From contig JAFUNA010000034.1 of the NCBI GenBank assembly GCA_017473165.1, positions 1-47,566 of the forward strand: a stretch of 47,566 nucleotides of DNA, read 5' to 3'. The position numbers and the translations under genes were made by a program. This DNA comes from Clostridia bacterium. GTDB taxonomy: Bacteria; Bacillota; Clostridia; Oscillospirales; Acutalibacteraceae. The notes beneath the pieces are model-generated. The model saw only the letters and a program-made list of their open reading frames with translations, did not search any database and was not told the DNA's origin. Positions within the stretch are counted from its first letter, which is position 1. The number at the start of each line of letters is the position of its first letter. Shown piece by piece: positions 1-47,566 of the stretch.

Positions 1-378
1 GTAATTCTGAATTACATAGCACAACCGCCACAGAGGAAAATCACCTGAATAATCTGTCCACTTGCCGGGGATATTACCGTAACCGTCACGGCGGGGAACC
101 TGAATGAACTGCCACACCGACCACGCATACGATTCCCATATAAGCTGAAGAAAAACATCATCGTTAATCAGATAATTATATTTATCCGTGTAAAGAACAT
201 CATACGGATTTCTCGGAATATCAAGATAATCCTTCCGTTTTATTACAAGTTCTTTGGGCAGAGCATAAAACAACGGAAGCCACGCAAGATAACTATCCTG
301 CGGAATCGTAACTATCTGATTCTGGAGTTTAACGATATAACTGAAATTAGGGTTGTCCGATATAATTGCATCACCACA
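1..378 (-). pseudogene. 5'-less open reading frame, runs off the window start
   Basis: An uninterrupted minus-strand frame of 126 codons enters from beyond the window edge and is closed upstream by a TAG at 379-381. It has no ATG, GTG or TTG near its upstream end, and the only nearby ATG lies in another frame. The product is rich in Tyr, Trp, Leu and Asp, with motifs such as PQDSYLAWLPLFYAL and WESYAWSVWQF. I do not recognise the family. A frameshift or 5' truncation is the simplest reading, placing it among the remnants of an accessory region; an unusual start codon is the alternative. Confidence 0.4.
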
Positions 379-400
379 CTACGAAGAATTTTTATTCTCC

Positions 401-598
401 CACTTATAAAGGAGCGAAACCAAATAAATTTTTCCTGAAATTTAAATAATTTACATTTTGTTAAAAATTATCAGTGCTTCAGAAAACACCCACTCACTTT
501 ATATGGAATGAAAGCAGATATATTTTTCCTACAAATTCAAAAAAATTAAAAAATATTTGCCCTCACTTATTATGGAGTAAAAATGCAAAAATTTTTCC
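401..598. repeat. three direct copies of a 35-bp AT-rich repeat
   Basis: Copies lie at 401-435, 495-529 and 564-598. Each starts with CACTT, carries a GGA near base 11-13 and ends with ATTTTTCC exactly 27 bases after its start. Spacing between copies is 94 and 69 bases, filled with A/T-rich sequence. All three share orientation. On the minus strand each reads GGAAAAAT...AAGTG and could encode a short GKIYLLSF-like peptide ending near a stop, so they may be decayed copies of one gene end. No other copy was seen in the window. Confidence 0.65.
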
Positions 599-704
599 TG
601 AAAATTGACGAAAAAATAAAAATATTTTAATTTTAATAACAAACAAATGTTCGTTAATATTTTATATTAGTTTTTCCACGGTGTCAATAGGTGAAACAAA
701 AAAG

Positions 705-778
705 TTGTCCTTATTGTTTTCAGTATGATATAATTGTAGAAAATAAAAATACTGAGAGTTTTCATAATTTTTTCCGTC
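705..778 (+). promoter_or_regulatory. tandem sigmaA-type and ECF-type promoters of sigma cassette 1
   Basis: A housekeeping-type promoter TTGTCC (705-710), 18-bp spacer, TATAAT (729-734) is followed at once by TGAGAG (753-758), a 16-bp spacer and CGTC (775-778). The second pair has the spacing and sequence style of ECF promoters of the SigW/SigM type (TGAAAC-N16-CGT). The downstream gene is an ECF sigma factor, so autoregulation is inferred. The same tandem arrangement precedes the second cassette. Confidence 0.6.
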
Positions 779-828
779 TAACAGATGAAAGGCAATAACC
801 ACACGCTTTTCGGAAAGGAGCAAAATCA

Positions 829-1386
829 ATGGATAATGGTGCAAGTAGCTACCGCCGTTTCCTTGATGGTGATGACAAAGGAATAGTAGAAATAATCAAA
901 GAATATAAAGACGGTTTGATTCTTTACATAAACGGTTATGTGAACAACATTTTTATCGCAGAGGATTTAATGGAAGAAACCTTTTTTAAATTAGCAACCA
1001 AACGACCTCGTTTTTCTGGGCAGAGTTCATTCAAAACTTGGCTTTATACAATTGCTCGCAACGTTGCTCTCGATTATTTAAGACACACATCAAAGTATTC
1101 TTTCGATTCTATTGATGCTTACAGCGACTATTTATCGGAAGAATCAAATGTTGAAAAAGAGTATCTTGTTAAAGAACAAAAAATTTTGCTTCATCAAACA
1201 ATGCGTAAATTAAAACCTGAGTATTTTCAAGTTTTGTATTTGATTTATTTTGAGGAATTTTCCAACACTGATGCTGCAGTAATAATGAAAAAGAATAAAC
1301 GTCAGATTGAAAATCTTATTTACAGAGCAAAAGGCTCATTGAAATCAGAACTCAAAAAGGAGGGTTTTGAATATGAAGAATTATAA
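829..1386 (+). CDS. ECF-type RNA polymerase sigma factor, cassette 1
   Basis: This 185-aa protein has the sigma-70 region 2 followed by region 4 layout of ECF sigma factors. Region 2 is visible around AEDLMEETFFKL and FKTWLYTIARNVALDYLRH (about residues 45-85). Region 4 helix-turn-helix is about residues 120-180 (MRKLKPEYFQVLYLIYF to RQIENLIYRAK). The ATG follows GGAAAGGAGC. Its last codons (KEGFEYEE) contain the ribosome site of the next gene, and the two reading frames overlap by 14 bases, so sigma and partner are translationally coupled. It would redirect RNA polymerase to a small regulon, probably including its own promoter. It has the same length as its paralogue at 2497. The signal it answers to is unknown. 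Confidence 0.9.
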   Translation: MDNGASSYRRFLDGDDKGIVEIIKEYKDGLILYINGYVNNIFIAEDLMEETFFKLATKRPRFSGQSSFKTWLYTIARNVALDYLRHTSKYSFDSIDAYSDYLSEESNVEKEYLVKEQKILLHQTMRKLKPEYFQVLYLIYFEEFSNTDAAVIMKKNKRQIENLIYRAKGSLKSELKKEGFEYEEL

Positions 1387-2308
1387 GGAAATTGCTGATA
1401 ATGTTTTATCACGCAGAGATAAATATGACGAAGAGCAAATAGCAAAGAAAAAGAAAATGATTCGTATTTCATCCATTGTAAGTTGTTTTGTTGTCGTTGG
1501 TGTTTTAGGTATAGGATTTTGGAAAGACGGTTGGATTGATTTCAATTCTCTCTCGTTAGCAAATCCTTCGTCACAAGAAGGTAATAATGTTGAATCTACA
1601 CACAACAATTACCAAGAATCATCAACTATTATGAACTCAACTCAAGATCAAACTGTAACTCAAGCAATTATTCCTTCAAAAGAGCAATCAACATCAGGAT
1701 ATAATTCAGAAACACCGCCTGCTGGAGGTTCATTTTCAGACGGTGGTGTCGGCAGCTTGTGGTGTATACCTGCTCTGCCCTTTGACAGAAGTATTGCGCT
1801 CACCGGAGAAGCTATAACCGACAAAGAAGCAAAAGCATATTTTGAGATAAACGGCAACAGTATTATCAGCAGTTTAGCCTCAAGCGGAACTCCTGTAGAC
1901 AACATCAAAATATCGGAAAAGGGTTATAGCCATGTTTATTACGATGGAACAGAAGGAAAATCTTTTGAAATAAGACAGAATTACCGTGACTATCTTGTTT
2001 ACAACAGTGATAAACTTATTGCTATAATTACTCTCTTTAAAGAAAATGGTGAAATCTATAATACTCCTATGTTTGGCGCAAAATGGTTTGACGATTACGG
2101 CAAGTATCTCGAAGAACACAAAGGAGAAAAACTGGTCTATGTATATGCTTCTTTTTATGAAATAATTATTGCTCCTGATAACACATATTTTAATCCTATG
2201 GGAATTGACGATAATTCTCTCGGAATGGATATTACAGGCATATATTTGGATGGTGTTGAAAATCCTTATGATATGTTTTATCACGAATTGGCAACTTATA
2301 TACCGTAA
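1373..2308 (+). CDS. probable membrane anti-sigma factor, cassette 1
   Basis: ATG 1373 sits 8 bases after AAGGAGGG and is preferred to the upstream TTG at 1367. The 311-aa product has a short charged cytoplasmic N-terminus (SRRDKYDEEQ), a KKKK stretch, one membrane helix (about residues 30-50), a Ser/Thr/Asn-rich linker and a C-terminal extracytoplasmic domain of about 190 residues with no family I recognise. The N-terminus and helix resemble those of the 3041 protein (RR..Y..EQ..K), while the outer domains do not align by eye. Position directly after an ECF sigma with coupled translation supports an anti-sigma role in which the outer domain senses an envelope signal. No ZAS-type zinc motif is visible, so the role is inferred from topology and context. 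Confidence 0.7.
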   Translation: MKNYKEIADNVLSRRDKYDEEQIAKKKKMIRISSIVSCFVVVGVLGIGFWKDGWIDFNSLSLANPSSQEGNNVESTHNNYQESSTIMNSTQDQTVTQAIIPSKEQSTSGYNSETPPAGGSFSDGGVGSLWCIPALPFDRSIALTGEAITDKEAKAYFEINGNSIISSLASSGTPVDNIKISEKGYSHVYYDGTEGKSFEIRQNYRDYLVYNSDKLIAIITLFKENGEIYNTPMFGAKWFDDYGKYLEEHKGEKLVYVYASFYEIIIAPDNTYFNPMGIDDNSLGMDITGIYLDGVENPYDMFYHELATYIP

Positions 2309-2351
2309 ATAAAATTGCTGTGAAATATCTTTATACGATATAATAATTAAT

Positions 2352-2388
2352 CCCGTTAATGGACAGTTTCCATTAGCGGGATTTTTTT
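2352..2388 (+). terminator. rho-independent terminator after anti-sigma 1
   Basis: An 11-bp stem (2352-2362 with 2370-2380, one G-U pair) with a 7-base loop is followed by seven T (2382-2388). The T-tract runs directly into the -35 box of the next promoter. Confidence 0.9.
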
Positions 2389-2445
2389 GACTTATCTCAA
2401 AAGAATACTATAATAAATGTGAGACTTTTTTCGTTCCTATACGAC
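2387..2445 (+). promoter_or_regulatory. tandem sigmaA-type and ECF-type promoters of sigma cassette 2
   Basis: TTGACT (2387-2392), 16-bp spacer, TATAAT (2409-2414) is a good housekeeping promoter. TGAGAC (2420-2425), a 16-bp spacer and CGAC (2442-2445) follow. This matches the ECF-type pair of cassette 1 in order, spacing and distance to the sigma gene. Both are followed by CTAACAGATGAAAGG, which would lie in the transcript leader. Confidence 0.65.
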
Positions 2446-2496
2446 TAACAGATGAAAGGACAACAACAATTCTCCCTTTCAGGAAGGAGCAAATCA

Positions 2497-3054
2497 ATGG
2501 ATAACGGTGCAAGTAGCTACCGCCGTTTCCTTGATGGTGATGATAACGGAATAATTGAAATCGTTAATAATTACAAGGATGGTCTTATTCTTTATTTAAA
2601 CGGTTATGTAAACAATATATTCATTGCCGAGGAATTGACGGAAGATACATTTTTTCGACTTATAACAAAAAAGCCGAAATTTTCAGGTAAAAGCACATTC
2701 AAATCTTGGTTATATGCTATAGGCAGAAATATAGCCGTAGACTATATAAGGCATAACTCTAAAATGTTAAATGCACCTGTAGAAGATTTCGAGAATTATC
2801 TGACAGAGGAGCAAAACCTTGAAGAATCATATATAAAGGAAGAACGCAAAATTGTTGTTCATAAAGCTCTTTATAAACTTATGCCTGAATACAGAAATGT
2901 GCTTTGGCTTGTGTATTTTGAAAAATTTTCAAACAAAGAAACAGCAATCGTTTTAAAGAAAAGCGAACGCCAAATAAAGAATCTTTTATATCGTGCAAAA
3001 AAATCTTTGAAATCAAAACTTGAAAAGGAGGGTTTTGAATATGAAGAGTTCTGA
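2497..3054 (+). CDS. ECF-type RNA polymerase sigma factor, cassette 2
   Basis: This 185-aa paralogue of the 829 gene has the same domain plan: region 2 (EELTEDTFFRL, FKSWLYAIGRNIAVDYIRH) and region 4 (YKLMPEYRNVLWLVYFEKFSN to RQIKNLLYRAK). ATG 2497 is chosen over the upstream ATG 2452 because it follows AGGAAGGAGC and matches the start of the paralogue. The first codons are identical at the DNA level to cassette 1 over 38 bases, including all synonymous positions. The frame overlaps the next gene by 14 bases, again with the AGGAGG ribosome site inside the KEGFEYEE codons. Duplication of the whole cassette followed by divergence of the sensor is inferred. Confidence 0.9.
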   Translation: MDNGASSYRRFLDGDDNGIIEIVNNYKDGLILYLNGYVNNIFIAEELTEDTFFRLITKKPKFSGKSTFKSWLYAIGRNIAVDYIRHNSKMLNAPVEDFENYLTEEQNLEESYIKEERKIVVHKALYKLMPEYRNVLWLVYFEKFSNKETAIVLKKSERQIKNLLYRAKKSLKSKLEKEGFEYEEF

Positions 3055-4123
3055 TGAAATGGTTAAAAGCTTGTTTGAACGCAGAAAGCAATATATCTCA
3101 GAACAAAACAAAAAAAGAAAAAATACAATAAAAATATCTGCTTCGCTTGCGGCTTGTTTCACTGTGATAGTGGTGGCAGCAATAGTTGCCGGTCCGTTAT
3201 TATCAGATAGCCGAAACATTGCACCTTCTGTCGGCAATGAAAATGTTATTTCATCTGTAAATAACGAAACTACTGATTCTTCGATAAAAAATGAGAATAC
3301 TCTGTCTGATGAAAAAAATCATAATATGCTTAATGATGAGGAAATACAAATTTCATTGTTTAAGGCTTCAGCGTTAGACCCGAATTTGGATTATTATGGT
3401 GAAGATGAATTGCAACACGTAGATGTTATTTTGCAAGGGAATCGTTTATATGAACAAATCCCTGAAAGTGAATACACATCTTACGGAATCGAAAAAACTT
3501 TACAGAAATCAGATTTCGGCGAATTTATAGGTTCAATCACCGAGATTGGACCGTATTCGGAAGATGTTCTTTCAACTCCCTGTTCACAAGAACCAGCTAT
3601 TGCAGGCTGTGAAGTTTTTTACTATCAACCTGTAAACTGCGATGCAGTTATTATAGTTCGAGGAAAAGGTCATTGCAGTTTATTCCGTTTTACGAATTTC
3701 ACAGAAGAAGGATTCAGCTATTCCGATAATTACAAGGTGTTCAATGTTCTTTCTGCTGATGACATTGCCAGAATTGACTATCAAATAGAAAAGCCTGACG
3801 GAACGCTGATTGTAAAAAAGAGTGAAGGCAGTATCACGGATATATCTGATATTCAATCTTTTTTCAATATCACTATGGCATTAAAGCCTTATATCAGAGA
3901 AAATGCTTTGTCGGGCGACCCCGAATGGTTGAATGAGGCAAGAGAGAAATATAAGCAAAGCGGCATTGATAATCAAGTATATGTCGAAGCATCTGTTGTT
4001 CTGAAAAACGGTTTGGTTATGGATTTTTCTTATCAGCCTAATCTCGGAACAGGTTATATTCCCGGACACTTCTTTTTGTCTGAAAACGATAATGACATTA
4101 TGAGAAAGATGTTTCAGGAGTAA
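3041..4123 (+). CDS. probable membrane anti-sigma factor, cassette 2
   Basis: ATG 3041 follows AAGGAGGG; an upstream TTG at 3020 is ignored. The 360-aa protein has a basic cytoplasmic N-terminus (FERRKQYISEQNKKRKN), one membrane helix (about residues 31-52), an Asn/Ser/Glu-rich linker and an extracytoplasmic domain of roughly 270 residues with no recognised fold. The N-terminal 50 residues resemble the 1373 protein, as expected if they hold the paired sigma factor. The gene lies 12 bases before the carboxypeptidase gene, probably in one transcript, which suggests an envelope-linked signal. Confidence 0.7.
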   Translation: MKSSDEMVKSLFERRKQYISEQNKKRKNTIKISASLAACFTVIVVAAIVAGPLLSDSRNIAPSVGNENVISSVNNETTDSSIKNENTLSDEKNHNMLNDEEIQISLFKASALDPNLDYYGEDELQHVDVILQGNRLYEQIPESEYTSYGIEKTLQKSDFGEFIGSITEIGPYSEDVLSTPCSQEPAIAGCEVFYYQPVNCDAVIIVRGKGHCSLFRFTNFTEEGFSYSDNYKVFNVLSADDIARIDYQIEKPDGTLIVKKSEGSITDISDIQSFFNITMALKPYIRENALSGDPEWLNEAREKYKQSGIDNQVYVEASVVLKNGLVMDFSYQPNLGTGYIPGHFFLSENDNDIMRKMFQE

Positions 4124-4135
4124 AAATCATATTTT

Positions 4136-5203
4136 ATGAAATTCAAAATTAAAATACTGTGTATTGTGTGTTGCTGTTTATCGTTAAGTTTTGTAGTGGG
4201 TTGCCAAATACGCAGTCAGAATATGACTGTTGAAACATCGTATGTTCAAAGTACCGAAGCAGTTTTTGCGGAATTTGAAACTTCAAAGCTTAATGTTTCC
4301 GCAACAACAATATTTCAAAAGCCTATTACAACAGTCGGCATAACCCAAACGACCGCTTTATCTATAACGGTAGAAATATCAACGGTTCCTGCAACATCAG
4401 AAACTAATTCCGTAACAATGCAAAACTCGGTTTCAGCAACTTGTGCGGGTCTTTATAATGCCAAAACAATGGAATGTCTTTACGAGAATTCTGTTGATAA
4501 CAAGATATACCCTGCAAGTCTGACAAAGATTGTAACTGCTTGTACGGCTCTTAAGTATATTTCACCCGACACGGTATTTACCGTTGGAACAGAACAAAGG
4601 CTTGTTCCAAAAGGTTCAAGCCTTTGCTTGATTAAACCGGGACACAGATTAAATCTTCGTGACTTATTAACGGGTATGCTTATGTGTTCAGGCAACGATG
4701 CAGCTTATACCGTTGCCGTAAATGTGGCAAGAGAAGTTTCAGGAAATACCGATATGAGCGATTACGAAGCGGTTACATATTTTACAAAATTGATGAATGA
4801 TTTTGCTGTCAGTATCGGTGCAGTAAACAGTAATTTTCTGAATCCCGACGGATGGGATATTGAAAACCAATATTCAACGGTTTATGATTTAGCATTGATT
4901 TCGGCCTATGCTATTCAGACAGACGAAATACGAAATATTGTTTCGCGTCAAAGTAAATATGTTGTATTTGCTTCGGGTGAAAATATTACTTGGCATAACA
5001 CAAATGCTTTGTTGCAACCTGACAGCAAATATTATTTACCGCAAGCTGTTGGTTTAAAAACAGGAACAACCGCAAAGGCAGGAAACTGTTTGATTGCTGT
5101 TGTTGATATTGATGGTGGTGAATATATCGCTGTTGTAACCGGATGTAAAAGTAATGAAGAACGATATGAGTCGGTCCACGAACTCATAAGACTTATAAAG
5201 TAA
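4136..5203 (+). CDS. D-alanyl-D-alanine carboxypeptidase, lipoprotein (peptidase S11 type)
   Basis: This penicillin-binding serine hydrolase of the DacA/PBP5 type trims the terminal D-Ala of peptidoglycan stem peptides outside the cell. The three family motifs are present: SLTK (Ser about residue 128), SGN (about 185, SGNDAAY) and KTG (about 308, KTGTTAKAG). The N-terminus is a lipoprotein signal with lipobox VVGC (Cys23), followed by a Thr/Ser-rich spacer of about 80 residues before the catalytic domain. The ribosome site is weak, a GGAG overlapping the end of the upstream gene. Placement directly after an ECF sigma/anti-sigma pair suggests regulation by cell-wall stress. Length (355 aa) fits the family without the usual C-terminal amphipathic anchor, whose task the lipid would serve. 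Confidence 0.92.
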   Translation: MKFKIKILCIVCCCLSLSFVVGCQIRSQNMTVETSYVQSTEAVFAEFETSKLNVSATTIFQKPITTVGITQTTALSITVEISTVPATSETNSVTMQNSVSATCAGLYNAKTMECLYENSVDNKIYPASLTKIVTACTALKYISPDTVFTVGTEQRLVPKGSSLCLIKPGHRLNLRDLLTGMLMCSGNDAAYTVAVNVAREVSGNTDMSDYEAVTYFTKLMNDFAVSIGAVNSNFLNPDGWDIENQYSTVYDLALISAYAIQTDEIRNIVSRQSKYVVFASGENITWHNTNALLQPDSKYYLPQAVGLKTGTTAKAGNCLIAVVDIDGGEYIAVVTGCKSNEERYESVHELIRLIK

Positions 5204-5325
5204 TAAACGCCACCATTTTATATGCGTTAAAAATGTACCTCCCCATTGGTATTACTATGCCAAGTAAAAGGTACATACAAAGGCTAATTTAAAAAGTATA
5301 ATTTCATTTGCACTGACAAAAAGAT

Positions 5326-5360
5326 AGCCGACAACACCATTTAAAACGATGTTGTCGGCT
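5326..5360. terminator. bidirectional terminator between convergent genes
   Basis: An 11-bp perfect stem (5326-5336 with 5350-5360) lies between the carboxypeptidase gene and the minus-strand gene that ends at 5367. The minus-strand side has a clear T-run (ATCTTTTTG); the plus side has GAAATTTTA. Confidence 0.85.
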
Positions 5361-5366
5361 GAAATT

Positions 5367-5621
5367 TTATCTCATATCAGATAATGGAGTATAGTCTGTA
5401 TTATTTTGCAGATATTCTTCCATCTTGCCACTTAACAGCAATTCAACATAGCTTAACGGTTCGTTGTAGATAAGATAATCAAGTTCTGTTGTTTCGTACA
5501 TATTGTTTGCGTATTCGTTTTCAACTGCATCGCAGTCGATTGACACCATAGAGCCGTCGGTTAATTCTACTTCAACGCAGGCTGTATCGATGTTGAACTC
5601 ACAAGATTTAATACAATTCAT
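5367..5621 (-). CDS. small conserved acidic protein, DUF6061-like
   Basis: This is an 84-aa cytoplasmic protein with a good ribosome site (AAGGAG, 9 bases before ATG). Motifs such as FNIDTACVEVELTDG, DCDAVENEYANNMY and ELDYLIYNEPLSYVEL resemble, from memory, the small DUF6061 proteins carried on clostridial mobile and accessory regions. No catalytic motif is visible and the function is unknown. It stands alone, opposite in direction to the sigma cassettes, and shares their AT-rich style, so it belongs to the same accessory segment. Confidence 0.7.
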   Translation of the reverse strand: MNCIKSCEFNIDTACVEVELTDGSMVSIDCDAVENEYANNMYETTELDYLIYNEPLSYVELLLSGKMEEYLQNNTDYTPLSDMR

Positions 5622-5974
5622 ATAGATAATCTCCTTGGTTACTATTAAAATTATAATACCGCCTGTATTCCTGTTAGGAATCAGACGGCGTTTTCCGTTT
5701 GCACCGTGAAACCGTCAGCTAACATTGATAGGTTTTCTAATAGTTCCTTATCACTATTAACTCAACGGTTCCAAGGGTTCTTTTCTTTTTGGGGAATAAT
5801 CTCAAGATTTTAATGTTTTGTCAACAATCAAGCAAAACCATAGATTCGGCGGTTAAACCGAATCTGTGGTTTTAATCAAATGCCTGAGTGTTGCCGGTGT
5901 GTGTTATCAGCCTTGCCTTACAGACATATACCATATGCCGAAAGGGCGGAATTTTGTATTAAATCTATATATCT
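5622..5974. other. 353-bp intergenic region with stem-loops
   Basis: No gene is supported here. An imperfect hairpin lies near 5660-5690 (CGCC...GGCG). A long, nearly perfect stem of about 15 bp lies at 5835-5849 with 5858-5872, and its sides match AAACCA/TGGTTT and AGATTCGG/CCGAATCT. The latter could terminate the minus-strand GH28 transcript or mark the boundary between the AT-rich accessory segment and the host-like region. Confidence 0.5.
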
Positions 5975-7249
5975 TTATTGCGTTTTCAATATTTTTATCG
6001 GATGCTTCGGGTTGGCTTGTATTGTGTTTTCACCGAAAACAACATTTTCTGTATTTATCTCAACCTCGGGATAAATGATTTTATCAGCTTGCGATACGGT
6101 ATCAAAACAAAGCTTTGAGTTTTTGAAATCTGTGTTTTTAAGCGTTATGTTCTCCGAAGGATAAGTTGAATGCAGCAGAATGTCCACGTCATTTTCAAGA
6201 ACGATGTTATCAAGTGTGATTCCGCTTTGAGGCGTGCAAACGCAGCCGGGATAACAGCTTCGTGCATAGGTGTCATAATTAAGACTTATCGCTATGCCAA
6301 TATCACGCTTTTTCTGAAGTGAGCAATTTCGTATTGTTATGTTGCGGCAACCGCAGTTCAATTCTTCCGTATTACGCACAGCAACCCAATTTATACCGTC
6401 ATATTCCGCAATACCTTTTTCTTGGCAAGGCGGAGTGTGGGAAGTATAAAGCTTCCCGTCTTTCGGATTCATCAGAACACGGTATGTTTTGCCGTTAACC
6501 GCAACGGTATCCGAGTGCTGAACCTGCATACCTTTTTGCCATCTGCACCATGCGCCGCCAAGAATTCTGCAGAAAAAGCCTGTTGTTGTATTATCGTCAA
6601 GATCAACGCAGTTTTCGATTATTCCGTTTTCAATCCAGCCTACATGAGTATTTGAAGTTGCGTAATCAAAAGCGTTGAGTGCTATGGGGTCATCGAACGT
6701 GCGGAACTTGCCGTTACTGATAACAAATCCGTCGCCCCATCCCAGATGAACCCCGTCTTTGTTTCCCGTTATGTATAAATCGTTAAGCACGATGTTTCTG
6801 AATGCGCTGACCTGAATTGCATAATCCTTTTCAAGCAATCCGTGGCACTCAAATTTGTCAATTTTCAAGTTTTCAACATAAATCATTGCAACCTGTGCAC
6901 GCAAGCCTGCAATGCGGCTGTTTACACCAAAGTCGTTGCTTTCAACACCGTTACATTCAAGATGCAGACCGATAATTTCAATGTTTCGGTTGTATTCGCC
7001 GTTAATCGCACCTTTATTGATAAACGCATTGCCGTTAATGCCTGTCACGCTCGCTTCACGCTGAAGAATAACTCCTTCACGGAACACAAGCTTTGTGTTA
7101 TCACCGATTTCAATTTGTTCGGAAATTTTGTAAATACCCGAAGCGGTAATTTCAATTACTCCGCCGATGTCAATCGCTTTTTGAAGAGCTTCGGAGTTTT
7201 TATATGCGTTGTTTTTAGGTAAAAAACCGTATTCGTTAGCGTTAATCAT
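5975..7249 (-). CDS. GH28-like right-handed beta-helix glycosidase
   Basis: This 424-aa protein has the repetitive short-strand pattern of the pectin-lyase fold (FRNIVLNDLYITGN, WIENGIIENC, CRNITIRNCSL, ITLKNTDFKNSKL). The NKDG...FDDPIALN segment parallels the NTD and DD motifs of GH28 polygalacturonases, supplying candidate catalytic Asp residues. The Thr of NTD is replaced by Lys, and the later GHG motif is not clear. It starts AYGFLPKNNAYKNSEALQKAID-like, as many GH28-related proteins do. No signal peptide is seen, so it may act on imported oligosaccharides, or the start is imperfect. The ribosome site AGGA lies 8 bases before ATG. Substrate is unknown; pectin or another galacturonide-type glycan is an inference. 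Confidence 0.75.
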   Translation of the reverse strand: MINANEYGFLPKNNAYKNSEALQKAIDIGGVIEITASGIYKISEQIEIGDNTKLVFREGVILQREASVTGINGNAFINKGAINGEYNRNIEIIGLHLECNGVESNDFGVNSRIAGLRAQVAMIYVENLKIDKFECHGLLEKDYAIQVSAFRNIVLNDLYITGNKDGVHLGWGDGFVISNGKFRTFDDPIALNAFDYATSNTHVGWIENGIIENCVDLDDNTTTGFFCRILGGAWCRWQKGMQVQHSDTVAVNGKTYRVLMNPKDGKLYTSHTPPCQEKGIAEYDGINWVAVRNTEELNCGCRNITIRNCSLQKKRDIGIAISLNYDTYARSCYPGCVCTPQSGITLDNIVLENDVDILLHSTYPSENITLKNTDFKNSKLCFDTVSQADKIIYPEVEINTENVVFGENTIQANPKHPIKILKTQ

Positions 7250-7798
7250 AGCTTTTATCCTACAAATTCTTGTTTGTTTATCTGTTCGATATATTGGGAT
7301 TTGCAGAGTTACACCTCATCCACCGCAAGCGGTCCTATGTAGCCTTCAGAAACATGGTCGCCTTGCCTTCCTTGGAGCGTCGGCAATTCTCCCTGTTTCT
7401 TCACCTCAGCACCTCACTTTATCCGCCACCGGCGGCGTTTCGGTGCTTCGCCCCCTCAAGGGGAAGGCTTATAACGGCTTCTCCTCGAGGAGAAGCTGTC
7501 ACGAAGTGACTGATGAGGTAAAAAAATCCATATAGATATATCATATCACGGGAGGTTTTTGCTGTCAACTTTATGCTGCTAATCATATGCCGTTTAACGG
7601 TTTGTAAAAGGCGGAGTTTAAACATAATATAACAAAAAATATTCATTTAATTGTGCCGACTGTGATGTGTTTATAATCGGAAAACCATACAGGCGGCGGA
7701 GCGATAATGTTATTTGACTTTATTCGGATATTTATTTATAAGATTTGAAAAAGAAACGGTTCTCCATAACAATTTTTTAAACCGAAAAAAGGGACAGA
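7250..7798. other. 549-bp intergenic region holding a palindromic repeat and AT-rich sequence
   Basis: The region contains the palindromic element described separately (7311-7521). The remainder (7522-7798) is AT-rich and carries no supported gene; a ribosome site (AAAGGGACAGA) for the pseudogene start lies at its end. Confidence 0.6.
7311..7521. repeat. MITE-like palindromic interspersed element
   Basis: The element has inverted ends TTACACCTCATC at about 7311 and GATGAGGTAA at about 7521. Inside are several self-complementary blocks: CCACCGCAAGCGG, CCGCCACCGGCGG, CCCCTCAAGGGGAAGG and TTCTCCTCGAGGAGAA, then CACGAAGTG. It has no coding capacity that makes sense. It resembles the small palindromic elements common in Oscillospiraceae intergenic DNA. 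A degraded end of the same element occurs at 8473-8517. Confidence 0.75.
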
Positions 7799-8437
7799 AT
7801 GCTGTTAAAAACAGTTTCATTTATAGCTTTGATAATTCTTGCGTTTACCCCGTCTGTCGCCATGCCCGAAAAGCCCGATGTGCTTGTTGAAACGCTTAAT
7901 AATTTAAGCTAAAACAGAGCAAGAGGTCTGCTTCTGCAGTCATCAAACGGACTTTGAGAGAACAACCGATTTTATAAAACAATGGCACAGGCGATAAAGG
8001 TTGTTATGGATATTGAGCCCACTCTCTGGCAGGAGGGCACGGGCGTTGATAATCTTATCATCCGCAGCAACACTTTTGAAAAATGCAACTTCAGCGACTG
8101 GGGAGCGGTCATTGAAATCGGCACAAATATTGCAGGCAAATCTGCCGAAACCGCCGTTTTTACAAATGTTGAAATAACCTCAAACAAATTCACCGATATT
8201 CCGTCAAGGCTTATGAGGGTGAATAATGTAAACGGTCTTGTTTTCAGCGGAAACACCGTTGACACGGGTGAATTCTTTGATAAAACAAATCTGCAGGGTA
8301 AAAATTATTTTGACAAATACTGCAATAATATTGATTATTCCGATAATGAATATACCGACGGCGGTTTCCTTGACGGTAAAAAAATAGCCCAAACCGACAG
8401 CGTATCGGTCTGGGCGGAGGTTAACTCGCAGTTTTAA
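7799..8437 (+). pseudogene. decayed secreted beta-helix glycosidase (GH110-like C-terminus)
   Basis: One continuous frame starts at ATG 7799 with a signal peptide (LLKTVSFIALIILAFTPSVA), hits TAA at 7910-7912, resumes NRARGLLLQSSNG, hits TGA at 7955-7957, and then stays open to 8437. The last part (MAQAIKVVMDIEPTLW, LIIRSNTFEKCNFSDWG, LVFSGNTVDTGEFF) is beta-helix sequence like the C-terminal half of GH110 alpha-1,3-galactosidases and relatives. A full enzyme would have several hundred residues between signal peptide and RGLLL, so a large internal deletion plus two nonsense changes is inferred. Translation of the 3' part from ATG 7982 (151 aa) is possible but would lack the active site. Confidence 0.75.
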
Positions 8438-8472
8438 AGAATTTTGTGCTCTGTTAAATAATAATTTGTGAT

Positions 8473-8517
8473 TTACACCTTATCCATCGCAAGCGGTTTT
8501 CGGATTGCTTGCGGTGG
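8473..8517 (+). repeat. degraded palindromic repeat end forming a terminator-like hairpin
   Basis: TTACACCTTATCC at 8473 repeats the end of the 7311 element. The hairpin 8484-8494 with 8507-8517 (CC.TCGCAAGC paired with GCTTGCGGTGG, one G-U) is followed by TTTTGATTT. It may now serve as the terminator of the pseudogene. Confidence 0.6.
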
Positions 8518-8582
8518 TTTTGATTTATGCTCCCGCCGATGAATGCAAACATAATTTTGATAAGTAAAATTTTCAAAGGCAC

Positions 8583-8611
8583 TTGAACAAATGTTTTTTG
8601 TTTGGTATAAT
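8583..8611 (+). promoter_or_regulatory. sigmaA-type promoter of rarA
   Basis: TTGAAC (8583-8588), 17-bp spacer, TATAAT (8606-8611). Transcription would start about 25-30 bases before the ATG of rarA. Confidence 0.8.
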
Positions 8612-8643
8612 ACTTTTATATTCATGAAAGGCAAGGATTTTAT

Positions 8644-9909
8644 ATGTCGGCACCTTTAGCGGACAGACTCCGCCCAAAAAAAATTGACGATATTATCGGT
8701 CAGCCCCATCTGCTCGGTGAGGGCAAGCCTTTGCGTAACATAATCGAATCGGGTGAGCTGCCCAACATGGTTTTTTACGGACCTCCGGGCGTAGGTAAAA
8801 CCACCCTTGCAAGCATCATTGCAAAAACAACAGACCGTCATCTCGTTAAGCTCAACGGCACAACGGCGGGCACATCCGATATCAAAGAGGTTGTTGCAAA
8901 GCTTGATACTTTTATAGCACCCAACGGAATTTTGCTTTACCTTGACGAAATTCAGTATTTCAACAAGAAACAACAGCAGGTTTTGCTTGAATACATTGAA
9001 AACGGTGCAATTACGCTTATTGCGTCAACAACCGAAAATCCTTATTTCTATGTTTACAGTGCAATTTTAAGCCGTTCAACCGTCTTTGAATTCAAGAGCG
9101 TAACTCCTTCGGAAGCCGAAAAGGCGGTGAAGAGGGGATTTGAATTCATCGGCAACGACAGAAACGAAATCTACGAGATTGAGGACGGCGTTGTTTCGCA
9201 CATTGCAACCGCAAGTGCGGGGGATGTCAGAAAAGCCATAAACAGCGTTGAGCTTTGCGTGCTTTCGGCAAACACCGTTGACGGCAAAAAGAAAATCACC
9301 CTCGAAAGTGCAAAATCGCTGACCCAGAAAAGTGCAATGCGATATGACAAAGACGGCGACGAGCATTATGATATAATTTCTGCTTTTCAGAAATCCATGA
9401 GGGGCTCCGACCCCGATGCGGCGGTGCATTATCTTGCAAGACTGCTCGAAGCGGGGGATTTGCCGTCTGCCTGCAGAAGGCTTATGGTCTGTGCCTGCGA
9501 GGATGTCGGGCTTGCATACCCGCAGATAATTCCCATTGTCAAATCCGCAATCGATGCGGCGAATATGCTCGGTCTTCCCGAGGCGAGAATTCCCCTTGCC
9601 GATGCGGTTATACTTGTTGCAACGAGCCCGAAATCCAACACGGCGTACGGTGCAATCAACTCCGCAATGGCTGATGTTGCGGCAGGCAGAACGGGACCCG
9701 TACCCCGTCAGCTGCAGAATATGCACTATGACGGCGAGGACAATCCCAACAAAGGACAGTTTTATAAATATGCCCACGATTTTCCCGGCCATTGGGTTGA
9801 CCAGCAATATCTGCCCGATGCTCTGAAGCACAAAAAATACTATGAATTCGGCGACAACCGAAACGAGCAGGCAGCAAAGGAATACTGGGCAAGATTAAAG
9901 AAAAAATGA
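8644..9909 (+). CDS. rarA: replication-associated recombination protein A (AAA+ ATPase)
   Basis: RarA (MgsA) is a clamp-loader-like AAA+ ATPase acting at stalled replication forks. The sequence begins with the family signature LADRLRPKKIDDIIGQPHLLG. Walker A is GPPGVGKTT, Walker B is LLYLDEIQ, followed by sensor I (ASTTENPYF) and the arginine-finger region (LSRSTVFEF). The C-terminal MgsA oligomerisation domain is recognised by ARRLMVCACEDVGLA-like sequence and VATSPKSNTAY. Length 421 aa is normal for the family. The gene has its own promoter and terminator and stands alone, as is common. Confidence 0.97.
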   Translation: MSAPLADRLRPKKIDDIIGQPHLLGEGKPLRNIIESGELPNMVFYGPPGVGKTTLASIIAKTTDRHLVKLNGTTAGTSDIKEVVAKLDTFIAPNGILLYLDEIQYFNKKQQQVLLEYIENGAITLIASTTENPYFYVYSAILSRSTVFEFKSVTPSEAEKAVKRGFEFIGNDRNEIYEIEDGVVSHIATASAGDVRKAINSVELCVLSANTVDGKKKITLESAKSLTQKSAMRYDKDGDEHYDIISAFQKSMRGSDPDAAVHYLARLLEAGDLPSACRRLMVCACEDVGLAYPQIIPIVKSAIDAANMLGLPEARIPLADAVILVATSPKSNTAYGAINSAMADVAAGRTGPVPRQLQNMHYDGEDNPNKGQFYKYAHDFPGHWVDQQYLPDALKHKKYYEFGDNRNEQAAKEYWARLKKK

Positions 9910-9919
9910 TTGTAAAATA

Positions 9920-9959
9920 AAAACGGAGATGCTTCGCAAAATGAAGCATTCTCCGTTTT
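9920..9959. terminator. bidirectional terminator between rarA and the GH71/99-like gene
   Basis: A long stem (9920-9935 with 9943-9959, AAAACGGAG paired with CTCCGTTTT plus TGCTTC/GAAGCA) has A-tract and T-tract on the two sides, placed between convergent genes. Confidence 0.9.
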
Positions 9960-9965
9960 GTGTTT

Positions 9966-11831
9966 TCAGAACGCAAACATGAATCTGCCGCCGGGAGCAA
10001 CGTCGCCGTTTTGGTAGAAATCCATAATATCGCCGTCGGTCTGCATATTATCGGAAAGCTTGAAATTGAAATGAACCTCGTCGCCGTCGGAAAGTCCGAG
10101 TGCACTTCTCGGCACGGAAAGCTGCATGATATTGCCGCTGACGGTGTATTCCGCCGTGCCCGTTTCCTCAAAATTCCAGCCGCCCGAGGATTTTTCAACT
10201 TTCAGAGTAGTTTTGTCTGCGGAATTTCTGTTGATGATATACTCAAAGCCTTCCCAGTTGGGGGAATTTCCCGTGAAATCCGTGTCGATGAGAATTCTCA
10301 TCCATGCAGGGTCGGTGTGGGGCGTGATTAAGTTGGCTGTGTGAATTCTGAAATAAACGTTTTTGCTGTCATAGGTGACCTTGACGCTTCTGAAATCGTT
10401 ACGCATGGTGTTGTTTTCGTAGTGCAGACCAACCCAGCCGTCAGCATCTCTTTTGCGGGTGCTGCGTATATAATGGAAATATTCGTTTTTGACGGAATCC
10501 CATTGGCTGTCGTCACCGCTGATATCGATTGTTGTGCCGCCGCTTGTTTCGGCTGGCTTGGTGACACCCTTGAATCTGCGGATGTTGGCACAAAGCTGAT
10601 AGTAATAATGGTCCTTCATGGCTCCTGCAGAGGGCTCGATGTCACGGCTGTATTCATCACAGAATTGGTCGGGGAATGCGTTTTCCGTGCCGCTCCATGT
10701 GTCGTGTCTGCCCGCAATCCATTCATTCCAGCCCGTAACAAAAATGAAATCGGGGTCGCATTCGATTGCGTAATCCCATTGCTGCTGGAAATTAAGACCG
10801 TAGAGCATTGAATTTTCGGTTGACGAATCAACGGTTACGGTTTCGCCGTTCTTTTGATATGAATAGGAGTAGTTGCCGTGGGTGAAGCTTCTGCCCTGAA
10901 CGTTACCGCCGTTGTTCATGGCAACAAGCTGACCGTCAGCGGCATTCTGTGCAACGGATACGCACATCTGCTCGGGATTTCCGAAAAGGGATGTTCCGAA
11001 TTTTGTCTGGGGATAGTCGCTGCACCAGCCCCAGGTTTTTTTTGTTATGAAATAGTTGTCGTCAAAATATGAGGGAACGTTTTCCTTGAAGGTGAAGAAA
11101 TCCAGAATTTCTTTTTCTTCGGGGAGTGACTTATCAAGAGCACCCGAATGTGCCATAATCAGCGGTTTATTGTCCCACATAAACCAAAGATGCTGATATC
11201 TGCCTTTTGAATAAATGTTGTTATAAAGGTCATGCAGGGATGTGTTTGCATCTTCCGAAGCACTGAACGGGAGCATGAACGCAACCTGCGGAACATTCAC
11301 ATCCTCGCTTATTGCCTCGTCAAACACCTTGAAAAGCGTTTCGTAGGCGGGCTGCCATGTGTAAGTGCCGTTGGTGCAGTCAAAAATTATAACGTCAACG
11401 CCTGCATCGGCAATCATTTCTGCGTGCTTTCTGACAACGTATTCGTCGAGATTCTGATAATAGCCGAAAAGCGGTTTGTTCCAATGGTAGGGCTTGCCGC
11501 TCGGAGTGTTTTCCCATACGGGATGCGAAAAGTCACGCACCGCCTCGGGATTCTTTTCGAGAATTTCCGTTACGTTGTCGGCTTCAAATTCCGATGCGAA
11601 GTTGTAATGCCATGTCCAGTAAAAAAGACCCACAAACTTTCTGTTGTCGGTTTCGCCGACCTCTTCATATGTCGGCAGACTTCTGCCGAGTCCGTCAACC
11701 GCAACCCACGTGTCGGGCTTTACCTTGTCGTAAACATTATCGTTGATATTATCCGTACCGCAAAATATAAGTGACGGAAGCATGAAAAATGCGGTGAAAA
11801 ATGAAACGATTGCTCTGATTATATCCGACAT
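9966..11831 (-). CDS. secreted GH71/GH99-like glycosidase with C-terminal carbohydrate-binding domain
   Basis: This 621-aa protein has an N-terminal hydrophobic export signal (IVSFFTAFFMLPSLIF). Its catalytic domain resembles the GH71/GH99 (endo-mannanase/xylosidase-like) barrel: VGLFYWTWHYN near the start, ADAGVDVIIFDCTNG, FMWDNKPLIMAHSG, and the C-terminal barrel signature VTGWNEW. From about residue 430 the sequence changes to a beta-sandwich (KVTYDSKNVYFRIHTANL, WMRILIDTDF, VPRSALGLSDGDEVHFNFKLSDN), like the CBM9/DOMON-type modules attached to extracellular glycosidases. A strong promoter and AAAGGAGG ribosome site precede the ATG. The substrate is not visible from sequence; alpha-mannan or a related glycan is a reasonable guess given the GH92 gene elsewhere in the window. 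Confidence 0.8.
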   Translation of the reverse strand: MSDIIRAIVSFFTAFFMLPSLIFCGTDNINDNVYDKVKPDTWVAVDGLGRSLPTYEEVGETDNRKFVGLFYWTWHYNFASEFEADNVTEILEKNPEAVRDFSHPVWENTPSGKPYHWNKPLFGYYQNLDEYVVRKHAEMIADAGVDVIIFDCTNGTYTWQPAYETLFKVFDEAISEDVNVPQVAFMLPFSASEDANTSLHDLYNNIYSKGRYQHLWFMWDNKPLIMAHSGALDKSLPEEKEILDFFTFKENVPSYFDDNYFITKKTWGWCSDYPQTKFGTSLFGNPEQMCVSVAQNAADGQLVAMNNGGNVQGRSFTHGNYSYSYQKNGETVTVDSSTENSMLYGLNFQQQWDYAIECDPDFIFVTGWNEWIAGRHDTWSGTENAFPDQFCDEYSRDIEPSAGAMKDHYYYQLCANIRRFKGVTKPAETSGGTTIDISGDDSQWDSVKNEYFHYIRSTRKRDADGWVGLHYENNTMRNDFRSVKVTYDSKNVYFRIHTANLITPHTDPAWMRILIDTDFTGNSPNWEGFEYIINRNSADKTTLKVEKSSGGWNFEETGTAEYTVSGNIMQLSVPRSALGLSDGDEVHFNFKLSDNMQTDGDIMDFYQNGDVAPGGRFMFAF

Positions 11832-11857
11832 GGCTTATTCCTCCTTTTTACGGTTTA

Positions 11858-11886
11858 ATTATAGATTTTTGTCAGAGGAATGTCAA
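11858..11886 (-). promoter_or_regulatory. sigmaA-type promoter of the GH71/99-like gene
   Basis: On the minus strand: TTGACA (11886-11881), 17-bp spacer, TATAAT (11863-11858). This is near consensus. Confidence 0.88.
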
Positions 11887-11952
11887 CAAAATATGCCTTG
11901 TTCGGCTGTCATAATTTACAAACCGCATCTTAATTTCTGTTCATTCTGCGAA

Positions 11953-11980
11953 TTGAATTTTTGTGCTTGCTGAATATAAT
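11953..11980 (+). promoter_or_regulatory. sigmaA-type promoter of the phosphatase-superfamily gene
   Basis: TTGAAT (11953-11958), 16-bp spacer, TATAAT (11975-11980), divergent from the promoter at 11858-11886. Confidence 0.75.
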
Positions 11981-12014
11981 TATAATTGTAATAAAAATAA
12001 AAGGAGCATTATTT

Positions 12015-12962
12015 ATGGCTGTTTTATCAAAAATCATCAGCATTGTTATGATTATTCCCGCACTTTTCGGAATTTATATAAACGACAAAAAAGATACAAA
12101 TGAATCGTATCTTGAAAAGATTGCACAGGTTGAGTATGAAAATACGGTTGAAACTGCCGTTGCACAGACCGAGCTTTATGACATGATTTATGACCATTTC
12201 AATTCGCCTCTGCCCGAGGGAAAGACCGAAAAGAAGGCAATTGTTATCGGCTATGACGGTTGCCGTGCAGATGCGTTGACTCTTACGGAAAATAATTTCA
12301 GCGGTATCAACAAAATGCTCGGAAACGGTGCGTCGCTGAAGCTTGCGTATTGCGGAGGTGTCAACTATCCCGCAGAAAACACGCAGGATACCTCAACCGC
12401 ACCCGGCTGGTGCTCTGTTTTGACAGGCGTTTGGGCAGACAAGAACGGTGTAACGGGTAACGGCATAACGAAAACAATGGAATACAAAACCCTTATGACA
12501 TCTCTGACAGAAGAAAAGGTTATTGATTCCGCAAGCTTCATCACCTCGTGGAACGGTCACTTTGAAACGGATAATTCCACATACAAGCTTGAAAAAGCAT
12601 ATTGCGAGGAAAAGGGTCTGAATGTCAGATTTAATTATTGTATTGAGGATACCGCATCCGCAAGAACGGCAATAAAAGACATCAAGAGCGATGACTGTTC
12701 CGACTTCATCTTTGCGATTTACGAGGGCACAGACCATGCGGGGCATACATTCGGATTCTCGTCAAATAATCCCATCTATCGTGCAGGATTCAGGCTCAAT
12801 GATATCCTTGCTTACAGAACGCTTGAGGCAATTGAAAGCAGAGATACATATGAATCCGAGGATTGGCTTATAATTCTTACGTCAGACCACGGCGGATTTG
12901 AAACAGACCATGGCGGACCCTCGATTCAGGAGAGAATGATTTTTATTCTTACGAACAAATAA
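12015..12962 (+). CDS. alkaline-phosphatase-superfamily protein (phosphodiesterase/phosphatase type)
   Basis: ATG 12015 follows AAAAGGAGCA; the upstream ATG 11961 lies in the promoter and is rejected. The 315-aa protein has an N-terminal membrane helix (about residues 5-22) that would place the catalytic domain outside. Superfamily metal-site motifs are visible: VIGYDGCRADAL (first Asp and the nucleophile region), STAPGWCSVLTG, YEGTDHAGHTFG and LTSDHGGF with a further ETDHGG. Members hydrolyse phosphomono- or diesters or transfer phospho-groups, and the substrate cannot be read from sequence. The next small gene is 20 bases downstream in the same transcript. Confidence 0.85.
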   Translation: MAVLSKIISIVMIIPALFGIYINDKKDTNESYLEKIAQVEYENTVETAVAQTELYDMIYDHFNSPLPEGKTEKKAIVIGYDGCRADALTLTENNFSGINKMLGNGASLKLAYCGGVNYPAENTQDTSTAPGWCSVLTGVWADKNGVTGNGITKTMEYKTLMTSLTEEKVIDSASFITSWNGHFETDNSTYKLEKAYCEEKGLNVRFNYCIEDTASARTAIKDIKSDDCSDFIFAIYEGTDHAGHTFGFSSNNPIYRAGFRLNDILAYRTLEAIESRDTYESEDWLIILTSDHGGFETDHGGPSIQERMIFILTNK

Positions 12963-12982
12963 TTTACAGAGAGGAAAATATT

Positions 12983-13129
12983 ATGGCAATTATAGCAATT
13001 TTAAGCGATATTCCCTATTACATCGCAGCTCTTGCCGAAAAGCTTTTCGGAGCTGATTTATCGGCGGTGCTTGACGGCTGCAACGGCGTTATATCGCAGA
13101 TTTTTGATGCGATTGAAAAAATCCTCTGA
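12983..13129 (+). CDS. 48-aa small hydrophobic protein
   Basis: ATG 12983 follows AGAGAGGAAAA. The product is MAIIAILSDIPYYIAALAEK at its start and continues as an amphipathic or membrane-associated helix ending FDAIEKIL. It follows the phosphatase gene by 20 bases and precedes the shared terminator, so it is probably the last gene of the operon. Its size and style resemble the small membrane proteins at 19966-20789, although no alignment is claimed. Function is unknown. Confidence 0.6.
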   Translation: MAIIAILSDIPYYIAALAEKLFGADLSAVLDGCNGVISQIFDAIEKIL

Positions 13130-13147
13130 TTCTTAAAACCAATAAAA

Positions 13148-13193
13148 ATGGCTTGTATAGGTTGAATTTGCCCATACAAGCCATAATTTTTTT
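13148..13193. terminator. bidirectional terminator
   Basis: An 11-bp stem ATGGCTTGTAT (13148-13158) pairs with ATACAAGCCAT (13174-13184). T7 follows on the plus side and T5 on the minus side. It closes both the phosphatase operon and the decarboxylase operon. Confidence 0.9.
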
Positions 13194-13195
13194 GT

Positions 13196-14374
13196 TTATT
13201 TGCCGAACATCATAAGCAGGAAGCCTGCTGCAACGGCTGAACCGATAACGCCCGCAACGTTGGGACCCATGGCGTGCATGAGAAGGAAGTTTGTGGGGTT
13301 ATACTTTCTACCCTCAACCTGTGCAACACGGGCTGCCATGGGAACGGCTGAAACACCCGCTGAACCGATGAGGGGATTGATTTTGCCGCCTGTAACAACA
13401 TAGAGGAGCTTTCCGAAAAGAAGTCCGCCGATTGTTGAGAATGCAAATGCGACAAGTCCGAGAATAACAATTTTGATTGTATCAAACTTAAGGAACTCCG
13501 TGCCGTTGGTGGTTGCACCTACGGTAACGCCGAGCATGATTGTTACGATGTTGGTCAGTGCGTTCTGTGCGGTGTCGCTGAGTCTGTCGGTAACTCCGCA
13601 AACCTTGAGAAGGTTGCCGAACATGAGCATACCGATAAGAGGAGCGGCATCGGGAATGAGAAGCGAAACAACAACGAAAACAACAACGGGGAAGATAATC
13701 TTCTCTGTTTTGCTTACGGTACGCAGCTGCTTCATTTCAACCTTTCTTTCCTTCTCTGTTGTGAGAAGCTTCATGAGAGGAGGCTGAATGAGGGGGATGA
13801 GTGCCATGTAGGAATATGCCGCAAGAGCGATTGGGCCGAGAAGGTGACCTGCAAGCTTTGAGGCAACGAGGATTGCCGTGGGGCCGTCTGCACCGCCGAT
13901 GATTGCAATTGAAGCTGCTTCCTGGGGAGTGAAGCCGAGCAGGATTGCAATAACAAATGCAATGTAGATACCGAGCTGTGCGGCTGCACCGAGAAGAAGG
14001 CTTACGGGGTTTGCAAGAAGGGGACCGAAGTCGGTCATTGCACCGATTCCGAGGAAGATGAGGCAGGGGAAGATTGAGCTCTTGACGCCTGCGTAAATCA
14101 GTCGCAGAACACCCGAATCATACCAATGAGCACCTTCAACGATGTTTGATGTGTCCATAAGACCCGTGGGGTCATCCATAAGACCCGCACCGGGCATATT
14201 TGCAAGAAGAATGCCGAATGCGATGGGAACAAGCAGAAGGGGCTCAAACTTCTTGACAATGGCAAGATAAAGGAAAACAACGGAAACAAGAATCATTACC
14301 GCATTCTGCCATGTGAGAAGAGCGAAACCCGAGCTTTCCCAGATTCCTTTTAATATTTCTGTGATAAACTCCAT
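13196..14374 (-). CDS. Na+-translocating decarboxylase, beta subunit
   Basis: This integral membrane subunit (392 aa, about 9-11 hydrophobic segments) couples decarboxylation of carboxybiotin to Na+ export, as in the oxaloacetate, glutaconyl-CoA and methylmalonyl-CoA decarboxylases (OadB/GcdB/MmdB). The family signature SIAIIGGADGPTAI is present near residue 158, along with the N-terminal and C-terminal hydrophobic halves (VGATTNGTEFL, GSAGVSAVPMAARV). It is the last gene of the unit, 11 bases after the biotin carrier. The substrate of the whole complex is set by the carboxyltransferase. Confidence 0.95.
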   Translation of the reverse strand: MEFITEILKGIWESSGFALLTWQNAVMILVSVVFLYLAIVKKFEPLLLVPIAFGILLANMPGAGLMDDPTGLMDTSNIVEGAHWYDSGVLRLIYAGVKSSIFPCLIFLGIGAMTDFGPLLANPVSLLLGAAAQLGIYIAFVIAILLGFTPQEAASIAIIGGADGPTAILVASKLAGHLLGPIALAAYSYMALIPLIQPPLMKLLTTEKERKVEMKQLRTVSKTEKIIFPVVVFVVVSLLIPDAAPLIGMLMFGNLLKVCGVTDRLSDTAQNALTNIVTIMLGVTVGATTNGTEFLKFDTIKIVILGLVAFAFSTIGGLLFGKLLYVVTGGKINPLIGSAGVSAVPMAARVAQVEGRKYNPTNFLLMHAMGPNVAGVIGSAVAAGFLLMMFGK

Positions 14375-14385
14375 AGAAAATCACC

Positions 14386-14808
14386 TTAACCGATAACTGC
14401 GAGAACTGCATCTGTTTCAACGGTTGAGCCCTTTGAAACAAGAATCTGCTTAACTGTGCCTGCACAGGGAGCAACGATTTCGTTTTCCATCTTCATTGCT
14501 TCAAGGATGATGAGAACGTCGCCTGCGTTAACGGTTGAGCCTACTGCCGTGTTAACGGAAAGGATTGTGCCGGGCATGGGAGCTGCGATTTTTGTTCCGT
14601 CTGCGGGAGCTGCTGCAACGGGTGCTGCGGGTGCAGCCTCGGGAGCAGGAGCTGCTGCAGGAGCGGGTGCAGCAACAGGTGCGGGAGCTGCAACAGGTGC
14701 AACGGGAGCTGCTGCAACGGGTGCGTCTGTTACGTTCATGATAACTGCCTGGGTTTCTTCAACCTCTACTTCGTATGCTTTACCGTTAAGATTTACAACA
14801 TATTTCAT
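14386..14808 (-). CDS. biotin carboxyl carrier subunit of the decarboxylase
   Basis: This 140-aa protein has a short N-terminal beta-domain ([17 protein letters not shown]), an Ala/Pro-rich flexible linker (about residues 28-70) and a biotinyl domain with the attachment motif EAMKMEN, where the Lys carries biotin. It shuttles the carboxyl group from the carboxyltransferase to the membrane beta subunit. It is encoded separately rather than fused to the alpha subunit, as in GcdC/MmdC systems. The repetitive GCA/CCT codons of the linker give apparent direct repeats at about 14590-14720. Confidence 0.95.
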
Positions 14809-14813
14809 AATAA

Positions 14814-15311
14814 TTATTCCTCCACTTTTTTGATTGATTTGAAGTTGAGCCTGTTAAGCGGAATACCGCTTTCATTGCTGACGATTGCCATAATTGTTGC
14901 CGCTGTGCGTTCATCAACGTCAACGAGCTCGGTTATGCCTTTGATTAACCTGAAAGCAAGTCTTTCAAGAGGAATACCGCTCTGATTGCTTACAAGAGCC
15001 ATAACAACTGCGGCGGTGGGTTCGTCAACGTCAATAAGCTGAATGCCGTTTGCCGTGCCGTAAGAAACAGCGGGAGCTGCGGGTGCAGCGGCGGGAACGG
15101 GAGCGGGAACAACTGCTGCTGCGGGAGTTGAACCGGTTTCGGGTTCTTCGGAATTATTGTCTGTAAGCTTGCTTTCGATTGATCTCATTATCTTTGAAAT
15201 GCCGAGAATGAGAACGGTAATCAGAGCAAGTTCGGCAATAACAACTAAAATACCTGCAACGGCAACGAGCAATGTTTCGGGCATGGTTAAAAATTCTTTA
15301 TCTGCAAACAT
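14814..15311 (-). CDS. decarboxylase gamma-type subunit with a duplicated C-terminal module
   Basis: ATG 15311 is chosen because GAGGG lies 8 bases upstream; the GTG at 15320 has no room for a ribosome site. The 165-aa protein has one membrane helix (residues 12-37), as in OadG subunits, and an Ala/Pro linker. Two consecutive homologous modules follow (about 90-126 and 127-163), both of the form DVDE.TAA..MA.VSN.SGIPL.RL. OadG normally holds the complex together. Such modules occur singly as small delta-type proteins in related systems, so this looks like a gamma subunit fused to a tandemly duplicated accessory module. Confidence 0.82.
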
Positions 15312-15322
15312 ATTCGTCACCC

Positions 15323-16711
15323 TCAGTCAATTCTCTTGATTGTGTAAGCGAATGTGTTCTTTCTGTCGGCTTCACGCTTTTCAAAGAATGCCTCTGCCTG
15401 GGTGGGGAATGCAATATATGAAAGAACGTCTTCTTCGCAGGTTGCCTTGTCGCCGAGATAAGCCTTTGCTTCTTCCATGCCGGGAGCAAGAGTGTCTGCA
15501 AATCTGCCGGTGAAGGGCTTTTCGTCGCCGAGAACGAGCTTCTGGAGCTCTTCGCTGACCTTGCCTGGAGCCTGTCCGTATTCACCCTTGATATAGCTCT
15601 TGACTTCCTTTGAAATGTTCTTGTATCTTTCGCCTGCAAGAACGTTTGCGGTTGCCTGAACGCCAACCATCTGGCTCATGGGAGTTACGAGGGGAGGATA
15701 GCCGAGGTCTTCACGAACTCTGGGAGTTTCAAGAAGAACTTCGTCAAGCTTGTCGAGCTTATTCTGTGCGGTGAGCTGTGCAACAAGGTTTGAAAGCATG
15801 CCGCCGGGAATCTGATATATGAGAGCGTCGGTCTGTGTGCCCATAACAACGGGGTTGAGAAGACCGCTGTCAAGTGCCTTTGCACGGATGGGCTTGAAGA
15901 AATCGTTGATTTCCTTGCAAACCTTTTCGTCAACGTCAACCTCATAGCCGTACTGCTTGAGAGTGTAAACAAGAGTTTCGGTTGCGGGCTGTGAAGTACC
16001 GCCCGAGAAGCATGAAATTGCGGAGTCAATAACGTCTGCACCTGCTTCAACGCACTTGAGAAGTGTCATGAAGCCAAGACCTGTTGTTGAGTGAGTGTGA
16101 ACAACGATGGGAACTTTAACGTTAGCCTTGAGAGCCTTAACGAGGTCATAACCCTCTTTGGGGCTCATGATGCCTGCCATATCCTTGATGCAGATTGACT
16201 GAACGCCGAGAGCCTCAATCTGCTTTGCAAGCTTAACGTAGTTGTCAAGGTTGTGGATGGGGCTGATTGTGTAGCAGATTGTACCCGATGCGTGAGCACC
16301 GCATTTGAGGGTTTCGTCAACCGCTACTTCGATGTTGCGAACGTCGTTGAGAGCATCGAAAATTCTGATGATGTCGATGCCGTTTTCAACGCTCTTTCTG
16401 ATGAAGGCACGGACAACATCATCGGGATAATGCTTGTAGCCGAGAAGGTTCTGACCTCTGAGGAGCATCTGGAGCTTGGTGTTGGGGCAAGCCTTTCTGA
16501 TGTTGCGGAGTCTTTCCCAGGGGTCTTCGTTGAGGTAGCGAAGGCAGGAGTCAAAGGTTGCTCCGCCCCAGCACTCGAGAGAATAGTAGCCTGCCTTATC
16601 AAGCTTTTCAAGAACGGGCTTGAAATCCGAGAAGGGCATTCTTGTTGCGATAAGGGACTGGTTTGCGTCTCTGAGCACGGTTTCTGTGAAATTAACTTTC
16701 ATAAAACTCAT
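15323..16711 (-). CDS. carboxyltransferase (alpha) subunit of Na+-pumping decarboxylase, oxaloacetate decarboxylase type
   Basis: This 462-aa protein is a TIM-barrel carboxyltransferase of the OadA/pyruvate-carboxylase family. Motifs are FTETVLRDANQS (metal Asp), CIKDMAG (the Lys carbamylated in this family) and VHTHSTTG (metal His pair), followed by the conserved PYC_OADA domain. There is no C-terminal biotin domain, in keeping with the separate carrier gene. ATG 16711 follows AGAAAGGAAC closely, and ATG 16702 (MKVNFTE) is an alternative start. The gene lies 37 bases after glyS, so it may be co-transcribed with it. Oxaloacetate is the likeliest substrate from similarity, but other 2-oxo or dicarboxylic acids are possible. 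Confidence 0.92.
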   Translation of the reverse strand: MSFMKVNFTETVLRDANQSLIATRMPFSDFKPVLEKLDKAGYYSLECWGGATFDSCLRYLNEDPWERLRNIRKACPNTKLQMLLRGQNLLGYKHYPDDVVRAFIRKSVENGIDIIRIFDALNDVRNIEVAVDETLKCGAHASGTICYTISPIHNLDNYVKLAKQIEALGVQSICIKDMAGIMSPKEGYDLVKALKANVKVPIVVHTHSTTGLGFMTLLKCVEAGADVIDSAISCFSGGTSQPATETLVYTLKQYGYEVDVDEKVCKEINDFFKPIRAKALDSGLLNPVVMGTQTDALIYQIPGGMLSNLVAQLTAQNKLDKLDEVLLETPRVREDLGYPPLVTPMSQMVGVQATANVLAGERYKNISKEVKSYIKGEYGQAPGKVSEELQKLVLGDEKPFTGRFADTLAPGMEEAKAYLGDKATCEEDVLSYIAFPTQAEAFFEKREADRKNTFAYTIKRID

Positions 16712-16748
16712 GTTCCTTTCTGTATGATTGAAATAATTATAAACGTGA

Positions 16749-18131
16749 TTAGAAGCCGATGCGTGCTGCGATGTAATCCTCGAGAGCATCGATTGAAATT
16801 CTTTCCTGCTGCATTGTGTCACGGTCACGGACTGTTACGCAGTTGTCTTCGAGCGAATCAAAGTCAAATGTGATGCAGATGGGAGTGCCGATTTCGTCCT
16901 CACGGCGGTATCTCTTGCCGATTGAGCCTGTTTCGTCAAAGTCAACCATGAACTTCTTCTGGAGCTTTTCGTAAACCTTGAGGGCATCGGGTGAAAGCTT
17001 CTTTGAAAGGGGAAGAACGGCTGCCTTATAGGGAGCAACGGCGGGGCTTAAGTGAAGAACAACTCTTGTGTCGTTCTTTTCAGCATCGATAACCTCTTCG
17101 TCATATGCTTCGCAGAGAAGGGCAAGAACCGTTCTGTCAAGACCGTAGGTTGATTCGATGATGAAGGGGATATATTTTTCGTTTGTTTCGGGGTCAAGAT
17201 AATCCATCTTCTGACCGCTGTATTCCTGATGTCTTGTAAGGTCAAAGTTGGTTCTGTTGTGAGTGCCGTTGACTTCGCCCCAGCCGAAGGGGAAGAGGAA
17301 TTCGATGTCGCAGGCTGCCTTTGCGTAGTGAGCAAGCTTTTCGTGGTCATGGAAACGGAGGTTTTCAGCCTTGATGCCGAGGTCCTGATAATACTTCATG
17401 CCGTATTCCTTGAAGTAATCGTAAAGCTCGCCGTCTGTGCCTTCCTTGCAGAAGGTCTGGAACTCCATCTGTTCGAACTCGATTGTTCTGAAGGTGAAGT
17501 TACCGGGAGTGATTTCGTTTCTGAAAGCCTTGCCTATCTGACCGATGCTGAAGGGAAGCTTTGCTCTCATTGTTCTCTGAACGTTGAGGTAGTTAACATA
17601 TTCGCCCTGTGCGTTTTCGGGACGGAGATAAATAACGCTCTTGCTGTCGTTTGTAACGCCTCTGAAGGTCTGGAACATGAGGTTGAATTCTCTGATGTCC
17701 GTGAAATTGTGTTTGCCGCAATGGGGGCAGGGGATTGAGTTTGCCTTGATGTATTCAAACATTTCTTCCTTTGTCATGCCGTCTGCATGAGCATCGGGGT
17801 TGAAGTCATCAATGAGGTTGTCCGCTCTGTGACGCATTTTGCATTCCTTGCAGTCAAGAAGGGGGTCGGAGAAGCTGCCGACATGGCCGCTTGCTTCCCA
17901 GACTCTGGGGTGCATGAGGATATCTGCGTCAACCTCGTAGCTGTTCTTTCTTTCCTGAATGAAACGCTTTCTCCAGGTGTCTTTAACGTTGTTTTTCATT
18001 CTTGCACCGAGAGGGCCGTAGTCCCAGGTGTTTGCAAGACCGCCGTAGATTTCGCTGCCTGCGAAAATGAAGCCTCTGCCCTTGCAGAGGGCAACGATTT
18101 TTTCCATGGTTTTGTCTGTGTTTTTCATCAT
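16749..18131 (-). CDS. glyS: glycyl-tRNA synthetase, single-chain class II type
   Basis: This enzyme charges tRNA-Gly. The 460-aa sequence has the class II GlyRS signature MEKIVALCKGRGFIFAGSEIYGG-like start, GLANTWDYGPLG, motif 2 (FRNEITPGNFTFRTIEFEQMEF) and motif 3 (IESTYGLDRTVLALL), and a C-terminal anticodon-binding domain. Zinc-type cysteines occur as CKECKMRHRAD and CPHCG. ATG 18131 is chosen because GGGAG lies 8 bases upstream; ATG 18149 has no ribosome site. The leader is only about 30 nt, so there is no T-box. It is the first gene before the decarboxylase genes. Confidence 0.95.
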   Translation of the reverse strand: MMKNTDKTMEKIVALCKGRGFIFAGSEIYGGLANTWDYGPLGARMKNNVKDTWRKRFIQERKNSYEVDADILMHPRVWEASGHVGSFSDPLLDCKECKMRHRADNLIDDFNPDAHADGMTKEEMFEYIKANSIPCPHCGKHNFTDIREFNLMFQTFRGVTNDSKSVIYLRPENAQGEYVNYLNVQRTMRAKLPFSIGQIGKAFRNEITPGNFTFRTIEFEQMEFQTFCKEGTDGELYDYFKEYGMKYYQDLGIKAENLRFHDHEKLAHYAKAACDIEFLFPFGWGEVNGTHNRTNFDLTRHQEYSGQKMDYLDPETNEKYIPFIIESTYGLDRTVLALLCEAYDEEVIDAEKNDTRVVLHLSPAVAPYKAAVLPLSKKLSPDALKVYEKLQKKFMVDFDETGSIGKRYRREDEIGTPICITFDFDSLEDNCVTVRDRDTMQQERISIDALEDYIAARIGF

Positions 18132-18167
18132 ATCCAAAACTCCCGCCATTATAATATTTATGGTTTA

Positions 18168-18196
18168 ATCATACCTTAATTATACCCCAAAGTCAA
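18168..18196 (-). promoter_or_regulatory. sigmaA-type promoter of glyS
   Basis: On the minus strand: TTGACT (18196-18191), 17-bp spacer, TATGAT (18173-18168). Confidence 0.8.
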
Positions 18197-18221
18197 TATT
18201 TACCACACCGAAAAAGGGCAG

Positions 18222-18250
18222 AAAAAAGACCGCAAAAAGCGGTCTTTTTT
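18222..18250 (-). terminator. terminator of the zinc-ribbon/mini-protein operon
   Basis: A 12-bp perfect stem AAAAAAGACCGC (18222-18233) pairs with GCGGTCTTTTTT (18239-18250). It lies directly downstream of the 56-aa gene and upstream of the glyS promoter. Confidence 0.88.
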
Positions 18251-18261
18251 GGTGAAATGTG

Positions 18262-18432
18262 CTATTTATTCTTTTTTCTCTTTTTAACAACAATCGCAAT
18301 TATTGCAATTACGGCTATAACGGCAACGGCAGCTGCGATAATTGCCGCAACAGGACTGCCCGAAACCATGATTGCCGTCGGACCGTCTGCACCGCCGATG
18401 ATGCCGATTGAGCTGTCAGCGTTCAAAATCAT
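18262..18432 (-). CDS. 56-aa single-TM protein with the decarboxylase beta-subunit GGADGPTAI motif
   Basis: ATG 18432 follows AAGGGGAGA; the longer frame from 18477 is rejected. The first 20 residues, MILNADSSIGIIGGADGPTA, carry the IIGGADGPTAI signature otherwise seen at the heart of the Na+-decarboxylase beta subunit encoded 4 kb away. They are followed by one Ala/Ile/Val membrane helix (about residues 22-48) and a KKRKKNK tail. It is far too short to be a transporter. It is the second gene of an operon with a zinc-ribbon membrane protein. Small proteins of this design are, from memory, found in other clostridia and sometimes mis-annotated as decarboxylase subunits. Function is unknown. Confidence 0.75.
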   Translation of the reverse strand: MILNADSSIGIIGGADGPTAIMVSGSPVAAIIAAAVAVIAVIAIIAIVVKKRKKNK

Positions 18433-18445
18433 TTTCAATCTCCCC

Positions 18446-19027
18446 TTATTTTTCTCTGTTTGCACGGTAATGAGCAAAAATCGTTGCCGCCTGCGAATCG
18501 TTAAGCCCCTTGATATTTATTGCCCCGAAGTCGGTTATGATAACAAAAGCGGGGTGGGAATCGCTGCTGTGGCGGGTTGTTCCTGAGCTTATTCCGACGC
18601 CGTGCATTCTGATTTTTATTATGTCATCATAGTAAACCGTGAAATGCTTTGTGAAATACGGAATTTTTGCCGGAATTCTGCCTTCGATACAGTTTTTATA
18701 AACGGTTATGTAGCATTTTGATGCACAAACAAAACCGAGAATTGTCAAAAGGGCAAGAATGATATCGGCGCAGATAAGTGCAGTCTGAGTTTTGCCGTGT
18801 ATGGGCAGAATGATAAGCGCGGCTGTAATTGCCGCAGCAAGTGAAAGAGGAACAAAAATAATTCTGTAAAACAGGTTTTTGCCCATGGTGAAAAAATCCT
18901 GCTGCTTGCCTTTTTGACGGTCTGAATAATCGGGTTTTGGTTCAAGCGGTCTTGATTTCGGTCTTCCGCAGCCCGTGCAGAGGTTATCGGAAAAACTCAT
19001 TTTGTCACCGCAGAATTTGCATTTCAT
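18446..19027 (-). CDS. zinc-ribbon membrane protein with a PH-like domain
   Basis: ATG 19027 follows AAAAGGAGCAGC. The 193-aa protein starts with a zinc ribbon (CKFCGDKMSFSDNLCTGCGRP, four Cys), then has two adjacent membrane helices (about residues 60-110). A C-terminal domain follows (CYITVYKNCIEGRIP, YYDDIIKIRMHG, FVIITDFGAINIKG) that resembles bacterial PH-like domains. It lies 13 bases before the 56-aa gene. No enzymatic motif is seen; a membrane scaffolding or sensing role is an inference. Confidence 0.7.
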   Translation of the reverse strand: MKCKFCGDKMSFSDNLCTGCGRPKSRPLEPKPDYSDRQKGKQQDFFTMGKNLFYRIIFVPLSLAAAITAALIILPIHGKTQTALICADIILALLTILGFVCASKCYITVYKNCIEGRIPAKIPYFTKHFTVYYDDIIKIRMHGVGISSGTTRHSSDSHPAFVIITDFGAINIKGLNDSQAATIFAHYRANREK

Positions 19028-19052
19028 GGTTGCTGCTCCTTTTGATTTTTCG

Positions 19053-19107
19053 GGCAACCACGCAGGGTTGCCTTTACCATACTATCACACATTCGGTTTG
19101 CTGTCAA
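19053..19107 (-). promoter_or_regulatory. promoter and leader hairpin of the zinc-ribbon operon
   Basis: On the minus strand: TTGACA (19107-19102), 17-bp spacer, TAGTAT (19084-19079). Just after the expected start lies a 7-bp perfect inverted repeat GGCAACC/GGTTGCC (19053-19059 with 19066-19072) in the leader. Confidence 0.75.
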
Positions 19108-19140
19108 TGAAAAAGGCTGAAGGTGCAGCGGGCAAAAAAC

Positions 19141-19165
19141 AAGGCGGCTTGAGTCAAGCCGCCTT
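19141..19165 (-). terminator. terminator of the XRE-lipase operon
   Basis: A 12-bp perfect stem AAGGCGGCTTGA paired with TCAAGCCGCCTT, with minus-strand tail TTGTTTTTTG. The arm resembles the right arm of the palindromic repeat at 20474-20543, so the terminator may derive from such a repeat. A second hairpin, GGGCGTTC/GAACGCCC, lies at 19185-19203. Confidence 0.78.
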
Positions 19166-19220
19166 ATAATTATGTTCATTTTTCGGGCGTTCAAAGAACG
19201 CCCCTGATTATGCCGTAAAA

Positions 19221-19949
19221 CTATCTTTCGGTTATGTAACGGTTTTCTTCAAGAATTTCAACCTTACCGTCGGTTATTTTATACTTAATCTTTACGGTTT
19301 CGTTTTCAGCTTTGTAATTATCGATAAGTCCGTATTCAACCTCATAATAATATTCCTCGCCTTCCGCAATATCGTCTGCGGTGTGAACGATTGTGAAGGT
19401 TTTTGAGGGGGAATGTTCGGCTTTGTAGTGTTCCGTGCGGAAGGTGTAATCCTGATTGTACCAGCCGTATTCACCTTCAATGGGCTGCTGTGCGGTTACG
19501 GTGTAATCAAAAGCAAAATATTCATCGGGTGAATAAATTTTCAGCGTGTCAATATAGATTGATTCCAAATCAAGCTCGGATTCGGCATAATATATCAGCT
19601 CGTTGCCGTTTGCATCGGTGAATGTGATTTTATATATATCGCCGTAGGAATATTCGGTTTCGGGATAATCCTTTGTTATGAGTCCTTTTGCCAATTCGGC
19701 AAAGTAAGCAACCATTTCCATGCCGTTGGTGCTTTTGAAGCTGAAAATCTGCGTTTTGCCGTCAATTTCGGTTTCGACAAGCTCAACAGTTTCATCGGGC
19801 ACGTCGCATTCCCATACAATGCCTTTTTCGGGCTCGTAGGGAAGAACGACCTGTGTTCTGTCACCGCCCGTTACGGCACCGATGAGGGATGAGCCGATAA
19901 GGATAAGAAAGAAAAGAGGAATTATTACGATAATTGTTACCGAGCCCAT
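19221..19949 (-). CDS. 242-aa membrane-anchored protein of unknown function
   Basis: The protein has an N-terminal helix (VTIIVIIPLFFLILIGSSLIG, residues 4-25) and then an extracytoplasmic beta-rich acidic domain of about 210 residues with many Tyr, Glu and Asp (YYEVEYGLID, KIKYKITDGKVEIL). No family is recognised. Its start MGSV after AAAGGAGTGTTTTT matches the leaders of the small genes upstream. It is the last gene of the lipase operon before the terminator. Confidence 0.65.
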   Translation of the reverse strand: MGSVTIIVIIPLFFLILIGSSLIGAVTGGDRTQVVLPYEPEKGIVWECDVPDETVELVETEIDGKTQIFSFKSTNGMEMVAYFAELAKGLITKDYPETEYSYGDIYKITFTDANGNELIYYAESELDLESIYIDTLKIYSPDEYFAFDYTVTAQQPIEGEYGWYNQDYTFRTEHYKAEHSPSKTFTIVHTADDIAEGEEYYYEVEYGLIDNYKAENETVKIKYKITDGKVEILEENRYITER

Positions 19950-19965
19950 AAAAACACTCCTTTAT

Positions 19966-20205
19966 TTACAATATCGAATCTGCTTTTTCGGCAAGCTCCA
20001 TTATGAAATGAAAAATCCCTTTCAAAGCATCTCCGATTTCGGTAACGGTTTCGGGGTTTTCCGCAGCCCAGTTGTTTATTAATCCCGAGAGAGTTTCAAA
20101 CTGTTCTTCGGGAGAAATGCCCGTAAATTTTTCAATTATAAAATTTACAAACATAACAGGGAGAAAGAGCGGTGTAAGAAGAAAAATTGTAAATACCGCA
20201 CCCAT
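19966..20205 (-). CDS. 79-aa single-TM protein
   Basis: MGAVFTIFLLTPLFLPVMFV forms an N-terminal membrane helix, followed by an acidic amphipathic stretch (EEQFETLSGLINNW, GDALKGIFHFIMELAEK). The leader AAGGAGTGATTTTATGGG is almost the same as that of the 20565 and 19221 genes. This suggests the small genes arose by duplication within the operon. Function is unknown. Confidence 0.6.
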   Translation of the reverse strand: MGAVFTIFLLTPLFLPVMFVNFIIEKFTGISPEEQFETLSGLINNWAAENPETVTEIGDALKGIFHFIMELAEKADSIL

Positions 20206-20216
20206 AAAATCACTCC

Positions 20217-20438
20217 TTAAAATTTCTCAATAAATTCAACAACATATTCCCGTGCTTCCATAAGAAAATTTTCTGTTTGCATTATTATATCGTAGTTATC
20301 CTCCAACCAAATTTCTATCGTATCGGTGTATTCATAGAGCTTTGCCATAAGGTCAAAGTTAAAAACATTCATGGCAATTTCACTCATAAAATACAGCAAA
20401 ACAGCGGCAGGCATGAATAATAAAACAACAAATACCAT
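20217..20438 (-). CDS. 73-aa single-TM protein
   Basis: ATG 20438 is taken as start; the longer frame from 20465 begins with TTG upstream of the ribosome site. The first 26 residues form a membrane helix (MVFVVLLFMPAAVLLYF), followed by an acidic helix-forming tail (YEYTDTIEIWLEDNYDIIM, AREYVVEFIEKF). The leader contains AAGGAGTGTTTTTTT as in its neighbours. Function is unknown. Confidence 0.6.
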   Translation of the reverse strand: MVFVVLLFMPAAVLLYFMSEIAMNVFNFDLMAKLYEYTDTIEIWLEDNYDIIMQTENFLMEAREYVVEFIEKF

Positions 20439-20473
20439 AGCAAAAAAACACTCCTTATCTTTCAAGATTGAGC

Positions 20474-20543
20474 GTAGGGCGGGGGCTTGCTCCCGCCGAC
20501 GGTTACGGATGAAATCACGGCGGCTTGGGTCAAGCCGCCCTAC
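20474..20543. repeat. REP/MITE-like palindromic element inside the operon
   Basis: About 70 bp begin GTAGGGCGG and end with the complement CCGCCCTAC. It contains two GC-rich hairpins (GGCGGGgGCTTGCtCCCGCC and GGCGGCTTGGGTCAAGCCGCC). It lies between two small genes of the same operon. It has no coding capacity. Confidence 0.8.
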
Positions 20544-20564
20544 TTGTCTTAAGTGTTCAGCAAA

Positions 20565-20789
20565 TTAAAAATAGTAACCGGAAAAATTTTCTGAAAGATT
20601 TTTTATCAAGGTTTCTGCAAATTCTCCGTTGATAAAATATTTAAATGTTTCTTCGTATGCTTTAAATGCTTCTTCGGTGAAGAAAACATCAAAAAATCCA
20701 ATGAAATCCGAGGGGTTAAGCATCATTTTGATAATTACATAGAAAGCAAACGGAAGAATAAACGGTGCCAAAAGAACAGATGTGCCCAT
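20565..20789 (-). CDS. 74-aa single-TM protein
   Basis: MGTSVLLAPFILPFAFYVII forms the membrane helix, followed by an aromatic, acidic tail (SDFIGFFDVFFTEEAFKAYEE). The ATG follows AAGGAGTGATTTT, 11 bases after the lipase gene ends, so it is the second gene of the operon. It shares plan and leader with the next three genes. Function is unknown. Confidence 0.6.
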   Translation of the reverse strand: MGTSVLLAPFILPFAFYVIIKMMLNPSDFIGFFDVFFTEEAFKAYEETFKYFINGEFAETLIKNLSENFSGYYF

Positions 20790-20800
20790 AAAATCACTCC

Positions 20801-22405
20801 TTATCTTTCAAGACTGTCAATCATTGTGAACAGGTCGGTGTAGAAATTTTTGGTGGGCTCTGCCTGTGAGTTAAGTCCTATTACCGTGCCGTGGTCGCCC
20901 TCTTTTGTGGGTGCAACGTGCCAGATTCCTCTTGCAATTTCAGCATCCTCCGAAGGGAATTCGGTAAATTCCGAATATGGCTCGTTGAAGGGATATCTTG
21001 CGGAAACAACGCTGACAAGTCCGTCGTTTTCCTGCCATGTTTCGTCAATTGCAATTCCGCCTGCGGTTGTGCCCTTGAATGAGCCCATTGCCATTGCAAA
21101 GGGATAGAGCACGGGGAATATTCCAGCAACGGGCACCTGACCTCTCAAGAATGAGCCTTCCTTGGTTGCCGAATAGGAATATGAGAAATAGTAAACATCC
21201 TCAACGGTTTTTATTATTGAGTTGAGCTTTGCCGCACCGTCGGGTGAGAGGTCATAGGCTGCATGGTCGCTGCCCGATTCGGTAACCGCACTGATTGCCG
21301 ATTTTATTTCAGCGTTTTCGCTGCCGACCTGACTTATGCCGAAGTGGTCAAGCTTGAAATCGTAAACGCTGCTTGAACTCGAGCCGATTTCCGCAACACC
21401 GAAGCAAAGCTTTATGAGAAGCTCTGTTGTGTCGCCTATTCCGACAAGCCCGCCGACGGTGTTGAGCACCTCGGTGAGCGATGAGCCGTTATGGGGTGCA
21501 CAGAGAGCGGTTACGCTGTTGACCCAGTCACCCTTGCCGCCCATGAAAAGAGGTGAGGTTTCCTTGCCTGTTGCAAGCTGTTCCGCTTCGCTGCCGTATT
21601 CGAGAAGCGAGGTAAGAAGTCTGACGGTTGCACCGCCGAAGCTGTGACCGATAAGGTTGATTTTTACCCTCTGACCGCCGTTGATTTTATCGCCCCAGCC
21701 CTCAAAAAGGGGAGCTGAATATGTTCTGCCGTAGCGTGCGTGGTTATGCTCTTTTGAGTGAGCCTCGCCGTAGTCAACGGTTGTGCCCGTAAGCTGTGCA
21801 TAAAGCTCGCAGGCTCTGTCCCATGCACTCGAAATCGGACCTACGCTCGGCATATAAACCTCGTAGCCCTCGTTGACGAGATATGATTTGAGGTCGGTTG
21901 TACCGCCGCCCCAATACTGAATTGTTTCGTTTATTCCTTCGCTTTCGCCCCAGCCTCCGAGACCGTGGACAAAGACATAGGGATATTTGATTTTGCCGCC
22001 GTTGAGCTCCCACCATGCCTCACGGATTCCGCCGTAATACATGGGAATTGCAACCGCCGTAACGGCGATGCAAAGGGCGAGGATTGCGGCAATTATTTTT
22101 ATGATTTTCTTGCCTTTGCCGTTTCTTTTTTTCTTTTTCATTGGTTTAACCTCCTCTGCGGGCGGCATTTCAACGGGCTCGTCGGGTGTCGGTATGAATG
22201 TTTCTGACGGGTCATCTTTGAGTATATAGTCTGTTGAAACTCCGAAAAGCTCGCTCATTGCTATTATCTTATCGGTATCGGGAAGTGCCGCACCCGACTC
22301 CCATTTTGAAACGGACTGTCTTGAAACGCCCAGTGCTTCGGCTAAAGCTTCCTGTGAAAGTCCTTTTTCTTTTCTCAATTTTAATATCTTATCGGAAATA
22401 TTCAT
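20801..22405 (-). CDS. XRE helix-turn-helix - TM - lipase fusion (staphylococcal-lipase-like)
   Basis: This 534-aa protein has three parts. Residues 1-60 are a classic XRE helix-turn-helix (LRKEKGLSQEALAEALGVSR, SVSKWESG, STDYIL). After an acidic Pro-rich linker and a Lys cluster comes one membrane helix (101-121). Residues 140-534 form an alpha/beta-hydrolase closely like staphylococcal/Geobacillus family I.5-I.6 lipases: VHGLGGWGE (oxyanion loop), YWGGG, YGRTYSAPLFEGW, nucleophile GHSFGG (Ser255), CAPHNGSS, ENDGLVSVVSARYPF and the C-terminal GDHGTVIG supplying a candidate catalytic His. DNA-binding domain inside and lipase outside is the expected topology. A lipid- or ester-responsive membrane regulator, or an autoregulated surface lipase, are the two readings. 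The gene leads an operon with four membrane proteins. Confidence 0.88.
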   Translation of the reverse strand: MNISDKILKLRKEKGLSQEALAEALGVSRQSVSKWESGAALPDTDKIIAMSELFGVSTDYILKDDPSETFIPTPDEPVEMPPAEEVKPMKKKKRNGKGKKIIKIIAAILALCIAVTAVAIPMYYGGIREAWWELNGGKIKYPYVFVHGLGGWGESEGINETIQYWGGGTTDLKSYLVNEGYEVYMPSVGPISSAWDRACELYAQLTGTTVDYGEAHSKEHNHARYGRTYSAPLFEGWGDKINGGQRVKINLIGHSFGGATVRLLTSLLEYGSEAEQLATGKETSPLFMGGKGDWVNSVTALCAPHNGSSLTEVLNTVGGLVGIGDTTELLIKLCFGVAEIGSSSSSVYDFKLDHFGISQVGSENAEIKSAISAVTESGSDHAAYDLSPDGAAKLNSIIKTVEDVYYFSYSYSATKEGSFLRGQVPVAGIFPVLYPFAMAMGSFKGTTAGGIAIDETWQENDGLVSVVSARYPFNEPYSEFTEFPSEDAEIARGIWHVAPTKEGDHGTVIGLNSQAEPTKNFYTDLFTMIDSLER

Positions 22406-22432
22406 GATGTTCCTCCTTCATGCTATGGCTGA

Positions 22433-22461
22433 ATTGTAGCCCGAAATGCGGCAAAATTCAA
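22433..22461 (-). promoter_or_regulatory. sigmaA-type promoter of the XRE-lipase operon
   Basis: On the minus strand: TTGAAT (22461-22456), 17-bp spacer, TACAAT (22438-22433). AAGGAGGAAC precedes the ATG at 22405. Confidence 0.7.
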
Positions 22462-22493
22462 CCAACTCGGGGTTACATTTTAATTATTTTTTA

Positions 22494-22511
22494 TGTAAAC
22501 CAAAGTTTACA
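22494..22511. promoter_or_regulatory. palindromic operator candidate TGTAAAC-N4-GTTTACA
   Basis: A perfect 7+7 inverted repeat lies about 33 bp upstream of the -35 box of the lipase operon. Related half-sites flank it (TTGTAAAT near 22517 and TTACATT near 22473). XRE regulators typically bind such short palindromes, so the HTH domain of the downstream protein is the obvious candidate. The position upstream of -35 would suit activation better than repression. Confidence 0.6.
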
Positions 22512-22598
22512 TTCCTTGTAAATCAATGTTTCCTGAAAATATAATAACATTTTTATTTTTTATAGTCAATAAGCAGGAGAACTGTGTAAACAGTCAAT

Positions 22599-22620
22599 AA
22601 AAAAGACCGCCGAAGCGGTC
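22599..22620 (-). terminator. terminator of mgtE
   Basis: GACCGC/GCGGTC stem with a four-base loop (22605-22620) and, on the minus strand, six T after the stem (22604-22599). Confidence 0.88.
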
Positions 22621-22627
22621 TATTGAA

Positions 22628-23983
22628 TCATATTAAAAATGCCTTTGCAAGTCCGAAGTAAATTACGAGAGTTACGATGTCAACAAGGGTTGCTATCATC
22701 GGACCTGCCATAAGTGCGGGGTCAAGCTTTACAATCTTTGCAAAAATCGGAAGTGAGCAGCCGATGAGCTTTGCAACAACGATTGCAAAAAACATTGCAA
22801 GCGAAACAACAAGAAAAACCTCAATTGTTCCTTCGCAGAAAAGATACATCCGCAGAATGTTTGCCGCACCGAGCACAAGTCCGCAAATCGATGCAACACG
22901 AAGCTCTTTGAAAACGATTTTGAGATAGTCTTTTATCTCGATTTCGCCAACCGCAAGACCGCGGATTATCAGCGTTGAAACCTGGCTGCCTGCGTTACCG
23001 CCCGTGCCCATGAGCATGGGCATTGAGGCTGTGAGTGCAACAAATCCAGCAAGCAGGGTTTCGTAGCCCTCAATGATTTTGCCCGTAAAGGTTCCCGAAA
23101 TCATGAGAATCAGCAGCCAGAGAATTCTGTTTCGGGCAAGCTTGAAAACTCCTGTTTTGAGGTATTCGTCATCCGACGGAGCAAGCAATGCCATCTTTTC
23201 GAAGTCCTCTGTGGTTTCTTCTTCGATAACGTCAACGATATCGTCAACGGTGATGATGCCCACAAGACGGTTTTCGTTGTCAACAACGGGTACGCTCAAA
23301 AGGTCGTATTTTTTAACAATTTCCGCAACATATTCACGGTCATCGAGAGTGTTGACGGAAATAAGCTGTGCATCGTCCTCCATGATGTCGCCAACAAGGG
23401 CATCGGCATCGCAAAGAAGCAGCGAAAGCAGGGGGATGCTGCCAAGCAGATGATGCTCACGGTCGATGCAGTAGCAGGTGTAGACGGTTTCCTTGTCTAC
23501 GCCTGTTTTTCTTATTTTTTCGATTGCTTCGGCAGCGGTGAGCGAGGTGCGAAGATGCACCATTTCGATTGTCATAAGGCTGCCTGCACAGTCATCGGGA
23601 TATTTGAGAAAGCGGTTGATGAGCTTTCGAGTTTCGGGGTCGGAATGAGCAAGAACACGGGTTACAACGTTTGCGGGAACTTCCTCAAGGAAGTCAACCG
23701 TATCGTCAAGAAACATTTCGTCAAGCAGGCGTTCAAGCTCGGTGTCGTTAATCATACGCACAAGGTCGGCCTGGGTGTCGGGTTCAAGATAGGCAAAAAC
23801 CTCGGCGGAAACGTCCTTGGGAAGAATTCTGAAGGCGTGAAGCCTCGGCTTTGACTCAAGCTCCTCAAGCAGCAGAGCGGTGTCAACAACGTTCATTTCA
23901 GTCAGCATTTCACGCATTGCCGAAATTTCGCCGCTTTTAATGAATTCGTTGAGCTGTTCAAGCAAAAGCTCTAAATTTTCCAT
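22628..23983 (-). CDS. mgtE: magnesium transporter MgtE
   Basis: This 451-aa protein has the full MgtE plan: an N-terminal superhelical domain (AFRILPKDVSAEVFAYLEP, LDEMFLDDTVDFLEEVPA), two CBS domains (about residues 140-260; SIPLLSLLL, LLSVPVVDNENRLVGIITVDDIVDVI), and five C-terminal membrane helices with the conserved GTGGNAGSQ pore-region motif near residue 326. CBS and N domains sense cytosolic Mg2+ and gate the channel. The ribosome site is AAAGGAGATGC. It has its own promoter and a 190-nt structured leader, and stands alone. Confidence 0.96.
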   Translation of the reverse strand: MENLELLLEQLNEFIKSGEISAMREMLTEMNVVDTALLLEELESKPRLHAFRILPKDVSAEVFAYLEPDTQADLVRMINDTELERLLDEMFLDDTVDFLEEVPANVVTRVLAHSDPETRKLINRFLKYPDDCAGSLMTIEMVHLRTSLTAAEAIEKIRKTGVDKETVYTCYCIDREHHLLGSIPLLSLLLCDADALVGDIMEDDAQLISVNTLDDREYVAEIVKKYDLLSVPVVDNENRLVGIITVDDIVDVIEEETTEDFEKMALLAPSDDEYLKTGVFKLARNRILWLLILMISGTFTGKIIEGYETLLAGFVALTASMPMLMGTGGNAGSQVSTLIIRGLAVGEIEIKDYLKIVFKELRVASICGLVLGAANILRMYLFCEGTIEVFLVVSLAMFFAIVVAKLIGCSLPIFAKIVKLDPALMAGPMIATLVDIVTLVIYFGLAKAFLI

Positions 23984-24061
23984 AAAAAAAGCATCTCCTT
24001 TCGCAATATCCGCAAAAGGCGACGCAACCGAATGAAAGCGATTTAAAAATTAAATCACTCT

Positions 24062-24153
24062 GTGAAAATTAACGGCAGCCCGTCAATGCGGCAATATTGG
24101 CTTATGTATCTACTTCGGGGGTTGGGTATTTCGGAACTGCCCAAAATTTTCAC
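24062..24153 (-). ncRNA. structured 5' leader of mgtE, candidate cis-regulatory RNA
   Basis: In the mgtE transcript leader, a 9-bp closing stem (GTGAAAATT at 24153-24145 with AATTTTCAC at 24070-24062) encloses a second helix (GGCAG with CTGCC, 24141-24137 and 24078-24074) and a multi-purine internal region of about 58 nt. An A/T hairpin (GTGATTTAA/TTAAATCGC) follows before the ribosome site. The design (promoter, closed multi-helix domain, second hairpin, mgtE) is that of a riboswitch-type control element. It does not match the M-box motifs I know, and the ligand, if any, is unknown. Confidence 0.45.
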
Positions 24154-24182
24154 CACACATTCAAAAAATTTTTTACTCCTTA

Positions 24183-24211
24183 ATTCTACACCCCACGGAG
24201 CATGAAGTCAA
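24183..24211 (-). promoter_or_regulatory. sigmaA-type promoter of mgtE
   Basis: On the minus strand: TTGACT (24211-24206), 17-bp spacer, TAGAAT (24188-24183). The transcript would start near 24176 and include the structured leader. Confidence 0.75.
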
Positions 24212-24427
24212 GCAAAAATGCAAAAAAACATGAAATTTTAAAATATTCAAGAAAAACGGAGAAAAACAGACCTGTATGGCTGAAAACGGGCGAAATCGGG
24301 AGAAAAATTGATGCAAAAAATCGAGAAGCGGAAAAAATGTTAGCCTTTTTGTGCTTAAAAAACCGTGAGTTTGCGGTAAGGGTGAGAGGACAAGGTGAAA
24401 CGTTACCTCTCGGAAAGGAGATGTGAA
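24212..24427. other. leader of the capsid cluster, no clear gene or promoter
   Basis: This stretch is AT-rich. A 74-codon Lys-rich frame (24202-24426) ends just before terS but has a poor start context and low-complexity composition. A short inverted repeat GAGAGG/CCTCTC flanks about 24390-24414, near the terS ribosome site. No convincing sigmaA promoter for the capsid genes was found. Confidence 0.4.
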
Positions 24428-24907
24428 ATGAAAAAAGGATTGACTGAGAAAGAACGTCTTTTCTGCTTTTATTTTGCACAGGACGGCGATGCAAGAGGCT
24501 GTGCCGCAAGGGCGGGCTTTTCGGTTGCACCGAAAAGAAGTGCGGCAAGGCTTCTTTGCAGAGAAGAAATCAAAGCCGAAATTGCAAAGCTTGAAAAAGA
24601 AAAGAAGTCGGTCAATGCGGTTGAAAAAGGGCTCATGCGTCTTGCATTCGGCTCGGTTGCGGATGCGATGAAGCTTATGCTTTGCGAGGAAGCTATGAGT
24701 GCGGAGGAGATTGAAAAGCTTGACCTTTTCAACGTTTCCGAAATCAAGCGGCCAAAGGGCGGCGGACTTGAAATCAAGTTTTTTGACCGCATCAAGGCTC
24801 TTGAAAGGCTCGAAAAGCTCGGCGGCGGTGAAGAAAACACCCAAAGCAGCTTTATTCAGGCTCTTTCGGAGGGCGCAAAAATTCTTTCGCAGGGTGATTC
24901 GGTTTGA
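24428..24907 (+). CDS. phage terminase small subunit
   Basis: This 159-aa protein begins with a terminase-small-subunit DNA-binding domain (LTEKERLFCFYFAQDGDARGCAARAGF, with an HTH continuing KRSAARLLCREEIKAEIAKLE). A C-terminal helical oligomerisation region follows (FDRIKALERLEKLGGG). It recognises the packaging substrate and recruits the large subunit. ATG 24428 follows GGAAAGGAGATGTG. It is the first gene of the head cluster and overlaps terL by 4 bases. Confidence 0.88.
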   Translation: MKKGLTEKERLFCFYFAQDGDARGCAARAGFSVAPKRSAARLLCREEIKAEIAKLEKEKKSVNAVEKGLMRLAFGSVADAMKLMLCEEAMSAEEIEKLDLFNVSEIKRPKGGGLEIKFFDRIKALERLEKLGGGEENTQSSFIQALSEGAKILSQGDSV

Positions 24908-26169
24908 GCTCAAAAAAGCAGAAATTCACCGCATTTTCCGAAAAACAGCTGAAGGCTCTTTGCTGGTGGCTGCCCGAAAGTCCGCTGCGGTTTCACGATG
25001 CGGTTATCTGTGACGGTGCGGTCAGGTCGGGAAAAACCCTTTGCATGTCTGTTTCTTTTGTAACATGGGCATTTTCAGCGTTTTCGGACTGCTCATTTGC
25101 CCTTTGCGGAAAAACAATCGCATCTCTCAAACGCAACGTTGTTACGGTTATTCTGCCCGTTTTGCGTGAGCTTGGCTTTGAGTGCACGGAAAAGCATTCG
25201 AAAAATCTTGTTGAAATTTCCTACAGGGGAGTCACAAACAGATTTTATCTTTTCGGCGGAAAGGATGAGGGCTCGGCAGCTCTTATTCAGGGCATGACTC
25301 TTGCGGGAGTTTTGCTTGACGAGGTTACGCTCATGCCCCGCTCGTTCGTTGAACAGGCTCTTGCACGATGCTCCGTTGACGGCTCAAAGCTTTGGTTTAA
25401 CTGCAATCCCGAGCATCCCATGCACTGGTTTCACGAGGAATGGGTCAAAAAGCATGAGGAGAAAAACTGCCTTTATCTTCATTTCACGATGAAGGATAAT
25501 CCGTCCCTTACACCTGCAATTATCCGCAGATATGAGAAGCTTTATTCGGGTGCATTCTATGAACGTTTCGTGCTCGGAAGATGGGTTGCGGCACAGGGCA
25601 GCGTTTATCCCATGTTTTCGCAGGAAAAGCACGTTGTGAACCCTCCCGAAGTCTTTGAAAGCTATTACATTTCCTGCGACTACGGCACGGTGAATCCGTC
25701 TTCATTCGGTCTTTGGGGCGAAAACGGCGGAAGGTGGTACAGAATCAGAGAATACTACTTTGATTCCCGTGCAGAGGGTCGTCAGCGTACCGACAGCGAG
25801 CATTATGAGGCTCTTTGTGAGCTTGCGGGAAATCTGCGGATTGAAGCGGTTGTTGCCGACCCGTCGGCGGCAAGCTTTATGGAGTGCATAAGGCGTGAGG
25901 GCAGATTCAGGGTTATTCCCGCACGGAATGACGTTATTGACGGCATTCGCCGTGTTTCCGACTGCCTTAAAGAGCAGAAAATCATGTTTTCGCCCGAATG
26001 CAAAGACACAATCCGTGAATTCGGGCTTTACAGGTGGGAGGAAAACTCCGCAAAGGATGCGGTCAAAAAAGAGAATGACCATGCGATGGACGATATCCGC
26101 TATTTTGTTTCAACGGTTGTGACGCAAACCGATGACTGCGGATTTTTCGCCGTTGCGGCAAAAAGATGA
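24904..26169 (+). CDS. phage terminase large subunit (packaging ATPase-nuclease)
   Basis: The TTG at 24904, overlapping the terS stop, is the likely start (421 aa). The ATPase domain shows Walker A GAVRSGKT (residues 38-45) and Walker B GVLLDE. The C-terminal RNase-H-like nuclease shows its acidic residues in ISCDYG, VVADPSAAS and HAMDDIRYF. Both active sites look intact, so the protein should still package DNA. It is similar in size and motif order to PBSX/Terminase_6 type large subunits. It lies 13 bases before the portal gene. Confidence 0.95.
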   Translation: MSSKKQKFTAFSEKQLKALCWWLPESPLRFHDAVICDGAVRSGKTLCMSVSFVTWAFSAFSDCSFALCGKTIASLKRNVVTVILPVLRELGFECTEKHSKNLVEISYRGVTNRFYLFGGKDEGSAALIQGMTLAGVLLDEVTLMPRSFVEQALARCSVDGSKLWFNCNPEHPMHWFHEEWVKKHEEKNCLYLHFTMKDNPSLTPAIIRRYEKLYSGAFYERFVLGRWVAAQGSVYPMFSQEKHVVNPPEVFESYYISCDYGTVNPSSFGLWGENGGRWYRIREYYFDSRAEGRQRTDSEHYEALCELAGNLRIEAVVADPSAASFMECIRREGRFRVIPARNDVIDGIRRVSDCLKEQKIMFSPECKDTIREFGLYRWEENSAKDAVKKENDHAMDDIRYFVSTVVTQTDDCGFFAVAAKR

Positions 26170-26182
26170 AAGGAGGAAATGA

Positions 26183-27313
26183 ATGGGAATTTTTAAGAAA
26201 AAGAATAATGCAAGAGTTTCAGCACCCGCCGTGCAGACAAAAAACAGACATCCCTTCGGCATGATTGACGGCTATGTGCCCCTCGGTGCACCGCAGCTTC
26301 GGCTTTACCGTGCTTTGCGTGAAGCCGTGCCCGTTATCGATGCGGCGATATTCAAGCTCGTGCGTCTTACGGGCGGATTTGCGGCTGAATGCGAAAACAA
26401 AGCCGCCGAGGCGGAGCTTTCGGAGTTTATCCGCAGCGTACCCGTCGGCGGCAACAGAATGGGACTTTCGGAATTTGTTTCAACCTATTTTGAGCAGCTT
26501 CTGACCTTCGGCACGGCGGTTGGCGAAATTGTTACCGACACCGAGGGGAATCCCCGTGCACTTTTCAATGCACCTCTTGAAAACATTGAGCTGAAGCGTC
26601 ACAAAAACGGCTTTGATGTTGACATTTTTGTTCGTGACGGTGCAAAGCTCCGCAAGGTTTCAAGACCCGATATGTGCCTTTTGAGCGTGCTCAATCCCGA
26701 CCCCGGGGCGTTGACGGGCAACTCAATGCTTAAGGGCTTGCCGTTTGTCAGCTCTGTTCTGCTCAAAATTTTCGACAGCATCGGTGCAAACTGGGAAAGA
26801 GTCGGCAATCTTCGTTTCGCGGTTACTTATAATCCCAAGAACGATGCCGTTGACAGAGCTTATGCAAAAGACAGAGCCTTGCAGGTTGCGAAGGAATGGA
26901 GCGAAGCCATGCAGAGCGGCTCGGAAATCAGAGATTTCGTTGCGGTGGGTGATGTTCAGATTAAGGTTATCGGTGCGGATAATCAGATTCTTGACAGCAA
27001 CGTGCCCGTCAGACAGATGCTTGAACAAATCGTGTCAAAAACGGGGATACCGCCCTTCATGCTCGGACTTTCGTGGTCGAGCACGGAAAGAATGTCGTCG
27101 CAGCAGGCGGATGCCCTCACAAGCGAGCTTGAAGCCTACAGAAGAATTCTTACCCCCGTTATAGCCAGAATCTGCAATGCGTTTCTCCGCAGCAGAGGTT
27201 ATACCTGCAGGGCAAACATCGTCTGGGATAACATTACGCTTCAGGACGAGGTTGAGCTGAGCAGAGCCGCACTCTACAGGGCACAGGCAGAAAAAATCAG
27301 GAGAGGAGAATGA
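26183..27313 (+). CDS. phage portal protein (HK97-like)
   Basis: This 376-aa protein would form the ring at the capsid vertex through which DNA is packaged. Typical portal features are the YRALREAVPVIDAAIFKLV start, the FGTAVGEIVTD beta wing, NPDPGALTGNSML and the clip/stem region, and KTGIPPFMLGLSWSSTERMSSQQADAL near the C-terminus. Ribosome site AAAGGAGGAAATGA. Its stop overlaps the protease start by 4 bases (ATGA), giving translational coupling. Confidence 0.92.
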   Translation: MGIFKKKNNARVSAPAVQTKNRHPFGMIDGYVPLGAPQLRLYRALREAVPVIDAAIFKLVRLTGGFAAECENKAAEAELSEFIRSVPVGGNRMGLSEFVSTYFEQLLTFGTAVGEIVTDTEGNPRALFNAPLENIELKRHKNGFDVDIFVRDGAKLRKVSRPDMCLLSVLNPDPGALTGNSMLKGLPFVSSVLLKIFDSIGANWERVGNLRFAVTYNPKNDAVDRAYAKDRALQVAKEWSEAMQSGSEIRDFVAVGDVQIKVIGADNQILDSNVPVRQMLEQIVSKTGIPPFMLGLSWSSTERMSSQQADALTSELEAYRRILTPVIARICNAFLRSRGYTCRANIVWDNITLQDEVELSRAALYRAQAEKIRRGE

Positions 27314-28173
27314 TTACGGAAAAGGAAAACATTAATCAGCTTCCCGATGAGGAGCTTGAGCTTATCGGGAAATTTGCAAGAAAAAAGCTTGAAAATGACG
27401 AGCTTTACACGTTTTCGCTTATCCTCTGCGATAACGAAATCGACAGGGATAACGAGAAGTTTACAATTCAGGCACTCAACACCCTTGCAAAGCTTTTTGT
27501 GGGAAAAACGGGTATTTTTGACCACAACATGAAAAGCAAGGACCAGTCGGCAAGAATCTATGCCGCCGAGGTTGTGACGGACAGCATCCGCAAAACCGCC
27601 GACGGCGAGGATTACACCTATATCAAAGCAAAGGCATATATGGTCAGAACCGAGAAAAACAAGGACCTTATTGCCGAAATAGATGCGGGAATCAAGAAGG
27701 AAACCAGCGTCGGCTGCTGCGTGAGCGACATCAGCTGCTCAATCTGCGGCAGAAATATCAAAACCGAGGGCTGCGAGCATCAGAAGGGTAAAACCTACGG
27801 CGGAAAGCTTTGCTGCTATCTGCTTTCAGAACCTACGGATGCCTATGAATGGTCATTTGTGGCTGTTCCCGCACAGAAAAATGCAGGGGTTATCAAATCT
27901 TTCAATCCCATGCACGAAACAGAAAAGCTTGCCGACATGGCAAGAGAATATCAGAGTGAATTGCAGAGCGAAATTCTTCGCTGTGCCGCAGGCGTGCTTC
28001 CCGAAATGAAGTCTGCGGCACTTGAAGAAATCTGCGGCTCTCTTTCAATCGGGATGCTGCGTGAAATGCGTGACGCATTCCGCAAAAGTGCACAGAAAAA
28101 TCTGCCCGTTGTAAGACAGCTTGACTGCGGCGGTGCAGACGAAGAATCGGAAAATTCCGAATATAAAATTTAA
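27310..28173 (+). CDS. prohead maturation protease with a Cys/His-rich insert
   Basis: This 287-aa protein sits between portal and capsid genes, where capsid maturation proteases are found. A candidate catalytic His is in FDHNMKSKDQSARI and the Ser in IKKETSVGC, the order and spacing expected of herpesvirus/HK97-like (S78 type) proteases. Directly after the Ser lies an unusual CSICG...CEH...CC segment (about residues 135-165) that could bind zinc. The C-terminal part (about 200-287) is helical and could be a scaffold. Assignment rests on motif plus gene order. Confidence 0.75.
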   Translation: MITEKENINQLPDEELELIGKFARKKLENDELYTFSLILCDNEIDRDNEKFTIQALNTLAKLFVGKTGIFDHNMKSKDQSARIYAAEVVTDSIRKTADGEDYTYIKAKAYMVRTEKNKDLIAEIDAGIKKETSVGCCVSDISCSICGRNIKTEGCEHQKGKTYGGKLCCYLLSEPTDAYEWSFVAVPAQKNAGVIKSFNPMHETEKLADMAREYQSELQSEILRCAAGVLPEMKSAALEEICGSLSIGMLREMRDAFRKSAQKNLPVVRQLDCGGADEESENSEYKI

Positions 28174-28187
28174 GGAGGAAAAAATTT

Positions 28188-28526
28188 ATGTCAGTAGCAT
28201 TTGACGGATTCAACAGAAACACGGCAACATTCAAAATCACAGAGGATATCGAAGCGGGTACAGCGGTAAAAATCACCGAATCGGCACAGGTTGAGCCCTG
28301 TGCAGACGGCGATGCTTTCTGCGGCTTCGTTGAAAACGGCGATAACGGCTATGCAGCCGTGCAGCTCAGCGGTGCGGTAACGGCGGTTTATTCGGGCTCC
28401 GCTCCCGAGGTCGGCTTCACAAAGCTTGCTTCCGACGGCAGCGGCGTTAAGGCTTCGGACAGCGGCAGAGAATATCTTGTTGTTGCAGTTGATGAAACCG
28501 CATCAACCGTAACCTTTATCATGTAA
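28188..28526 (+). CDS. capsid decoration/stabilisation protein (DUF2190-like)
   Basis: This 112-aa all-beta protein has the pattern of small decoration proteins: FKITEDIEAGTAVKITESAQV, GDAFCGFVENGDNGYAAVQLSG, then a C-terminal VAVDETASTVTFIM. Such proteins reinforce the capsid surface and are encoded next to the major capsid gene, as here. Ribosome site AAGGAGGAAAAAATTT. Confidence 0.78.
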   Translation: MSVAFDGFNRNTATFKITEDIEAGTAVKITESAQVEPCADGDAFCGFVENGDNGYAAVQLSGAVTAVYSGSAPEVGFTKLASDGSGVKASDSGREYLVVAVDETASTVTFIM

Positions 28527-28539
28527 GGAGGAATTTATA

Positions 28540-29544
28540 ATGTCAAATTACGATAATATCAGACTCGAAAAGGGTCTTTATGCTTCAGGCAATTTCACAA
28601 AGGCTCTCGAAAGCCTTGACCCCACGGAGAATTACAAGGGCACTTCACTTGAAAGTCTTGACGCATATCAGCGTCAGCTCAAGCGTTTCGGCATCAAGGT
28701 CGGCGGAACTTCCAGTGATATCGTTGACAAGTTTTTCAAGAGCTCCGACAGTGCGGTGCTTTTCCCCGAATATGTTTCAAGAGCCGTAAAGCAGGGACTT
28801 GAGCAGAGCGATATCCTTCCCGGTATTGTTGCAACAACAACTTCAATCGACGGTCTTGACTACCGCTCAATCACTTCAATTCCTTCAGAGGAGGAAAAGG
28901 AGCTTAAAATCGTTAAGGAGGGTGCGTTTATTCCCGAAACAAATATCCGCACCAAGGAATGCCTTGTAAAGCTTAAAAAGAGAGGCAGAAGCCTTGTTGC
29001 TTCATATGAGGCAATCCGTTTTCAGCGTCTTGACCTTTTCACCGTAACCCTTCGCCAGATCGGTGCATACATCGGCAGAACACTTCTCAAGGATGCAATT
29101 GATGTTCTTGTAAACGGTGACGGCAGCGGCAATGCGGCTGAAAATATTGCAGCCGAAACTCCCGGCACACTTGAATATGCTGACCTTATCGGCTTCTGGA
29201 ACAGCTTTGACCCCTATGAGCTCAACACAATCGTTGCATCTCCCGAGGTTATGGCTGAAATGCTCAACATGGAGCAGTTCAGAGATGCCGCCGCAGGTCT
29301 TAATTTCCACGGCAAGGGCAATATGATTACTCCCCTCGGTGCAAAGCTTCTCAAGTCAAACGCCGTTGCAGAGGGCACACTTGTCGGTCTTGACAAGACC
29401 GCTGCTCTTGAAATGGTCAAGGCGGGCGATGTTATGACCGAATACGACAAGCTCATTGACCGTCAGCTTGAACGTGCGGTTATCAGCTGCACAACGGGCT
29501 TCAACAAGATTTTTGACGGTGCATCAAAGGTGCTCACCGTCTGA
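28540..29544 (+). CDS. major capsid protein (HK97 fold)
   Basis: This 334-aa protein shows the layout of a major capsid protein. It has a charged N-terminal arm (about residues 1-60), then VLFPEYVSRAVKQGLEQSDILPGIVATTTSIDGLDYRS, the E-loop with KEGAFIPETNIRTKECLVKLKKRGRSLVASYEA, a spine helix region (LRQIGAYIGRTLLKDAIDVLVNG) and an A-domain ending IDRQLERAVISCTTGF. It is strongly expressed by the look of its ribosome site (AAGGAGGAATTTATA). It lies 13 bases after the decoration gene. Confidence 0.9.
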   Translation: MSNYDNIRLEKGLYASGNFTKALESLDPTENYKGTSLESLDAYQRQLKRFGIKVGGTSSDIVDKFFKSSDSAVLFPEYVSRAVKQGLEQSDILPGIVATTTSIDGLDYRSITSIPSEEEKELKIVKEGAFIPETNIRTKECLVKLKKRGRSLVASYEAIRFQRLDLFTVTLRQIGAYIGRTLLKDAIDVLVNGDGSGNAAENIAAETPGTLEYADLIGFWNSFDPYELNTIVASPEVMAEMLNMEQFRDAAAGLNFHGKGNMITPLGAKLLKSNAVAEGTLVGLDKTAALEMVKAGDVMTEYDKLIDRQLERAVISCTTGFNKIFDGASKVLTV

Positions 29545-29561
29545 TAAACGGAGGTAGCGTT

Positions 29562-29927
29562 TTGATTGACTGCTGGAGAATACTTAATGCTCTGCGGGAA
29601 TATTATTCTCCCGCAGGCACAGACGAGGAGCTGATTCCTCTTTGCACCTCTGCCGCAAAAGAAATTTCCGCAAGGGTCAAAAAGAATGCCGATATAACGG
29701 ACATACGCCTTATCAATGCAGCGGCGGCGATAGTCAATTACCGCCTTTGCATGAGAAATCTTTCCGCTGCGGATTCCGTGACATCCTTCAAGGCGGGTGA
29801 CGTTACTGTCAGCATTTCGCCCAATGCGGCGGCGGAGCGTGCAGAAAAAGAAAAAAGCGAGGCAATGCTTGCGGCGTTGCCTCTGCTGCGGGATGATGAG
29901 TTTGTGTTCAGGCAGGTGAGCGTATGA
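29562..29927 (+). CDS. head-tail connector protein
   Basis: The start is TTG 29562 after ACGGAGGTAGCG, giving a 121-aa mostly helical protein (WRILNALREYYSPAGTDEELIPLCTSAAKEISARV, NAAAAIVNYRLCMRN). Size, helical make-up and position after the capsid gene fit the gp6/gp15-like adaptors that dock on the portal. It overlaps the next gene by 4 bases. Confidence 0.68.
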   Translation: MIDCWRILNALREYYSPAGTDEELIPLCTSAAKEISARVKKNADITDIRLINAAAAIVNYRLCMRNLSAADSVTSFKAGDVTVSISPNAAAERAEKEKSEAMLAALPLLRDDEFVFRQVSV

Positions 29928-30271
29928 ATATCAGACCCTTGTTTGCCGAATACGGCAGGCAGGTTGAACTCTTCGGCAGGGATAACGAAAAGCTCGGCGA
30001 AACCTGTGCGTTCATAAGCCCTCTGCGTTATAAAAACAAAATGTACCTTTACGGTGTCAACACCGAAATCGGCTACAACTCACAGGGGCACTATCTCTAT
30101 ATCGGTCCTCCCGACAGCGACCTGACCCTGCTTTCGGACGGCAGTTACATTTCCTGTGCGGACAAAAAATACAGAATTGACCGTGCCGAAAAGGTGTATA
30201 AGGGCAGCGATGTGTTCTACATCTGGGCAATTGTCAGAGAAATTGTTGAAATTGAGGAGGAAGAGTCATGA
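29924..30271 (+). CDS. putative head-completion protein
   Basis: This 115-aa beta-rich protein (VELFGRDNEKLGETCAFISPLRYKNKMYLYG, YLYIGPPDSDLTLL) has no firm family. Its place after the adaptor gene, its size, and its 4-base overlaps with both neighbours suggest a head-closure (stopper) or equivalent. It is kept as putative. Confidence 0.6.
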   Translation: MNIRPLFAEYGRQVELFGRDNEKLGETCAFISPLRYKNKMYLYGVNTEIGYNSQGHYLYIGPPDSDLTLLSDGSYISCADKKYRIDRAEKVYKGSDVFYIWAIVREIVEIEEEES

Positions 30272-31110
30272 GCGAAATAAGTGCTTTGCCGGGCAGCATT
30301 GTTGAGTGGCTGAAAACAAGGGATGAGCTTGACTATATAAAATTTCTTGTTGAGTTTCCCGCAATCAAAAAGGCGGTTCCGCTCAACAAAACAATTGTTG
30401 CCGTCGGCATAGGCGGCATTGATATAGTTGATTCCTTCGTTGAAAACGATGAGGGTGTGCTTGTTGAAAACGAATACTGCAGACAGGCAAATATGAGGCT
30501 GCGGCTTTCGATTCATGCGCCATATTCGCAGGGCGGTGAAGCGTGCCACAGAGCGTTCACGGACATAATCGACTGTCTGACCTTTGCATCGGGACTTGAT
30601 ATTATTACTTCGGGCTGCGATGCGATTTCGTCGGACAGAGATACCGATGCGTTTGTTCTGAATGCGTGGATTTCAGTCAAGGCATCGCTTTGCCCCGCCG
30701 AGTCTTCGGGACTGGAGTTTCCGTCATTTATAAGCAAAGAGCTGCTCTGCGGTTCGCATATTAACAACGCCGCGGTTCATGTAAGCGAAAAGGAAAAGGA
30801 GTTTCTGCAGACCCCGTTTGTATCCGGCAGCTATTTCGGCACGGGCTCTGCGTCAAGAAGCATTTCCCTCGGCTTCAGCCCGAGCGTTGTGATTGTTGCC
30901 GCAAACGGATTACCGATGATGTATGTAAACCATGCAGAAGGTGCAAATTACGCCTTTATGGGCGTTGCGTTTCAGGGTGGACAGACTCTTGGCGTTGAGG
31001 TTACGAGCACGGGCTTTAAACTGCGGTCGGGTGACGGCACGGTTGCACGAAGCTGTTATCCTCTGTTCAACGAATTGGGTACAACATATGTTTATATAGC
31101 GTTTAAATGA
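30268..31110 (+). CDS. two-domain terminal protein of the head cluster
   Basis: This 280-aa protein seems composite. Residues 1-150 (SIVEWLKTRDELDYIKFLVEFPAI, HRAFTDIIDCLTFASGLDI) resemble tail-terminator or minor-capsid proteins. Residues 170-280 (SYFGTGSASRSISLGFSPSVVIVAANGLP, GVEVTSTGFKLRSGDGT, TTYVYIAFK) look like the beta-sandwich repeats found on phage surface and receptor-binding proteins. It closes the cluster directly before the terminator, where a tail module would normally begin. A capsid-vertex surface protein is one possible role. Confidence 0.6.
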   Translation: MSEISALPGSIVEWLKTRDELDYIKFLVEFPAIKKAVPLNKTIVAVGIGGIDIVDSFVENDEGVLVENEYCRQANMRLRLSIHAPYSQGGEACHRAFTDIIDCLTFASGLDIITSGCDAISSDRDTDAFVLNAWISVKASLCPAESSGLEFPSFISKELLCGSHINNAAVHVSEKEKEFLQTPFVSGSYFGTGSASRSISLGFSPSVVIVAANGLPMMYVNHAEGANYAFMGVAFQGGQTLGVEVTSTGFKLRSGDGTVARSCYPLFNELGTTYVYIAFK

Positions 31111-31117
31111 TAAGTGA

Positions 31118-31153
31118 AAAAGCACGGTTAACCGAAAGGTCAGCCGTGCTTTT
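31118..31153. terminator. bidirectional terminator at the end of the head cluster
   Basis: A 10-bp stem AAAAGCACGG/CCGTGCTTTT with an inner ACC-GAAA-GGT extension lies between convergent genes. Confidence 0.9.
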
Positions 31154-31159
31154 GTGTTA

Positions 31160-32059
31160 TTATTTTCTCATTTCTGCGAGGTCACGGTAGTTGATGAGCT
31201 TGATTCCGTTTGCCTCGATATGCTGCTTTGTTTTGGGGTCTTTCATGATTTCATATTCCCAGACTCTTCTCTGCCATGCTCCCGTTGTGCCCTTGAGGTC
31301 GTCGGTTTCGAGCGAGGGATGAAGATAGGTTTCTGTTATTCCGTCGGGAATGTTTGCGTAAAGGTCATAGAGATATTCTTTGAAGTTTTCGTAGCTGTCA
31401 GCCTGCGGACCGCTCCATTCGTTGGGAATGAGGTAGTCGGGGATTGCAACCTTGTTCATCTTTGCAAATTCAACGATTTTGCCGAAAACCATGTCAATCA
31501 TGCTCTTGTCAACGTTGATGTCAAGCATCGAGTTACCCATCATCGCATCCGTTATGTTTGCGGGCATACGGAAGGGAAGTCCCATTTCGCCGGCGATTGT
31601 AAGAGTGAGCTGAAGAAGTTCGAATCTGCCTGTTTCGATGCCGTAAAGCGAGCCCATGTGGTTGTCGAGATGTGAGGGATTGACAAGACCGAGTGTCTTT
31701 GCACGGGCAACCTGTGCTCTGATTTCGCCCTCAACCTCGTCAATGTCAACGTTGTTTTCAACCTGGTCGCTTTCGTGCCACATAAAGCCCTCCTCGTCAC
31801 GGAGAGAATCTGTGTTTTTGGAGTTAACGGGTGCCCAGCGGTATTTGCTCCATTCGCTTGTAAGCGTGAGGTGAACGCCGATTGCAAGGTCGGGATTTGC
31901 AGCTGCAAACTGACAAGCCTCGGGTGCCCATGCACAGGGAGTCATAATTGTTGATGATGTGAGTGCGCTGTTTTTGTCGGTCAGAAGGTCCATAACTGCA
32001 AGGTTAGCACCTCTGCACATACCGAAATCGTCTGCGTTGATGATAAGATATCTGTCCAT
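31160..32059 (-). CDS. ChbG/YdjC-type carbohydrate deacetylase
   Basis: This 299-aa protein belongs to the YdjC/ChbG family, which removes acetyl groups from N-acetylated sugars. The metal-binding motif INADDFG is at residues 7-13, followed by the second conserved block (IGVHLTLTSEW), SHLDNHMGS (metal His residues) and ETYLHPS. It is the last gene of a three-gene minus-strand unit with GH92 and a FliB-like gene. The GH92 neighbour suggests that the substrate is a fragment of an N-glycan or other mannosylated glycan. Confidence 0.85.
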   Translation of the reverse strand: MDRYLIINADDFGMCRGANLAVMDLLTDKNSALTSSTIMTPCAWAPEACQFAAANPDLAIGVHLTLTSEWSKYRWAPVNSKNTDSLRDEEGFMWHESDQVENNVDIDEVEGEIRAQVARAKTLGLVNPSHLDNHMGSLYGIETGRFELLQLTLTIAGEMGLPFRMPANITDAMMGNSMLDINVDKSMIDMVFGKIVEFAKMNKVAIPDYLIPNEWSGPQADSYENFKEYLYDLYANIPDGITETYLHPSLETDDLKGTTGAWQRRVWEYEIMKDPKTKQHIEANGIKLINYRDLAEMRK

Positions 32060-32072
32060 TTTTATTTCTCCT

Positions 32073-34115
32073 TTAAATTAAATCTTCATAGTTGATTTTA
32101 TTGCCTTCAAATTTGTTGACATCAAGCTCTTTATCGCCGATAAACGCTTTTTTAACCTGCTTGATTCCCTTGACAAACTCCGTTTTTCCGGGGCAGAAGG
32201 GATAAAGTCCGAGCACACCGAAAATGTACCAGATAGCGGTTGTGCCGTTATCCTCGTCGCCGGGGAAGCCGTCATCCTGCCATGAAAAAGCCTCTTCGCA
32301 AAGACGTTTTACCCAATACTGCGTTTTTTCAACGTCACCCAATGCGGAATAAATGTAGGGAATATGGAAGCTGGGCTGGTTTGAAATTGCACACTGACCG
32401 AAGTCGATTGCCGCCATTTCGGTCATCTCGTGGATTTCGCAGCCGTAGCCGACAACCTCATAATAGGGCGGAGTTGCGAAAAGCTCGTCAATTTTTGCAA
32501 TCAGACCGTCTTTGCCGCCGTAAAGCTCCGCAAGACCTTCAATGTCATGGGGCACGGCGAATGAATTCTGCCATGCACTGCCCTCGGTGTAATCCCTGCC
32601 CCATGCAAAGGGTGAAAAATCGGGTCTGAAGTTGCCTTTTTTGTCCTTTGCACGCATAAAGCCTGTTTCAGGGTCGAAAAGATTTTTGTAGTTGAGGGCT
32701 CTTTTTCTGTATTCTTTTTCAATGTCGGATTTTCCGAGAATTTTTGCGATTTCCGCAATGCACCAGTCGCCGTAAGCCGCATCAAGAGTGAGGTTTACGG
32801 TTTCTTTTTCCTCCTCATAGGGTACATAGCCGTATTTGCAGTAGCTTTCCGCACCGTTTCTGCCGAAATCCCTGTGACCCGAATTCTTGACGGAGTGCTT
32901 AATCATACCTTCAAGAGCGGTTTCAAGAAGGGGCTTGTCGATAAAGCCCTTTACCGCACCGTCGCAGATAACCGCATCAACAAGGGTGCTCGGCATACAT
33001 CCGCATTCGCCGATTGAAAGCCAGCGGGGCAGCCAGCCGCTTTCGGCGTATTCGTTTATGAATGCCGTGAGCATTTCACGGTATTCGTCTTTTGCAACAA
33101 GTGAGAAGAAGGAATAAACCGTGCGGTAGGTATCCCAGAAGCCGTTATCGGTATATCTTACACCCCTGCGGGTCAGACCGTCGTGGGGGCAGTAGTGGAT
33201 TGCGTTGCCGTTTTTATCGTATTCGTAGCATTTGTGGGGATAAAGAAATGCACGGTACATGCACGAATAAAATGTTTTGAAAAGATTTTTGTTTTTTGTT
33301 TCGATTTTAACTCTGGAAAGATAGCTTTCCCAAAGCTTTTCGCCTGCGGATTTAACATCCTCAAGAGTTTTGCCCGAAAGCTCTGTTTCGAGATTTAAAA
33401 GAGCCTGACTGAAGCTTATATATGACGATGCAAAGCTGATTTCTGTTGATTTATTTTTGAGACAGATGTGAATGCCTGCTTTTTTGCCTCTGCATCTTGT
33501 TCCGCTTCTGAATTTATCTCCGCTGCTGACAAGTGATTTGTCGGCATCAACGCTGTTTTCGGGGAATTTGAAAACAACGTAGTTTCTGAAATTAACCGCT
33601 TCGCCCCTCATGTGCATATCCGTTACAGCATAGAGAATATTTTTCTTTTTGTCGAAACGGTAGGAATAATTGCCTTTAACGGGCAGAACGGAAAAATAAT
33701 TGTCAATATCCTCGTCAAATTCAACTCTTACAACCGCACCTCTTTCCGTGGGAGCAAGCTCAAGGTCGGCTCTTGAACGAAGAAAACGGGTTTTGAGATA
33801 GAATGGTTTGAGAATCGCCTCCTCGGGTCTGTAGCCCGACCAGCGGTTTTCGTTTGTTGCACCCATTTTTTTGTTCTGGGGCATGAAAACAAACGCACCG
33901 TAGTCGGCAATCCATGGCGAGGGCTGGTGAGTGAGTCTGATGCCTTCAAGGCTGCGGCTGTCGGGGTGATAATACCATCTTGTGTCGTGCTCTGTCTGGG
34001 GTGCAAAGGCAGTCATGCCGAAGGGCAGCTGCACAAGTGGCAGGGTGTTGCCGTTTGAATAAGCATGGGTGGATTTGCTTCCCTGCTTTATGTTGACATA
34101 ATCGCAGTATTTCAT
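32073..34115 (-). CDS. GH92 alpha-mannosidase
   Basis: This 680-aa protein has the two-domain GH92 fold: an N-terminal beta-sandwich (LVQLPFGMTAFAPQTEHDTRWYYHPDS, IRLTHQPSPWIADYG) and a C-terminal (alpha/alpha) barrel with NGFWDTYRTVYSF, LPRWLSIGEC, SAWQNSFAVPHDIEGL, AISNQPSFHIPYIY and PGDEDNGTTAIWYIFGVLG, which include the family's acidic residues. GH92 enzymes are Ca2+-dependent exo-alpha-mannosidases acting on N-glycans or fungal mannan. No signal peptide is seen, so it probably acts in the cytoplasm on imported oligosaccharides. The ribosome site CAGGAG lies in the last codons of the upstream gene. Confidence 0.93.
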   Translation of the reverse strand: MKYCDYVNIKQGSKSTHAYSNGNTLPLVQLPFGMTAFAPQTEHDTRWYYHPDSRSLEGIRLTHQPSPWIADYGAFVFMPQNKKMGATNENRWSGYRPEEAILKPFYLKTRFLRSRADLELAPTERGAVVRVEFDEDIDNYFSVLPVKGNYSYRFDKKKNILYAVTDMHMRGEAVNFRNYVVFKFPENSVDADKSLVSSGDKFRSGTRCRGKKAGIHICLKNKSTEISFASSYISFSQALLNLETELSGKTLEDVKSAGEKLWESYLSRVKIETKNKNLFKTFYSCMYRAFLYPHKCYEYDKNGNAIHYCPHDGLTRRGVRYTDNGFWDTYRTVYSFFSLVAKDEYREMLTAFINEYAESGWLPRWLSIGECGCMPSTLVDAVICDGAVKGFIDKPLLETALEGMIKHSVKNSGHRDFGRNGAESYCKYGYVPYEEEKETVNLTLDAAYGDWCIAEIAKILGKSDIEKEYRKRALNYKNLFDPETGFMRAKDKKGNFRPDFSPFAWGRDYTEGSAWQNSFAVPHDIEGLAELYGGKDGLIAKIDELFATPPYYEVVGYGCEIHEMTEMAAIDFGQCAISNQPSFHIPYIYSALGDVEKTQYWVKRLCEEAFSWQDDGFPGDEDNGTTAIWYIFGVLGLYPFCPGKTEFVKGIKQVKKAFIGDKELDVNKFEGNKINYEDLI

Positions 34116-34117
34116 TG

Positions 34118-35185
34118 TTATTTCTCCTGTAACAGATTTATTAGATTTTCAACGCCGTAACAGCGGCTTTTTTTGAGTTGGGTTTCAAGATAATCCATGT
34201 TCAGTGCGGAATGCTCAACCTCTTTTGAATACCTCTGCATGACCTTTATCCGCTCTGGTTTTTCGTTTTCAACGCACAAAATCAGCCTGCGAATCACAAG
34301 AAACGAAACAACCGCAAATTTTGCTTTTGTTATGAGATTCTTGTCGAAAACGGCAAGCATGAAATATCGGAAAACGAAATATACCATGAGATTTTCGAAT
34401 TCATTTTCCGTTCCGTGCGGTTTGTTGAAGCTGTCATTCAAAAAAGCGTTTTCAAGAGCCGATTTCCATTGCATATCAAGCATTTCAAGGCTTGAAAAAT
34501 CCTTGAGCAGCTTTGAATTCAGCCTGTTTGCACGGCTTTGACCGAATTCGGAAAATTCAACCGAAAGAAAATCTTTTTTCAGTATTTTACGCACGGAATC
34601 GCAGTCGTTTCTGCGGACAAAAGGTGAAATTTCATTGCACAGCAAAAGAAATACCGAAATTCTTTTTTCTATGGAAAAATTTCTGTTTTGCAGAACATCA
34701 ATCGATGTTTTTCTTGCTTCAAGCAGAGTAAAATATAAATTCGGGTCGATTGAAGTGGGCTCGGGAAAACCGTCGGATTCTTCCGTTGAAAACTCAATTT
34801 TTTTATCCTGCAAAATCAGTCTTGCCGCTTCGGGGCAGGAGAGTGAAATTCCAGTTTCAATCCTTGCACCGAAATATGTTATGTGCCTCGGAAAAAGACG
34901 GCAGGTTTTGCAAAGAGAATCCTTTCCGATTTCAATATACATTTCGCAAAGACCGTTGTCAAGCAAAAACGGACATCTTCCCTTTATCGGGGTGAAAATG
35001 CTGTCGCCGTCGGAGTCAACGGCTATGCGGCTGCGGAGAGTCTGAACGTAGCTGCCTTCAAGCTCCGAATATTTTTTCAGGCTTTCACCGTCAACAACAA
35101 CCTCCCAGCCTGCGCAGCAGGTGTCGGGGCATTTGTCGGCGATGCAGCGGAATTCTTTAAAGTAGTCGGGAAAAGTATTTTTCAT
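34118..35185 (-). CDS. FliB-like protein (flagellin lysine N-methylase family)
   Basis: This 355-aa protein has the family signature near its start: C14....C19...C23C24-AGW, then RCPFLLDNGLCEMYIEIGKDSLCKTCRLFPRH and SLSCPEAARLIL. These cysteines suggest a metal or Fe-S site. FliB methylates lysines of flagellin in enterics, but many clostridial relatives occur without flagella and their targets are unknown. No flagellar gene is in the window, and the neighbours are GH92 and a deacetylase. ATG 35185 has no clear ribosome site and lies only about 5 bases after the T-run of the upstream gene's terminator, so expression may depend on read-through. Confidence 0.82.
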   Translation of the reverse strand: MKNTFPDYFKEFRCIADKCPDTCCAGWEVVVDGESLKKYSELEGSYVQTLRSRIAVDSDGDSIFTPIKGRCPFLLDNGLCEMYIEIGKDSLCKTCRLFPRHITYFGARIETGISLSCPEAARLILQDKKIEFSTEESDGFPEPTSIDPNLYFTLLEARKTSIDVLQNRNFSIEKRISVFLLLCNEISPFVRRNDCDSVRKILKKDFLSVEFSEFGQSRANRLNSKLLKDFSSLEMLDMQWKSALENAFLNDSFNKPHGTENEFENLMVYFVFRYFMLAVFDKNLITKAKFAVVSFLVIRRLILCVENEKPERIKVMQRYSKEVEHSALNMDYLETQLKKSRCYGVENLINLLQEK

Positions 35186-35190
35186 AATTT

Positions 35191-35226
35191 CAAAAAAACA
35201 GAGCTGCCGCGGAATGCAACAGCTCT
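35191..35226 (-). terminator. terminator of the PASTA pseudokinase gene
   Basis: AGAGCTG/CAGCTCT stem (35200-35206 with 35220-35226) and a T7 run on the minus strand (35198-35192), directly in front of the FliB-like gene. Confidence 0.82.
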
Positions 35227-35233
35227 TGTGTGA

Positions 35234-36955
35234 TTATTCTTCAATAATATAGGAATTCTCGTCTTCTTCGCTTTCGGGCTCAATAATTTCGCCGAATTCG
35301 TTGGTTACAACCTCGGTTTCGGGAACGTAAACCTGAAGCGAAACAAGAGTGCCTCTGTCATAGGTTTTGTCTGCGGCGGGAGCCATTCCGATAACCTGAT
35401 TATCGGGATATGAACCGTCGGAGATTTCGATTTTCTTAACCGAGAAGCCAAGCTCCTCAAGGCGGGCTTTTGCTTCTTCAAAGTCTGTTCCCACAACGTT
35501 GGGCAGGGGAATAACCTCTTTGCCCTTGCTGACGTAGAGCTTGATTACCGTTCCGGGGGCAACCATTGTGTCGGCTGCGGGCGACTGGTTGAAAATGTAG
35601 CCGCTTTCAATATCTTCACGGTATTCGTAAACGGGCTCGAAATCGAAATTCTTATCAAAAACAGGGTTTGACGAGGTAACAATATAGCTTCCGTTAATGA
35701 AGTTGGGCACGGGGATAAGAGCTTCTGTTGTCTGTGCAATGGGGTCAACGGCTGTTGTTTTTTCTTTGCCGATTGAAATTCTGTCACGCAGAACCGTGAG
35801 CGAGAGTGCACCGAAAATCACGATGCCTGCAACAAGGATGATGAGGGCGGTTGTGATTATAACGGAAGAGTTGCTTTTTTTCTTTTTGGCGGGCTTTGAG
35901 GGCTGACGGGGAGCAGCGGGCTTTTGGGGCTCTGAATGCGGGGCTTGTGCCGCTGCGGAGGGACGCTGATACTGACCGCTGACCGCTGTTGCGACGGGTG
36001 ATGCCGAAAGCTCCGCACGAAGCTGCTCAACGGTTCTTGTTCTGTCCTCGGGAAGAATCTGCAGGGCGTTTATAAGACCGTTTATAACGTATGCAGGCAG
36101 CTGCTCCGCAAACTTGCCGGGCACCATAAGCCTGTCGTTTGTCATTCTTTCTTTTGCCGAAATGGGGTCGCTGCCGATAAGAGTTCTGTAAAGAACCGCA
36201 CCGAAGGAGTAAATATCGGTCCATGTGCCCTGACTTCCGTCAAAGCCGTACTGCTCAATGGCTGCGTAGCCGTCGAAAAGCTGGCTGTTGAGGTCGCTTC
36301 TTGCACTTCTTGCAGAGCCGATGCAGAAGCCCGTTATCTTGATTTTTCCGTCCGTGCTGATTATAAGCGTGGAGGGTGAAATTCCTCTGTGGATAATGCC
36401 CGAGGAATGGAGCGTGCCGAGGGTTGAGAGAATAGGCATGAGCAGCTGCCTTGCCTTTTCCCAGGGGATGTAGCCCGTCTTGCTGCGAAGCAGGAAATCA
36501 CGCAGTGTTATGCCCTCAAAATGCTCATAGATTGCATAGGATGTGCCGTAGTCCTCAACAACGTTTGTGACGCTGATGAGAGCCGAAAGACCCTTGAGCC
36601 TTGCAAGCTTTGTCCAAAGCTCCTCAAAGCTCTGGCGGAGCTCCGCATAGACGCTTTCGCTGCCGAGCATAACCTGAAGATTGAGGTTTGACGAGGTTCT
36701 TGTTGTGAAGGAATCGGGAATGAATTCTCTGATTTTAACAGCTTTTTTTTCTGTTAAATCCCAGCCGATGTAGGTTGCACCCTCGCCGTTATATTCGAGC
36801 ATTTTGCCCACAAGATAGCGGTTTGCGATGACCGTTCTGACAGGGAGATAGGGCGGAATCTGAACCGAGTCCGCATGATAGCCGCAATGGGGGCATTGCT
36901 TTGCATCGCCTATCTCCCTCATGCAGCTCATACATAAATTATCGGAACTTATCAT
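35234..36955 (-). CDS. zinc-ribbon PASTA pseudokinase
   Basis: ATG 36955 follows AAGGAGTACCG; the longer frame from 37078 crosses the promoter. The 573-aa protein has an N-terminal zinc ribbon (CMSC...CPHC, residues 8-24), a Ser/Thr-kinase fold (about 42-318), a Pro/Lys-rich linker, one membrane helix (364-387) and two extracytoplasmic PASTA domains (about 415-550), which in this family bind peptidoglycan or its precursors. The kinase keeps the P-loop and Lys74 (AVK). However, the catalytic loop reads HRG instead of HRD (Gly191), and the DFG metal site reads GFC (Gly209), so phosphotransfer is unlikely. It is probably a scaffold or ligand-controlled regulator of wall or division functions. 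Confidence 0.9.
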   Translation of the reverse strand: MISSDNLCMSCMREIGDAKQCPHCGYHADSVQIPPYLPVRTVIANRYLVGKMLEYNGEGATYIGWDLTEKKAVKIREFIPDSFTTRTSSNLNLQVMLGSESVYAELRQSFEELWTKLARLKGLSALISVTNVVEDYGTSYAIYEHFEGITLRDFLLRSKTGYIPWEKARQLLMPILSTLGTLHSSGIIHRGISPSTLIISTDGKIKITGFCIGSARSARSDLNSQLFDGYAAIEQYGFDGSQGTWTDIYSFGAVLYRTLIGSDPISAKERMTNDRLMVPGKFAEQLPAYVINGLINALQILPEDRTRTVEQLRAELSASPVATAVSGQYQRPSAAAQAPHSEPQKPAAPRQPSKPAKKKKSNSSVIITTALIILVAGIVIFGALSLTVLRDRISIGKEKTTAVDPIAQTTEALIPVPNFINGSYIVTSSNPVFDKNFDFEPVYEYREDIESGYIFNQSPAADTMVAPGTVIKLYVSKGKEVIPLPNVVGTDFEEAKARLEELGFSVKKIEISDGSYPDNQVIGMAPAADKTYDRGTLVSLQVYVPETEVVTNEFGEIIEPESEEDENSYIIEE

Positions 36956-37015
36956 TTTTCGGTACTCCTTACCAAAATGATTTTTGCAGTTATTTTTCAA
37001 GAATAAACCATGATA

Positions 37016-37044
37016 ATAATAGCAAATCATGCAGAATTTGTCAA
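37016..37044 (-). promoter_or_regulatory. sigmaA-type promoter of the pseudokinase gene
   Basis: On the minus strand: TTGACA (37044-37039), 17-bp spacer, TATTAT (37021-37016). Confidence 0.85.
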
Positions 37045-37118
37045 CGAAGGTGACATAATTGTAACTTCTTTTAGTCATTTTGTTAAATAATTGTAATCAT
37101 AATTCGGCACATATACTC

Positions 37119-37147
37119 TTGAAAATACGGGATATACTTGTTATAAT
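37119..37147 (+). promoter_or_regulatory. sigmaA-type promoter of the glycogen operon
   Basis: TTGAAA (37119-37124), 17-bp spacer, TATAAT (37142-37147), divergent from the pseudokinase promoter. Confidence 0.85.
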
Positions 37148-37178
37148 AAAACTAATAGTACAATGGAGAGAGTATTGT

Positions 37179-39047
37179 ATGCCTAAAGAAGAAATAAAGG
37201 TGCCCCTTTATTTGTTTCATCAGGGAACAAACGCAAAGGCATATGAATTTCTCGGTGCACATCCTTCGGAAAACGGTGTCTGCTTCAGAGTTTGGGCACC
37301 CAACGCACAGTGGATAGGCGTTGCGGGCGATTTCAACGGCTGGCAGGCAGAGCGTGCTCCGATGAAAAAAATCAGCATCGGTGTATGGGAATGCACCGTT
37401 GAGAATGTGCGGAAATTCGATGCTTACAAATTCGTTATCAGAACTCCCGACGGACGTATTATTTATAAAAGCGACCCTTATGCCTTCCACACACAGACAA
37501 GACCCGAAAATGCATCAAAATATTACGGCGAGCTTGATTTTGAGTGGACGGACAAGGCTTGGCTTGATAAAAGAAAAAAGACAGACGTTTACGCTTCTCC
37601 CGTTAATATTTATGAAGTCCATGCAGGCTCGTGGCAGCTTTATGATAACGGAAATCCGCTGCCCTACAGAGAGCTTGCAGACAGGCTTGTTCCTTATGTT
37701 AAAGAAATGGGCTATACCCACATTGAACTGCTGCCCGTTACGGAGCATCCGTTTGACGGCTCATGGGGCTATCAGGTGACAGGCTATTTTGCACCGACCT
37801 CTCGCTTCGGCACGCCCGACGATTTTGCATATTTCGTTGACAAGGCACACAGCGAGGAAATCGGCGTGATTCTTGACTGGGTTCCCGCCCATTTTCCCAA
37901 GGATGCCTTCGGTCTTTATGAATTTGACGGAACTCCGTGCTATGAATATTCCGACTCCCGTAAGGCTGAACACTATGAATGGGGAACAAGAGCTTTCGAC
38001 TACGGCAGAACCGAGGTTCAGAGCTTCCTTGTTTCAAGTGCAATGTTCTGGATTGAAAAATACCATATCGACGGCTTAAGAGTTGATGCGGTTGCTTCGA
38101 TGCTCTATCTTGACTATTGCAGAACCGACGGCAACTGGATGCCCAACATCGAGGGTGGAAAGGAAAATCTTGAGGCGATTGCGTTTCTCAAAAAGCTTAA
38201 TGAAGCCGTTTTCAGAGATTACGGCGACATTCTTATGATTGCCGAAGAAAGCACCGCATGGCCCATGGTTTCAAAGCCCGCATTCACGGGCGGTCTGGGC
38301 TTCGGCTTCAAGTGGAACATGGGCTGGATGAACGATTGTCTTTATTATTTCTCACTTGACGGAATCTACAGAAAATATCACCATGACCGTCTGACATTCT
38401 CATTTTTTTATGCGTTTTCCGAAAACTTTGTTCTTCCGATTTCGCATGACGAGGTTGTTCACGGAAAATGCTCGCTGATTAACAAAATGCCCGGCACATA
38501 CGAAGAAAAGTTTGCGGGAGTACGCTCTTTTCTTGGCTATATGATGTCCCATCCGGGCAAAAAGCTTTTGTTTATGGGCAGCGAATTCGGTCAGTTTGAC
38601 GAGTGGAATTACAGGCAGGCACTTGACTGGATGCTTCTTGATTTCGAGGCACACAGACAGCTTAAAAATTATGTTGCGGCTTTGAACAGATTCTATTCGA
38701 AAAACGCTCCCTTCTGGGAGATTGACTGCAGCTGGGACGGATTCAACTGGATTGTCAGCGATGACAGGAATAACTCCGTTGTTGCATTTATCAGACGTGA
38801 CAAAAAAGCAAACGAAATCATTTCAGTCTGCAATTTTACTAACGTTACACGGAAAAAGTACAGAATAGGCGTTCCGAAAGACGGAGCCTACAGAGTTGTA
38901 TTCAGCTCCGCACTTCCCGAATACGGCGGAAGGGGCGAAAGCACCGTCGGCTCGGTTGAAGCAAAGAAAGAACCCATGCACGGATATGATTACAGTATCG
39001 AGCTTGATATTGAGGGCTTGAGCTGTATGTATATAGAAATACCTTGA
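37179..39047 (+). CDS. glgB: 1,4-alpha-glucan branching enzyme
   Basis: ATG 37179 follows GGAGAGAG; the upstream in-frame ATG 37080 lies before the promoter. GlgB (622 aa) makes alpha-1,6 branches in glycogen. Domains: N-terminal CBM48 (FLGAHPSENGVCFRVWAPNAQWIGVAGDFN), GH13 barrel with EVHAGSW, GYQVTGYFAPTSRFGTPDDF, the nucleophile Asp in DGLRVDAVASML, the acid Glu in MIAEEST and ISHDEVVHGK, then a C-terminal beta domain. First gene of the glg operon. Confidence 0.96.
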   Translation: MPKEEIKVPLYLFHQGTNAKAYEFLGAHPSENGVCFRVWAPNAQWIGVAGDFNGWQAERAPMKKISIGVWECTVENVRKFDAYKFVIRTPDGRIIYKSDPYAFHTQTRPENASKYYGELDFEWTDKAWLDKRKKTDVYASPVNIYEVHAGSWQLYDNGNPLPYRELADRLVPYVKEMGYTHIELLPVTEHPFDGSWGYQVTGYFAPTSRFGTPDDFAYFVDKAHSEEIGVILDWVPAHFPKDAFGLYEFDGTPCYEYSDSRKAEHYEWGTRAFDYGRTEVQSFLVSSAMFWIEKYHIDGLRVDAVASMLYLDYCRTDGNWMPNIEGGKENLEAIAFLKKLNEAVFRDYGDILMIAEESTAWPMVSKPAFTGGLGFGFKWNMGWMNDCLYYFSLDGIYRKYHHDRLTFSFFYAFSENFVLPISHDEVVHGKCSLINKMPGTYEEKFAGVRSFLGYMMSHPGKKLLFMGSEFGQFDEWNYRQALDWMLLDFEAHRQLKNYVAALNRFYSKNAPFWEIDCSWDGFNWIVSDDRNNSVVAFIRRDKKANEIISVCNFTNVTRKKYRIGVPKDGAYRVVFSSALPEYGGRGESTVGSVEAKKEPMHGYDYSIELDIEGLSCMYIEIP

Positions 39048-39132
39048 GAAAATTCACGATGTGATTTTCATAAATTGTTAACTTGGCGGGGTATTGAAAA
39101 ATACCCGATAAAATTTAAAGGAGGACTCCTCT
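39048..39132 (+). promoter_or_regulatory. intra-operon leader of glgC with two hairpins
   Basis: Two inverted repeats lie between glgB and glgC: GAAAA.TCAC/GTGA.TTTTC near 39048-39070, and GGGTATT-GAAA-AATACCC (39089-39106). The AAAGGAGGACTCCT ribosome site is itself partly self-complementary (AGGA/TCCT). These may tune expression of glgC against glgB; no separate promoter is convincing. Confidence 0.45.
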
Positions 39133-40347
39133 ATGGCAGTTAAACCCGAATGCATAGCGATGCTTCTTGCAGGCGGTCAGGGCAGCCGTCTGGGCATTCT
39201 GACAAAAAACATTGCAAAGCCTGCCGTGCCCTACGGCGGCAAATACCGCATCATTGACTTCCCTCTCTCAAACTGTGTTAACTCCGGCATCTATACCGTC
39301 GGTGTTCTGACGCAGTATCAGCCCTTGGAGCTCAACGATTACATCGGCAACGGACAGCCGTGGGATCTTGACCGCGCCAACGGCGGCGTACATATTCTTT
39401 CGCCCTATCAGCAGATTAAGGGCACGGAGTGGTATAAGGGTACCGCAAACGCAATCTATCAGAACATAAACTTTATTGAAAGATATGACCCCGAATATGT
39501 TCTTATTCTTTCGGGTGACCATATCTATAAGATGGATTATTCAAAGATGCTTGATTACCACAAGGAAAAGAACGCAGACTGCACAATTGCAATGCTTGAA
39601 GTTCCCTGGGAGGAGGCAAGCCGTTTCGGTCTTATGATTGTCAACGATGACGGCTCAATCAGCGAATTCGAAGAAAAACCCAAGAATCCCAGAAGCAACA
39701 AGGCTTCAATGGGTGTTTATATCTTCAACTGGAAGAAATTGAGAAAGTATCTCATCGAGGATGAGGCAAAGGAAGGCTCGGGCAACGATTTCGGTCACGA
39801 CGTTATCCCCGCAATGCACTCCGCAGGTGAGAGAATGTTTGCCTATCAGTTTGACGGCTACTGGAAAGACGTCGGAACAATCAGCAGCCTCTGGGATGCA
39901 AACCTTGACCTTCTCAATCCCAAGGTTGACCTTGACCTCACGGACGACAGCTGGAGAATTTATTCACGCTCGCCCGCAGCACCTCCCCACTATATCGGCG
40001 AAACCGCAAAGGTTGAAAATTCAATGATTACCGAAGGCTGCGAAATTAACGGCGACATCGATTTCTCCGTTCTTTTTGCAAACGTAACCGTTGAAGAGGG
40101 TGCAGAGGTAAGATATTCAATCGTCATGCCCGGCACGGTAATCAAAAAGGGTGCGGTTGTTCAGTATTCGATAGTTGCTGAAAATGCGGTTATCGAAGAA
40201 GGTGCGGTTGTCGGCGAAAAGCCCGAAAACATGGCAGACGTCAAGGAATGGGGCGTTTCGGTTATCGGCAACGGCGTAAAAATCGGCAAGGGTGCAAAGG
40301 TTGCTCCCAATGTTATGATTGACAGCGATGTAGGAGGTGCGGAATAA
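39133..40347 (+). CDS. glgC: glucose-1-phosphate adenylyltransferase, catalytic subunit
   Basis: GlgC makes ADP-glucose from ATP and glucose-1-phosphate. The 404-aa protein has the nucleotidyltransferase signature [32 protein letters not shown], the sugar-phosphate region (FEEKPKNP) and HIYKMDY, and a C-terminal left-handed beta-helix ([31 protein letters not shown]). The stop overlaps the glgD start by one base (TAATG), so the two are coupled. Confidence 0.97.
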
Positions 40348-41459
40348 TGTCAGCAAAAAATGTTCTCGGCATTATCTTTTCTAATGCCTACGATGAAGCT
40401 CTTCCCGAGCTTACGGCTTTAAGAACAATGGGTTCGGTTCCCTTTGCGGGCCGTTATCGTCTTATAGATTTCCCTCTTTCAAATATGGTTAACTCGGGCA
40501 TCACCCAGGTTGGTGTTATCACCAAGAGCAACTACCGTTCGCTCATGGACCATATCGGAACGGGCAAGCCCTGGGACCTTTCAAGAAAAAGAGAGGGTAT
40601 GACAATTCTGCCTCCCTTTAACACATCCAAGGCGGGAATTAACACAGGCAGAGCAGATGCTCTTTACGGCAGCATCAGCTACATAAGCAATTCAAACAAG
40701 GAATATGTTCTTTTCACCGACTGCAATGTTGTATGCAGCATGAATTACGATAAATTCATCAAGGCACACATCGCAAAGGATGCGGATATCACAATCGCAT
40801 ATGCAAACGGTATTCCTTCAAAAATCGAGAACGGCACGGAGCTTTTCATGGATGCCGACGGCAGAGTAACGGGCACGGGTCTTGTTGACTGCTACAGCAG
40901 CTCTGTCAACTATTCGCTTAAGTCCATGATTATCAGAAGAACGCTTCTTGAACGCCTTCTTCATGAGGCACACAGTGCAAAAATTGACGATTTTGAAACA
41001 ATCGTTTCAAAGAATATCAAGCATCTGCGTATTTACGGCTATGAGCATACAGGCTTTGTAAGAGTTCTTGATTCGCTTCAGAGCTACTATGACGTAAGCC
41101 TTGAACTTCTCAAGCTCGAAAACAGAAAGCAGATTTTCACAGCCGACAGCCCCGTTTACACAAAGGTTCGTGACGAAGTTCCCGCAATCTACGGCATCGG
41201 CTCAAGCGTTAAAAACTCCCTTATCGCAGACGGCTGCCGCATTGACGGCGAGGTTGAAAACTCAATTCTCTTCAGAGGCGTAACCGTTGCGAAGGGCGCA
41301 AAAATCAAAAATTCAATCGTCATGCAGGGCACTTATATCGGCGAAAACTCAACCCTCGACTGCGTTATCATCGACAAGGCGGCTGTTCTTAAGCCCAACA
41401 AGATGCTTTGCGGCGATTCAAACTACCCTGTTTATATCGGAAAGGGTATTGTTATTTGA
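40347..41459 (+). CDS. glgD: GlgC-like regulatory subunit
   Basis: This 370-aa protein is homologous to GlgC throughout but lacks the GGxGxRL nucleotide loop (SNAYDEALPELTALR in its place), while keeping VPFAGRYRLIDFPLSNMVNSG and the C-terminal beta-helix (VKNSLIADGCRIDGEVENS). In Firmicutes GlgD pairs with GlgC and raises its activity and affinity. Coupled translation with glgC fits a heteromeric enzyme. Confidence 0.93.
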   Translation: MSAKNVLGIIFSNAYDEALPELTALRTMGSVPFAGRYRLIDFPLSNMVNSGITQVGVITKSNYRSLMDHIGTGKPWDLSRKREGMTILPPFNTSKAGINTGRADALYGSISYISNSNKEYVLFTDCNVVCSMNYDKFIKAHIAKDADITIAYANGIPSKIENGTELFMDADGRVTGTGLVDCYSSSVNYSLKSMIIRRTLLERLLHEAHSAKIDDFETIVSKNIKHLRIYGYEHTGFVRVLDSLQSYYDVSLELLKLENRKQIFTADSPVYTKVRDEVPAIYGIGSSVKNSLIADGCRIDGEVENSILFRGVTVAKGAKIKNSIVMQGTYIGENSTLDCVIIDKAAVLKPNKMLCGDSNYPVYIGKGIVI

Positions 41460-41475
41460 GAAAGAGTGAATTCAA

Positions 41476-42420
41476 ATGTCTTCTAAAAACATAATGACGG
41501 GAATAGTTGTTGCTTTGGCACTGGTTCTTGTTGTTGTTGTAATTCTGGTCAAAAGCAATGTTTTCCAAAAGGAAGAAACAACAACCGAAATGGAAACAAT
41601 TGTTGAAACCGAAATTGTTGTTGTCAGCGAAACGAATATGTGGGGCGATGTCGAATTCCTTACCATGGTAACGAAGTACCACAGACCCAAGTATTCTTCG
41701 CTTTATACATATCCTAAAACAACAACCACAACAACAGAGCCTTCAACCGAAGAAATAACAACGGAAATTCAGTATGTTGAGCAGTCCTCAATCGTTCATG
41801 TTACCGACGAAAACGGCAACAGACTTTTCGAGGAGGACGGAACTCCCATTACCGAAACCGTTATCTATACCGTTGACGCAAACAGTCTGACAACCACTAC
41901 TGCAACGGAATATATTCCCAAAACATCGGTTGTTGAGGTAACAAACGAGCTCGGTGAGCCCGTAAGCGGCATGACGGAAATCGTAACCCTTCCGCCGCCT
42001 TCAACGACGGTACCTTCAACAACCGCTCCCAACACCCGTTGGGACACAACCACCGCAACCGAAAAGGATGGAATAAACATCGACCTCGGAACACCCGAGC
42101 GTGACGATGCCCTTGCCGAAAAAATCATTGCTCAAATCAATGAGGACAGAGCGGCACAGAACCTTGCTCCGCTTACCCATGACACAAATCTCAAGGCATC
42201 CGCAAGAACAAACAGCATGGCTCTTGCCCTGCCTTCGGTTTACGGCGAAAGCAAGGTTAATGCGGACTATACCGCAACAACCAAATTCGGCGGTGAATCC
42301 CTTTATATGATGGTTGCCGATGCAACAAGAGCAAAGGCTCAAAGTGCCGATGTTACAAAAATCGGCGTGGGTGTTGTTGTTCATAACGGCAATTACTACA
42401 CAACGGTAATTTACGGCTAA
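41476..42420 (+). CDS. membrane-anchored CAP-domain protein with Thr-rich stalk
   Basis: This 314-aa protein has a membrane helix (residues 7-27), a long Thr/Glu/Pro-rich region (about 30-200, with runs of TTT), and a C-terminal CAP/SCP-like domain (ALAEKIIAQINEDRAAQNLAPLTHDTNLKASA to KIGVGVVVHNGNYYTTVIYG). That domain is shorter than usual, about 110 residues. CAP proteins of bacteria are extracellular and of varied, mostly unknown function. Its place between glgD and glgA, 16 bases after glgD and 40 before glgA, is unexpected because the other four gene products are cytoplasmic. Confidence 0.8.
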   Translation: MSSKNIMTGIVVALALVLVVVVILVKSNVFQKEETTTEMETIVETEIVVVSETNMWGDVEFLTMVTKYHRPKYSSLYTYPKTTTTTTEPSTEEITTEIQYVEQSSIVHVTDENGNRLFEEDGTPITETVIYTVDANSLTTTTATEYIPKTSVVEVTNELGEPVSGMTEIVTLPPPSTTVPSTTAPNTRWDTTTATEKDGINIDLGTPERDDALAEKIIAQINEDRAAQNLAPLTHDTNLKASARTNSMALALPSVYGESKVNADYTATTKFGGESLYMMVADATRAKAQSADVTKIGVGVVVHNGNYYTTVIYG

Positions 42421-42460
42421 AACCAAAATTTAAATAAAGTAAGCAGAAAGGAAAATGAAT

Positions 42461-43879
42461 ATGAAAGTTCTTTATGCTTCCAGCGAGGCTCTTCCCTTTG
42501 CCGCAAGCGGCGGACTTGCCGACGTTGCGGGCTCATTGCCTCAGGCTCTCAGAAACCGCAAGGTTGCCTGCAGAGTTGTTATGCCTCTTTACGGCTCAAT
42601 CAGCGATGAAATGCGTGCGAGCATGAAATTCATAACCAGCATTATGGTTCCCGTTTCATGGCGTCGTCAGTACTGCGGAATTTTTGAAGCCAAAGCAGGC
42701 GGAGTTGTTTATTATCTCATAGACAACGAATATTACTTCAAAAGAAACGGCTTTTACGGTCATTACGATGACGGCGAAAGATTTGCGTTCTTTTCAAGAG
42801 CCGTGCTTGAAATCCTGCCCTATATCGACTTCAAGCCCGACATAATCCATTGCAACGACTGGCAGACTGCCCTTGTTCCCGTTTATTATTCAACTCTCTA
42901 TGCAAACAGAGAGGGCTACACGGGAATCAAAACCGTTTTCACCATTCATAACATCCAGTATCAGGGCAAATACGGCAGAGATATTCTCGGCGACGTTTTC
43001 GGTCTAGGCGAGGAGCACGCATCCCTTCTTCATTTCGGCGACTGCGTTAACCTTATGAAGGGTGCAATCGAATGTGCAAACAAGGTAACAACCGTAAGCA
43101 ACACCTATGCGGTCGAAATTCTTGACCCATGGTTCAGCCACGGTCTTGACCCCATTCTCAAGGACAGAAGCTATAAATTAAGCGGTATTCTCAACGGCAT
43201 CGATGTCAAGAATTATGACCCCGAAACCGATAAGGATATCCCCTATAACTATAACGCAAAGGATTTTTCAAACAAGGCAAAGAACAAGGCTGCCCTTCAG
43301 GAAATCTTCGGTCTGCCCGTCAGAGATGAAGTGCCCGTAATGGGCATCGTATCCCGCCTTGTTTCTCACAAGGGTCTTGACCTCATCAAGCGTATCATGT
43401 GGGAGCTTCTCAACCTGACCGATATGCAGCTTGTTGTGCTCGGCTCGGGCGACTGGGAATATGAATCCTTCTTCAAGGAGCTTGCGGCGGCATTCCCCGA
43501 AAAGGTTGGTCTGCGTCTTGGTTTTATTCCCGATATGGCAAGAAAAATCTATGCGGGCAGCGATTTGTTCCTCATGCCCTCAAAGAGTGAGCCCTGCGGA
43601 CTTTCCCAGATGGTTGCTCTCCGCTACGGCTCAATTCCCATCGTCCGTGAAACAGGCGGACTTAAGGACACAATCACCGACAGCGGCGACGGCAAGGGCA
43701 ACGGCTTCACCTTCAAAACCTATGATGCCTACGATATGCTCGATGCAATCGGACGAGCACTTGCGGCATATGCCGACAGAGAAGGCTGGCAGAAGCTGGT
43801 TGAAAGAGCTCTTAAGTGCGACAACAGCTGGGGCAAATCCGCAAAAGAATATATCAAGCTTTACGAGTCTGTACTTTGA
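42461..43879 (+). CDS. glgA: glycogen synthase (ADP-glucose type, GT5)
   Basis: GlgA extends alpha-1,4-glucan chains from ADP-glucose. The 472-aa protein has the N-terminal ASGGLADVAGSLPQAL loop, HCNDWQTALVP, TIHNIQYQGKYG, LNGIDVKNYDP, VSRLVSHKGLDLI and the C-terminal donor-binding SKSEPCGLSQMVALRYGSIPIVRETGGL. The Lys of the usual K-T/V-G-G-L loop is Ala here, a variation I believe is shared by other clostridial GlgA. ATG 42461 is preferred on spacing from AAAGG; ATG 42455 is an alternative. Last gene of the operon. Confidence 0.95.
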   Translation: MKVLYASSEALPFAASGGLADVAGSLPQALRNRKVACRVVMPLYGSISDEMRASMKFITSIMVPVSWRRQYCGIFEAKAGGVVYYLIDNEYYFKRNGFYGHYDDGERFAFFSRAVLEILPYIDFKPDIIHCNDWQTALVPVYYSTLYANREGYTGIKTVFTIHNIQYQGKYGRDILGDVFGLGEEHASLLHFGDCVNLMKGAIECANKVTTVSNTYAVEILDPWFSHGLDPILKDRSYKLSGILNGIDVKNYDPETDKDIPYNYNAKDFSNKAKNKAALQEIFGLPVRDEVPVMGIVSRLVSHKGLDLIKRIMWELLNLTDMQLVVLGSGDWEYESFFKELAAAFPEKVGLRLGFIPDMARKIYAGSDLFLMPSKSEPCGLSQMVALRYGSIPIVRETGGLKDTITDSGDGKGNGFTFKTYDAYDMLDAIGRALAAYADREGWQKLVERALKCDNSWGKSAKEYIKLYESVL

Positions 43880-43887
43880 TAAAACAA

Positions 43888-43913
43888 AAACCACCCGTTT
43901 TTACGGGTGGTTT
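43888..43913. terminator. terminator of the glycogen operon
   Basis: AAACCACCCGT/ACGGGTGGTTT stem with a TTTT loop, T-rich on both sides, between convergent genes. Confidence 0.9.
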
Positions 43914-43925
43914 CTTGAATAACCT

Positions 43926-44576
43926 TTATCTTGCAAATTCAAGAGGCATCGGCGGAACATTTTCCGAAAGATGCTTCATTATATAGTTTTCCGCACATTC
44001 AACAAGGATTTTTACCGTTTCGGGTACGGGCTCATCGGCGGGACAGGGCTCTGCATTGATTGCGGGAAGAAGCGTGCTGTAGCAAGCCTGGTCGATACCC
44101 GCAAGGAAGGTTGTGTTGCAGCAGATTTCGCCGTCAACGCACGCTCTGCCTACCCAGTTTTTGGGAATGTTGCCCGCCATGGCGTGAATAAGCAGAATTT
44201 TATAGAATTCAATCGCAAGAGTGGTTTCAAGCGTTGAATTTTTCAGGCTTTCGTTTTCGCGGAGTCTGTTGACAATCGAAAAAGCCGCCTTGAGCATTGT
44301 TTTGCTTGAAGGCTTGAAATCGCTGTATTCATCAAAAATACCGGCATCCCAAATCTGAATATCGTTTCTGTTTTTTGACCTGCCGAGAAGGTAGTCTGTT
44401 GAAACGTTGTAAAAATCGGCAACCCGAAGAAGAAAGCTTTGACCGCATTCACGGATTCCTTTTTCATAGTGTGAAAGAAGAGCCTGCGAAATGCCGAGCT
44501 GTGCGGCGGCGTCTTTCTGGCTGAGCCCCTTTTCTTTACGGAGCTCACAAAGAATTATCGGAAAATTGCTGTCCAT
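43926..44576 (-). CDS. XRE-family transcriptional regulator
   Basis: This 216-aa protein has an N-terminal XRE helix-turn-helix (LRKEKGLSQKDAAAQLGISQALLSHYEKG, then VADFYNVSTDYLLGRSK; residues 8-65). The C-terminal part is helical with a conserved-looking segment (MLKAAFSIVNRL, EFYKILLIHAMAG, NYIMKHL). A ligand or partner domain is possible, but no family is recognised. It is transcribed towards the glycogen operon and divergently from the 44687 gene. Its target is unknown. Confidence 0.88.
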   Translation of the reverse strand: MDSNFPIILCELRKEKGLSQKDAAAQLGISQALLSHYEKGIRECGQSFLLRVADFYNVSTDYLLGRSKNRNDIQIWDAGIFDEYSDFKPSSKTMLKAAFSIVNRLRENESLKNSTLETTLAIEFYKILLIHAMAGNIPKNWVGRACVDGEICCNTTFLAGIDQACYSTLLPAINAEPCPADEPVPETVKILVECAENYIMKHLSENVPPMPLEFAR

Positions 44577-44686
44577 GGCAATCGATACTCCTTTTTGTAT
44601 ATTTAACAGGAATAATTATACATAAAGTAATAGCGCTTGTATATTGACAAATCAAACAAAAATTTAATCCGATTTTTGGAGGAAAA

Positions 44687-45319
44687 ATGAAATCCTATAC
44701 CATCCACTTCATAAGAAACGCTCTCACAGACGAAAATCTTGAGGGCAGATATATCGGTCACACCAATGTTGAAATCAGCGATGACGGAAAAAAACAGCTC
44801 GCAGCCATGAAAGAGGAGCTTATTTTTCCGCCTGTTGAAGCGGTTTTCACAAGTCCGCTCAAAAGATGCACACAGACCGCTGAAATTCTTTATCCCGAAA
44901 ACAAGGCTATCGTAATTGACGGCTTTATCGAATATAACTTCGGCGAATTTGAAAACAAAACCGCCGAGCAGCTTGAAAAATATGAGGAATTTCCCCGCTG
45001 GCTTGCTGGCGAGAGGGGAGTCAAGCCTCCCTACGGCGAAAGCAACGAGGAATTTGCAAAAAGAGTCTGCGAAACCTTTGAGAAGGTTGCGGAGGGTCTT
45101 ATGAAAACGGGCACAACAAACACCGCAATCATAACTCACGGCGGCGTTATTATGACAATTCTTGCCGCTTACGGCATTCCCGAATATCCCATGCACGAAT
45201 GGATAACCCCCAACGGCTGCGGATTTACGGTTAAGCTCAATCCTTCACTCTGGTCAAGAGCAAAGAAATTTGAGGTTTTCAGCGAATTCCCCTATGAAAG
45301 AGAAGAATTACCCGATTGA
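44687..45319 (+). CDS. histidine-phosphatase-fold protein lacking the nucleophile His
   Basis: This 210-aa protein of the phosphoglycerate-mutase-like superfamily keeps the second Arg (SPLKRCTQTAEIL), the acid (IEYNFGEFENKT) and the second His (IITHGGVIMTI). The RHG motif at the N-terminus reads RNA (IRNALT, Asn11), so the phospho-accepting His is absent. It may be an inactive or repurposed member. Ribosome site TTTGGAGGAAAA. It is probably co-transcribed with the GH35 gene, which starts 11 bases downstream. Confidence 0.87.
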   Translation: MKSYTIHFIRNALTDENLEGRYIGHTNVEISDDGKKQLAAMKEELIFPPVEAVFTSPLKRCTQTAEILYPENKAIVIDGFIEYNFGEFENKTAEQLEKYEEFPRWLAGERGVKPPYGESNEEFAKRVCETFEKVAEGLMKTGTTNTAIITHGGVIMTILAAYGIPEYPMHEWITPNGCGFTVKLNPSLWSRAKKFEVFSEFPYEREELPD

Positions 45320-45330
45320 GGAGAAATGAT

Positions 45331-47076
45331 ATGAATTTTACTATTGAAAAAGACAGCTTCAAATTAAACGGCGAGCCCTTCAGAGTTATTGCGGGTGCAA
45401 TTCATTATTTCCGTGTGCCCGCTGAATATTGGCGTGACAGGCTTTTGAAGCTCAAGGCTTGCGGCTTCAATACTGTTGAAACCTATGTTGCATGGAATAT
45501 GCATGAACCCAATGAGGGAGTTTTTGATTATTCCGATATGCTCGATATCGAAAAATTCCTTGATATCGCAAACGAGCTGGGACTTTACGCTATTGTAAGA
45601 CCCGGTCCCTATATCTGCTCCGAATGGGATTTCGGCGGACTTCCCTGGTGGCTTCTCAAAAACGATTCCATGGCACTGCGCTGCATGGACAAGGATTATC
45701 TTGCAGCCGTTGACCGCTTCTTTGACGATTTTATTCCCAGAATTTCAAAGCATCAGATAACCGAGGGCGGCAACGTTATTCTTGTTCAGGTTGAGAACGA
45801 ATACGGCAGCTACGGTGATGACAGCAAATATATCCGCTATCTTGCCGACGGAATGAAGAAAAGGGGAATCAATGTGCCCTTCTTTACCTCCGACGGTGCG
45901 GAATATCAGATGCTTACGGCAGGCACTCTGCCCGAAATCCACAAAACCGCAAACTTCGGCTCAAGAGCAAAGGAGCAGTTTGCACGTTTGAGAGAATATC
46001 AGCCCGACGGACCTCTTATGTGCACGGAATTCTGGAACGGCTGGTTTGACCATTGGACAGAAAACCATCACAGCCGTGACCCGCAGGATGCCGCAAACGC
46101 ACTTGACGAAATTCTTTCGCTTGGCGGAAGTGTTTCGGCATATATGTTCCATGGCGGCACAAACTTCGGTTACATGAACGGTGCAAACGATTACGATTTC
46201 TATGAGCCCACCGTTTCGAGCTACGACGACGATGCACCCGTTAATGAAAACGGTGCACTCACCGAGAAATATTTCAAGTTCAGAGAAGTTATTTCAAAAT
46301 ACGCCCCCATTCCCGAGGTTGAGCTTCCCGCACCCATCCCCACCAAGAATTACGGCGAAATCAAATTCACACATTCCGCAAAGCTTTTCGAGAATCTTGA
46401 CGTGCTTTCAACTCCCGTTGAGTCGGTTGTGCCACTCACCATGGAAAAGCTGGGTCAGGGCTACGGCTTTGTGCTTTATAAAACGCAGGTGAGAGGACCC
46501 CGTGAGGAGCAGAAAATCCGTTTGCAGGATGTTCACGACAGGGGATATATCTACCGTGACGGAAAGTTTGTCGGCATTCAGTACAGAAACGATAAAGAGC
46601 CCATGAACAGAATCAGCATCGACAAAGAGGGCAATGAGCTTGCGGTGCTTGTTGAAAACATGGGACGTGTCAACTACGGTGCAAAGCTTAAGGATGCAAA
46701 GGGTATAACACAGGGCATCGGCTTCGGCAATAACTTTGTTTATCATTGGAAAAACTATCCGCTGCCGCTTGACGATATTTCAAAGGTTGAGTTCAAGGAA
46801 GGCGTTGATGCCTTTGACGGCACACCCGTTTTCCTTAAAGCGGAAATCGAAATTGACGAATGCTGCGACACCTTCGTTAAGCTTCCCACATTTAAAAAAG
46901 GTATTATTATTGTAAATAACAGAGTTCTTTCAAGACATTGGGAGGTCGGACCTCAACGCTCCGCATATCTTCCCGCACCCTTCCTTAAAAAGGGCAAAAA
47001 TGAAATTGTTGTTCTTGAGCTTGAAGGCTACAAAACGCCTTCGGTTGTTCTTGACAGCGAACCCGATTTAGGCTAA
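45331..47076 (+). CDS. GH35 beta-galactosidase
   Basis: ATG 45331 follows TGAGGAGAAA. The 581-aa enzyme belongs to GH35, which removes terminal beta-galactose. The acid/base Glu is in LVQVENEYGSYG and the nucleophile Glu in MCTEFWNGWFDHW; other family motifs are AGAIHYFRVPAEYW, VETYVAWNMHEP, VRPGPYICSEWDFGGLPWWL and FMFHGGTNFG-like YMFHGGTNFG. C-terminal beta-sandwich domains (about 370-581) complete the usual length. No signal peptide is present, so it probably acts on imported oligosaccharides. Confidence 0.95.
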   Translation: MNFTIEKDSFKLNGEPFRVIAGAIHYFRVPAEYWRDRLLKLKACGFNTVETYVAWNMHEPNEGVFDYSDMLDIEKFLDIANELGLYAIVRPGPYICSEWDFGGLPWWLLKNDSMALRCMDKDYLAAVDRFFDDFIPRISKHQITEGGNVILVQVENEYGSYGDDSKYIRYLADGMKKRGINVPFFTSDGAEYQMLTAGTLPEIHKTANFGSRAKEQFARLREYQPDGPLMCTEFWNGWFDHWTENHHSRDPQDAANALDEILSLGGSVSAYMFHGGTNFGYMNGANDYDFYEPTVSSYDDDAPVNENGALTEKYFKFREVISKYAPIPEVELPAPIPTKNYGEIKFTHSAKLFENLDVLSTPVESVVPLTMEKLGQGYGFVLYKTQVRGPREEQKIRLQDVHDRGYIYRDGKFVGIQYRNDKEPMNRISIDKEGNELAVLVENMGRVNYGAKLKDAKGITQGIGFGNNFVYHWKNYPLPLDDISKVEFKEGVDAFDGTPVFLKAEIEIDECCDTFVKLPTFKKGIIIVNNRVLSRHWEVGPQRSAYLPAPFLKKGKNEIVVLELEGYKTPSVVLDSEPDLG

Positions 47077-47265
47077 AACAAAACCCTCGGAATTAATGAT
47101 GGGTGTTCGTAAAACAGTTAAACCCAAAATTTAACTATTTTACGGCATCTGTCAGACGGGGTTGGTAATCAACAACGAAAAATGAGTGATGCCAGGTTGA
47201 AAGACCGAGCATCACTCATTTTTTATCTTAACGCTTTTTCTTTTGATATTATGGAGGAACATATT
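47077..47265. other. 189-bp intergenic region with a strong hairpin at a mobile-element boundary
   Basis: A 12-bp perfect stem AATGAGTGATGC/GCATCACTCATT (47181-47192 with 47209-47220) followed by T-rich sequence is a rho-independent terminator. Sequence style changes here from the host-like GH35 gene to the more AT-rich tnpV region. No direct attachment-site repeat could be identified inside the window. Confidence 0.6.
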
Positions 47266-47566
47266 ATGCAGGAACTGAATTATATCCGTTGTGGTGATTA
47301 CTATATTCCCGATATTCGTTTGCCGGAGGAAAACAGACCTATTGGTCGATGGGGACGGATGCATAGGGACTATATCAAGGAACATCGCCCTATCCTTTTT
47401 AATGATTTGTGCCTTAACGGAAACTTGTGGACATATCTGGCTAATTTGAACGAACAGGCACAGAATCGTCTTGAATTTATTATTGAGCAAATGAAAGTGT
47501 CCGAGGGCGTAACGGAAGATATGAAACAGCACGACCAGATGGCGTGGGTAGGAGCTATGAATAGCA
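47266..47566 (+). CDS. tnpV: TnpV-type transposon-encoded protein, 3' end outside the window
   Basis: ATG 47266 follows ATGGAGGAAC. The 100 visible codons show the TnpV pattern: NYIRCGDYYIPDIRLPEEN, RWGRMHRDYIKEHRP, NLWTYLANLNEQAQNRLEFIIEQM, VTEDMKQHDQMAWVGAMN. TnpV proteins are small, uncharacterised proteins carried by integrative and conjugative elements of Firmicutes. Its presence suggests that an element extends beyond the window end. Confidence 0.85.
   Translation, partial: MQELNYIRCGDYYIPDIRLPEENRPIGRWGRMHRDYIKEHRPILFNDLCLNGNLWTYLANLNEQAQNRLEFIIEQMKVSEGVTEDMKQHDQMAWVGAMNS

Follow-up and report, generated by a model that had tools for sequence, protein, structure and literature searches.

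A compact cluster of phage head genes

The window, the whole stretch of 47,566 nucleotides analyzed here, holds nine plus-strand open reading frames between positions 24428 and 31110, all of which proved unbroken when checked at these coordinates and which adjoin one another with either a 4-base overlap or a gap of 13 to 17 bases. The nine compact, intact head genes described in the first-pass annotation of this DNA are thus all present, and its impression of host-like codon use is borne out by a correlation of 0.944 between the cluster and the flanking host genes. The terminator that it placed downstream was not recovered, as no plus-strand terminator-like site lies within 31110-31300, the extent of our scan. 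An Rfam search of the window gave no match, and one of the gap upstream of the cluster gave a chance-level match alone (E = 4).

The genes were compared across 115 loci, namely the window and sets of 14, 20, 20, and 60 picked by hand among the capsid matches of its genus and family. The cluster opens with the gene for the small terminase subunit, TerS (24428 to 24907; PF03592, 2.1e-14; phrog_51, 6.7e-16), which has two possible starts, 24395 (GTG) or 24428, and whose profile is found in 109 of the 115 loci. The large subunit TerL, with ATPase and nuclease (24904 to 26169), matches PF03237 (1.3e-17) and the solved terminase 5oe8 (6.8e-144). The six residues that we take to be catalytic are identical in 42 of 43 loci of the fused type (see below), the remaining locus having a gap, which confirms the earlier statement that TerL retains its Walker and nuclease residues. 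The portal protein (26183 to 27313) is identified by phrog_30703 (3.2e-130) and by PF04860 (5e-9), the latter with a score of 36.2 that falls below the curated cutoff of 39.1.

Gene 4 (27310 to 28173) belongs to phrog_16951 (8.1e-100), a family of unknown function, and gave no meaningful match to PDB profiles. Its invariant residues among 55 sequences (H72, S133, C143, C146, C155, and H157) include what we take to be a protease pattern, and the product is probably a prohead protease with a Cys/His insert. Gene 5 (28188 to 28526; phrog_4588, virion structural protein, 8.7e-25) encodes a probable head decoration protein. The major capsid protein (28540 to 29544; PF25209, 1.8e-15; phrog_3922, 3.6e-99) is single copy in its own genome; a 13-row alignment of it found nothing useful among PDB profiles, and a wider alignment found weak capsid matches (E = 0.02 and 0.078) that ranked below repetitive recA constructs. 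Genes 7 (29562 to 29927) and 8 (29924 to 30271) have profiles in 113 and 107 of the 115 loci, respectively. They had been called adaptor and closure proteins, and the genes are indeed there, but Pfam and PHROGs offer no family support above noise for either name (gene 7 has a chance-level Pfam match alone and no PHROG match; gene 8 has neither), so that neck adaptor and neck stopper or closure are positional names.

Upstream of the cluster, on the minus strand, lies mgtE (22628 to 23983; PF01769, 1.4e-38), a conserved neighbor rather than a part of the particle. Among the 115 loci, 21 have mgtE in this upstream position and opposite orientation, 3 baseplate-bearing loci among them; this mgtE site is common to other genera. 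Downstream, also on the minus strand, the genus has a YdjC-type sugar deacetylase (31160 to 32059; PF04794, 6.2e-55), likewise a flanking gene, which adjoins 14 of the 115 loci, every one of the fused type. A check on conserved flanks thus finds both neighbors kept within the genus. The ten flanking proteins (18446-40347) comprise these two, a glycosidase 92, a PASTA kinase, GlgB- and GlgC-type enzymes, a helix-turn-helix/lipase fusion, one protein with a weak match, and two without any match. None belongs to a phage structural or integrase family, in keeping with the isolation claimed earlier, and no integration or replication gene was found in the cluster or, by family, among these ten, two of them being unmatched. 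The helix-turn-helix protein also touches Phage_CI_repr (1.4e-4).

Gene 9 and the loss of the tail

The first-pass annotation had left the last gene as a composite protein, and comparison with separate relatives identifies its two parts. Residues 1 to 141 (30268 to 30690) align with positions 1 to 138 of 143 in a profile of 33 free-standing relatives (E = 5.2e-35), which are named tail-completion (neck) proteins by position. Residues 160 to 280 (30745 to 31107) align with positions 36 to 155 of 155 in a profile of 25 separate fibers (E = 2.8e-28) and so lack the first 35 positions of the free-standing fiber. Gene 9 also matches a tail fiber PHROG (phrog_24898, 0.0026), and its top PDB-profile match is Gp15 (0.0057). 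On this profile evidence, gene 9 is a tail-completion protein fused to a fiber tip.

The fused gene is present in 44 of the 115 loci, and the loci as a whole form a series of cluster types: sheath plus baseplate, baseplate only, fused neck and tip, and neck only. In most of the sampled loci from other families, this head is followed by genes for sheath and baseplate, both of which the window's clade has lost, and several neck-only clusters end at the tail-completion protein. Since relatives bear the same head followed by sheath and baseplate genes, in some cases at the mgtE site found here, the simplest account is a stepwise loss of the tail. Our tree covers 133 of 135 loci, leaving out one stand-alone capsid (L081) and one locus with fewer than two of the three genes; its 20 outgroup loci were drawn from the 36 matches outside the family in an order-wide capsid search. 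Baseplate presence requires 11 changes on this tree. The fused state requires 6, of which the starred branches force 2, and it may therefore have arisen more than once.

Tail genes were also sought elsewhere. No baseplate, tube, or sheath gene occurs in the window's cluster, and the rest of its genome (88% complete) gave no match to the baseplate-J profile or to the phage tape-measure family. A second operon with a tail was rejected on the baseplate-J result, its absence not being certain because the genome is 88% complete. Across 45 genus genomes, baseplate-J gave a single borderline match (9.5e-4, in 1 of 45), and the tape-measure family was found outside the cluster in 4 of 45.

Distribution, inheritance, and selection

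The capsid gene is found in 35 of 45 genus genomes (13 of the 15 good ones), with one match each and no internal stops, in 144 of 250 family genomes (80 of 135 genera), and in 71 of 394 order genomes. The cluster is dispensable, since a capsid match is missing from 10 of 45 genus genomes (2 of the 15 good ones) and 106 of 250 family genomes.

Where present, it is inherited largely as a host gene would be. For the 54 genomes with a mapped cluster and a listed rpoB position, the head tree tracks rpoB (Mantel r = 0.555), none of 2,000 permutations reaching this value (highest, 0.248), and 9 of 10 fused-type genomes group as a single clade whose branching is the same in the two trees. The moderate correlation leaves room for some horizontal movement. 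Median dN/dS values for the nine genes run from 0.09 to 0.33, well in line with the expectation of values below 1; the lowest are those of TerL (0.088), capsid (0.098), and portal (0.113), followed among the values considered here by gene 4 (0.136) and gene 9 (0.162). These medians come from overlapping pairs, very divergent pairs being nan, and single pairs can be high (gene 5 up to 0.910, gene 7 0.752, TerS 0.691); one pair (L094-L095) has a capsid dN/dS of 0.575 at a dS of 0.07, with an open frame of 569 residues. Within the fused-type genus, the head genes have remained under purifying selection after tail loss. The earlier argument for selection rather than decay thus stands on intact frames, retained TerL residues, and low median dN/dS.

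The maps of the 115 loci show a compact cluster and, in flanks that were inspected rather than systematically annotated, no complete prophage that might harbor these genes. With its intact genes, purifying selection, and host-like inheritance, the cluster does not look like a prophage remnant, a reading that we reject. A mobile module was also considered and rejected: on one IMG/VR contig (L200), a tRNA-Pro separates the cluster from a nearby integrase-like gene, and in another locus (L093) this tRNA-Pro is present but the DNA that follows it in L200 is not.

Phage contigs bear stand-alone copies of the cluster's capsid gene. A search of IMG/VR with a single capsid sequence gave no match; the capsid alignment returned 394 stretches, of which 80 were kept. 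The same loop is missing from 5 of 6 stand-alone lineages versus 1 of 234 cluster copies, a count to be read with the knowledge that two of the five (L404 and L410) are kin sharing one deletion and that the query which retrieved L410 and L424 itself lacked the loop. Such copies look like assembly poisons. If they are, phages would be countering a host gene transfer agent (GTA), for which a limited literature search found no paper.

Interpretation and comparison with known systems

Phage-like structural genes, vertical inheritance, and purifying selection, by which a GTA is recognized, are all found at this cluster. We file it as GTA-like rather than as a GTA because the cluster has no baseplate, tube, or sheath and its genome no baseplate-J match. 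It is likely a domesticated, vertically inherited, GTA-like phage head with a tip whose tail has been lost. For the corresponding candidate of the first-pass annotation, vertical inheritance, conserved genus flanks, low dN/dS, and the lack of complete prophages around these genes in the mapped loci all speak in favor, while DNA packaging and delivery are the part that we infer; inheritance across many related species like one of their own genes suggests particles carrying bacterial DNA.

Such a head might work as follows. A host signal would lead some cells to produce small capsids, into which TerS and TerL would load host DNA by way of the portal. The products of genes 7 and 8, with the N-terminal part of the gene 9 protein, would then shut the portal, and the gene 9 tip at the portal vertex would bind a neighboring cell, at or into which the DNA would be released with no tail tube involved. 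To leave the producer cell, particles would need lysis genes, of which there are none among the nine, and we know of no route by which a head without a tube injects DNA through a Gram-positive wall. The comEC competence family, present in 42 of 45 genus genomes, is uninformative on delivery because it also occurs in 10 of 14 control genomes. More speculatively, a GTA lineage across several families of gut Clostridia may have shed its tail stepwise, the neck-fiber-tip fusion allowing a bare DNA-filled head to bind cells by its portal vertex, and phages may fight the particle with stolen capsid copies minus the loop (probably the tip of the E-loop), which should poison shell assembly; we offer this wider scenario tentatively.

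The loop-deleted copies would also suit an anti-phage device, in which the terminase and head of the host, by competing for or packaging the DNA of an infecting phage or by disturbing its assembly, create a conflict that maintains the genes. Phages could, however, poison a GTA merely to save host resources, and the shared deletion and the loop-deleted query weaken the contrast with cluster copies; we think this explanation unlikely. A head-only element resembling capsid-forming satellites, its neck docking the tails of co-resident phages, would account for the retained neck genes and for neck-only clusters that stop at the tail-completion protein, and would agree with the phage tape-measure family present elsewhere in 4 of 45 genus genomes. 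In the window's clade, however, the tip on the neck protein would occupy the tail-docking place, the cluster is single copy and host-like in inheritance, and neither an integrase family among ten flanking proteins nor a baseplate-J or tape-measure match in its genome was found; tail borrowing is very unlikely. The satellite proposed in the first-pass annotation fits worse on the same lack of an integrase family and on the full terminase and portal retained.

Repeated losses of parts, as in the 11 baseplate changes, and the complete absence of the capsid from some family genomes could instead mark a decaying GTA, tail loss being the first step and the head a leftover. The purifying selection that followed tail loss, the conserved TerL catalytic residues, and the spread of the fused gene make this highly improbable. 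Least probable is a particle free of DNA, whether a protein or cargo shell or a killing device, to which the lack of a tail for DNA delivery would point and for which PBSX, described as a tailocin that does not inject its DNA (PMC12946183), offers a precedent. A killing particle normally requires a tail, and a DNA-free shell needs neither terminase nor portal, the very genes that share the lowest median dN/dS with the capsid. The cargo shell among the first-pass candidates fits worse for that same full terminase and portal.

The domesticated GTA-like head can be set beside several known systems. In a ranked search, the nearest TerL proteins of named phages are those of Deep-sea thermophilic phage D6E and Staphylococcus phage SpaA1 (50.0% identity), with PVJ1 close (50.2%); D6E and SpaA1 differ in being named phages with records of 43 to 49 kb, and neither is among the capsid matches, no close capsid relative being found among named phages (identity at most 28.8%). 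An encapsulin-type cargo shell is a shell protein without portal or terminase, both of which the window's cluster has. Capsid-forming satellites (cf-PICI) likewise have head genes without tail genes, but they carry integrase, regulator, and replication genes beside them, whereas the ten proteins flanking this cluster include no integrase family and its inheritance is host-like. Baseplate-bearing relatives of the cluster have a LysM/hub/J/I gene order similar to that of PBSX of Bacillus subtilis; the window's form lacks sheath, tube, and baseplate. The GTAs of Rhodobacter and Caulobacter are also host-inherited phage-like clusters with their own terminase, portal, protease, and capsid, but they are tailed, whereas here the tail is gone and the tail-completion and fiber domains are fused. 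The series of cluster types opens the question of how far the tail of a DNA-carrying particle can be reduced.

A close parallel comes from gut Clostridia, in which Borodovich et al. 2026 (PMC12946183) report random packaging of host DNA (4.6 to 8.9 kb) in Ruminococcaceae and Oscillospiraceae. According to the same paper, Faecalibacterium makes particles of about 40 nm without identifiable tails, and its FpGTA particles hold random host DNA of defined size; FpGTA I spans 10.5 kb with ten ORFs, and a second operon, FpGTA II, comprises baseplate, fiber, and lysis genes. The window's cluster differs in its 6.7 kb and nine genes and in a genome without baseplate-J, the baseplate of FpGTA being supplied by FpGTA II. 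The two, compared by description only, are alike in being small head clusters of gut Clostridia without replication genes or an identifiable tail. Random host-DNA packaging is reported in several gut genera, but an operon for Faecalibacterium only (PMC12946183); clusters such as this one could supply the genes for the others.

Head genes, inheritance, and genomic site

The nine open reading frames of the head cluster are unbroken at 24428-31110 on the plus strand, and their codon use correlates at 0.944 with that of the flanking host genes, so that the first-pass annotation of intact genes with host-like codon use is borne out. TerS, TerL, portal, and capsid matched both Pfam and PHROG families (the Pfam portal score being under its cut-off), and TerL matched the solved phage terminase 5oe8 at 6.8e-144. 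PHROG matches placed gene 4 in a family of unknown function and gene 5 among virion structural proteins, while genes 7 and 8 had no meaningful Pfam or PHROG match and are named by position. In gene 4, His, Ser, and Cys/His residues are invariant across 55 sequences, a pattern that we take to fit a prohead protease, so that gene 4 is a putative protease of that kind. None of the ten flanking proteins searched matched a phage structural or integrase family, all being host-like or unmatched; the first-pass annotation had likewise seen no integrase or tail gene flanking the cluster.

Elsewhere in the window, positions 1-6000 are low in GC (0.32-0.37), and the codon use of the genes at 829-5203 is very unlike the rest (correlation 0.342); this region may be an acquired island. 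A stretch at about 24107-24160, between mgtE and TerS, is strongly conserved among 15 aligned loci of the genus and has no Rfam match; it is perhaps a minus-strand leader of mgtE.

One copy of the capsid gene is present in the window's own genome, and the gene occurs in 35 of 45 genomes of the genus, in 144 of 250 of the family (80 of 135 genera, with one match each except for two in G259), and in 71 of 394 of the order, spanning six family codes. Two short open frames in one genome (G649:C15:14800-14973 and G649:C29:103650-103823) match the capsid profile over its first 58 positions only, and in a few loci the head gene order is altered, with the capsid before the portal (L365 and L229) or before gene 4 (L423).

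A tree of TerL, portal, and capsid tracks rpoB across 54 genomes (Mantel r 0.555; none of 2,000 permutations reached this value, the highest being 0.248); vertical inheritance was a check proposed in the first-pass annotation. Nine of the ten fused-type genomes, in which gene 9 joins a neck domain to a fibre tip and the baseplate is absent, form one clade with identical branching in the head and rpoB trees, and the tenth (G047) falls outside that clade in both. Selection had likewise been proposed, and the median dN/dS within the genus, calculated from 51 to 159 overlapping pairs for each gene, is below 1 throughout: 0.088 for TerL, 0.098 for capsid, 0.113 for portal, 0.136 for gene 4, 0.154 for gene 8, 0.162 for gene 9, 0.166 for TerS, 0.221 for gene 7, and 0.325 for gene 5, in which single pairs reach 0.910. 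For comparison, the flanking genes gave 0.013-0.113 (mgtE, six pairs) and 0.032-0.095 (deacetylase, five pairs).

The flanks, which the first-pass annotation had proposed to compare, are conserved within the genus. In 21 of 115 loci, mgtE lies upstream on the opposite strand, with 5.8-6.2 kb between the start of its frame and the capsid gene; the deacetylase flanks only 14 of 115, every one fused-type. Because the mgtE-flanked loci include three baseplate-bearing ones of the family (L063, L064, and L133), some fused and some baseplate-bearing clusters occupy one site.

Tail states and the gene 9 fusion

Profile searches covered 115 loci (the window plus L049-L162, with duplicate genomes checked by record names only), in four of which (L058, L060, L104, and L111) the downstream end is cut. 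A baseplate set, meaning four or more of LysM, hub, gp45, gp25, J (Pfam Baseplate_J, 3e-36 and 3e-55), and I, was found in 48; neck and fibre are fused and the baseplate is absent in 44; 16 have a neck protein without a fibre match, and 7 have neither. A tail sheath (phrog_279, 2e-36 and 6e-28) is present in 6 of those 48 baseplate loci; in the order's other families, 20 of 36 such hits were fetched, and 15 of these loci carry it. Neither sheath nor tube was found by profile search in the 44 fused loci.

On a head tree of 133 loci, the four tail states require 18 changes against a shuffled mean of 68.1 (none of 200 shuffles needed so few). Counted separately, presence of the baseplate takes 11 changes and fusion takes 6, 2 of the latter forced by starred branches. 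The head tree itself leaves the direction unfixed, but stepwise loss of tail parts is the simpler direction because most of the sampled other-family loci retain the fullest tail. Three loci (L125, L134, and L160) retain the neck protein along with one that is tube-like, the rest of the baseplate being gone, save that L160 also keeps LysM and hub; these are apparent intermediate stages.

The composite protein of the first-pass annotation, gene 9, is a neck-fibre fusion. Each of the 44 fused proteins is matched by two profiles: one of 33 free neck proteins (median, positions 1-138 of 143 on residues 1-141) and one of 25 free fibres, the latter only from its position 36 (median, positions 36-155 of 155 on residues 160-280); the fused gene is therefore a neck domain plus a fibre tip, minus the start of the free fibre. 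That start looks similar among most free fibres inspected and may anchor the fibre to the baseplate. The neck half (dN/dS 0.015-0.132) is slower than the tip half (0.120-0.348) in all eight pairs with values, the narrowest gap being 0.132 versus 0.172.

A search for tail genes in the rest of the genome had been proposed at first pass, and neither the J profile nor the tape-measure family PF10145 matched the window's own genome, which is 88% complete. J matched none of 15 good genomes of the genus, with one borderline match (9.5e-4, G043) among all 45, and PF10145 matched 4 of the 45. Across the family, J matched 109 of 250 genomes, the strongest matches lying mostly on the capsid gene's contig (judged by eye, uncounted).

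Virus-database records and stand-alone capsids

Human faeces are the source of five unverified GenBank scaffolds labelled "Bacteriophage sp." (MT835508, MT836604, MT835952, MT835769, and MT838993; L194-L198) that hold the cluster whole or in part, with capsid identity of 53-64%. MT835508 is bacterial chromosome filed as phage, because genes reading by eye as ribosomal-protein and Rnf operons lie beside the cluster genes. IMG/VR holds 394 stretches encoding this capsid, and identity to named phages is at most 28.8%. Past a tRNA-Pro downstream of one cluster lies DNA with an integrase-like gene, read by eye (L200:7083-15119); L093 has the same tRNA-Pro without that DNA.

In six lineages the capsid gene stands alone on a phage contig, with no other cluster head gene found within 3.5 kb: L213:10001-10981 and L231:7359-8366, both from the IMG/VR capsid scan, L404:6450-7385 (near-copies L405-L409, of which L407-L409 are close to contig ends), L410:6959-7903, L424:9992-10930, and L081:9471-10400 in genome G259. 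Where these were searched, the adjacent genes gave matches to phage families (helicase, DHH phosphoesterase, tRNA-His guanylyltransferase, RNA ligase, NAD genes, and RtcB). L213 also encodes a TerL, a portal, and a capsid of its own, and the L410 record has its own terminase match (1.3e-7), to a family with no match in five other records. The L231 copy was acquired recently, since it is 99.1% identical to the cluster capsid in MT836604. A gene 5 relative lies about 4 kb from the L424 copy, and the L405 record has a second, partial capsid copy.

Of 12 stand-alone rows, 11, or five of six lineages, lack residues 121-130 of the window capsid, six or more gaps being scored as a deletion; among them, L404 and L410 are kin with one common deletion and L410 and L424 were found using loop-deleted L404 as query; the same deletion occurs in 1 of 234 cluster copies of more than 300 residues, window included. 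These residues are presumably the E-loop tip, which in HK97-type capsids joins capsomers. We hypothesize that a loop-deleted capsid would bind yet could not link, and would thereby poison assembly.

Comparison with known gene transfer agents

The cluster quite probably encodes a domesticated, tail-reduced particle resembling a gene transfer agent (GTA). Its selection, inheritance, and fusion rest on the data of this analysis; packaging, closure, binding, and delivery are functions that we infer such a particle would have. Our literature search found no account of this cluster and, on the theme, PMC12946183 alone. In that paper, the Faecalibacterium GTA (FpGTA) has two operons, heads of about 40 nm with no identifiable tails, which may be lost or very short, and a cargo of about 9 kb of random DNA. 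The paper also describes 4.6-kb packaging for Ruminococcus callidus and, in Onthomonas and Gemmiger, packaging of a GTA-like kind; of four MAGs searched there, one, a Faecalibacterium, yielded a strong operon candidate (PMC12946183). Set beside FpGTA by description only, the present cluster is a candidate operon for the remaining packaging hosts in that account.
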